Below, in pieces: positions 1 to 36,173 of a stretch of 36,173 bases of DNA. Both the position numbers and the translations under genes were made by a program. This DNA comes from a virus. Each line of letters begins with the position of its first letter. Position 1 is the first letter of the stretch. The stretch covers positions 1-36,173 of the IMG/VR virus record IMGVR_UViG_3300015199_000009; one strand, 5' to 3'. The notes under the pieces are model-generated. The model was not told where the DNA came from, made no database searches, and worked only from the letters and a program-made list of their open reading frames with translations.

Positions 1-25
1 GTGAAACCAGCGCTTGGCCGTGGTC

Positions 26-106
26 TGGTGCTTTACAACGGCGTAAATCGAGGCGCGGCGGCGTATTTGGCGTGAATTGGCGGTTAATGTATGGGTAACG
101 GCGTGG
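26..106. repeat. Left phage end with transposase-binding-site repeats
   Basis: After the terminal TGGTG, related sites recur about every 20 bp: CGGCGTAAA from 39, CGGCGTATT from 59, a weaker GCGGTTAA near 80 and CGGCGTGG from 99. The right end has the same core inverted. Regularly spaced end sites are how MuA-family transposases recognise and pair the ends. The array ends just before the stop codon of the repressor gene at 107. Confidence 0.75.
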
Positions 107-856
107 TTACTCGTAGTTTTTGGGGTCGCGCAGGATCGACTTCACTATTCCGACCACGATCAGGCGCGTTTCTTTTTTTACTATGATCGGCGCTAATTTT
201 CGGTTGTCGCTCTGCAAATACATCACGAAGCCGCCCTCCTCTTTTGGGCTGTCGTAGACGCACAGGCGTTTTAGGACTGGGTCGCTGTCGTTTACGCAGG
301 CGCAGACCACTTCCTCGTGTAGCTTCAGCCAGGCGCGTTTGTCGGCGGGGCCGCGTTCGGGGTCGAATTCTTCCAGTATCAGGCGCGTGCTTTCCACGAT
401 CACGCGGTCGCCTTCGTAGATGGTGGGCTTCATGCTGTGGCCGTTGACTTGTAAACAGTAGTGTTTGTCCTTACTGTACTTAACGTCAACCATTTCAGTT
501 TCTGCCCCTCGTGAAAAGGTGGGAAGATGGTTGGCTGCAATGCTGTTTACCACGGGTAACTTATGCATTTTAGGCGTCGGGCTCCTCTCTAATTCAGGCG
601 TCGTTTTAAACAGGTTCTCCAGCGTCAACGGGTTGTCCGAGGTTTCTTGGACAACCCCTCCGCCCAATAGATCACGCACGTCCAATCCCAGGTGTTTCGA
701 CAATTCACCTATCGCCGTAGACGATGGAACGACCTTATCTAACTCCCACCTGTTAACAGTGCTTAACGCCACGCCACACATTTTACCTAACGTCGTTTGT
801 GAGAGATTTAAACGGCGTCGAGCCTCGCGAATAGTACGTCCTAAAGATATGCTCAT
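107..856 (-). CDS. LexA/CI-type phage repressor (HTH plus S24 peptidase)
   Basis: This 249-residue protein has an XRE-type helix-turn-helix at about residues 5-62 (SQTTLGKMCGVALSTVNRWE), a linker, and an S24 peptidase domain at about 95-245. The domain contains a serine motif, NGHSMKPTI, with Ser141 as likely nucleophile and a candidate general-base lysine, Lys196, in DPVLKRL. The family binds operators as dimers and self-cleaves when RecA is activated, which would give SOS-type induction. The gene is divergent from the transposase gene, as in Mu-like phages, and two 12-bp half-palindromes in the shared upstream region are likely operators. The ATG at 856 has no clear Shine-Dalgarno and lies about 9 bases after a possible -10, so the message may be leaderless. 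The linker motif VVQETSDNP is encoded by a hairpin found again at 1625-1650. Confidence 0.93.
   Translation of the reverse strand: MSISLGRTIREARRRLNLSQTTLGKMCGVALSTVNRWELDKVVPSSTAIGELSKHLGLDVRDLLGGGVVQETSDNPLTLENLFKTTPELERSPTPKMHKLPVVNSIAANHLPTFSRGAETEMVDVKYSKDKHYCLQVNGHSMKPTIYEGDRVIVESTRLILEEFDPERGPADKRAWLKLHEEVVCACVNDSDPVLKRLCVYDSPKEEGGFVMYLQSDNRKLAPIIVKKETRLIVVGIVKSILRDPKNYE
630..657. repeat. Hairpin repeat inside the repressor gene (copy 1)
   Basis: GGGTTGTCC at 630-638 and GGACAACCC at 649-657 are inverted arms. The inner bases also pair except for one mismatch, around a GTTT loop. On the minus strand it encodes the repressor linker. Near-identical copies lie at 1625-1650 and, as half an element, at 9201-9218. 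A mobile or operator-like palindrome is possible. Confidence 0.6.
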
Positions 857-865
857 TTTTAGAAT

Positions 866-894
866 ATAATACAGATTTGCGAAAAAACGGAAAA
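866..894 (-). promoter_or_regulatory. Possible repressor promoter, weak
   Basis: Reading on the minus strand, TATTAT at 871-866 resembles a -10 box, and TTTTCC at 894-889 lies 17 bases upstream as a poor -35. The repressor ATG is about 9 bases past the -10, which would leave almost no leader. A 10-bp palindrome, CGAAATTTCG, lies just upstream at 900-909. Only the -10 is convincing. Confidence 0.3.
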
Positions 895-920
895 TATTAC
901 GAAATTTCGAAATTTAAGTG

Positions 921-949
921 TTGACAGAGTTAGGCATTCATGCTTAAAT
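921..949 (+). promoter_or_regulatory. Early promoter, sigma70 type
   Basis: A perfect -35, TTGACA at 921-926, is followed after 17 bases by TTAAAT at 944-949. This would drive the transposase and early genes. Transcription would start at about 955-957, which coincides with the in-frame ATG at 957, so the first message may be leaderless. The ATG at 948 overlaps the -10 box and is an unlikely start. Confidence 0.7.
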
Positions 950-965
950 GTTAGGCATGAATGCC
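933..965. promoter_or_regulatory. Operator pair flanking the early -10 box
   Basis: An 11-bp perfect inverted repeat, GGCATTCATGC at 933-943 and GCATGAATGCC at 955-965, brackets the -10 box. Each arm is itself nearly palindromic (GGCAT-N2-ATGC). The two sites are centred 21 bp apart, so they lie on the same DNA face. This is a good candidate operator for the repressor at 107-856. Binding is inferred. Confidence 0.65.
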
Positions 966-3308
966 AAACACTTAATTCGAATGGCCGAAATACAAATTGC
1001 CGATCTAATGACGGCAACCCATAAAAAACAGACCGCAATTTATTATCACCTGAACGATTCCCCACCGCCCCAATGGCTATTAGACGCAATTGCTAAATGG
1101 TACGAAGTCCACCAACCCATCAAACCCGCCGTGCTCGATCAGGCATTCCGCGATGCCCTCAATGATATTTGGCCGAAGCCACCAACCCCTGGCGGCCCGC
1201 GCCGCCGCAGAAAGGGAAACACACATGCTCAAATTTACTCTCCTAGACAACAATCTAGCCCTGATCAACGCAGCGGTCATTCCCAGGCGCACCAGACTGC
1301 TAGCGGCTGTCGTGGTGATGAAGGAAATGCCCAGCAACCCCAGCGATATTCACGCAGCCCTGACGGCCGCGCTGAAAATGCATCTGATCACCAAGCGGGA
1401 ATACCGCGAACTGTTACCGGAGTAAACGACACCCATGAAACTGACGCCACTGAATCTACTGAACCCACGATGGTGGGCGGGATTAACACAGAAGGAACTA
1501 TCGCAGGCGTGCGAGGAGGTATGCCTATACCACGACTTCCTCAAAGCCGTCTCGGATTCCGCCGTGATAGGGTCGAAGATGAAGCGAGCCAAACAGAGAA
1601 TTCCCGCACACCCGCCCCGTCAGAGGTTGTCCGAGAAACCTCGGACAACCCCCCTTTAGCCCCAGAAATGCCCGGTAACTGGTCCGACGCCCGCCGCCAC
1701 TACCTGATGTTGACCGCCATCCGGCCCGAGCCCCAGGCCGCTAAACGCGCACTCTATACCTGGATCGCCGCGCAGTCCTGGGCCGTCTCCCGCGACGGTA
1801 AAACTCTCAGCACGGAGGCGATCCAGAAACGCCTGGCGCGCCACACTGGAACGAGGCTGCGCAAGCGGCGTCCAGAACTGCATGTCCAGCGCAAACACGC
1901 CGCGCTGATCGAAGTCCTTTCCGGGCCACTGGCCAGCCACCGTTGCGACACGCACGATAAGGGCGCGGGCGAGTACAGCCTCGGCTCTCTACGCACCGTG
2001 CTGAAGGGGGTGCTTTCAAACCAGGCGATCCAAGTGGCGTTGAAAAATCATCCAGACATTTTAGGCGCGACACCCTGTTTGAGTACGCTGGAGAAAATCC
2101 TACGGGAGCGGCGTGGCGGGGTGGACCGCTTAAAAGAACACCGCAGTCACGATCTCTTGGAGCGATGTGTTGGATTCCGCGCCGAGTATGCCGGGCAGGT
2201 CTCCTTAGTGGACGCCACTGGATGGCCAGTGCGCTTTCGCCAGCACGATTACGAGAAAAAGCAAAAACGCTGGCTGTTCGTGCATGCGGATGTGGCATCG
2301 GCGCAGGTGCGTTGCGCCAACCTCGCGGCCACTTCGGAATCCGAGGGCTGGCGTCCGAAAGACGACCGCCAGGATGTGATGCTGGAATTCCTGCGCGGTA
2401 TGGACTATTTCCCGGAATGGCTGATCAACGATGCGATCTCGACGTTGACGGTCGGGCTGCGCAGCCTGCACCCTGGCGTGCATCCCTCTGAGATACTTTC
2501 CGATGGCGTCATCGCCTGGCTACTGGGCGGCACAACTCCGTATGTCGGACTGGGCATGCGTCCCACGTCCCATGCGCACGCTGAAGTGGCTGTCAAATGC
2601 TTCAAGGAACACGTCGTCAAGCGCGGCACTTCCCGAGCCATCGCCGCTGAAATGAGCGGCGCGGGTCTGACAAAGATTTCAGACGCTGAAAACGAACTCG
2701 AATTTTTAGAGATGCTTAACACTGCGCTCTGCGATTTGAACGCGGGAAAACTACACCGCCGCGGCTGCCCTAAATCCCGCCAGGAATTATGGGACCTCGA
2801 AAGCGCGGTCGCATCCCGCGCCCTGCGCGCCCAGGCCACCGACTTGTTTCAGCCTGCCGAAAACGGCCACCTAAAAATCAAAAACCTGATCCGCGCCACA
2901 CGCGTCGGGCAGATCGTGCGCGGTCGAGTCAGCGTGCGACTGGCTGACAAAGCCTGGTGCGCCGAGATGGTCGTTCCGGACGGCGGCTGGCAGTTCAAAG
3001 CGGAAGAAAAATACGCACTGATCCTGCCACCTGGCGCGCGTGCCAACGACGATCCTGAAATGTTCCGCGTGCTGGTGATCGAGAACGACGGTGCCCGCGT
3101 GCAGTACCACTCGCACACCGCCAAAAGCGTGGCTGTGGACGAATACTGGCAGGACAGCGCCGCGCCCGTCGTGGGTCAATTTAAAGGTCTGCCACACAAT
3201 CAGGCCGATGAATTCGCCAAGAATCGAGACCGCGACAAACGCAATTACCGCAAGTCGATTCGGCAGGGCACGACAGACGAGATTCTGCCAGCTACGGATA
3301 GCTGGTAG
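957..3308 (+). CDS. Mu-like DDE transposase (MuA type) with N-terminal HTH extension
   Basis: The C-terminal two thirds form a Mu-type transposase that would pair the phage ends and join them to target DNA. Candidate catalytic acids are Asp in SLVDATGW (codon 2211), Asp in LINDAIS (codon 2430) and Glu in HAEVAVKCF (codon 2583). The gaps of 73 and 51 residues resemble those of MuA. The frame is open without a stop from the early promoter. It begins with an HTH-like segment (981-1200), then a Ser/Pro/Gln/Arg-rich stretch (1200-1660), then the conserved part. The start is uncertain: 957 is favoured because it would be leaderless, 981 is an alternative, and ATG 1668, eight bases after the stop of a nested small gene, would give a 546-residue enzyme. 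MuA also has an N-terminal operator-binding domain, so the HTH may be a true part of the protein. The stop TAG lies inside the REP-like element at 3304-3380. Confidence 0.85.
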   Translation: MNAKHLIRMAEIQIADLMTATHKKQTAIYYHLNDSPPPQWLLDAIAKWYEVHQPIKPAVLDQAFRDALNDIWPKPPTPGGPRRRRKGNTHAQIYSPRQQSSPDQRSGHSQAHQTASGCRGDEGNAQQPQRYSRSPDGRAENASDHQAGIPRTVTGVNDTHETDATESTEPTMVGGINTEGTIAGVRGGMPIPRLPQSRLGFRRDRVEDEASQTENSRTPAPSEVVRETSDNPPLAPEMPGNWSDARRHYLMLTAIRPEPQAAKRALYTWIAAQSWAVSRDGKTLSTEAIQKRLARHTGTRLRKRRPELHVQRKHAALIEVLSGPLASHRCDTHDKGAGEYSLGSLRTVLKGVLSNQAIQVALKNHPDILGATPCLSTLEKILRERRGGVDRLKEHRSHDLLERCVGFRAEYAGQVSLVDATGWPVRFRQHDYEKKQKRWLFVHADVASAQVRCANLAATSESEGWRPKDDRQDVMLEFLRGMDYFPEWLINDAISTLTVGLRSLHPGVHPSEILSDGVIAWLLGGTTPYVGLGMRPTSHAHAEVAVKCFKEHVVKRGTSRAIAAEMSGAGLTKISDAENELEFLEMLNTALCDLNAGKLHRRGCPKSRQELWDLESAVASRALRAQATDLFQPAENGHLKIKNLIRATRVGQIVRGRVSVRLADKAWCAEMVVPDGGWQFKAEEKYALILPPGARANDDPEMFRVLVIENDGARVQYHSHTAKSVAVDEYWQDSAAPVVGQFKGLPHNQADEFAKNRDRDKRNYRKSIRQGTTDEILPATDSW
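1225..1425 (+). CDS. Small protein nested in the transposase frame, unknown
   Basis: This 66-residue frame starts at an ATG eight bases after a good AAAGGGA ribosome site and ends at 1425. Its sequence looks like a folded alpha-helical protein: LKFTLLDNNLALINAAVI, then LLAAVVVMKEM, then a helix ending in KREYRELLPE. It lies in a different frame from the overlapping open frame of the transposase, which here encodes a low-complexity linker. No family is recognised. An early regulatory role is possible from its position. Either this gene or the overlapping linker could be spurious, but its composition favours a real product. Confidence 0.5.
   Translation: MLKFTLLDNNLALINAAVIPRRTRLLAAVVVMKEMPSNPSDIHAALTAALKMHLITKREYRELLPE
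1435..1659 (+). CDS. Small protein nested in the transposase frame, unknown
   Basis: This 74-residue frame begins nine bases after the preceding small gene, with GGAG upstream overlapping that gene's stop region, which suggests coupled translation. Residues 1-50 are protein-like and helical (KELSQACEEVCLYHDFLKAV). The basic C-terminal part (KMKRAKQRIPAHPPRQRLSEKP) ends inside the hairpin at 1625-1650. Its stop at 1657-1659 lies eight bases before ATG 1668, an alternative transposase start. The arrangement would suit translational coupling. No family is recognised. Confidence 0.45.
   Translation: MKLTPLNLLNPRWWAGLTQKELSQACEEVCLYHDFLKAVSDSAVIGSKMKRAKQRIPAHPPRQRLSEKPRTTPL
1625..1650. repeat. 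Perfect hairpin repeat (copy 2)
   Basis: Eleven-base arms, GGTTGTCCGAG at 1625-1635 and CTCGGACAACC at 1640-1650, flank an AAAC loop. Bases 1635-1652 match 9201-9218 exactly, and the reverse complement at 630-657 is the same element with one change. In the transposase frame it encodes VVRETSDNP, almost the same peptide as in the repressor linker. Confidence 0.65.
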
Positions 3309-3380
3309 CGTCCGACCTCCGCGTCGGACGAACCATTTTGCAGTATCAGGGAACGTCCGAGGCGGAGCTCGGACGCTACC
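3304..3380. repeat. BIME-like inverted pair of REP elements, E1
   Basis: The left half (3304-3330) begins G-GTAG and folds as CGTCCGAC, loop CTCCGC, GTCGGACG. The right half (3354-3380) is an inverted variant that ends CTACC and pairs CGTCCGAG with CTCGGACG. Both stems are intact although their sequences differ. A GTAG head followed by a palindrome is the signature of REP elements mobilised by RAYT transposases. The transposase stop codon is the TAG of the GTAG head. Confidence 0.8.
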
Positions 3381-3394
3381 GGGAGGAGGGAAAC

Positions 3395-4105
3395 ATGCAG
3401 ACCGTCGTACAGGATCCCGTGCCCATCGTGGCGCGGGCAGAGGCGGAATCTCCGCTGGAGAAAACCGCGCACTCGATCGGGCAGCTCTACAAGCGCGCGC
3501 TCACGGCCAGGCATGCGGCGAATACAGCCGGGATGTCAATCGGCATGCTGGTGATCGATTTGGCGCGCACCGAGTTTATCGCCAAAAAGCTGATCGCGCA
3601 CAACACGCGCGAGGAAAAATCGGCGGGTGGCACTGCGACCCGCGCGCACAATTTCGTTTGCGCGGAACTGGCCAAAAGCGGCAGCTACAACGCCGACTAT
3701 CTGCAGGCTTGCGCGCGCCAATATCTGTACGCGTACAACGCGCAACAGACACAGACACGCGGCGCCGTGGCCACCTTCGACACCAAAACTGGCGTGCTGA
3801 CATGCGATGCCTACGAAGTCCTGCCCGTGATCAATCCAGTGCAGCCCAAATCACCCATCATTGACGAAACGTTTGCCGATCCAAACATACAGCAGTCAAC
3901 AGGCGCGGTGGAAGTCGCGCACATGGACGCGTTCCAATTAGTCAGCCAGCACGGCGATTCGTATCTGCGCCGCATCGGCCTGGCCGATGGCCAGCTAAAC
4001 CCGCCCGCCGTCAAAGCGCTGGCCAAATATTTCAGCCCGATATTCGCCGCGCATAAACTGTCAATCGTCACAGTAAAATCCAACCCCAAGGGAGACACAA
4101 TATGA
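3395..4105 (+). CDS. Unknown early protein between transposase and MuB-position gene
   Basis: This 236-residue protein starts at ATG 3395 after a very strong GGGAGGAGG site just past element E1. An earlier in-frame ATG lies inside the repeat and is rejected. The N-terminal half is helical (LYKRALTARHAANTAGMSIG). A middle region has many Tyr/Ala/Gln residues (NADYLQACARQYLYAYNAQQ). The C-terminus ends in a short beta-rich tail. No catalytic motif or known family is recognised. Its stop overlaps the next start by four bases (ATGA), so the two are likely co-translated. Its place between transposase and B gene suggests a role in early transposition or regulation, which is only inferred. Confidence 0.8.
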   Translation: MQTVVQDPVPIVARAEAESPLEKTAHSIGQLYKRALTARHAANTAGMSIGMLVIDLARTEFIAKKLIAHNTREEKSAGGTATRAHNFVCAELAKSGSYNADYLQACARQYLYAYNAQQTQTRGAVATFDTKTGVLTCDAYEVLPVINPVQPKSPIIDETFADPNIQQSTGAVEVAHMDAFQLVSQHGDSYLRRIGLADGQLNPPAVKALAKYFSPIFAAHKLSIVTVKSNPKGDTI

Positions 4106-4719
4106 GCCTGAAATTCGATTCCCGCCAGCGCGCCATGATCGCGCTGTGCAGCGAACGCGGCACACCCGGCCGCGCGCAGATCGACGTGGTTAAGCAGTCT
4201 CAAAATTTTTGCGGGGTTAGCGCCGCAATCAGCGAGGCAGTGCGCAAGAGCCCGTCCATCATCCACGTGCATGCGGGCGGGGGCGCCTACAGCGCCATCA
4301 GCGAGGCGTGCCGTCGCAACGGTGTCACGGGCATGGGCTACGTCGGGCGCCTGGCCAAGCTGGCTGAATCGCAGCACGAAGGCCAGGGCATGACCCTGGT
4401 CTTCGATCACGCGGGCGCGGTCCTGCCCGCCACGATGCTGACGATCCAGCGCTGCGCGCAGGCCGCCGCCGCCAGCGGCGAGATTTCGATCCGCGTGATA
4501 TTCGTGGTCACCATGATCGACCGCTGGGACAAAAAAACAAAGTCTTACATGGCACAGATGCCGGCCGGCAGCGAGCTGCTCCGGCCCCATTGCCGCGTCT
4601 ACGACTACGGCCAAAAGCGCCTCGAAAAATCGCGCGACGCACAGCAGCCCGCGCTGCTGAGTGATGAATCAGCCAATCTGTTCGAACACCAGCCGGCGGC
4701 CAGCGTGGCAGCAGGATAA
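4102..4719 (+). CDS. MuB-position AAA-like protein without a Walker A motif
   Basis: The 205-residue product occupies the place of MuB, the ATPase that binds target DNA and activates MuA. It has an order reminiscent of AAA/TniB-type ATPases: a short N-terminal helical part, a strand SIIHVHAGGGAYSA at about 52-65 where the P-loop should be, then MTLVFDHAG at 97-105 resembling Walker B, then IRVIFVV, which resembles the sensor strand. The expected GxxGxGKT lysine is absent. It may be a degenerate MuB that no longer binds ATP, or an unrelated protein. The start has AAGGGAG seven bases upstream and overlaps the preceding stop. Confidence 0.45.
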   Translation: MSLKFDSRQRAMIALCSERGTPGRAQIDVVKQSQNFCGVSAAISEAVRKSPSIIHVHAGGGAYSAISEACRRNGVTGMGYVGRLAKLAESQHEGQGMTLVFDHAGAVLPATMLTIQRCAQAAAASGEISIRVIFVVTMIDRWDKKTKSYMAQMPAGSELLRPHCRVYDYGQKRLEKSRDAQQPALLSDESANLFEHQPAASVAAG

Positions 4720-4724
4720 ACGGC

Positions 4725-4843
4725 GAGAAGTGAGGATGGAGGAGTGAGGAGAGAGAACGGCCCGCGCCCGAGCGTATTCCCCCCCAGCGTTCTGGCGACT
4801 CCACGGGCACCGCTCGTTTCTCACTTCTCCATCCTCACTTCTC
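4725..4843. repeat. Purine-rich long inverted repeat, GAGAAGTGAG family
   Basis: The arm at 4725-4760 (GAGAAGTGAGGATGGAG...) is inverted at about 4811-4843 (...CTCCATCCTCACTTCTC), with a roughly 50-base GC-rich loop. Related elements occur at 9381, 9771, 14603, 20441, 26039, 26489 and 28228. Immediately downstream, CCCGCCC at 4851-4857 pairs with GGGCGGG at 4869-4875, followed by an A-run. There is no gene in 4720-4899. Confidence 0.7.
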
Positions 4844-4899
4844 AAACACACCCGCCCCGCAATTTCGTGGGCGGGGAAAAATAAACAGGAGGAAAAACG

Positions 4900-5424
4900 A
4901 TGTCGAACACAGCACTCAACGAAATAGAGGCAGACCTCAACGCGCACGAAATTATGGCGGCGCGCCTACGCCGTGTCAGGGCGAAAATGAAACGAGATCA
5001 GCAGGCCATCGACGCCGTAAAAACAGACATCGCGCCGCAGGTCCATTATCTCAAATCGGTCCCGGAATGTTTTGGGCCCATGAGCGACGGCGTGAAAACG
5101 TGCGACATGCGCCACAACACCGACCGCGAATTCCGGGTCGGGGATTACATCGTATTCCGTGAGTACAAGGCGAAACAAAAAATATTCACCGGCGCAAACA
5201 TACATCGCCGCATCACACACATCGAAGAATTGATCTGCGACGTCAGGGATCGAGACAACGGAAAACCCTTAGTCGTACCCATGCAATTCATGGCGCTCTC
5301 CATCCGCCGGCTGTGTGCGGGCGAAAAAATTAGCATCGACTTACCGCCCGAACCCTATCACCGAGCCGACGTAAAAATCACAGATGAGGGCCTGCGAGCC
5401 ATGTCCGGAGGCTGCCTCGGATGA
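4900..5424 (+). CDS. DUF3850-like (PUA/ASCH fold) early protein
   Basis: The 174-residue protein has a charged helical N-terminus (residues 1-45), then a segment matching the DUF3850 pattern: HYLKSVPECF, then KTCDMRHNTDREFRVGDYIV, then FREY, FTG and RITHIEEL (about 48-112). DUF3850 belongs to the PUA-like group, whose members are thought to bind RNA or modified nucleic acid; no activity is established. The C-terminal 50 residues are unassigned. The start has AGGAGG seven bases upstream. It begins a compact cluster of small genes and overlaps the next start by four bases. Confidence 0.75.
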   Translation: MSNTALNEIEADLNAHEIMAARLRRVRAKMKRDQQAIDAVKTDIAPQVHYLKSVPECFGPMSDGVKTCDMRHNTDREFRVGDYIVFREYKAKQKIFTGANIHRRITHIEELICDVRDRDNGKPLVVPMQFMALSIRRLCAGEKISIDLPPEPYHRADVKITDEGLRAMSGGCLG

Positions 5425-5636
5425 ACGCCCGGTACGATCCGCCCATGGAAACGCGCAGCCCGTTGCTGCGCGTGCATCACCTGATCCGATCGCAACGCCG
5501 CACACTGAAACCCCACGAGCGCGAGGCCGTTACCACCTGCGCGCTGCGCTGCGAACGCGCCAGGGCGCGAGGATTTAACGTGTCGCTGTCTCCGTACCTG
5601 AGACAGCTAATGAGAATACAGGAACAGGGGGAATAA
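5421..5636 (+). CDS. Small basic protein, unknown
   Basis: The 71-residue product is strongly basic (many Arg) and helical (SPLLRVHHLIRSQRRTLKPHEREAV, given here in outline). It may bind nucleic acid, but no family is recognised. The ATG overlaps the upstream stop (ATGA), and a GGAGG site lies ten bases before it inside the upstream gene, so translation is probably coupled. The next gene starts two bases after its stop. Confidence 0.65.
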   Translation: MNARYDPPMETRSPLLRVHHLIRSQRRTLKPHEREAVTTCALRCERARARGFNVSLSPYLRQLMRIQEQGE

Positions 5637-5638
5637 AC

Positions 5639-5809
5639 ATGCAGATCGTTGACGACGACATCGCGCAACTCCACGACACGCGCGATGAATTCGACGAACC
5701 CACGGACGCGGAATTTCGGGGCGCTGCCCTGGCCGGGGCCGTGGCGATACTGGTGCTCAGCGGGATCTCACTGCTCTGTTTGTGGGTGCTGATCGAACTG
5801 TGCATCTAG
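5639..5809 (+). CDS. Small single-span membrane protein
   Basis: This 56-residue frame has an acidic N-terminus (MQIVDDDIAQLHDTRDEFDE) and one clear membrane segment near the C-terminus (AVAILVLSGISLLCLWVLI). A G-rich site precedes the ATG, and the gene sits tightly between two others. Single-span phage peptides of this size act as holins, exclusion factors or membrane anchors, but no specific role can be assigned. The early position argues against a lysis role. Confidence 0.6.
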   Translation: MQIVDDDIAQLHDTRDEFDEPTDAEFRGAALAGAVAILVLSGISLLCLWVLIELCI

Positions 5810-5833
5810 AAACGAAACACAGGAGACAGAGAA

Positions 5834-6274
5834 ATGAAAACGGACACACAAAAACAACAGGGCATCGCGGCGCGGCTGGAACAACTGGTGCCGATGCGCG
5901 TCGAAATGCTGCGGCAGGCCGAGCTGTTGAAAATACAACTGAAACAGAATCACGACGAAACTGTGGCGCTGATGAAATTGGACAACCGGGAGCAATTCTT
6001 GAGCGCAAACGGCTCGCGCGCAATCCTCTCGATCAAAAATCGGTGGACGTGGCTGCTCGAGGGTCTGCAAAAACAACTCTCGAAAAACCTGTTTGAAAAA
6101 TTCTGTCCGCGCACGCCGAGCGCCGCGAAATTGCGCGCATATTACGAGGACGATCCGCAGCTCATGAGGGGCCTGAAATCGGTCTGCAAACAGACCCCCT
6201 ACGACAACCTGGAGACACGCGCACCGGGCGCGGGGGTGAGCGCCGACGCCGACGCCGACGACATCGCGGCATAA
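5834..6274 (+). CDS. Early coiled-coil protein, unknown
   Basis: The 146-residue product starts eight bases after AGGAG. Residues 5-60 form a probable coiled coil (ARLEQLVPMRVEMLRQAELL). A middle segment contains NRWTWLLEGLQKQLSKNLFE, and the C-terminus is an acidic Ala/Asp tail (SADADADDIAA). No known family is recognised. Its place in the early cluster is where Mu-like phages keep small accessory or nuclease-inhibitor genes, but no specific similarity is visible. Confidence 0.7.
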   Translation: MKTDTQKQQGIAARLEQLVPMRVEMLRQAELLKIQLKQNHDETVALMKLDNREQFLSANGSRAILSIKNRWTWLLEGLQKQLSKNLFEKFCPRTPSAAKLRAYYEDDPQLMRGLKSVCKQTPYDNLETRAPGAGVSADADADDIAA

Positions 6275-6326
6275 AAAAAATCGGGGGGCGGGCGCCCCGC
6301 CCCACACCCAGCGGAAAAACGATACC

Positions 6327-6533
6327 ATGACGACAAAAACAGCCCGAAAAATCATCAGCGATATGCGCGACGAATTGGCATCGCGCATCAAACAGCATCG
6401 CGCCTATCGGGACGATTGCATTTTTCGCAGTCCGGAGAACGAGGAAGATGCGCGAAAATATTGCCGAACACAATGCCGTGGCGCACAACGCCGCATCGAC
6501 GCGCTGGAATTCCTGATGGACGCGCCATTCTGA
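6327..6533 (+). CDS. Small charged helical protein, unknown
   Basis: The 68-residue product is helical and basic (ARKIISDMRDELASRIKQHR) and contains two cysteines in RKYCRTQCRG. The ribosome site is weak. A GC hairpin (about 6283-6302) lies upstream in the short gap after the preceding gene. No family is recognised. Confidence 0.6.
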   Translation: MTTKTARKIISDMRDELASRIKQHRAYRDDCIFRSPENEEDARKYCRTQCRGAQRRIDALEFLMDAPF

Positions 6534-6535
6534 TC

Positions 6536-6654
6536 GGTAGCGTCCAGGCTCTGCCCTGGACGTTCCGTTGCACAATTTCGCCCGGCGCGGAGGCCGGGCG
6601 CTACCTTGGAGTTGCACAATTTCGCCCGGCGCGGAGGCCGGGCGCTACCTTGGA
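6536..6654. repeat. REP element E2 with a 44-bp tandem duplication
   Basis: The left REP half (6536-6562) has the stem GTCCAGG/CCTGGAC with loop CTCTG, a compensated variant of the other copies. A 44-bp unit (6567-6610) is repeated exactly at 6611-6654. Each unit carries an inverted REP half (CGCCCGGC...GCCGGGCG, ending CTACC) and the TTGGA of a ribosome site. The second unit places GGAG five bases before ATG 6661. Confidence 0.8.
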
Positions 6655-6660
6655 GATACA

Positions 6661-6984
6661 ATGTACCCAGACCCCTACAGCGTCACCGAAAAACAGCGAA
6701 CTGAGGTGCGACATAGCGGTGCAGGCGACACTGTCACGCTGGGCGGCGCGACCGCCCAGGTCGTACCCGTGCGCGACGTGCCGATTTTGATCAGGATCGT
6801 TCGCGACGATTTGATGGACGGGTTCGACGCCAAACGCCACTCGGAATTGCTCGCCGCCGAGCGCCGCCCGGGATTTCCCGGCCCGGACAACGCGGCCGAG
6901 ATCGCGCGCGGCCAGGAAACAATCCGAAAAATCGCCGCGCTGAATTATGTGCTGGACTGCGCGGCAATGGCGGAGCTCATCTAG
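6661..6984 (+). CDS. Early protein, unknown
   Basis: The 107-residue product starts at ATG 6661 next to the duplicated ribosome site; the in-frame upstream extension lies in the repeat and is rejected. The N-terminal half looks beta-rich (GDTVTLGGATAQVVPVRDVP). A helical C-terminal half follows (AAEIARGQETIRKIAALNYV). No family is recognised. The next gene starts after a one-base gap. Confidence 0.6.
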   Translation: MYPDPYSVTEKQRTEVRHSGAGDTVTLGGATAQVVPVRDVPILIRIVRDDLMDGFDAKRHSELLAAERRPGFPGPDNAAEIARGQETIRKIAALNYVLDCAAMAELI

Positions 6985-6985
6985 C

Positions 6986-7438
6986 ATGGATAAAAATCAG
7001 CGCAAACACCAGATGATGGCCATCCACGCCACCTATCGCCGCATGTGGGTCGAGGGCGTTGTCGCCAATCTGCACACAGACGCGCACACCTCCGCCGAGT
7101 TATGGGCATCCCAGGTTCTAGGACGCCTGATCTCGACATTGACGGCCTGCGCCGATTGCGAGCTCAACGTGCTGCGCGATGCGCTCAATGGCAAACCGTC
7201 CAAGGTCCACGGCCGGCTGCGCGATGTGCTGTCGCGCACGAAAAAGAATCCAGACGCCTGGGTCGATTGGATGATGCATCACGCCCCCGCGTACAAACGC
7301 TATGCGGTGGACGGCACGAAATACACGGTCGAGACGATCCCGTGGGTCGAAGCGTGGCGGCTATTGAAGACGGTGGAACCGCGCGATCCGCAATACCGCA
7401 AACAGGACTGGGTACCGTTGCACGGAAGGCCACACTAA
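6986..7438 (+). CDS. Early/middle regulator candidate, unknown
   Basis: The 150-residue product begins at ATG 6986, with CGGAG ten bases upstream inside the preceding gene. It is mainly helical and contains CADCELNVLRDALNGKPSKV and a Trp-rich segment (DAWVDWMMHHAPAY). Its position at the end of the early cluster is where Mu-like phages keep GemA/Mor-type regulators, but I see no convincing family motif. Its stop overlaps the following start by one base. Confidence 0.65.
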   Translation: MDKNQRKHQMMAIHATYRRMWVEGVVANLHTDAHTSAELWASQVLGRLISTLTACADCELNVLRDALNGKPSKVHGRLRDVLSRTKKNPDAWVDWMMHHAPAYKRYAVDGTKYTVETIPWVEAWRLLKTVEPRDPQYRKQDWVPLHGRPH

Positions 7439-7725
7439 TGACCACGCCCGCACAACGACTTTCCGAAATCCTAAAAACTTTCGGCTCGGTCTCCAGCCTT
7501 CAACGCGTCCTGCATGTGCGCGCGCAATTAGTGGTGAATTGGCGCAACGCCAAATCCTTTCCACAGCGCAAACACATGCTCAGGCTCATGTGGCTGTTCA
7601 TGGACCGTGCAGCCGAAATCGAATTGCTCTTTGCCGCGCATTACGCGCGCAGAACAAAACGCTCTCGCCACGTCCGCGCCGAACACCCAGCGCATGGGCG
7701 AGAATATCACCCTGTTTTGTGTTAA
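7438..7725 (+). CDS. Helix-turn-helix protein, likely regulator
   Basis: The 95-residue protein contains a Cro/XRE-like helix-turn-helix at about residues 17-45 (SSLQRVLHVRAQLVVNWRNA). A second helical segment follows (LRLMWLFMDRAAEIELLFAA) and then a basic tail. It follows the upstream gene with a one-base overlap. It probably binds DNA and could control the switch to late genes; this is inferred from fold and position only. The repeat at 7726-7820 begins right after its stop. Confidence 0.55.
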   Translation: MTTPAQRLSEILKTFGSVSSLQRVLHVRAQLVVNWRNAKSFPQRKHMLRLMWLFMDRAAEIELLFAAHYARRTKRSRHVRAEHPAHGREYHPVLC

Positions 7726-7820
7726 TCAGGTTCAGGTTCGCGATCGTCTAGGTCTGGGTCATTTTCTTGGTCAGGTTCGTGGTCAGGTTCAGGTTTTGGT
7801 ATAGGGTCGCGATCGGGGTA
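7726..7820. repeat. GGTTCAGGTTC low-complexity repeat with two CGCGATCG sites
   Basis: Variants of GGTTCAGG, GGTCAGGTTC and GGTCTGGGTC recur through the gap, and CGCGATCG appears at 7739-7746 and 7808-7815. The element separates the regulator gene from the methyltransferase gene and ends at its start region. A coding frame on the minus strand (Asp/Pro/Glu repeats) is a shadow of the repeat. Confidence 0.6.
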
Positions 7821-7826
7821 ATGACG

Positions 7827-8951
7827 ATGAAACTCCGATACGGTTCTATCTGTTCTGGAATAGAAGCGGCCACTGTAGCATGGAAGCCGCTTGGCTGGAC
7901 GGCGCAATTCTTCGCCGAGATTGAATCGTTCCCCTCTGCGGTCCTGGCTCATTATTATCCGAGGATAAAAAATCTTGGCGACTTTACAAAAATCGGAATC
8001 GAGCGAGCAGGAACAATTGATGTTCTTGTGGGCGGAACCCCGTGTCAATCTTTCAGCCTTGCAGGCCAGCGAGGCGGCTTGGATGATGCGCGCGGTAACT
8101 TGGCGATTGAGTTTGTGGCGCTGGCTGAGCGACTGCGATGTAAATGGGTGGTATGGGAGAACGTGCCCGGTGTCTTGTCGAGTAACGAAGGACGGGATTT
8201 TGGAACCTTCATCGGGCGGCTGGCAAAATGCGGGTATGGGTGGGCCTATCGAATCCTGGACGCTCAATACTTCGGAGTTCCACAGCGCCGCCGTCGCGTG
8301 TTCGTTGTCGGATATCTTGGAGACTGGCGACGTGCAGCCGCAGTATTATTTGAGCGCGCTAGTCTGCAGTGGAATTCTCCGCCGTGCCAAAAAGAAAGGA
8401 GAAAAATTGCCTGTACAATTAGAAGCGTCACTGGAAGCAATAGCTGCGGCGGCCCTGAAGAAAATTTGATTGTTCGAAGTCTGACTTCGAGCAATCAACG
8501 CCTAGATTATGAGACTGATAATCTCCTCGTGGCTAAGACAATAAGTGCAAACCCTTCTAAAGACGGATTTCAAACGCAATTAGTTACGCACGCCTTGCGC
8601 GGCGAAGGATTCGACGCAAGCGAAGATGGAACCGGGCGCGGAACTACGCTGATTGCTTCGCCATCGAGCACTAAAGCGTATGCGGATAATGCTAGTCAAG
8701 AATCGAAGCTCACGGTAACTCAAAACTCAGTTCGTCGCCTAACACCGATGGAATGCGAGCGTCTTCAAGGATTTCCAGACAATTACACCGCAATCCCGTA
8801 TCGCGGAAAACCCGCTGCCAATTCGCCACGATACAAGGCAATTGGAAATTCAATGGCGGTGCCGTGTATGATTTTCATCGGGCAAAGAATTCAGATGGTG
8901 GAGGACTGCATCAATGGTAATCGAAAATCAAGCATACTGCCACAAATGTAA
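7827..8951 (+). CDS. DNA (cytosine-5) methyltransferase, cargo gene
   Basis: The 374-residue protein has the ordered motifs of C5 methyltransferases: SAM-binding YGSICSGIEAA at the N-terminus, the catalytic Cys73 in VGGTPCQSFS, WENVPGV at 110-116, RRRRVFVVG, and C-terminal RRLTPMECERLQGFP and YKAIGNSMAVP. It would methylate cytosine in DNA, possibly protecting the phage from host restriction; the target site is unknown. ATG 7827 is chosen because GGGG lies about eight bases upstream; ATG 7821 is possible. The codons are visibly more AT-rich than in neighbouring genes, and it is bounded by repeat-filled gaps, which suggests recent acquisition. Confidence 0.93.
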   Translation: MKLRYGSICSGIEAATVAWKPLGWTAQFFAEIESFPSAVLAHYYPRIKNLGDFTKIGIERAGTIDVLVGGTPCQSFSLAGQRGGLDDARGNLAIEFVALAERLRCKWVVWENVPGVLSSNEGRDFGTFIGRLAKCGYGWAYRILDAQYFGVPQRRRRVFVVGYLGDWRRAAAVLFERASLQWNSPPCQKERRKIACTIRSVTGSNSCGGPEENLIVRSLTSSNQRLDYETDNLLVAKTISANPSKDGFQTQLVTHALRGEGFDASEDGTGRGTTLIASPSSTKAYADNASQESKLTVTQNSVRRLTPMECERLQGFPDNYTAIPYRGKPAANSPRYKAIGNSMAVPCMIFIGQRIQMVEDCINGNRKSSILPQM

Positions 8952-9103
8952 ACACTTTCAGCCCATGCGCTGCCTGGTGCCACGGCCGGCTGAAAAATTG
9001 CCGGGCGCGTGAAAATGGATTGGACTTGACCTTTCTGGGTCGCCTTGCTACCGTGTGCGCGTCTAAGTCGCTGCACCGAATGGCGGGTTGTTTTAACGTA
9101 ACA

Positions 9104-9174
9104 ACTTTCGTGGTTATCAAATTCGGGTCCGCGCCGATGAAGTTACGAGCAGTTACAATGTTAACCACGAAAGT
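9104..9174. repeat. Inverted repeat ACTTTCGTGGTTA
   Basis: Perfect 13-base arms at 9104-9116 and 9162-9174 flank a 45-base centre. The element lies in the gap that splits the Cys-rich gene and belongs to none of the other palindrome families in the window. Confidence 0.6.
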
Positions 9175-9200
9175 ATATAAAAAGCATAAGGGATGAGTCA

Positions 9201-9218
9201 GAAACCTCGGACAACCCC
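9201..9218. repeat. Half copy of the ETSDNP hairpin (copy 3)
   Basis: Bases 9201-9218 are identical to 1635-1652, the loop and right arm of the hairpin in the transposase region, followed by a run of five T. The left arm is missing. Confidence 0.55.
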
Positions 9219-9362
9219 AGTTTTTACAAAATAGGATTGCCAGCACGAACAACGCCTGGGGCGAATGCACCCAGGACGGCTGTGTCTGCGCAAAGTTCGA
9301 TCTGACCCAAAACCGTAGCAATTGCCGATACAAGCGTATAACTCATTAGGAGGGACACGCGT

Positions 9363-9764
9363 ATCAAAACGGCCACAAAAGAGAAACGAGAAAAGAGAAT
9401 CGAGAACGGCTCGCTTCTCACGCCTCCATCCGCGCGGCTGTCAGACGACGAAAAGGGCCTGCTCTGCCTGCGCTACGCCAGGGTCGCAGCCGCGCACTAC
9501 GGCCGCCGCCTGAAATCCGAGGCGCGCGCCGAACTCGCCGATGCCATACTGCCAGGCCTGTGGCGCCGCGCATCGCGCTGGACACCCGGACCCAAAACAT
9601 TCGCCCAATTTGCCCAACAGGCCGCGCACCAGGCCGCCAAGGACCATCTGCGCCATCTGCGCTCGTCTTCAGACGTGCTGGACGCCCGCCGCGCCACGGA
9701 ACTTGAGGATGAACAAGCCAGGCTGGCGGACGCCGAAGCGCCCGAAAGCGAGGAAAGAGGATAG
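9363..9764 (+). CDS. Sigma-region-2-like protein with no standard start codon
   Basis: A frame open from 9342 to 9764 contains a segment resembling region 2 of sigma factors: LRYARVAAAHYGRRL, then LADAILPGLWRRASRWTPG, KTFAQFAQQAAHQAAKDHLR. Region 2 binds core RNA polymerase and the -10 box. Region 4 is absent, so the 133-residue protein may be a partial sigma or an anti-sigma-like regulator of late genes. No ATG, GTG or TTG occurs in the first 70 codons. A strong AGGAGGG at 9348-9354 lies eight bases before ATC 9363, the start used here. The N-terminus (KEKREKRIENGSLL) is encoded by a GAGAAG-family repeat, so an insertion may have destroyed the original start. Confidence 0.5.
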   Translation: MKTATKEKREKRIENGSLLTPPSARLSDDEKGLLCLRYARVAAAHYGRRLKSEARAELADAILPGLWRRASRWTPGPKTFAQFAQQAAHQAAKDHLRHLRSSSDVLDARRATELEDEQARLADAEAPESEERG

Positions 9765-9770
9765 AGAAAA

Positions 9771-9815
9771 CAGAAGTGAGCAAACTCGTTTCTCACTCCT
9801 CTTTTCTCACTTCTG
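9771..9815. repeat. GAGAAGTGAG-family inverted repeat
   Basis: CAGAAGTGAG at 9771-9780 is perfectly inverted at 9806-9815, with further purine/pyrimidine arms around it. It ends six bases before ATG 9821, leaving no Shine-Dalgarno. Confidence 0.65.
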
Positions 9816-9820
9816 TCTAT

Positions 9821-10243
9821 ATGTATGACGCTGGCCAAAAACGACTGATCGCACGCGAACTCGCCCGCCATGGTGGCATCGTGGAACGCGCCGTCGCCGC
9901 GTTACAAACGCAGTACGAATCCATGGACCGCATCGGTGCGACCACGATCCGCCGCTTGATGCGCGATTGCCGCTTCAAGGCGTTGATGCGCGAACAGGAA
10001 CTATTATTGAACGCCGCGCAGGCCCAGGGCGACGCCGACGCCGAAACCAAAAAGGCCGAGACAGAATCTCTGGGCAAATCCGACCTGGTGCGAATCTTAA
10101 AGGCGGCCATCAACAAAGCCGCGGTGACAATCGAATCTGGAGACATGAAGCCCATGGCTTCAATGCTCGTGGCTATTCAGACTCTGGAAAAAATAAATGG
10201 CCCGTCCGGTGGCAATAAACAATTCAGTATCGACAGCGACTAA
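9821..10243 (+). CDS. Small terminase subunit candidate
   Basis: This 140-residue helical protein directly precedes and overlaps the large terminase gene, the usual place of the small subunit that recognises packaging DNA. Its N-terminal 60 residues could hold an HTH-like fold (GGIVERAVAALQTQYESMDR, then ATTIRRLMRDC). A helical middle (MREQELLLNAAQAQGDADAE) could oligomerise. I chose ATG 9821 because the earlier GTG at 9776 lies inside the repeat. No Shine-Dalgarno precedes it. Assignment rests mainly on position. Confidence 0.55.
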   Translation: MYDAGQKRLIARELARHGGIVERAVAALQTQYESMDRIGATTIRRLMRDCRFKALMREQELLLNAAQAQGDADAETKKAETESLGKSDLVRILKAAINKAAVTIESGDMKPMASMLVAIQTLEKINGPSGGNKQFSIDSD

Positions 10244-11699
10244 ACTGACTGCCGATGAATGCCGGAAACTCGCGGCCCAATGCGCGGCGCCAGGCGGCTT
10301 CGTGTTGTTTTGCAACCGCTTCGTGCGTGTCGAGGACGCCGTCACACACCAGACCGTGCCGTTCAACCTTTGGCCCTGCCAGGTGCAGATCGCACAGCAG
10401 TTGGAACGCGGCGAATGGCTGGCGATTCTGAAAGCGCGGCGACTGGGCATGACCTGGCTGTTGGTTGCCTTTGCGCTCTGGCTGGTGCTATTCCGCAAGC
10501 ACGCCACCGTCGTCGTGGTCAGCCAGGACAAGGAATATGCCGCGGACTTCCTGGACCGCTGCCGCTTCGTGCTGGATCAACTCCCTGATTTTTTACGGCG
10601 CACGGCCACGCGAGACAGCCGCCTGCGCCTCGAATTCAACAAGAACCTGCACGGTTCGATGATCCGCTCCGTGGCCTGCACCAAACGCGCCATCCGGTCA
10701 CTGAGTGCCAACCTCATAATTTTCGACGAAGCGGCGTACATGGATTTGCTCAAAACCGCGCGCCTCGCCGCGCAGCCGGCCGTCGAAACCAACGGGGGGC
10801 AGATCGTCATATGCAGCACTTCCAGCGGACCCTCCGGCGATTTCTACGCGCTGTTTCTGGCGTCATCCACCACGAAGACGCGCTACACCCCCGTATTTTT
10901 CGACTGGCGCGCCAGGCCGGGCCGAGACGCGGCTTGGTACTCCCGCGAATCCCAAGAGAACCTCGCCGATCCGCTGTACATGAAACGCGAATACCCCGCC
11001 ACGCCCGAGGAAGCCTTCGAGTCTGCCGAGGGCAGAATCTATCAACTTTTCAGCGCGCATGGCGAGAGCAGCCAGAAATTCATCCGCAAAATAGAACTGC
11101 ACCGCGACTGGCCGCTCTACCGCGGCATCGACTTCGGCGGCGTGGATCCGTTCGTATGCCTGTGGGGCGCCGTGATCCCGGGCGACGGCCCGGCGCTGAC
11201 CATCGACCCGCATTGCGCCAACCTGATCCGCGAAATGCTGGCGTATCATTACGACTCATCCGGACGCCCGGCTGACGTGGACAACCACGCCTGCGACGCG
11301 CTGCGCTACCTGGTGATTACGCCTGCTCCTAACGGCATACAGGGGCATCTGCACATCTGGCAGGAACTGTACGTGCCCAACTCGGCCGCGCTGGGGTTGT
11401 CGCTGCCGGATCTGGCCAGGCGTATAACTACTATGAGTGGCAACTCGAACCACAATTATAAATGCTCCGTCGCTGACCGCTCCCGCCCTGATAGCGTTGC
11501 GCTTCTCGCCCAGATGGGAATCCCTGCTATCGGGCAACGCAGCCTGTCTGGCGGTCACGGCGGGGAAATCGTTCAGGGTATCGCGCGCGTCAACGCCTTG
11601 ATCGTCGGCAGCGCCAAAGGCAAGGCGGCCGTGTCATGGCCAGTGCAGAAATATGTGGGTCTTCCCGCGCAGATGAAACGCCGCGGCATTTTTGGGTAG
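10197..11699 (+). CDS. Large terminase subunit with permuted nuclease motifs
   Basis: The 500-residue protein is the packaging motor. The ATPase half has a Walker A-like LKARRLGMT (about 78-86), Walker B LIIFDEAA (173-180) and a coupling motif ICSTSS (205-210). The RuvC-like nuclease half begins with YRGIDFGGVDPF (Asp312). In the usual order a central Asp segment comes next and a final block with HPRC...DHALDALRY comes last. Here the final block (DPHCANLIREML, then VDNHACDALRYLV, Asp367) directly follows the first strand, and the central segment (HLHIWQELYV, VADRSRPDS with Asp427, GIARVNALI) comes after it. The gene overlaps the previous one by 47 bases. Its stop is the TAG of a REP head. Confidence 0.92.
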   Translation: MARPVAINNSVSTATKLTADECRKLAAQCAAPGGFVLFCNRFVRVEDAVTHQTVPFNLWPCQVQIAQQLERGEWLAILKARRLGMTWLLVAFALWLVLFRKHATVVVVSQDKEYAADFLDRCRFVLDQLPDFLRRTATRDSRLRLEFNKNLHGSMIRSVACTKRAIRSLSANLIIFDEAAYMDLLKTARLAAQPAVETNGGQIVICSTSSGPSGDFYALFLASSTTKTRYTPVFFDWRARPGRDAAWYSRESQENLADPLYMKREYPATPEEAFESAEGRIYQLFSAHGESSQKFIRKIELHRDWPLYRGIDFGGVDPFVCLWGAVIPGDGPALTIDPHCANLIREMLAYHYDSSGRPADVDNHACDALRYLVITPAPNGIQGHLHIWQELYVPNSAALGLSLPDLARRITTMSGNSNHNYKCSVADRSRPDSVALLAQMGIPAIGQRSLSGGHGGEIVQGIARVNALIVGSAKGKAAVSWPVQKYVGLPAQMKRRGIFG

Positions 11700-11934
11700 C
11701 GTCCGGCCTCCGCGTCGGACGCACGTCCGGCCTCCGCGTCGGACGCACGTCCGGCCTCCGCGTCGGACGCACGTCCGGCCTCCGCGTCGGACGCACATCC
11801 GGCCTCCGCGTCGGACGCACATCCGGCCTCCGCGTCGGACGCACATCCGGCCTCCGCGTCGGACGCACATCCGGCCCCGAACGTTCGCACGCAACCGGCA
11901 TTATGTTCGTCCGACGCGGAGGTCGGACGCTACC
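11695..11934. repeat. REP/BIME element E3 with seven-unit 24-bp tandem array
   Basis: The element opens with GGTAGC (11695) and closes with GCTACC (11934). From 11700 to 11867 there are seven full 24-bp units, each a hairpin (CGTCCGGC, loop CTCCGC, GTCGGACG, then CA), four beginning CG and three CA, and then a partial unit. A spacer with ACGCAACCGGCA and one inverted unit follow. Elements E4 and E5 share the spacer. The TAG of the opening GTAG is the terminase stop codon, and AGGA just after the end serves the portal gene. Open frames through the array are artefacts of the 24-bp period. Confidence 0.9.
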
Positions 11935-11943
11935 AGGAACAAA

Positions 11944-13584
11944 ATGAACGAACAGGACTTAGCCGAATCTTTACTGGCTCGCAGCGCCGAACTCGAACCG
12001 CTCGTCAGCGAAAATAAGATCGTTGACGACGTGCTGGACGGGCGCACGGCCATCATCACGCGCACCAGCCGCAAGGCTGATCAGCGCGCGCCGGGGATCG
12101 TCAATTCACCCATCCCGGTCAATCCCAATCAGGCCAGCGTGGACGGCAGTAGTTACAACGTGGGCGGGCCCGAATCGCGTTACCTGCCAAAGCACCAGAT
12201 GGAATCGAATACCGAATATCAAAAACGTTTGGATATGACGCCCTTCGTCCCCGAGATGCCCGGCATCCTGCAATCGCGCCAGGGCGCGCTCTTTCGCAAG
12301 CCACCCGATATCGATCTGCCCGATGCCCTGCAGCCGCTGTTGTCACGCGCCACATGTGGAGGCGCCAGCCTCCAGGACCTGATCGTCAACGTGGCGGCCG
12401 CCTGCCAGATCGGTGGATTCGCGGGTGTGCATATCGACCGCGAACGCCTGCCCGACGACGTGGATCCGGACAACACATCGCTGGCCACCGTGCAGCAGCG
12501 CGGACTCGGCCGCATCGTCTTCGCCCCGTACGCCGCACATCAGATCCGTGGATACGGCAGTGACAATTACGGATTGTCCTGGGTCAAGACCGTCGAATGC
12601 GTGGCTCAGGCGGCCACCTGGGACGAAAAACCACGCGAGACCTATACGGTGCGCGTGATCGACCGCCAGGCCGTCAATGTCTGGACGGTAGTCAAGAAAC
12701 GCAAATCAGGGCGCTGGTCGGTCACGGGCCCGCAAACTTTCGCGCACGGTGCCCAGAACGTGAACGGCACCCCCGTTGTGCCCTTCAGGCTGTTTCATCC
12801 CTTCCCCGCGCGCGATGGCGTGGGCCGCAGTAACCTGCGCGCCAGCGCCGAGGCCGACGTGGCCGCCACGCGCATGCTCTCCGATCTGCTCTTTTTGCTG
12901 CACATGCTGGCTCCGATCCTGACACTGACCACGAATCGCGACGACAAGGAAATCGCGGACATCGGACTGGGATCCAGCTACCTCAACATTCTCCAAGGCA
13001 AGGTGGGAGATCGCGACGAAGAAAAATTAGCCTTCACGCAACTCGACCCGATTGCCGTGGACCGCCTGCTGACGATGTACGAAAAACTCTGCAACAAGGC
13101 CCGCGAAAACGCGAACAAGAGCACCGATGTGGGCGTGTCTGGGCCCGTGCAACAAAGCGGCATCTCGAAGGCGTGGACGTTCAAAACTGGCGAGGAACGC
13201 GTGTTGTTCTTGCTGGCGAATGTCTGCCTTCAAGAGGGGTTTCAATGGTGCCTCGATCTGGCCGCCAGAATGTCCGGCGCGGGCGAATCGAAGGCATCGA
13301 TCAAATTCCCCGAATCGTACGATATCACGGGCCTGCCCGAACAACTGGCCATCGCCAATCAAGCCATGCCGATCCTGGCCGAATACGACATGCGCACCGC
13401 GATCGTACACCTGATGAAGCGCCTCGCCCGGCATGTCATGGGCAACGCCAGCGACACAGACGTGGCCGCCAGCGACGCGCAAGCCGATGCGCTGATCAAC
13501 CGCGATTTACGGCCCAGCGCGCCCCTCGTTGCACCGCAGACTGTCAGCGAGCGAGTGCCGGTCACGGAGTCTGACAACGTTTAA
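11944..13584 (+). CDS. Portal protein (DUF4055/SPP1-type)
   Basis: The 546-residue protein follows the large terminase and precedes scaffold and capsid genes, as portals do. It has the portal-like order: YLPKHQMESNTEYQKRLDMT (about 79-98), a segment with GILQSRQGALFRKPPDI, a GGFAGVHIDRE strand, APYAAHQIRGYG, then a long helical stem and crown (ADVAATRMLSDLLFLLHMLA). It would form the ring through which DNA enters the head. ATG 11944 follows AGGA; the longer in-frame start in the tandem array is rejected. Array elements flank the gene on both sides. Confidence 0.82.
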   Translation: MNEQDLAESLLARSAELEPLVSENKIVDDVLDGRTAIITRTSRKADQRAPGIVNSPIPVNPNQASVDGSSYNVGGPESRYLPKHQMESNTEYQKRLDMTPFVPEMPGILQSRQGALFRKPPDIDLPDALQPLLSRATCGGASLQDLIVNVAAACQIGGFAGVHIDRERLPDDVDPDNTSLATVQQRGLGRIVFAPYAAHQIRGYGSDNYGLSWVKTVECVAQAATWDEKPRETYTVRVIDRQAVNVWTVVKKRKSGRWSVTGPQTFAHGAQNVNGTPVVPFRLFHPFPARDGVGRSNLRASAEADVAATRMLSDLLFLLHMLAPILTLTTNRDDKEIADIGLGSSYLNILQGKVGDRDEEKLAFTQLDPIAVDRLLTMYEKLCNKARENANKSTDVGVSGPVQQSGISKAWTFKTGEERVLFLLANVCLQEGFQWCLDLAARMSGAGESKASIKFPESYDITGLPEQLAIANQAMPILAEYDMRTAIVHLMKRLARHVMGNASDTDVAASDAQADALINRDLRPSAPLVAPQTVSERVPVTESDNV

Positions 13585-13799
13585 GGTAGCGTCCGGCCTC
13601 CGCGTCGGACGCACATCCGGCCTCCGCGTCGGACGCACATCCGGCCTCCGCGTCGGACGCACATCCGGCCTCCGCGTCGGACGCACATCCGGCCTCCGCG
13701 TCGGACGCACATCCGGCCTCCGCGTCGGACGCACATCGCCCCGGAATGTTCGCACGCAACCGGCATTACATTCGTCCGACGCGGAGGTCGGACGCTACC
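13585..13799. repeat. REP/BIME element E4 with six-unit 24-bp tandem array
   Basis: GGTAGC at 13585-13590 directly follows the portal stop. Six 24-bp hairpin units fill 13590-13733, almost all beginning CATCCGG. The shared spacer (GTTCGCACGCAACCGGCATT) and one inverted unit ending CTACC follow. The order is the same as in E3, so the portal gene lies between two long homologous elements. Confidence 0.9.
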
Positions 13800-13817
13800 A
13801 CTTAGGAGCACACATCA

Positions 13818-14555
13818 ATGAATTTTCGCCTCATGGGCATGGCCTTCCAGATCTGTTTAACCGCGGGCGTGGCCGAAGGCGCGGCCGGCGTGGTAGTCAC
13901 CGAACCGGCGAAAACAGAACCCTCCAAGGCCGAGGTCAAGGCGGCGCGCCGCGCCGAACGCGATCGCGTCCACCAAACCCTTGTCGCCACCGTCTCGCAG
14001 TTGCAAGCCCACGTGATCGAACTGCAAAAACCAAAAATCGAAGTCAAACAGACCGAGACCGAAAAACAATCCGTGCAAGCGCAGCTTGACGCGCTGCGCG
14101 GCGAGATCGACAAGCGCGACAAGCTGATCGCGCAGGAAAAACGCCACAACGCCGTGCGCGCCGCCGCCAGTTCCATCCCGTGGTTCAACCCCGACGACGC
14201 GATCCGCGAGCTGCTCCCGTTGACGCAGGAACGCGACGGGCGTCTATATATCCCCACGACAGAACGCGTGGGCACTGTGGACGTGTCTAAAGAGCTTTCG
14301 ATTGATGACGCCGTCAAGGGCCTCGCCAAATCCAAGCCCTACCTGGTCAAGGCCACCGTCCAATCCGGCAGCGGCGCCAGCGGCGGAAACTCAACCGGCA
14401 GCGCAGGCACGTCCCTGAAAACCGAAATCACAAAATGGAGCCAGGTCAAAGAGAACCCCGTGCTATTGGCCAGACTCCAAGCTGAGGATCCGCAATACGC
14501 CGAAGCGTTGCAGCAAAAATACATCGCAAAACAGAGAAAAAAATTAGGACAGTAA
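13818..14555 (+). CDS. Capsid scaffolding protein candidate
   Basis: The 245-residue protein lies between portal and major capsid genes, the standard scaffold position. Residues about 35-115 form a long charged coiled coil (EVKAARRAERDRVHQTLVAT, then QSVQAQLDALRGEIDKRDKL). The middle contains IPWFNPDDAIRELLPL and VDVSKELSIDDAVKGLAKSK. The Gly/Ser linker and basic C-terminal helix (QKYIAKQRKKLGQ) fit a capsid-binding tail. A TAGGAG site precedes ATG 13818. The function is inferred from position and composition. Confidence 0.7.
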   Translation: MNFRLMGMAFQICLTAGVAEGAAGVVVTEPAKTEPSKAEVKAARRAERDRVHQTLVATVSQLQAHVIELQKPKIEVKQTETEKQSVQAQLDALRGEIDKRDKLIAQEKRHNAVRAAASSIPWFNPDDAIRELLPLTQERDGRLYIPTTERVGTVDVSKELSIDDAVKGLAKSKPYLVKATVQSGSGASGGNSTGSAGTSLKTEITKWSQVKENPVLLARLQAEDPQYAEALQQKYIAKQRKKLGQ

Positions 14556-14602
14556 GCGCCGCGCGTATAACTACATTGTAGACCGATCATATTGATTTCC
14601 GA

Positions 14603-14639
14603 AGCCGTACTCGTTTCTCATTTCTCCATCCTCGTTCCT
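14603..14639. repeat. Half GAGAAGTGAG-family element (pyrimidine arm)
   Basis: The gap before the capsid gene has a CTCGTTTCTCATTTCTCCAT-type arm without its purine partner. It ends at the CGGAG ribosome site of the next gene. The remaining 14556-14602 shows no gene. Confidence 0.5.
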
Positions 14640-14652
14640 CGGAGTGCCCGCC

Positions 14653-15696
14653 ATGCTAGTCACAATGCCAACCGATTTTTTCCTGCCGCAGCTCGCGTTG
14701 CAGTACACGCGGCAGGCGTTTAACGATTCAATCCAGTTGATGCAGCGCCTGGTGGGCTCGGGCCCTAACAGCCCGGTGCAGCTCCTCAACGATCCTACCA
14801 TGGAGGTCTCGCAATATCTGCAGCAACCGCGTTTCGCACGCATGGGGCTGGGCTTGATCTCGGTGCGCGACATCACCAGCAACGCTGCCTCAACCGTGCA
14901 GAAGCTGACGGCCGTGAACGACCAGGGTGTTAAGTTGCACCGCAAGGTCGGTCCCGTCGAATGGACCTACGACGCGGCGCGGCTGGCCGGACTGGGTAAC
15001 GACGACAATACACGCGCGGCACTGATCAGCGCCGAATACGGCCGTCAAGTGGGCGAGTACATGGCGCTGCACATTCAGCGCAGCGTGATCTCCGCATTGA
15101 TGGGCATGGTCGGCGGCATGACCGCGACTGCGCACACAGTCTCACCCTATTCCGCAAGTGCACGCACCAATCTCTCACCCGCCGTGCTCAACAGCGGCCT
15201 GAACCTGATGGCCGATGCACGCGACCTGATCACCTCGTTGGTGATGCGCAGCGAATCGTTGCAGGACCTGTACAACGATGCCATCGGACGAAGCTATCCC
15301 AACGTGGGCGATCAGGCCCTGGCCGGCAACACGGACACGAACTGCCTGGGCAAGATCAAGGCCATGGTGGACGATCCCGCTTTGACCGCCGTGGGCGCGC
15401 CGTTCAGTAAGTATTTCACGCTGGGTCTCGGCGCGCAGTGCATGCAGGTCTATGCCACGCTGCCCTTCACCACGTACATCCCCTACGTCGCCACGGACCG
15501 CGAAACGGTCACTGTGCGTTTGCGCGGCGATTTCGACATCGAATTGGCTCCCCGCGGGTTACAATGGAACAGCGGCTCCGGCGGCGCGAACCCCAGCGAC
15601 GCCAATCTCGCCACGGGCGGCAACTGGACCCCCACGTACACCAGCCACAAAGAAGTCAAAATAATCCAGATCGTGCACAACTATTCCGGCAACTAA
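14653..15696 (+). CDS. Major capsid protein
   Basis: The 347-residue protein follows the scaffold gene and has the length and composition of HK97-fold capsid proteins. It has a helical N-terminus (FLPQLALQYTRQAFNDSIQL), a beta segment with VRDITSNAASTVQKLTAVND, a segment KVGPVEWTYDAARLAGLGND, and a domain with ALIDAR-like helix MADARDLITSLVMRSESLQD. It ends with beta strands (TVTVRLRGDFDIELAPRGLQ). The start is ATG 14653, eight bases after GGAG; the GTG at 14644 is less likely. No catalytic residues are expected. The assignment rests on gene order and general pattern. Confidence 0.78.
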   Translation: MLVTMPTDFFLPQLALQYTRQAFNDSIQLMQRLVGSGPNSPVQLLNDPTMEVSQYLQQPRFARMGLGLISVRDITSNAASTVQKLTAVNDQGVKLHRKVGPVEWTYDAARLAGLGNDDNTRAALISAEYGRQVGEYMALHIQRSVISALMGMVGGMTATAHTVSPYSASARTNLSPAVLNSGLNLMADARDLITSLVMRSESLQDLYNDAIGRSYPNVGDQALAGNTDTNCLGKIKAMVDDPALTAVGAPFSKYFTLGLGAQCMQVYATLPFTTYIPYVATDRETVTVRLRGDFDIELAPRGLQWNSGSGGANPSDANLATGGNWTPTYTSHKEVKIIQIVHNYSGN

Positions 15697-15697
15697 C

Positions 15698-15791
15698 GGT
15701 AGCGCCCGGCCTCCGCGCCGGGCGAACATCGGCCCCAATGTTCGAACGCAACCGGCAATATGTGCGTCCGACGCGGAGGTCGGACGCTACC
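15698..15791. repeat. REP/BIME element E5
   Basis: The left half (from 15698) is a compensated variant with stem CGCCCGGC/GCCGGGCG around the same CTCCGC loop. The spacer shares ACGCAACCGGCA with E3 and E4. The right half is CGTCCGAC...GTCGGACG ending CTACC at 15791. There is no tandem expansion here. Confidence 0.85.
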
Positions 15792-15804
15792 AACGGAACA
15801 AAAC

Positions 15805-16398
15805 ATGCCTCTTGAACACGACTGCAAATTTCACGATCGCGACGGCAAGGTTTATCCCGCCGCGATCGAACACCTGACAAACCCAGCCGATTACACGGAT
15901 GGGCCGCGCGTCTATTGTGTCCCCGAACACGATCAATACGGGAAACCGGTGCTGACGCAGGTTCTCTTCCGCGAGTCGGGCCAGGATGGCGCCACATTCC
16001 ATCTGGCCGCCGATCCGGACAGCGCGGCCACGCGCTGGCAAACTGGGCGCGGTGGAATCGACACCGATAAATTAGACCCGCGTGGCGGGCATTGGTACCG
16101 CTGCCTGCTGATCCGCCCGCAAGCCGGGTTCAACGAAGTGGGCAGCCAGCCGGCCGCGACAGAGGCCAGCCTTCCCAAGATCCCCATCGTTGACCTGAGC
16201 GTCGATTTTTCCAGCCCACACGGCAAACCCCGCGTCAACCACGTCGGCAACGTCAGGCATATCGGCGACGTGGCATCGGGCCCAGGCATGTCCCGCATCC
16301 CACACTACGTTCCCAACGTTCCCATTCCGCCCATTCTTCCCATAGACTCGCCCAAAAGCGCGCCAGCGACAAAATCCACAAAAACCGACCCAAAGTAG
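15805..16398 (+). CDS. Virion accessory protein, unknown
   Basis: The 197-residue product starts at ATG 15805 after CGGAA; the earlier in-frame ATG lies in the repeat. The N-terminal 110 residues look like a compact domain (HDCKFHDRDGKVYPAAIEHL, then YCVPEHDQYGKPV, GHWYRCLLIRPQAGFNEV). The C-terminal third is Pro-rich and probably extended (VPNVPIPPILPIDSPK). It lies just after the capsid gene, so a head decoration or completion role is possible. No family is recognised. Confidence 0.65.
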   Translation: MPLEHDCKFHDRDGKVYPAAIEHLTNPADYTDGPRVYCVPEHDQYGKPVLTQVLFRESGQDGATFHLAADPDSAATRWQTGRGGIDTDKLDPRGGHWYRCLLIRPQAGFNEVGSQPAATEASLPKIPIVDLSVDFSSPHGKPRVNHVGNVRHIGDVASGPGMSRIPHYVPNVPIPPILPIDSPKSAPATKSTKTDPK

Positions 16399-16417
16399 CA
16401 ATCTACCCATTTCAGCA

Positions 16418-16522
16418 ATGCAGAAACGCCCCCAGCGCCGTTTTTGCCCTTCCGGCGCGGTGCAATTCAACCCAAACGGCAATCTTTTCACACAAGCCCA
16501 AAATAGGACGCGAAAAATATGA
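16418..16522 (+). CDS. Possible tiny protein ahead of the decoration-like gene
   Basis: A 34-residue frame (MQKRPQRRFCPSGAVQFNPN, ending QAQNRTRKI) has its stop overlapping the next start as ATGA, a pattern of coupled genes. There is no ribosome site, so it may be fortuitous. Otherwise 16399-16518 shows no feature. Confidence 0.25.
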   Translation: MQKRPQRRFCPSGAVQFNPNGNLFTQAQNRTRKI

Positions 16523-17082
16523 GCGGCGCGGTAATCGAATCGGCAGAATTGTTCACAGGCCAAAAATTATTCAACGATGGTCTGGCGATTAAGGCCGGCC
16601 AGCAAATCATCGAAGGCGCCGCAATCCAAAGCCTGAACGTTTCGGCCGCCCTGGGCGGCAACGGCAACGGCAACCGCCTAGTCAAACAGATCGTGGGCAT
16701 GGCCGATGCCGCCGACGTGCTGTTGTTCACGATCACGATCCCGAACGCGCTCAGCGCTGCCGGGATCCGCGTCTGTCTCACCGGCATGTTGGGCGACGGC
16801 GATAGTGCCGAAACCAGTTTGTACGATCTAGCCATCAGCCGCATCGCGGGCGCAAACGCGCTCTGCGTGGCCAGCGCCAAAAACGCAATCGCCGCAACCG
16901 TGGGCGTGGCCGGAAATTGCGTGTCGATTCTCACCGTCCCCGCCGTGGCTGGCGCCATCGGCGCGTCCAACACATTCGCCGTGACCGCCCGCGTTACGCG
17001 CAGCGCCGGCGCCTCGACCAACCACAAAATCACCGCGATCGTCGAGCTGCTCAGCCAAATCGGCGGCATCACAATCAGTTAG
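16519..17082 (+). CDS. Head decoration or structural protein candidate
   Basis: The 187-residue protein is rich in Ala, Gly, Ile, Thr and Val with a beta-strand pattern (VSAALGGNGNGNRL, DVLLFTITIPNALSAAGIRV, ITAIVELLSQIGGITIS). It has no signal peptide and few charges, as in many virion surface proteins. It lies after the capsid gene in the head module. AGGA precedes ATG 16519. No catalytic motif or family is recognised. Confidence 0.6.
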   Translation: MSGAVIESAELFTGQKLFNDGLAIKAGQQIIEGAAIQSLNVSAALGGNGNGNRLVKQIVGMADAADVLLFTITIPNALSAAGIRVCLTGMLGDGDSAETSLYDLAISRIAGANALCVASAKNAIAATVGVAGNCVSILTVPAVAGAIGASNTFAVTARVTRSAGASTNHKITAIVELLSQIGGITIS

Positions 17083-17083
17083 C

Positions 17084-17172
17084 GGTAGCGTCCGACCTCC
17101 GTGTCGGACGTTCGGGTTATGCCGGCGCATTGCCAGCCGGATGTGCGTCCGACACGGAGGTCGGACGCTACC
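17084..17172. repeat. REP/BIME element E6
   Basis: GGTAGCG begins at 17084 and the inverted partner ends CTACC at 17172. The stem is CGTCCGAC/GTCGGACG with loop CTCCGT on the left. The spacer differs from that of E3-E5 (TTCGGGTTATGCCGGCGCAT). AGGAAG just after it serves the next gene. Confidence 0.85.
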
Positions 17173-17185
17173 ATAGGAAGAACAC

Positions 17186-17473
17186 ATGCCATCCCAGGCA
17201 AACATATTCGGCCCCGCTGGCGGCGAATTCATCTCCGACGCCACCCCGCAAACCGTGACACTCAACGTGCCAGGCGGCAGCGTGCTTAACAACGGCGCCG
17301 TGCAATCATTCCTGAATCTCGACAACGGCGCAGTCGTCACGACCGAGGGCAACAACCCCAGCGTCGTGCCATTGCCACCGGGCGCGACCAAACGATTGCC
17401 GGCGCAATGCGTGGCATTCAAACACGCAACGAACGCGGGTTCCACGTTTTTGATTTACGAGGGCAGTAACTAA
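17186..17473 (+). CDS. Small virion protein candidate, beta-rich
   Basis: The 95-residue product is beta-rich (ATPQTVTLNVPGGSVLNNGA, RLPAQCVAFKHATNAGSTFL) and contains no membrane segment. A good AGGAAG site precedes ATG 17186. It lies in the head module ahead of a fiber-like gene, so a small decoration or connector protein is likely. No family is recognised. Confidence 0.6.
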   Translation: MPSQANIFGPAGGEFISDATPQTVTLNVPGGSVLNNGAVQSFLNLDNGAVVTTEGNNPSVVPLPPGATKRLPAQCVAFKHATNAGSTFLIYEGSN

Positions 17474-17474
17474 T

Positions 17475-18962
17475 ATGGCTGACGCGATTCAATCCGGACG
17501 ATCGTCATATATTTGGGCCGCGATCCTGACGCTGTTGGGTTTGACAGCCGGGGCGGCCTCGCCGTTTATACTGGGAATCCTCCAGCCGGCCAACGGCGGC
17601 ACGGGCATCAACAATGGCACAAATACACTGACCGTCCCAGCAACAGGCACGGCGGCATTACTGGGGACGGCAAATATTTTTACAGCGGCACAAAATTTTT
17701 CTAGTGGCAACGATACGGGATTTGGATTTCTTTTTGGATCCAACAATGTCACTGGAGCTGAGTATATTGCTCAGGGCATTATACAAGTTACCAACAATTG
17801 CATGCTTAAATGGACAAGTAGTTTGAACGTGTTTGGCACTGTAGACCTTGCGCTTTATCGGAACGCCGCTGGAATTCTGGAAATAAATAATGGTACGGCG
17901 GGCGTGTTTAGCGATTTAAAACTGCGAAAGTTAAGCGCATTCCCGGTCAATGGCTCTCAGAACACTTTCGGCACGGCTACCACGGCTGATGCGCTCGCGG
18001 ATACGTTGATTGCAACGTCGGCGACGACTCAAAAGGGTTTAGTCATCCAAGGTAGCGGGGCCGCTGATAATTCACAGACCGCTAATTTATTCGAGATTCA
18101 GGGCCGTAGCGGTAGTAAATATGCGCAAATTGTCATCTCTGGTGCTGGTGAGGGTGATCTAATTCTTGGTACAACGGCATCAGGATCAGGACCGGGTGCC
18201 TGCGTGCAATCCGATGGTGCGACATTTTCAGTATTTTCTACGCGCAATGCAGGGACGCTTTATCTGCGTAACGGCTCGACGAATTCGTTTGGAATGACTA
18301 GCACGCTTGCAACGTTTCATATCCCATTGGCTACAGACAACACAGTTGCGAGTGGTGTTGCCGGAACGAGTACAGGTCAGTTAATCCTCGCCAATGCCAC
18401 CGGCGCAAATTCAACAATCATTCAGGCGGGCGCAAGCGCGCCGCAAATGACGTATACGTTCCCTACTTCGGCACCCGCTCCGAATCAATTTCTACAATCC
18501 ACAAATGCCACCGGAACTCTTGCATGGGCAAACGGCGCAATCGTATCGCGTGCATCGGCGCAATATGATGCCGTGACAAATACAACTCTAGCAAATGTGC
18601 CCGGATTAACCGGAACACTAACAGCAGGTCGCACCTATTCGTTTAAGGCAACTCTACATTTGACATTGGATGCCACTGGAGGTGTGAAGCTCGCTATCGG
18701 CGGAACATGCACTGCAACCGCGATAATCTACCAGATCAACATGGTAAACAACTCAACGAATTTGAACACGATCAACGCTCGTCAAACGGCATTAGGAGGC
18801 GCGTCTGCACAGGTGTCAGGGACCACCGACTTTGCAGAAATCACAGGGACGATCACGGTAAACGCAGCAGGAACATTGACCGCCCAAATGGCTCAATCGG
18901 CTGCCGTAGGCACTTCGTCCGTTTTGGTCGGTTCTACATTCATTATCCAGGATATCCCCTAA
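17475..18962 (+). CDS. Fiber-like virion protein with N-terminal membrane segment
   Basis: The 495-residue protein has a hydrophobic N-terminus (YIWAAILTLLGLTAGAASPF), then ILQPANGGTGINNGTNTLTV, the PxANGGTxxNGT motif common in phage fibers. The rest is Gly/Thr/Ser/Asn-rich beta repeats. A C-terminal domain (SRASAQYDAVTNTTLANVPG to VGSTFIIQDIP) may be a receptor-binding tip. The part after 17700 is visibly more AT-rich than neighbouring genes, suggesting exchange. A second fiber-like gene with the same motif lies at 28716. Confidence 0.65.
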   Translation: MADAIQSGRSSYIWAAILTLLGLTAGAASPFILGILQPANGGTGINNGTNTLTVPATGTAALLGTANIFTAAQNFSSGNDTGFGFLFGSNNVTGAEYIAQGIIQVTNNCMLKWTSSLNVFGTVDLALYRNAAGILEINNGTAGVFSDLKLRKLSAFPVNGSQNTFGTATTADALADTLIATSATTQKGLVIQGSGAADNSQTANLFEIQGRSGSKYAQIVISGAGEGDLILGTTASGSGPGACVQSDGATFSVFSTRNAGTLYLRNGSTNSFGMTSTLATFHIPLATDNTVASGVAGTSTGQLILANATGANSTIIQAGASAPQMTYTFPTSAPAPNQFLQSTNATGTLAWANGAIVSRASAQYDAVTNTTLANVPGLTGTLTAGRTYSFKATLHLTLDATGGVKLAIGGTCTATAIIYQINMVNNSTNLNTINARQTALGGASAQVSGTTDFAEITGTITVNAAGTLTAQMAQSAAVGTSSVLVGSTFIIQDIP

Positions 18963-19517
18963 ATGTTTCGGATTCGGATATTGCTCGCCTTGATATTTGT
19001 CCCACCCCACGCATTCGCGTTCGAGTTTCTCACGTCGAATAGCAATCCAGTATCCTGGAATTCCACACCGATTGAATATTCGTTTGCGCCAAAAACGCCG
19101 CGAGAAATGAAGCTCGCGGCTATCGGCGTGCTCTCAGAATATGAACAGGCCAGTCATGGAAAATTGAAATTCAAACTCGTGAAATACGAATGGAATACCT
19201 ATCAAATCGCGTTCGTATATTCACGGCTATTTCAAGACTTTCCGTCTCCGGCTGTGACTCGTCCAATTTACGGAGACAGGTTTATTTCGGCGATGATTAT
19301 AGTCAACGGGCAATCGTATAAGTGGCATCGTGGCGCTCCAGCCGCAGACAGACCAAACTTTGATTGCAGTTATGACGCGATTTTACTTCATGAGGTGGGC
19401 CATGCGCTTGGATTAGGTCACTCTGAAAATCCAGACGCGGCGATGTATGCGAGACTGCATTCGTTTTTAAATTCGGACGACATCGCCGGGTTGCTCGCCA
19501 TGTACGGGACGCCATAA
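18963..19517 (+). CDS. Exported matrixin-type zinc metalloprotease
   Basis: The 184-residue protein begins with a signal peptide (MFRIRILLALIFVPPHAFA) and contains LLHEVGHALGLGHS: His143, Glu144, His147 and His153 fit the HExGHxxGxxH zinc site of M10 (matrixin) peptidases. A following DAAMYA gives the Met-turn, and the ending DDIAGLLAMYG is typical of the family. The enzyme would cleave proteins outside the cytoplasm. It sits in the phage module between fiber and membrane genes, with low GC similar to the fiber. It has no clear ribosome site, and its start abuts the fiber stop. A role in host-surface degradation or lysis is only inferred. Confidence 0.85.
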   Translation: MFRIRILLALIFVPPHAFAFEFLTSNSNPVSWNSTPIEYSFAPKTPREMKLAAIGVLSEYEQASHGKLKFKLVKYEWNTYQIAFVYSRLFQDFPSPAVTRPIYGDRFISAMIIVNGQSYKWHRGAPAADRPNFDCSYDAILLHEVGHALGLGHSENPDAAMYARLHSFLNSDDIAGLLAMYGTP

Positions 19518-19524
19518 AAAAATC

Positions 19525-19764
19525 ATGCCCGCCGAATCCGCTCTCGATCTGGCCGCCGTCAAAGTGCCCCAGTGGTTCTCGTCGCTGTTGCTGGTAACCT
19601 GTTTCGCCGTGGCCGTCAGCGCCGCGCATTGGACGTTCAGCTCGATCTCGATGCTGCAGGAAGAATCGACGATCAACCGTGTGATGCGCGAAAACACCGC
19701 CGCCGAAATCCATGAAATCAAAAACAGCGTCAACAAAATTCTCGACCGAACCCCGGCCAAATAA
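19525..19764 (+). CDS. Small single-span membrane protein, holin or spanin candidate
   Basis: The 79-residue product has one membrane segment (WFSSLLLVTCFAVAVSAAHW, about 17-36) and a helical C-terminal domain (TINRVMRENTAAEIHEIKNS). This topology fits a small holin or an i-spanin-like protein. A second membrane peptide overlaps its 3' end in another frame. No Shine-Dalgarno is evident. The lysis role is inferred from topology and neighbours. Confidence 0.55.
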   Translation: MPAESALDLAAVKVPQWFSSLLLVTCFAVAVSAAHWTFSSISMLQEESTINRVMRENTAAEIHEIKNSVNKILDRTPAK

Positions 19765-19822
19765 TTTCGACCTGATCGTGTTCATCGCCATTTTAATCCT
19801 GTTATTTTTTCTGTGTCTTTAG
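19712..19822 (+). CDS. Overlapping 36-residue membrane peptide
   Basis: In a frame different from the preceding gene, ATG 19712 opens a 36-residue frame: a basic Ser/Thr-rich start (MKSKTASTKFSTEPRPNN) and a strongly hydrophobic end (FDLIVFIAILILLFFLCL). Overlapping small membrane proteins are typical of phage lysis cassettes. Its TAG stop overlaps the AGGAGG site of the next gene. No ribosome site for itself is clear. Confidence 0.45.
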   Translation: MKSKTASTKFSTEPRPNNFDLIVFIAILILLFFLCL

Positions 19823-19834
19823 GAGGGATCTAAA

Positions 19835-20956
19835 TTGATCCGCGCTTTTTTGCTGTTGTCCCTGTTGTCCCTGATGTCCCTGATGTCCCTTTGTGCCGCT
19901 GACGGTTTGCGCGTCGACGCATTTACCTCCAACGGTAATGTCACCTCGCACAGCCACGGCACGGCCGGCGCCGTTGACCTGGCCGAATTCGGTTTGCCCG
20001 GATCGCGCTATTGCATCACCGCCGCGCACGTCTGCCACGACAACGAGCACATCACCGTCGAGGTGCAAAATAAATTTCTCGAATGCCGCAACGTCTCTTG
20101 CAACGAGGATCTGGATATCTGTCTGTTGAAATGCGACGCCGATCTGCCGGATCCCGCGAAATTATCGCCAGACGACGGCCCCGTGCGAATCAGTGGCAGC
20201 CCCAAAAACAAACCAGTCATCAGCCTGGCGTGCTGCTCTATTGCAGCCGTCCTGTCCTGTGAACCCGGCATGGCTCACGGCATGTCCGGATCCCCGTGCT
20301 ACAACAAACGCGGGGAAATCGCCGGCATGGTGATCGGCGGCGTGGGCGATGGGCGCGGCGAAATGCGAGACGACACCGCGGGCATCGTGGGAATCGCGGT
20401 GCTGCGAAAATTTCTGAGCCAGGTAAACGACCAAACAGCGAGAAGCGAGAAACGAGAATTGAGAATCGAGAACTCACTTCTCACTTCTCAAGCCTCACTT
20501 CTCATCCCCTGTGCCGACGTGACTGCAACGGCCTCGCCGACCGACAACGCCAGCGATCTGACCGGCTTCATCGGCCGTCTATTCTCGGATTTACTCCCGC
20601 TGTTCGGCGCGGCATTCCTGGCACTGTCCACATTCGCCGCGCACAAAATCGCCGCGAAATTCCACCTCGATGCCATCGCCGGCGTCAACGATCTGATCGA
20701 CGTCGCCGTGGCCAAGGGGGTGAACTACGCCGACGCCTGGGCCGCCTCGAAAACGTTCAAACCCATGGGCAGTTCGAAAATGGAAAACGCGCTGAGTGTG
20801 ATTGAAACGATCATCGGCAACCCGCTGTTTAAAATGTACGGCGCCGATCACATCTCCAAACTGGTCGAGGCCTATCTGCACAATCAAACCACGCAGGCCG
20901 CGCCCGCGTCGTTCACGGGCAACGCAATCCCAAACGTGCCAGCGCCGTCGCACTAG
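19835..20956 (+). CDS. Exported chymotrypsin-fold protease fused to holin-like domain
   Basis: This 373-residue frame starts with TTG after AGGAGG. A signal peptide (about 1-22) has a core made of 9-nt repeats. A trypsin-like domain follows, with a candidate triad His65 (ITAAHVC), Asp94 (EDLDICLLK) and Ser151 (HGMSGSPC). Residues about 203-224 are encoded by a GAGAAG-family repeat. Then comes a membrane segment (FSDLLPLFGAAFLALSTFAA) and a helical domain (DLIDVAVAKGVNYADAWAAS, then KMENALSVIETIIG) resembling LL-H-type phage holins. The two halves look like separate genes joined by the repeat; GTG 20519 (Val229) could start the second one. A slippery CCCAAAC near the end may extend the protein in the -1 frame. 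Confidence 0.75.
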   Translation: MIRAFLLLSLLSLMSLMSLCAADGLRVDAFTSNGNVTSHSHGTAGAVDLAEFGLPGSRYCITAAHVCHDNEHITVEVQNKFLECRNVSCNEDLDICLLKCDADLPDPAKLSPDDGPVRISGSPKNKPVISLACCSIAAVLSCEPGMAHGMSGSPCYNKRGEIAGMVIGGVGDGRGEMRDDTAGIVGIAVLRKFLSQVNDQTARSEKRELRIENSLLTSQASLLIPCADVTATASPTDNASDLTGFIGRLFSDLLPLFGAAFLALSTFAAHKIAAKFHLDAIAGVNDLIDVAVAKGVNYADAWAASKTFKPMGSSKMENALSVIETIIGNPLFKMYGADHISKLVEAYLHNQTTQAAPASFTGNAIPNVPAPSH

Positions 20957-21201
20957 GCGCCGCCACCGTAGCAGGCCAGATTTTAAAATCCGCGCAGACC
21001 CCCGCCGAACAGGCCGCGATCTCAATCGGCGCGATACTCGCGCCACTGGAAACAGAGATCGCCAAAATCGCAACAACCGCAATTATAGGAGCCATCCATG
21101 CGCCTGACACTGTCGAAAATTCTCTGCCTGATACTACTGAGCATGACGCCCTGGTTGAGCGGCTGCGGCGGGACCAGAGTAATAATCAGCTCCCCTCATG
21201 A
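20929..21201 (+). other. Candidate -1 frameshift site and 90-codon extension
   Basis: CCCAAAC at 20929-20935 is read C-CCA-AAC in the zero frame, the canonical form of a -1 slippery heptamer. The -1 frame then stays open to TGA at 21199-21201. It is protein-like (ASAVALGAATVAGQILKSAQ, EQAAISIGAILAPLETEIAK) and has no ATG, GTG or TTG to start it. Without frameshifting the upstream gene stops at 20954-20956. The extension overlaps the start of the lipoprotein gene. Confidence 0.5.
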
Positions 21202-21337
21202 CGACGTGCGGATTGCCGAAAAAATAAACGCGCGCGTCTACGTGAAGGACAAAACCGGCACCTGGTCAAAATCCAAAAACAAAATCCAGATCAACGAGGG
21301 CGACTACCTGATCTCCGGATCCGCGCTGACAAAATAA
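21098..21337 (+). CDS. Small lipoprotein
   Basis: The 79-residue product has a signal peptide ending in a lipobox, LSGC, within MTPWLSGCGG, so the mature protein would be about 57 residues anchored by lipid. The mature part is short and charged (AEKINARVYVKDKTGTWSKS). Small phage lipoproteins near holin-like genes are often o-spanins, but the Pro-rich look of Rz1 is absent, so this is tentative. AGGAG precedes ATG 21098. Confidence 0.7.
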   Translation: MRLTLSKILCLILLSMTPWLSGCGGTRVIISSPHDDVRIAEKINARVYVKDKTGTWSKSKNKIQINEGDYLISGSALTK

Positions 21338-21389
21338 ATTATCACGCGCGCCCGCCGCGGCCTATAGAGCAACGCGGGCAAAATTTAAA

Positions 21390-21599
21390 ATGAAAACCCG
21401 CATACGCAATCTCTGCTATTGTTGCCAGTGCGGACAAACAACCCCGCACACACGCGCGGAGCTGTCGTGCAAATGGCGCTGTGTGAGGTGTACAAATGTC
21501 CAGTCTATTCACCCTTTTGGCCACAAAAATGCACAAAAAGCACAAAAAACAGATGTGTTAATTTTGTGCTTTTTGTGCATTTTTGTGGCTATCCTTTAG
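21390..21599 (+). CDS. Zinc-ribbon-like small protein with repeat-derived C-terminus
   Basis: The 69-residue frame encodes CYCCQCGQTTPH and KWRCVRCTNVQ, two CxxC knuckles of a probable zinc ribbon at about 9-36. From about residue 45 the sequence (HKNAQKAQKTDVLILCFLCI) comes from the A/T-rich palindrome at 21520-21589, so the original C-terminus was probably different. The ribosome site is poor. DNA or RNA binding is possible. Confidence 0.5.
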   Translation: MKTRIRNLCYCCQCGQTTPHTRAELSCKWRCVRCTNVQSIHPFGHKNAQKAQKTDVLILCFLCIFVAIL

Positions 21600-21626
21600 G
21601 CGTAACCCATGGCCAGTCTATTCACC
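21496..21626. repeat. Palindrome flanked by duplicated gene start
   Basis: An 18-base direct repeat, ATG-G/T-CCAGTCTATTCACC (21496-21513 and 21609-21626, one mismatch), brackets a perfect 28-base inverted repeat of GCCACAAAAATGCAC type (21520-21547 and 21562-21589). The second copy is the start of the next gene. The first, after a GAGGTG site, would encode a 21-codon peptide. Confidence 0.8.
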
Positions 21627-22028
21627 GCAGCCGAGACCACCAAGGTTTTTAAAATTTTCGGCATACCACAATCCGGCAGCGCCTACGTCGCCGGCCGCAT
21701 AATCAGTTTGTATGGCCCTGGCGGAAACACCTACGATTTTTCGGCGCTCGTGACCGCGCTTAACACGCAGCTCGCCGCCGTCAACGCCACCGCCTATATC
21801 GAGTGCCAGACCCAGATCGTCGAGTGGGATAATATTACCGATTTCTCGGAACTCACCGTCGATTCCGACAGCAGCTCGAAGGGGCAGCTCGTCAACCACG
21901 CCAAACGCCGAGACCGCGTGCGCATGACAATCAGCAATTTAATCGGTTTCGTTTGCCCGCCCGGCGGTTTTTTCGCGGATTCGAACCTGGTGCAATGGGG
22001 CGGCAATGGCCCGCGCGTGTTGAGGTAG
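21609..22028 (+). CDS. Head-tail connector or tail protein candidate
   Basis: The 139-residue product starts at ATG 21609, the downstream copy of a duplicated start region. It is mixed alpha/beta (YVAGRIISLYGPGGNTYDFS, AYIECQTQIVEWDNITDFSE) and ends KRRDRVRMTISNLIGFVCPP. The following genes are also of connector size, which fits head-tail joining or neck proteins. No family is recognised. Confidence 0.6.
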   Translation: MASLFTAAETTKVFKIFGIPQSGSAYVAGRIISLYGPGGNTYDFSALVTALNTQLAAVNATAYIECQTQIVEWDNITDFSELTVDSDSSSKGQLVNHAKRRDRVRMTISNLIGFVCPPGGFFADSNLVQWGGNGPRVLR

Positions 22029-22031
22029 GCC

Positions 22032-22430
22032 ATGGCAGGCGGACCGGCTGAACAAATCTCTATCGGGCGCGCGCTGGCGAAACTCGCCGTCGCGAAAGCC
22101 TTTCGCACCACCGTGCAATTCACGCATCGCGGCGGATCGACATTTACGCTGCTCTGCCGCATACTCAAGGATTGGACGGAAGCCGCACCCAACGGCATGG
22201 GAATCGTCCAGGAAGTGCGTTATCTGAAAATCTATGCGACGGCTAATCAAACCGGACTGGCGCCGCCCGCGGGCGATCCGGAGGCCGTGCTGATGGGCGA
22301 TACGTGTGTCTGTTCGAAGTACGCGAACCGCACGTATTCAGTGCTGCAAAAAATTCCGCTGGACACTGGCGGCCGCGTGTACGAACTGACGTTGGCGGAA
22401 CAAAAACGCTTCGTGTCAGGGGCGGGTTAA
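22032..22430 (+). CDS. Connector-size structural protein, unknown
   Basis: The 132-residue product follows four bases after the preceding stop, with GAGGTAGG as ribosome site. A helical start (GRALAKLAVAKAFRTTVQFT) is followed by beta-rich sequence (STFTLLCRILKDWTEAAPNG, YSVLQKIPLDTGGRVYELTL). Its size and neighbours suggest a head-tail completion protein. No motif is recognised. Confidence 0.6.
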   Translation: MAGGPAEQISIGRALAKLAVAKAFRTTVQFTHRGGSTFTLLCRILKDWTEAAPNGMGIVQEVRYLKIYATANQTGLAPPAGDPEAVLMGDTCVCSKYANRTYSVLQKIPLDTGGRVYELTLAEQKRFVSGAG

Positions 22431-22434
22431 CGGC

Positions 22435-22483
22435 AGTGGATAGTGGACAGTGATTAGTAACTAACCACTGTCCACTAACCACT
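22435..22483. repeat. Inverted repeat of AGTGGATAGTGGACAGTG type
   Basis: The 18-base arm at 22435-22452 is inverted at 22466-22483 with one mismatch; each arm is built of 7-base repeats. A further partial repeat and the GGAG ribosome site of the next gene follow. Confidence 0.75.
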
Positions 22484-22499
22484 AACCACTGGAGCTCCA

Positions 22500-23000
22500 A
22501 TGCCAGCCGGCACAACGTTCCTAACCAAAACCCTGGACCGCATCAATACGATCTGCACCGGGTACACACTGTTCACTGGCGCGCCACTCTGGCAGGGACT
22601 GACGCCGCGCGTATTCCGCGGCTACACCCGATTTCAGGACACGGACAATTTCGAGGCGTTCGCGCCATCGATGGCACAGAACGGCACCCAGGCATGTTTT
22701 AGTTTCTGGCTGAAGGACGCCACCGTCGCCACGCTGGAAGTTTATCCGTGCACCGTCCTGGGCGAGCTGGTCTTTGCGATCGATCCACAATCGAACAACG
22801 ACCTGAATGCGCAATGGGATGCCGCGCTGAATTTTGTTGTGGCGCTCAACGATCCCACGTCCTACACGGGCGCCGGAGAAATTCCCCCCAGTAAAATCCG
22901 GTTTGCCCTTCACGAGGTGGACGTCACAAAACGCCAGGGGTTGGTGATATTCGACTTCGGGAATTACGGGCACGGCGGCATTGAGTTCCCCGATCCATAA
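22500..23000 (+). CDS. Tail terminator or minor tail protein candidate
   Basis: The 166-residue product starts at ATG 22500, six bases after GGAG. It is mixed alpha/beta with aromatic loops (GYTLFTGAPLWQGLTPRVFR, VYPCTVLGELVFAIDPQSNN) and an acidic C-terminal strand (GLVIFDFGNYGHGGIEFPDP). Its place among connector and tail-completion genes suggests a tail terminator or neck role. No family is recognised. Confidence 0.55.
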   Translation: MPAGTTFLTKTLDRINTICTGYTLFTGAPLWQGLTPRVFRGYTRFQDTDNFEAFAPSMAQNGTQACFSFWLKDATVATLEVYPCTVLGELVFAIDPQSNNDLNAQWDAALNFVVALNDPTSYTGAGEIPPSKIRFALHEVDVTKRQGLVIFDFGNYGHGGIEFPDP

Positions 23001-23045
23001 AAGCAGTTCGCCACAGACGCACAGAGAACACAGAGAACGGCCTTT

Positions 23046-23243
23046 ATGACCACCAACAAACGGCTACGCAAGAAAATCAAAAACCTCGAACGCCAGAACA
23101 CCCGCCTGGTGAAAACACTGCACACCGTGTTAGTACGTAGTGGCGCAGGCGTCCCTGCCTGCGTGCCAGTGCAACCCTCGCAATCGAACATCCCCGGCAC
23201 GTCGGATCACCTCGGTTTTCGCGGCGTTGCCTCTCATCCGTAG
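23046..23243 (+). CDS. Small coiled-coil protein with repeat-encoded C-terminus
   Basis: The 65-residue frame begins with a basic coiled coil (NKRLRKKIKNLERQNTRLVK) and continues into sequence encoded by the REP-like element at 23140-23163 (about residues 32-39) and beyond. The ATG follows a CACAGAGAACACAGAG-type repeat (about 23009-23040) without a ribosome site. The N-terminal half looks real; the C-terminal half may be repeat-derived. Confidence 0.4.
   Translation: MTTNKRLRKKIKNLERQNTRLVKTLHTVLVRSGAGVPACVPVQPSQSNIPGTSDHLGFRGVASHP
23140..23163. repeat. Single REP-like hairpin with GTGG head
   Basis: GTGG at 23140-23143 is followed by stem CGCAGGC, loop GTCCCT and stem GCCTGCG to 23163. 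The head-plus-hairpin plan matches the GTAG elements but the sequence is unrelated. It lies inside a small coding frame. Confidence 0.6.
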
Positions 23244-23282
23244 TCCGTAGTCCTTACGTCCCTTCAGTCCCTTCGGTCCCTT
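23241..23282. repeat. GTCCCTTNN nine-base tandem repeat
   Basis: Nine-base units (GTCCTTAC, GTCCCTTCA, GTCCCTTCG, GTCCCTT) run directly into ATG 23283, leaving no Shine-Dalgarno. Related units occur at 25473-25499 and in the signal-peptide region near 19856. Confidence 0.7.
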
Positions 23283-23687
23283 ATGACTCCCGACGACGCC
23301 GAAAAACTAACCGACCTCGTTGCCTACCTATCCGGCTGGCAAGCCGCCCAGGCCGCATGGCACGCCTGGATCGACCGCGAATACGCCGCGCGCCTGGCCG
23401 CCTGGACGGTCTACCGCACGCAGGCCCGCGACAAGATCTCCGCGAATCTGGATCAGTTGCCCTACGACAAACGCGGCGGCGTCAATCCCGGCAGCGCCCA
23501 AAAGTGGAAATTTAGAAACGCCACCGACCGCATTCTTGGAGCAACGGTGCTGCGAGGCGAGGAATTATTCGGGATCGACGGCCAGCGCAATGACGCCGGA
23601 ATCTATGTCGGCACGCTGAATAAACAGACCGCATCCACGGTTACGGCCGCACTGCGCGATACGCTAAAACTGGTGCCTGCCCTATGA
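23283..23687 (+). CDS. Structural or assembly protein, unknown
   Basis: The 134-residue product is Trp/Ala-rich and helical at the N-terminus (LTDLVAYLSGWQAAQAAWHA, then WIDREYAARLAAWTVYRTQA), followed by a beta-rich half (RILGATVLRGEELFGIDGQR). It has no Shine-Dalgarno. Its stop overlaps the start of the minor head gene (ATGA), suggesting joint translation and perhaps a shared assembly role. No family is recognised. Confidence 0.6.
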   Translation: MTPDDAEKLTDLVAYLSGWQAAQAAWHAWIDREYAARLAAWTVYRTQARDKISANLDQLPYDKRGGVNPGSAQKWKFRNATDRILGATVLRGEELFGIDGQRNDAGIYVGTLNKQTASTVTAALRDTLKLVPAL

Positions 23688-25180
23688 CCGCAATCGAGGC
23701 GCTAATCGCAGAAGCCGAAACGATCCTGGGCGACGAAGGCCGCGCCATCGCTGAAAACGTCGGCAAGAATCTGACCGAGGCCACGCGCCAGCAACGCAAC
23801 GCGCTAGAAGCCGGCGTCGACGCGCACAAATCGAAACCAGACTTGATCGACGCCACGAACATGGACCTGACACCAGGCCAGGACAGAAACCTCAAAGCCA
23901 GTTTCGGCACGCACCTTCAGGCCATGGCCAGGCGCGTGGCCGACACCATGGCAGACGAGATGAAGGCCACAAAATTCTTTCATCTCGACGGCAGCGACGC
24001 GCGCATCATCGACGCGAAAGAATACGCCGACACGGGCCTGGCAAATCTCGGAGCGCATCCCCACAGCCGAGCCATCGCCGTCCCGATCCCGCCAGGTTAC
24101 GAGCATGTGGCGCCAGACGCGCGCCGCATATTGGCTCTCGATCCGTCAGAGCGCCGCCAGGCGTTTTTAGATTTTCTGAACGACAGTCCCAATGCGGCGC
24201 CAAGCGGACCTGGCGCACCGCCGCCATCCGGACCGGCGCCGAAACAGCCCTCTGGCACGCCCGTCCCACAGCCGTTGGACCATAAAGTTTTATTGAAAAT
24301 GACCCCGCTTGCGAATGACCCGGCCGCGATCCAAGCCGCGCAACTGGCGGTCGATACGAGACTCGCGGGCTACAACAGTCAATTGCCGCATCTCGCGGAT
24401 CCGGCGCGCCAGGCGCAGATGGCCAAAGACATTGGCGATATCTCTCAGAATTACAATCGTCTCATCGCAAACCAGATTATGATGGGTCACGAGGACACAG
24501 TGCTGAAAGGGCTGGGCGTCGATTTGGACTCCAGTAGTTTCAAGAGTAATCGAGACTTGTTCGACAAATTCCGTTTGGCCCTGATGTCGCAGAAACTGAC
24601 AGCTAAAAAATTCCCGCATACCACGGCAGAGTTTAGCGAGGCTCTGGCGAATTCCCCGGGCATCACGCCTGCCTGGGCAAGCGCGGCGCGCCAATCGCCG
24701 CCCATGAATGTGCTTCAACAGATTGTGGGCGATCATCTGATCGATGCCGATCTATTGAAGTATATATTGGCGTTGCATCCACAAGACGAACGCGCGGACT
24801 GCGAGACGTTTATAAAACGGATCAATTTATTTGCACGGACCACGCCTGGTGAATTAACGCACGAAACGGGACATGCAATCGAGTATGAGAATCTACTCTA
24901 CGATGCGTACAGGATTCAGATCGTATTCGATACCGCGGGCACACTAGAAAGCCCGCTGCCAAACAAAAATTATCCAAACGGCGACCCAAAGGCAATCGGA
25001 CGTCCAAATTCAGGCTACTACAGCGACTACATTACGCGCCAGTACCCTTATGGAACCGAAGGTTTATCAATGACATTGCAGGCATTGTGCGAAGGCGCGT
25101 CCCCCATCCACACATTGACGCCACGGGATAAACAGTTATTTAGACTGACAGCGGCGTTTCTGGCGGGATTGCACAAATGA
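23684..25180 (+). CDS. Minor head protein with HExxH metallopeptidase domain
   Basis: The 498-residue protein has a helical N-terminal part (1-165), a Pro/Gly-rich linker (about 168-200), a helical middle, and a C-terminal domain with GELTHETGHAIEYENL (candidate zinc ligands His393 and His397, Glu394). This is followed by SGYYSDYITRQYPYGTEGLS, an arrangement seen at the C-termini of phage minor head (MuF-like) proteins. The zinc domain could process virion or host proteins. The C-terminal third (24500-25180) is more AT-rich than the start, suggesting module exchange. The start and stop both overlap neighbours by four bases. Confidence 0.65.
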   Translation: MTAIEALIAEAETILGDEGRAIAENVGKNLTEATRQQRNALEAGVDAHKSKPDLIDATNMDLTPGQDRNLKASFGTHLQAMARRVADTMADEMKATKFFHLDGSDARIIDAKEYADTGLANLGAHPHSRAIAVPIPPGYEHVAPDARRILALDPSERRQAFLDFLNDSPNAAPSGPGAPPPSGPAPKQPSGTPVPQPLDHKVLLKMTPLANDPAAIQAAQLAVDTRLAGYNSQLPHLADPARQAQMAKDIGDISQNYNRLIANQIMMGHEDTVLKGLGVDLDSSSFKSNRDLFDKFRLALMSQKLTAKKFPHTTAEFSEALANSPGITPAWASAARQSPPMNVLQQIVGDHLIDADLLKYILALHPQDERADCETFIKRINLFARTTPGELTHETGHAIEYENLLYDAYRIQIVFDTAGTLESPLPNKNYPNGDPKAIGRPNSGYYSDYITRQYPYGTEGLSMTLQALCEGASPIHTLTPRDKQLFRLTAAFLAGLHK

Positions 25181-25473
25181 AACAGGCGACGATTAAAATA
25201 AAAGATGTGGGAGCCATCGTCTATGCCTTCACAAACATCGACGCCGTGATGGGGAACGTGGAATCGATCGCGGCAGCCCCAAATGACGAGGCAAACATTA
25301 GGCATTTGCTCTACGAAAACACGACGCCGATGTATACGTATGGTGGCCTGATGATCATGGCGCAACATTATGCCTATTACGATCTTGTGGCGAAAATCCT
25401 ATGTGACGCCTTTGGCGACGCCAATGTTGATATCCCCAAAATAGACATCGCCGATCACACCAAAATGCATTAG
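25177..25473 (+). CDS. Small protein coupled to the minor head gene, unknown
   Basis: The 98-residue product starts within the stop of the minor head gene (ATGA overlap) and has the same AT-rich composition as that gene's 3' third. It is mixed alpha/beta (IKIKDVGAIVYAFTNIDAVM, GGLMIMAQHYAYYDLVAKIL) with an acidic end. The shared composition suggests it moved with the metallopeptidase domain; a partner or inhibitor role is possible but unproven. Confidence 0.6.
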   Translation: MKQATIKIKDVGAIVYAFTNIDAVMGNVESIAAAPNDEANIRHLLYENTTPMYTYGGLMIMAQHYAYYDLVAKILCDAFGDANVDIPKIDIADHTKMH

Positions 25474-25499
25474 TCCCTGCCGTCCCTTACGTCCCTTTG
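25473..25499. repeat. GTCCCTTNN nine-base tandem repeat, second copy
   Basis: Units GTCCCTGCC, GTCCCTTAC and GTCCCTTTG follow the stop of the small gene, and the next gene begins at 25514 after GCCTTT, with no Shine-Dalgarno. The same GCCTTT-ATG junction occurs at 23046. Confidence 0.65.
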
Positions 25500-25513
25500 A
25501 AGTGCGTGCCTTT

Positions 25514-26038
25514 ATGACCCAGGACGAAATCAAAACAGCCTACAACCGGCGCCTATGGGCGCTGAAACACGCCAGCGAGGCCATCCGCGATCCGTCCACA
25601 CTGGCGCAAGGGATCAATGCAAAACTGGCGCGCACGGGCTTCCTAAACCAGATCGTCAAGCGGCGCTTCGCCACCCAGGGCGGAACGTCGGGAACTTCAT
25701 GGCCGGCACTGATGCCCGCCACAATCAGGCAGCGCGCCAGGCAGGGTTATGCGCCAGGCCCGATACTGATTCGCAGCGGCACACTGGGAACGGCGGCCAC
25801 AGGCGGAAACGCCACCGCCACGGCCGCCACGATCACGCTGGAGATACAGACAGGCCAGGCCCCGTATGCAAAAGTGCCGTTGAGCGTCTATGCCATGGCC
25901 CTCAACCGCAAACGCCCCTTTTACGGCCCGCCCACAGACCAGGAAATGACAGAGCTGATCGCCGCGCGCAACGCATTGATCGCCAATATTTACGTGCGCA
26001 TCTACACAGGCCACGGCTATTCCGATCTCTTGCAGTAA
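25514..26038 (+). CDS. Phage virion morphogenesis (tail completion) protein
   Basis: The 174-residue protein resembles the Mu gpG-like virion morphogenesis family: a helical N-terminus (NRRLWALKHASEAIRDPSTL), then RRFATQGGTSGTSWPALMPA, TIRQRARQGY, and PILIRSGTLGTAATGGNA, the F..QG.....W..L...T...R..G...IL..SG.L pattern. Such proteins act in joining tails to heads or completing the tail. ATG 25514 is preferred to GTG 25502. There is no Shine-Dalgarno. Confidence 0.78.
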   Translation: MTQDEIKTAYNRRLWALKHASEAIRDPSTLAQGINAKLARTGFLNQIVKRRFATQGGTSGTSWPALMPATIRQRARQGYAPGPILIRSGTLGTAATGGNATATAATITLEIQTGQAPYAKVPLSVYAMALNRKRPFYGPPTDQEMTELIAARNALIANIYVRIYTGHGYSDLLQ

Positions 26039-26073
26039 CTCACTTCTCGTTTCTCACTTCCAAGGAGTTCCCT

Positions 26074-26481
26074 ATGTCATCCGCAGTCGTCACGATCTAT
26101 CCCAAGTCAGTCCTGTTCAACGCCGACACCTACGATTCCAGCACGGGCGGCCCGATCATGGCGCAAATGCGCTACAGCGGATCGGCGCTGCCAGACTGGA
26201 CAGGCGATAGCGCCCTGAATCAATTTTTGGGCGTGGTCAACCAGGTTTGCACCGTCGGAATCACCATCCGCGATGTGAAAATGGGCCTATTGCTGGTGCC
26301 TGGCACCAAGAGCAGCCTGGTGTTGCAGATCAGCGGCAAGGGCGCCGCGATATCGATCACGTTCTTGAACATGGTTTTCCTCGGCTGCGAACCCGCCCAA
26401 CAGGGCCGGGCGCAGGCCGGATCGTCCGTGTTGTTGTTCCAGCACGAAAGTGCCGATGGCAGCACGGCCCCAGTGAGCTAA
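26074..26481 (+). CDS. Tail tube protein candidate
   Basis: The 135-residue product starts after AAGGAG, just past a half GAGAAG-family repeat (26039-26060). It is beta-rich (AVVTIYPKSVLFNADTYDSS, KSSLVLQISGKGAAISITFL, ending SVLLFQHESADGS). Its size and place between the tail-completion gene and the tape-measure region fit a tail tube protein, but no motif proves it. Confidence 0.5.
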   Translation: MSSAVVTIYPKSVLFNADTYDSSTGGPIMAQMRYSGSALPDWTGDSALNQFLGVVNQVCTVGITIRDVKMGLLLVPGTKSSLVLQISGKGAAISITFLNMVFLGCEPAQQGRAQAGSSVLLFQHESADGSTAPVS

Positions 26482-26488
26482 AAAATAG

Positions 26489-26553
26489 AAGTGAGGATAG
26501 AGAAGTGAGTAGTGAGAACGGGAATTTGATTCTCATTGCTCAATTCTCGTTCG
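26489..26553. repeat. GAGAAGTGAG-family inverted repeat
   Basis: A purine arm (GAAGTGAGGATAGAGAAGTG...) from about 26489 is partly inverted in 26530-26553 (TTCTCATTGCTCAATTCTCG). The rest of the gap to 26624 contains GGCGCCGCGC-type palindromic sequence and the CGGAG ribosome site of the next gene. Confidence 0.6.
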
Positions 26554-26624
26554 TGGAGCGCGGCGTGGCGGCGCCGCGCTCTATGATTTGTGGTTAATAT
26601 AAAAATCTATCTCACGGAGTAATC

Positions 26625-26954
26625 ATGACACAGTCCCAAGCCATGCGCGAATTCATGCGCGCCAGCGCGCGCGCCCAGGACACGCGCCACTGCCACCTGT
26701 GGCCGGATTACGTGCTGCGCGGCGTCTACAATGTCGCCGCATTCCCCGGCATTACGCTAGCCGAATGGTGCGCCGGCATGGGCATAAAGATCGCTGAAGA
26801 TCAGTGCCCCGCGCGTCAGCACGGGGTAGATGCCGACGCCGACACAGATCCCACGCCAGACCAGATCGACGCCCACAATCAAAATGTAGTCGCACAAATG
26901 CGCGCGGCCAAGGAGCAGGGCGCCGAAAGTCTATCGAACGTCACGATCGAATAA
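26625..26954 (+). CDS. Possible tail assembly chaperone, position only
   Basis: The 109-residue product lies between the tail tube and tape-measure candidates, where tail assembly chaperones usually sit. It has a helical N-terminus (AMREFMRASARAQDTRHCHL), a segment ITLAEWCAGMGIKIAED, and an acidic tail (DADADTDPTPDQIDAHNQNV). I found no slippery frameshift extension into the next gene. GGAG precedes the start. Confidence 0.45.
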   Translation: MTQSQAMREFMRASARAQDTRHCHLWPDYVLRGVYNVAAFPGITLAEWCAGMGIKIAEDQCPARQHGVDADADTDPTPDQIDAHNQNVVAQMRAAKEQGAESLSNVTIE

Positions 26955-26960
26955 AACGCA

Positions 26961-27036
26961 CCGTAGGACGGGCTGCTAGCCCGTTCGATGCAAAACCAAA
27001 CGAATACAACGAACGGGCTAGCAGCCCGTCCTACGG
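26961..27036. repeat. BIME-like inverted pair, second GTAG family
   Basis: Perfect 27-base arms lie at 26961-26987 and 27010-27036. Each arm has GTAG followed by its own hairpin, ACGGGCT, loop GCT, AGCCCGT. This is the REP plan with a sequence unrelated to E1-E7. It fills most of the gap before the tape-measure candidate. Confidence 0.85.
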
Positions 27037-27052
27037 TACGAACGAACAACCC

Positions 27053-28222
27053 ATGAACATCAGCGCAGACACCGGAACCATCGACGCCATCCGCGCTGAA
27101 AACGCCGAGATCGAACGCAGCCTGCAAACGCAAATCAGCGAGATGCAGCAACTGACCGCGATGCAGGCGCAACTTGGCGCCGGCGCGCCAGGCCAGGCCC
27201 TGGCCATGCAGGGCAACCGCATGCCGGGCAGCGCCGTCGATGCCCTGACGACGCAGGGTAACCGCATGCCAGGCAGCGCCGTGGACGCCCTGGCAACGCA
27301 GGGCAACCGCATGCCAGGCAGCGCCGTGGACGCCCTGGCAACGCAGGGCAACCGCATGCCGGACGGCAGGGGTGCGCCTGTGAATCTGCCGGGATCGGTG
27401 CCTAAAAAATTAGAGGACCTGGAAGAGAGCCTTTTAAAATCAGACGCGTTCAAACGAAAAATGATGACAGTCATGCGCGCGGCCGGACACATGGCCCATG
27501 GCGGAGTGTCGTTGCGTGGTCTGGCTCATGCCGGCCACGCGCTAGGCATGGAAAGCCTAGGACGGGCACTGCCTGAGTTGCAGATGGCGATCCAACTCGG
27601 CGAGGTGCTCGGCAATATGGTCGGCGAGCGAATCTATCATGGAGAGCGCACGCGCCTGGAGGCGCAGGAACTGACCGAACAGGGGCATTTGATCGATGCC
27701 GGGCAGAAGGCCGGCATAGACGTACAGAACCGGCAGCTCGCAGATCGCATGGCCGCAAACGAGGCCAATCGCAAGGTGGACGATCTGCACCGCATCCTGA
27801 CGATCTCGGATGTTGCCGCCAGGGCGATGCATCCCATGGATGCGTTCGACGATTTCAAAGAGGAACGCTTAGCCGAAAAACAAGCCAACGAAGCGCGCCT
27901 AATTTCCGACATGGCCAAGGCCGTGAAAAATCCAGAGTCCGCGGGCTACAGCCGGCGCCAGGCCATCGCCGCCGTGGGGCATGCCAACGCCAAAGAGACC
28001 GAGGTGTCAGCCGCGATCCAAAAGTTCGTGCTGGATCACGTCAAGAGCGCTGAAGAAAAAATGAAACGCCATGCGGCCATGGAAGCGGAGCACAAACGGG
28101 ACCTCGCCAAAATCGAAGACGAAAACCCGTCGTTCCGTTCCATCGAAAAACAGAAACTGACCCATTTTCGCGAGATGGAAAAATTAGAGATGCACCATAA
28201 ACAGAGCTGGAACTCATTTTAG
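27053..28222 (+). CDS. Tape-measure candidate with 45-bp tandem repeats
   Basis: The 389-residue protein is almost entirely helical and lies after the tail tube region, so it may be a short tape-measure or tail scaffold protein. Residues 53-97 are three 15-residue repeats (QGNRMPGSAVDALAT), encoded by 45-bp units at 27209-27343, plus a partial unit. The rest is coiled coil with many Ala, Glu and Lys (KQANEARLISDMAKAVKNPE). Such repeats can change length by slippage, which for a tape measure would change tail length. The start has no clear ribosome site; the upstream extension in the same frame runs through the palindrome and is rejected. Confidence 0.5.
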   Translation: MNISADTGTIDAIRAENAEIERSLQTQISEMQQLTAMQAQLGAGAPGQALAMQGNRMPGSAVDALTTQGNRMPGSAVDALATQGNRMPGSAVDALATQGNRMPDGRGAPVNLPGSVPKKLEDLEESLLKSDAFKRKMMTVMRAAGHMAHGGVSLRGLAHAGHALGMESLGRALPELQMAIQLGEVLGNMVGERIYHGERTRLEAQELTEQGHLIDAGQKAGIDVQNRQLADRMAANEANRKVDDLHRILTISDVAARAMHPMDAFDDFKEERLAEKQANEARLISDMAKAVKNPESAGYSRRQAIAAVGHANAKETEVSAAIQKFVLDHVKSAEEKMKRHAAMEAEHKRDLAKIEDENPSFRSIEKQKLTHFREMEKLEMHHKQSWNSF

Positions 28223-28227
28223 GAAAG

Positions 28228-28288
28228 AGAATATAGAAGTGAGAAGAGAGCAACTCGTTTCTCACTGCTATATTCTCACTTCTCACTT
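28228..28288. repeat. GAGAAGTGAG-family inverted repeat before ATG 28289
   Basis: Purine arm AGAATATAGAAGTGAGAAG (from 28228) is inverted as CTCACTGCTATATTCTCACTTCTC to about 28285 in outline. It abuts ATG 28289, so that gene has no Shine-Dalgarno. Confidence 0.7.
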
Positions 28289-28696
28289 ATGGCTGGACTC
28301 ACACACACCATCGGCGGCGTCAATTTCGGCGCCCTAAACACCAGCGCCGGCCGCAAGAGCCTCGGCTGTTATCCCACGTCGCTGAATTACCAGTACATCC
28401 GCTTTCACGCGCCCGGATCCAACGGGCGTTTCCTGATCCACGGCAACCGCGATGGCGGCACGATCCAGATGGACGCCGCCTACGTCGATTCGCTGGCCAA
28501 CGTCCACAGCGCCTTCCAGTCCGACCGCAACGCCTGGGAGAACACCGCCGTGGTGATCGTCGATTCCACCGGCATAAATTTCACGCGCTGCATGCTGGTG
28601 AACGGTTCGATGCACATTGCCAAGCGCCCGTTCGCAATCGGCAGAACCGGATTCGTGCGCATGGACGTGACCGCCGCATTCGACGTGGACAGCTAA
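28289..28696 (+). CDS. Small tail protein, unknown
   Basis: The 135-residue product starts directly after a repeat with no ribosome site. It is beta-rich with Gly/Asn turns (SNGRFLIHGNRDGGTIQMDA, SMHIAKRPFAIGRTGFVRMD) and has no cysteine motif of note. It could be a baseplate or distal tail protein, as it precedes a fiber gene. No family is recognised. Confidence 0.6.
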   Translation: MAGLTHTIGGVNFGALNTSAGRKSLGCYPTSLNYQYIRFHAPGSNGRFLIHGNRDGGTIQMDAAYVDSLANVHSAFQSDRNAWENTAVVIVDSTGINFTRCMLVNGSMHIAKRPFAIGRTGFVRMDVTAAFDVDS

Positions 28697-28715
28697 ACTT
28701 AGGGGCACAGAAAGA

Positions 28716-30077
28716 ATGTCAATTCTCGGCATCAACGCCAACACGATCGGCAAACCCATCTTCGAGGGCGCAACCGCCTATCGCCAGAAGGACAACGCCT
28801 CCGACAACATGGTGTCTGGCGCGTATTCGCACCTGCCCATCGAATTCTCAGCCACCGAGGCTAACGAATGGCAATCGGTGCTGACCTATATCGCCAACGT
28901 TATCAAAGCGGGCGGCGGCGCGCTCGCGGTGCGCAACACGACGGGCGGGCCGCTGCCGGCCGGGCCTGTCACGGTCACCGGATACGACGTGGCAAATGCG
29001 GCGTTTCTGATCGGCGCGGCCAATGCGACGGGGGCGGCGCCAGCCTTGGTGTTATTGCTTGCGGCGCTGGCAAACAACACGAACGGGACCGCGTATATTG
29101 GGGGCACGTTCACAGCGGCGGGTCTCGACACGACAGGATCGGCGGTGGGCAATCCCGTCTATCTCGCGGCGGGCGGCGGCATGACACTGACCGCGCCCAC
29201 GGCTGCGGACACGATCCAACAGATTATCGGGCGGGTGCAGACTTTGGCCAATCCGGGCGTGATCTCCGGGCTGGTGAACACGCCCACAAAATTCGGCACG
29301 TCCTGGCATCAAAATCTTTCGATCACCGGCGCCCTGATCGCGGCCGCGACAATCGATCTAACCACGAAGGTTGTCAATTCGCTGCCGATCGCCAACGGCG
29401 GCACAAACAGCAGCACGGCGCTGACAGCCAGCGCCATCGCCGTCAGCAACGGCACGCAGATCGTGCAGGGGCCTCAGGGCACCGCCACAACATTATTGCA
29501 CGGCAACGCGGCGGGATTGCCCACGTATGGCGCGGCGGCGTTAACCACGGACGTGTCAGGCGTGTTGCCGGTTGCCAACGGTGGGACGAACAACGGCACT
29601 GCCGTGGGGGCGTTCAACAATTTATCGCCGCTCACCACGAAGGGCGATCTCGTCACACGTGACGTAACAAACAATATCCGTTTGCCAGTGGGAGTGGACG
29701 GGCAGGTCCTGAAATCCGACAGCACTCAGGCCAGCGGCCTGGCCTGGTCGAATTTACAGCGTGTCGTTCAACCCACGACCATCACGGCGAACACAAACAA
29801 TTACGCGCCAGGGTCAGCCGAGGTGCAGCGCTGGATCGCCACCGCAGGCGGATGGCTGGTCACGGGCATGGTGGCCGGATACGACGGCGAAATCAGGCAC
29901 ATCTACAACGGATCGGGCAGTTTCCAAGTCACGCTCAAACACCTCTCAGCCTCGTCCAGCGCCGCCAATCAATTTTTTTGCACGGCAGCCGCCGACATTG
30001 CGTTCTCGGTCAATAGTGTCGTGGTGGCAATATACGATGGCGCGGCCGCGTTGTGGCGCGTGAACAAATTACCGTAG
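28716..30077 (+). CDS. Fiber protein with NGGTN motifs
   Basis: The 453-residue protein has two copies of a fiber motif (SLPIANGGTNSSTALTASAI and GVLPVANGGTNNGTAVGAFN), related to the PANGGT of the protein at 17475. The first 230 residues include Gly/Thr/Ala-rich beta sequence and a capsid-decoration-like segment (AVRNTTGGPLPAGPVTVTGY). A C-terminal domain (about 350-453) may be the receptor-binding part. AGGGG precedes the start. It probably lies on the virion surface and binds the host. Confidence 0.7.
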   Translation: MSILGINANTIGKPIFEGATAYRQKDNASDNMVSGAYSHLPIEFSATEANEWQSVLTYIANVIKAGGGALAVRNTTGGPLPAGPVTVTGYDVANAAFLIGAANATGAAPALVLLLAALANNTNGTAYIGGTFTAAGLDTTGSAVGNPVYLAAGGGMTLTAPTAADTIQQIIGRVQTLANPGVISGLVNTPTKFGTSWHQNLSITGALIAAATIDLTTKVVNSLPIANGGTNSSTALTASAIAVSNGTQIVQGPQGTATTLLHGNAAGLPTYGAAALTTDVSGVLPVANGGTNNGTAVGAFNNLSPLTTKGDLVTRDVTNNIRLPVGVDGQVLKSDSTQASGLAWSNLQRVVQPTTITANTNNYAPGSAEVQRWIATAGGWLVTGMVAGYDGEIRHIYNGSGSFQVTLKHLSASSSAANQFFCTAAADIAFSVNSVVVAIYDGAAALWRVNKLP

Positions 30078-30098
30078 GATAATTAATCAGCCAACAGC

Positions 30099-30125
30099 GG
30101 TAGCGTCCGAGCTCCGCCTCGGACG
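30099..30125. repeat. Single REP element E7 (GTAG head)
   Basis: One left half, G-GTAG-CGTCCGAG, loop CTCCGC, CTCGGACG, lies between two tail genes without its inverted partner. The same stem variant appears inverted in the right half of E1. Confidence 0.8.
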
Positions 30126-30145
30126 TTCTACCCAGGAAAACAACC

Positions 30146-31939
30146 ATGCGCTTCGGTAGTCCCCTCGCCGCCGGCCTCGGCAGCCCCCAGATGACGATCG
30201 AGTACATCAACCGCATCGTCGTCACCATGGGGTTTTTATTCGTATTCAAGGCCCGCGCCGGTTACGGCAACGCGTACTTTGGCATCTACAATAACGATGT
30301 GCTGGTGCAGAACGTGTACGTTGCCGAGGGCGCCGAGTCGCAGCCCGTGCGCGTGACCGGCATTTACGGCAGCAACAAAATTGCCCTGTGCATACTCAGG
30401 CTGGGACACTTTGGAGATCCGGGTTACCAGATCGCGCGCGTGGCACGCACCTTCGAAGCGGATAGCGCGCGCGTGACTCTGGCCTGGAACTGGAAACCCC
30501 GTGTGGTCGTGCCGGCCGTGGCCGATGGCGGGTATACTTCCAACTGGATCCTGTCAGGCATATCGCGTGTCAATACATCGGGCGTGTCGGGCAAGAAAAA
30601 TTGGGGTCAACTCTTCTGCGACTTGAGCGTCTCGGGCGGCAACTGCACCGTCACGCTGCGCCAGGGGCTCAGTGCTATCGCCACGGGCACGGCCGCGATC
30701 GGCGGCGGTCCGTTCAGCGTGACGCTTGCGGCCGCAAACAGCAGCGGCGTATCGGGCACGGTGACAATCTCGAATACGGTCGCAACTACCACTGGCGTGA
30801 CACTCTATTTTAGCTGGCCGAAAGCCATGAACGTCATGCGCGCCACGTCCAACCCGCCGCTAGTCGTGGTGGCCACGCTCACATACGACGGTCTGGATTC
30901 GCGCATCTGGACCGAGAGCGCCGATCTGGCCAATGGCACCTATTATTACAACCTGATCGAAGTATCCGACACCGGGGTCAACGGCACGCTGACCGTGCCG
31001 GCGGGATCCCCAGTGACGATCGCAGTGCCCCCGGGCCCGCCCACAAACCTGGCCTATGCCAGCGGCACAGGCGCGGCCGGCATCACACTCGGCTTCACAG
31101 CATCGGTCACAGCCGGCGCAACGTATACCGCGTATGTGGGCGCGCCAGGCGGCCAGATGGACTTGAACGCCCCGGCCGCCACGGCCGTGGCCGGATCCAC
31201 CACCATCGCCATTCCCGCGGCCGCGTTTACGGGGTACCCAGGCACGGCCCGCGTGTTGTTGCGCGCGACGAACGCCGGGGTGGAAGAAAAAAACATGTAT
31301 TCGCTGGACCTGATCTTGAGCGCCACGGGCGTGTACAGCACTCTACCGCCCAACGCGGCCGCGCTGAATGCGCTGTCACTGGCCATCACGGCCGGACAGA
31401 CAGTGGCCGTGCGCGGCATCTATTCCACGATCAACGAACCGACTGCCGCCACTGGAATGTCGCTCTTTTATCGCACGCCAGCCGGCAGCTACAACTTCGC
31501 CGCGCCGCTACCCAACGCCGTGGCAGGCACGGTCCAAAAATCGGCGGGCAGCGCGGCCGTCGTCGGCACAGGCACGTCATTCACGTCGCTCCCGATCGGC
31601 GCCACGATCACGATCCCCGGAGGCGCGCCAGAAACGCAAACGATCACCGCGATTGCCGACGATACGCACCTGACCGTGGGCGCGAATTTCGTGAACAATT
31701 CCAGCGGCCAGACAGCCACCGTTTCAGCCGTGTCGCTGGCCAGCACCAGCGCAAACCTGAAGAGCGCCAGCTTCACATACAGCTTCACAGGTGGCACGGA
31801 CGCCATCTATTATCTGAGCGCCAAGGCCATCAACGCCCAGGGCGTGCAAGGCGCGGCCGCGCCAGACTTGCTGATCGACGTTAGCAGCGATTCCATGCCC
31901 GCCCTTGAAAGCGCCCAACTATTCCTGAGTAGAGGATAA
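30146..31939 (+). CDS. Large tail protein with fibronectin-like domains
   Basis: The 597-residue protein has an N-terminal domain (1-125), then beta-sandwich repeats typical of fibronectin type III or Ig-like domains in tail proteins (PPGPPTNLAYASGTGAAGIT marks one boundary at about 293). A segment GTGTSFTSLPIGATITIPGG is a motif found in phage tail-associated surface proteins. AGGA precedes the start. It follows the fiber gene and precedes the hub, so it may be a side fiber or tail tip component. No enzyme motif is seen. Confidence 0.65.
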   Translation: MRFGSPLAAGLGSPQMTIEYINRIVVTMGFLFVFKARAGYGNAYFGIYNNDVLVQNVYVAEGAESQPVRVTGIYGSNKIALCILRLGHFGDPGYQIARVARTFEADSARVTLAWNWKPRVVVPAVADGGYTSNWILSGISRVNTSGVSGKKNWGQLFCDLSVSGGNCTVTLRQGLSAIATGTAAIGGGPFSVTLAAANSSGVSGTVTISNTVATTTGVTLYFSWPKAMNVMRATSNPPLVVVATLTYDGLDSRIWTESADLANGTYYYNLIEVSDTGVNGTLTVPAGSPVTIAVPPGPPTNLAYASGTGAAGITLGFTASVTAGATYTAYVGAPGGQMDLNAPAATAVAGSTTIAIPAAAFTGYPGTARVLLRATNAGVEEKNMYSLDLILSATGVYSTLPPNAAALNALSLAITAGQTVAVRGIYSTINEPTAATGMSLFYRTPAGSYNFAAPLPNAVAGTVQKSAGSAAVVGTGTSFTSLPIGATITIPGGAPETQTITAIADDTHLTVGANFVNNSSGQTATVSAVSLASTSANLKSASFTYSFTGGTDAIYYLSAKAINAQGVQGAAAPDLLIDVSSDSMPALESAQLFLSRG

Positions 31940-32040
31940 CTGGGAGCGCCGCCATCCTGGCGGCAGGCTGGCAAATCAGTGGCGACACCAGGGCATGACA
32001 CGCGTTTGCCAGTGTGCCGGCAGGATGCCGGCGCTCCCAG
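31940..32040. repeat. BIME-like inverted pair, GGAG-headed family
   Basis: The left arm (31940-31965) has GGAG followed by GCCGCC, loop ATCCT, GGCGGC. The right arm (32015-32040) is inverted, with stem GCCGGC/GCCGGC around the same loop, a compensated change. CTGGCAAA (31968-31975) and TTTGCCAG (32005-32012) extend the pairing. AAGGA after it serves the hub gene. Confidence 0.8.
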
Positions 32041-32052
32041 TAAGGATCATCC

Positions 32053-34896
32053 ATGCCCAACTACGGCACATACGACAATCTCAGCAGCCTCGAAGCGCAA
32101 GCCGTTCAGCCCACGGTCGTCATCGACGGCAGCCTGTACGATTATTGCACCGCCCTGTCCATTGAAGACAACACGGGGATAGTGCCCAGTAAATGTTTTG
32201 TGCGCATCGGCGGCAATGCATTCGAGGTGTCCGGCAACATTACCCTGAATGCATACTCATGGCCTTTCCGCACGGGATCCCGCGTCCAAATCAACAACGG
32301 CTACGAACCGTTATTTTTGGGCGCGCTGCGCAAACGCCGCGATCTGGGCCAGCCCAATTCAATCGTGTGGGAATGCTGGGACGATCGGCACCTGCTAAGT
32401 AAAATTCCGGTTCGCGGCTGCCTGGTCTACGATCCCGTGGACAACGTGGTAAAATTTATTTCGAAATTCATCAACCGCGTCAACCCAAAGGGACTCAACA
32501 ACTGCGTAGGCGCCACGATCCCCGGCATCACCGGCGTCGTGCCGGTTTTCACCGAACTGGCCGAGACCGGCCAGGGCTGGGACGATTCGGATACCGATAC
32601 CACGTTGACCGTGGGCAAGGTCAGTTCCTGGACGCCCAGCAAGTACCTGAAATATCTGTGCGCTTTAGCCAATCTGCCGGCCGGCGCGCTGGCCGGCATC
32701 AATGCCGATACCTGGCGATCGCTGGCGGTCAGCCAGCGCCTGAGTTGGGATTATGCGACGTGCAATTTTCCCAGTAATCCGAACATGGATAAAAAACTAC
32801 CCGACCACACGTTTCAGGCTGAGACCATGCTGAAGGCGTTAGGCCAGGCGCTTGAAATGAGCGCCACATACGGACTGTGCGTGGTCTATCCAGGCGGCGG
32901 CAAAAGCGCCATCAATTTCTATCCGCTCGATAATGCTCCTTATAGCAGCAGCGGCAGCCCCGCCAATAACCCCAGCATCACACTGATTCGCGGCGGGGAT
33001 ATTGCCAGCGGCGGGGACATCAGGACCGCCTACGATTTCGAGCTGGACGAGGATGGCAGCGACATCTGCGAAAGCGCCCTGGTCGATGGCAATCCGGTCG
33101 TGGTTGAGGCCGAATTCGTGGACGATCAGAGCGGCACTGCGACCCTGAAAAAATCGTGGACAACCGACGATCAGACCGCATTCGCGTTCATGATTAACGG
33201 CGGAACTGGCGCGCCCGTGACAGACGGATCGCGCACGTATGCCAAGTATTACACGCGGCAGCCGGATACGGCCGCGAATGAAAAGTGGACGGACATGCCC
33301 AGCGCGTTATGCGACGGCACCGGCGTCAATCCCTACGCGCTGATCAACAGCGATGGCGCGCGGAATATTGCCCGAGCGCTGATCCCGCGCGTCTGGCGCG
33401 CCTACGAAATCGACACCCCGCATTCGGCCACGATCCTGGCTGGCGTGGCGGGTAAATTCGCCAATCTCACCACCTATCCAATCCTGAACATGCCGCGCCC
33501 GACACTGCCAGAACAGGTGCAATATTACATCGATCAATCCGGACGCAAAACTCGCATACAATTTCCGATCCGCATTCAAGTGGCTTATACCGGCTCTCTA
33601 ATCCCGCCAAACGCCTATCACGATGTCACCGCCAATTCTGGCGTGCGCATCGATTCAACCGGGCTGATCTGGCTGGATGGGCTGACAGACGATGTGGGAT
33701 CGCAGCAGGACCTGATCTATACCGGCAGCCTGACATCGGGGCCGGACAGCGTCACGGCAAACAACGTCAAAATCAATATTGCCTGCGAACTCGATATCCG
33801 CAAGGCGCAGCTAATCAACCAAAGCGCCGGGCAAATCGATCCTCTGGAATCCACGGACCTGGGCGGCGGCCCGATGCTGTATATCGATTCGCCCGAAGGC
33901 TATCACGAGGATCACCAGGTAGGCAGCAATCCCAGCGCGATCCTGAATATACCGTCTGCCAGCACTGGCTATCCCACATCCGTGCCGTTGACACGCATCC
34001 TGCGAGACGACACCGCGCGCCAGATCACGCACGCCACACGGCGTGTGAAGGACAAGAAATTCATAAAACGAACATCGACGTGGGCCATGATCGGGATCCG
34101 GCCGGACTTCCGCGCGGGCATGTACATCGAAAAGATACAGGTCACAGGCCAGGGCGGGGACACGGATTATATCATCCAGGCCCCGATCAACAGCGTGGTC
34201 TACGACTTCATGGCACAGGTCACGCACGTGGGCGGCCTGGTCTCGGCCACGGCCGGCACTGGCGCCCGCTCCGGACGCAGTTTCGCGGGCAACCGGGCAG
34301 GACCTGGCGCAGGCGCCGGGGGCAGGGGCGTCGCGGGGCCCATGGGCGGGATCGGGGCCGCATTCGCGGGCGCGTTCAACGGCGTCGTGGGCGGCATGCA
34401 GGCCGGGTTCGATAAGGGCACAGGCACGATTCAACAGGCATTTGACGCTGGCGTGGGCGGCATGCAGCAGGGTTTCGACAAGGGCCAAAACACAATTCAA
34501 AAAGAGTTCGACAATACAAATGAGGTCATGAATTCGGGGCGCCTGAGCAACACGCCCGCCGAGCGCGAGGGGCGCCACGTGCAAAACAGCGCAGCCGACA
34601 ATCTGGCTGTGCTTAACACAATGGCGGGCACCCAAAACCGCCAGCCAAATGAGGCTGCCGACAAACTACACGAGAATGACGAGGCCGCAAAAGCGGCCCG
34701 TGCGAATCCGCCCGCGGCCAAGCCGGCCGCGAATGCGGCCGCACAGCCGCCCGCTGCGCCTGCCGCTCCGGCATCCGCGCAGGCACAGAGCAATTCACTG
34801 CGCGGCATATTAGACCCATCACCCAAGGCGGATATGGAGCGTCGCCAGAAAGCGGCCGCCGCCGCCCATACGCCGAAAGAGAGCGACGACGAATGA
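32053..34896 (+). CDS. Tail hub/baseplate protein candidate
   Basis: The 947-residue protein is the largest in the window. Residues about 1-700 are beta-rich and include an early segment (YDYCTALSIEDNTGIVPSKC, then IVWECWDDRHLLSKIPVRGC) of the kind seen in tail hub and baseplate proteins. A Gly/Ala-rich stretch follows (740-770), then short repeats (VGGMQAGFDKGTGTIQQAFD and VGGMQQGFDKGQNTIQKEFD) and a low-complexity Ala/Pro tail to the end. The tail may be a flexible or DNA-membrane-contact element. The start has AAGGA. Assignment is by position, size and pattern. Confidence 0.55.
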   Translation: MPNYGTYDNLSSLEAQAVQPTVVIDGSLYDYCTALSIEDNTGIVPSKCFVRIGGNAFEVSGNITLNAYSWPFRTGSRVQINNGYEPLFLGALRKRRDLGQPNSIVWECWDDRHLLSKIPVRGCLVYDPVDNVVKFISKFINRVNPKGLNNCVGATIPGITGVVPVFTELAETGQGWDDSDTDTTLTVGKVSSWTPSKYLKYLCALANLPAGALAGINADTWRSLAVSQRLSWDYATCNFPSNPNMDKKLPDHTFQAETMLKALGQALEMSATYGLCVVYPGGGKSAINFYPLDNAPYSSSGSPANNPSITLIRGGDIASGGDIRTAYDFELDEDGSDICESALVDGNPVVVEAEFVDDQSGTATLKKSWTTDDQTAFAFMINGGTGAPVTDGSRTYAKYYTRQPDTAANEKWTDMPSALCDGTGVNPYALINSDGARNIARALIPRVWRAYEIDTPHSATILAGVAGKFANLTTYPILNMPRPTLPEQVQYYIDQSGRKTRIQFPIRIQVAYTGSLIPPNAYHDVTANSGVRIDSTGLIWLDGLTDDVGSQQDLIYTGSLTSGPDSVTANNVKINIACELDIRKAQLINQSAGQIDPLESTDLGGGPMLYIDSPEGYHEDHQVGSNPSAILNIPSASTGYPTSVPLTRILRDDTARQITHATRRVKDKKFIKRTSTWAMIGIRPDFRAGMYIEKIQVTGQGGDTDYIIQAPINSVVYDFMAQVTHVGGLVSATAGTGARSGRSFAGNRAGPGAGAGGRGVAGPMGGIGAAFAGAFNGVVGGMQAGFDKGTGTIQQAFDAGVGGMQQGFDKGQNTIQKEFDNTNEVMNSGRLSNTPAEREGRHVQNSAADNLAVLNTMAGTQNRQPNEAADKLHENDEAAKAARANPPAAKPAANAAAQPPAAPAAPASAQAQSNSLRGILDPSPKADMERRQKAAAAAHTPKESDDE

Positions 34897-35477
34897 GTTG
34901 GGACCGCAGCGGCCAAACCAGGGATACCGTGCGGCCAGTCGGCTGGCCGGGATTGCGCCGAAAACTGGTGCCTGAAAAGGTCTATAATACGGTCTCGCTG
35001 CCCTTTCCCGCTTTCGCGGGCAGTGGCACGAACTACACAAATCCCGCGTGGCCAAATGGCGTGGTCTATGGCCCGCAGATATGGCGCGATCCAGCCAATC
35101 ACGGCACGCCCTATCCGTTCGACAGGCGGCATACCTGTGCGATCGCGTGTGGGTTCGAGGTGTTTTCGTTTACGACTAACTTCGATCAATCGGTGGCGCC
35201 CAACCCCCCCGTAGCCGGAATAGGGCTAGGTGGCGTGTTCATTCTATTGCTGATGTACGACACGTCTGGCACCCTGATTGTGGACCCGATCTCTGGACTG
35301 CCGGTTAGCATTATCCTGGCGCATACACAGCAAGGTCCGACAGTGGGCCGCGTGGACGCGGTGGTATGGACACCCCCAAAAACACTAATCGCCAGTTTTC
35401 GGCTCGCGGCCCAATGTTTTGGCCAGAGCTCGTTCAACGTGTCGTTCTCGCCTATAATAATCGGCTACCACATATGA
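34893..35477 (+). CDS. Terminal tail protein, unknown
   Basis: The 194-residue product overlaps the hub gene stop by four bases and is itself overlapped by the next gene. It is beta-rich (YNTVSLPFPAFAGSGTNYTN, GVFILLLMYDTSGTLIVDPI, SSFNVSFSPIIIGYHI). The coupling suggests a hub- or tip-associated protein made in step with its neighbours. No family is recognised. Confidence 0.65.
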   Translation: MSWDRSGQTRDTVRPVGWPGLRRKLVPEKVYNTVSLPFPAFAGSGTNYTNPAWPNGVVYGPQIWRDPANHGTPYPFDRRHTCAIACGFEVFSFTTNFDQSVAPNPPVAGIGLGGVFILLLMYDTSGTLIVDPISGLPVSIILAHTQQGPTVGRVDAVVWTPPKTLIASFRLAAQCFGQSSFNVSFSPIIIGYHI

Positions 35478-36031
35478 TCGTGCGCTCCGCTCAAATCCAT
35501 ATCCCATTCACCACCGATGCATTGTGGACGGAATCGCCCGCGCCTGGCGCGTCGGCGTCGTCGGTGACCTATTGGTGGGGAAATGCAGGAAGTCCCGGCC
35601 CGCCTGTCATTCCCGCCGTGAGATTGTTTGGGCCCGCGAAAAATTGGGTATTCGGCCAGAATCTATTCTTGTCCACAATCCTGAGTCTCGGCGGGCCCGG
35701 CCCTCTCGGAAACCTATCACGCACGGTCAGTTGGACCGAGACAGTCTCGTTTGTGGATCCTTCCGGCACGGTGTTAACCCGTCCAGACACAACCTTAGCC
35801 CAATTCACACGATCCGGCACGGTGTACCGTTCCGACCCCGCCCCCAGTGTAAGTGGCACCTACAGCAGCAGCACGTCTCTGACGAGCACGCCAACCCCAG
35901 CGCAAGCGTCATTCCAGGGAGCATGGGCAGGGCTAAACCTTGCATTGTCGTGGGGTCCGGCCAATGATGCCTACTGGAATTTTGGCCCCGGTGGCATTCT
36001 TGATATTGTGGTGGGACGGTGGCCTGGTTAA
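35474..36031 (+). CDS. Last gene of the late operon, unknown
   Basis: The 185-residue product starts at ATG 35474, overlapping the preceding stop as ATGA; the longer in-frame start lies inside the previous gene. It is beta-rich (VRSAQIHIPFTTDALWTESP, WTETVSFVDPSGTVLTRPDT) and Trp/Gly-rich at the end. It resembles its upstream neighbour in composition and may be a diverged partner. It ends about 30 bases before the right-end sites. Confidence 0.65.
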   Translation: MIVRSAQIHIPFTTDALWTESPAPGASASSVTYWWGNAGSPGPPVIPAVRLFGPAKNWVFGQNLFLSTILSLGGPGPLGNLSRTVSWTETVSFVDPSGTVLTRPDTTLAQFTRSGTVYRSDPAPSVSGTYSSSTSLTSTPTPAQASFQGAWAGLNLALSWGPANDAYWNFGPGGILDIVVGRWPG

Positions 36032-36058
36032 CTCAGTTTTCCCCAAAAAAAGACGATT

Positions 36059-36155
36059 TACGCCGCGCTACGAGTAGTGCACAAAACCCGGCGAGGTTCT
36101 GACCGGGGGGGACTTACGCCGTCGCGACGCGTTTTTACGCCGTTGCTTTACACCA
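36059..36155. repeat. Right phage end with transposase-binding-site repeats
   Basis: TACGCCG, the reverse complement of the left-end core CGGCGTA, occurs at 36059-36065, 36115-36121 and 36136-36142. The outer two copies are 21 bp apart. The terminal block matches the left end as TGGTG, five differing bases, then CAACGGCGTAAA on the reverse strand. The segment 36032-36058 between the last gene and the first site holds no gene. Confidence 0.75.
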
Positions 36156-36173
36156 TAATAAGCCAATTCCGAC

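Follow-up and report, generated by a model that had tools for sequence, protein, structure and literature searches.

A phage large terminase with a probable inherited segment transposition in its RNase H/RuvC-like nuclease domain

The stretch of DNA analysed here (the window, 36,173 nt) is a metagenome virus contig, IMG/VR virus record IMGVR_UViG_3300015199_000009, in which the gene for a large terminase subunit (TerL) lies beside those for a likely small terminase, a portal, a scaffold and a capsid protein. The corresponding features, and a recurrent short repeat found among them, are as follows.

9776..10243, + strand: likely small terminase (TerS), assigned from tblastn homologues; overlaps the TerL start
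10197..11699, + strand: large terminase (TerL), 500 aa, with a permuted nuclease domain, assigned from its translation, Terminase_6N and phrog_2
10284..11063, + strand: ATPase domain of TerL, approximately residues 30-289, with Walker B LIIFDEAA, assigned from PF03237 and T4 gp17 structures
11944..13584, + strand: portal protein (phrog_145, E 2.2e-34)
13818..14555, + strand: scaffolding protein (phrog_206, E 9.2e-10)
14644..15696, + strand: major capsid protein, Gp13-like (PF20036, E 1.4e-34)
11702-11876, 13592-13737, 6567-6655, 15764-15790 and 17145-17171: REP-like 24-bp units

The REP-like units are palindromic (GTAGCGYCCGRCCTCCGCGYCGGRCG), lie between head genes and form tandem arrays at two of their sites; the same 24-bp pattern is present in Phycisphaerae and Hydrogenedentota MAGs, and the host-like repeats beside TerL (GTAGCGYCCGRCCTCCGYGYCGGRCG) pointed to these two groups. 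Elsewhere in the window, the structural gene region encodes a matrixin-like metalloprotease (18963-19517; PF00413, E 7.7e-11) and a protease-family protein (19835-20956; phrog_9683), while the left-arm genes past the repressor (948-4719) resemble, by reading, a Mu-type transposase and its ATPase partner, and matched no Pfam or PHROG family. A C5 DNA methylase stretch (8011-8394) displays 76% DNA identity to Caulobacter phage DMCA; no other phage record is near in DNA sequence to positions 1-20000 of the window.

The identity of the TerL gene, the only one in the record, was established by matches to phrog_2 (terminase large subunit, E 6e-31) and to Terminase_6N (PF03237, E 2.4e-5, with 24.5 bits against a cut-off of 22). 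Its N-terminus forms an ASCE ATPase with Walker A and B motifs, the former in a deviant form, and that domain matches the T4 gp17 structures 3ezk and 3cpe with E-values of 1e-10 to 1e-11. The deviant Walker A (residues 79-87) reads KARRLGMTW and lacks the usual GK[ST]; forms such as KARxxGxTW and KxRxxGxST recur in other terminases of the permuted type and also in the normal-order proteins L043 and L044.

The nuclease domain that follows the ATPase is composed of three blocks, a linker and a tail.

11103..11189, + strand: block A, strands b1-b2 of the RNase H-like nuclease, residues 303-331, with Asp312 (block HMM, E 1.2e-19)
11190..11324, + strand: block C (moved), b5-helix-short hairpin-aC, IDPHCANLIREM...DNHACDALRYLV, residues 332-376 (phrog_5653, phrog_6672, phrog_10250)
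11325..11342, + strand: linker from aC to b3, residues 377-382 (alignment of permuted TerL)
11343..11609, + strand: block B, b3-aA-b4 (with Asp427)-aB-aB', residues 383-471 (block HMM, E 7.3e-38)
11610..11696, + strand: C-terminal tail, residues 472-500 (AlphaFold2 pLDDT <50)

Asp312 (11130-11132) lies within YRGIDFGGVDPFV; block C carries the motif IDPHC...NHACDALRY, with His364 at 11286-11288 and Asp367 at 11295-11297; and block B carries HLHIWQELY...SVADRSRPDSV...GIARVNALI, in which Asp427 (11475-11477) is part of SVADRSRPDSV. The translation thereby agrees, in both order and position, with the initial annotation of this DNA, which had placed Asp312 first, then a block resembling the HPRC/DALRY element of other terminases, and then the segment bearing the central aspartate. 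The order of the blocks is A-C-B, whereas the canonical order of large terminases, which the window protein lacks, is A-B-C, and the C-terminal tail sits where a canonical TerL has block C. The two junction linkers, IPGDGPA and APNGIQG, are both short, and in the alignment the aC-b3 linker is shorter in L076, L077 and L045 than in the window. The minimal move that relates the two orders is that of block C alone (45 aa), from after residue ~471 into the turn between b2 and b3, and the rearrangement is a segment transposition into that turn; a circular permutation of the RNase H fold was rejected, since b1-b2 still come first and only block C is relocated. The original reading of the domain, as two adjacent blocks exchanged inside a RuvC-like fold with its acids kept, is thus supported.

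The A-C-B order is found in 11 of 11 sequences (block HMMs and alignment), namely the window protein and ten distinct relatives: the IMG/VR contigs L076, L077, L078 and L081, one phage assembled in two samples (L113 and L114), and five Planctomycetota genomes (G031, G539, G571, G520 and G628). A search of 397 Phycisphaerae genomes yielded one 586-aa reading frame (L045 in G031), colinear over query residues 260-476, and an IMG/VR search with the alignment of this protein and that of the window then recovered L076 (51%), L077 (43%) and L078 (42%), with L081 found as well. Scores across 392 Planctomycetota genomes were bimodal, five being full-length matches with E <1e-59 and all others partial with E >1e-10. 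Four of those genomes (G539, G571, G520 and G628) belong to one order, represented by nine genomes in the searched set; their nucleases are 53-61% identical, and the copies in G520 and G628 reside on long contigs (2.0 and 2.76 Mb). No permuted TerL was found in 68 genomes of Hydrogenedentota, a group that the shared repeats had suggested, and searching phage records by DNA and by portal returned no relatives. Scans with single proteins through viral and genome contigs likewise found no close relatives of the window TerL, because the exact 8-mer patterns that they used were too strict. Microbacterium phage Shocker, colinear by tblastn over both blocks, proved to encode a protein of normal order, as did the further candidates L115 and L135.

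When each block (A, B and C) was searched as an HMM in the eleven permuted proteins and in 88 other terminase reading frames (the loci collected in this analysis, near-duplicates included), block C came last in the latter and A-C-B occurred in 0 of 88; block B, where detectable, preceded C and lay between A and C, except for one chance-level match. The alignment with related terminases proposed at the outset therefore finds the order kept in ten relatives and block C last in 88 others. A chimaeric contig, in which the assembler swapped two blocks, might be suspected for a metagenome virus contig whose TerL gene is followed, 3 bp past its end, by a 24-bp tandem array. The same order recurs, however, in ten distinct relatives, which come from several metagenomes and from five genomes, and the three junctions are without repeats, are all in frame and have linkers that are themselves alignable. 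Since relatives in independent contexts display A-C-B, misassembly is refuted and its probability is vanishingly small. The eleven proteins align end to end through both junctions, linkers included, and the A-C-B order looks like a real, inherited variant and no error of sequencing or assembly.

The assignment of the middle block as the usual C-terminal block was examined independently of its position. Block C alone matches phrog_5653 (E 3.3e-7) at profile positions 132-176 of 199, in the C-terminal part of that terminase nuclease family; it also matches phrog_6672 and phrog_10250 in their C-terminal part and, weakly, PF17288 at 110-153 of 155. The block B HMM, in turn, significantly matched normal-order terminases (L125, 2.6e-6; L089, 4.6e-6; L122, 6e-5; L135, 3e-4). 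When a profile of the permuted nuclease was compared with the solved D6E terminase 5oe8, its block B fell on residues 318-353 and its block C on 373-416; the order was swapped against SPP1 2wbn as well, with significance for the block C stretch only. These swapped matches indicate that blocks B and C are exchanged relative to solved terminases. The initial annotation had named, as a finding that would count against it, that the DALRY-like segment might not be the usual C-terminal block; instead, that segment matches the C-terminal ends of phrog and Pfam profiles, matches solved TerL past block B, and is predicted by AlphaFold2 to form the same b5-helix-hairpin-aC unit as in a normal-order control.

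It might still be argued that the middle block is a look-alike or an extra insert and that the true aC is a helix near the C-terminus, inasmuch as the model contains a 17-residue helix (residues 454-470) after block B begins closing. That helix corresponds, however, to aB' after aB in the normal-order control, and it lacks the HxxD motif, while block C matches the C-terminal blocks of nuclease families and of solved TerL. Moreover, an intein-like insert of the permuted L113 (2425-3000; also in L114) interrupts the moved block at DDHA|CDALRY, the motif position used by an intein-like insert in the normal-order L082 (VDHG|CDALRY). Such a look-alike is consequently very improbable, and the middle block is taken in what follows as the canonical C-terminal one.

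The AlphaFold2 model of window residues 276-500, computed from an alignment of seven rows, reached a pLDDT of 71.9 and a pTM of 0.74, with the core mostly at 70-90 and both ends at low confidence. The strands of block A span residues 307-312 and 319-327, and the elements of the permuted domain follow in the order b1, b2, b, helix, helix (DALRY), b3, aA, b4, aB, b and a long helix; in the normal-order control L116 (pLDDT 82.7) they run b1, b2, b3, aA, b4, aB, aB', b5, helix, hairpin and aC. As modelled, the permuted order is one of canonical elements rearranged, as b1-b2-[b5-helix-hairpin-aC]-b3-aA-b4-aB. Foldseek, an order-dependent comparison, gave TerL as the top matches of both models, with TMq against the same D6E chains of mostly 0.37-0.40 for the permuted model vs 0.69-0.72 for the control. 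The best TMq in a viral structure library was 0.41, and therefore no structure of the same order was found there.

The sheet of the RNase H fold has the order 3-2-1-4-5. One edge of it, away from the active site, is expected to hold the b2-b3 turn together with the points where b5 starts and the terminase-type aC ends. Because of that shared edge, a splice running from b5 to aC would need only two short linkers for insertion into the b2-b3 turn, which fits IPGDGPA and APNGIQG in the window; and with the b5-aC unit starting and finishing at the edge of that turn, the moved unit and the remaining segments would still pack as the ordinary 3-2-1-4-5 sheet. The terminase-type aC runs opposite to the corresponding helix of RNase H1 (PMC3985635).

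Across the eleven nucleases fifteen residues never vary, including R309, D312, G314, G315, H364, D367, R370, Y371 and D427, and both these residues and the Foldseek matches to TerL identify an RNase H/RuvC-like nuclease with candidate metal ligands of the D, D/E and D/H type. The DNHACDALRY motif corresponds to DKDNHTIDATRY of the SPP1 type. Because SPP1 uses His400 at the third place, H364 of the NHACD motif is a likelier ligand than D367 and is probably the third metal ligand; D367 would then more likely be a conserved helix residue. The three acids put forward initially (Asp312, Asp367 and Asp427) are all invariant in the 11 sequences, so that their conservation stands, while the role of third ligand probably passes from Asp367 to His364. 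By this analogy, D312, D427 and H364 would rebuild the two-metal site. Essential ligands in G20c are D294, D347 and D429 (PMC5389553).

The window carries an intact packaging module, whose gene order, terS-terL-portal-scaffold-capsid, is shared by the homologues in L159-L162, the portal neighbours there being 38-50% identical to the window portal (tblastn). The TerS candidate matched no family in Pfam and PHROG profile searches; homologues of it lie upstream of permuted TerL in L160, L161 and L162, at 37-42% identity (tblastn). Pairwise dN/dS in the nuclease is ~0.3, with dS near saturation, and together with the packaging-gene neighbours this value points to a working terminase.

In other phages the nuclease and ATPase can be separate, which lends some plausibility to a dead rearranged nuclease and to DNA cleavage by another protein. 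Against this, the metal-ligand candidates are invariant in 11 sequences, the nuclease is conserved about as much as the ATPase or more, and the window record has no second TerL; a dead nuclease is decidedly unlikely. The protein is very probably, judging from these comparisons, a working phage TerL whose RNase H/RuvC-like nuclease carries an inherited segment transposition. As with other TerL, the role of such a protein would be to cut concatemeric DNA in the course of packaging, with translocation driven as usual by the ATPase domain, and its C-terminal tail would exit where the aB/aB' region ends and not from aC. Short tails that resemble each other (IFG, PIFA, PVFG and PVFA) close several permuted TerL, at 11688-11696 in the window and at the C-termini of L093, L095 and L096, and such a tail is possibly a portal- or motor-contact peptide.

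The history of the rearrangement was addressed with a nuclease tree, for which blocks were searched separately and joined in register as alignment columns only. Against 28 normal-order nucleases, the permuted ones formed one clade (support 99/98). The ATPase domains of the same proteins fall into two lineages, a single clade being rejected (AU p 0.00017), and this non-monophyly calls for an exchange of domains or for some more complex history. Two ATPase lineages within one nuclease clade suggest that, after a single transposition, the nuclease was exchanged as a module between them. That the permutation instead arose twice, once per ATPase lineage, would accord with that rejected monophyly and with the grouping of the normal-order L002 ATPase beside the second permuted lineage; the branch of L002 is long (1.33), however, and the single nuclease clade, the shared block boundaries and a shared block-B insertion make two origins unlikely. 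L002 itself is an 842-aa reading frame (around 630-3155) encoding a normal-order terminase with a large intein-like insert. Repeats, sought as an explanation of the swap, were absent from the three block junctions of the window TerL, and the permuted proteins showed no remnant second block C of the kind that a duplication followed by deletion would be expected to leave.

Large terminases serve as universal marker genes of tailed phages, and the nuclease of this clade, which lacks a full match to the family profiles tried, would be misaligned in TerL trees. Among the papers searched, which take in few subscription journals and preprints, none was found to describe a terminase nuclease with permuted blocks, and the text of a 2014 survey of the RNase H-like superfamily (PMC3985635) contains no word beginning 'permut'. 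A broader proposal, offered tentatively and with rather less than even confidence, is that the tailed phages of Planctomycetota and others include a stable clade whose terminase nuclease may be the first example known of a segment transposition, of a non-circular kind, within the RNase H fold, that the permuted domain has travelled whole between two ATPase lineages, and that the altered exit of the tail may change coupling of the nuclease to motor or portal.

Among known systems, the T4 gp17-type ATPase (PF03237; 3cpe, 3ezk) is homologous to that of the window (E about 1e-11), which differs in its deviant P-loop and in the order of its nuclease. The SPP1 G2P/PBSX-type nuclease (2wbn, 2wc9; Terminase_3C, PF17288), whose structure 2wbn is matched by a normal-order profile with an E-value of 2.7e-21, shares the blocks and the motifs D..G.DP, AD.S.P.SI and DNH..DA.RY, in the order A (45-82), B (108-131) and C (152-199), as opposed to A, C and B in the window. 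Normal-order terminases of Planctomycetota and Hydrogenedentota (L073, L089 and L102) display near-identical motif wording, such as DWPRYRSIDFGFTNPFCCLWGAVDGDGRLWVYRELY in L073 and FADRSRPESIDWL in L089, again in the order A-B-C. The D6E large terminase (5oe8, 5oea) is the top structural match of both models, and its B and C motifs are matched; its aC comes last, ahead of a C-terminal arm extending to the ATPase site (PMC5727402), whereas the window protein has an internal aC and a tail that exits elsewhere.
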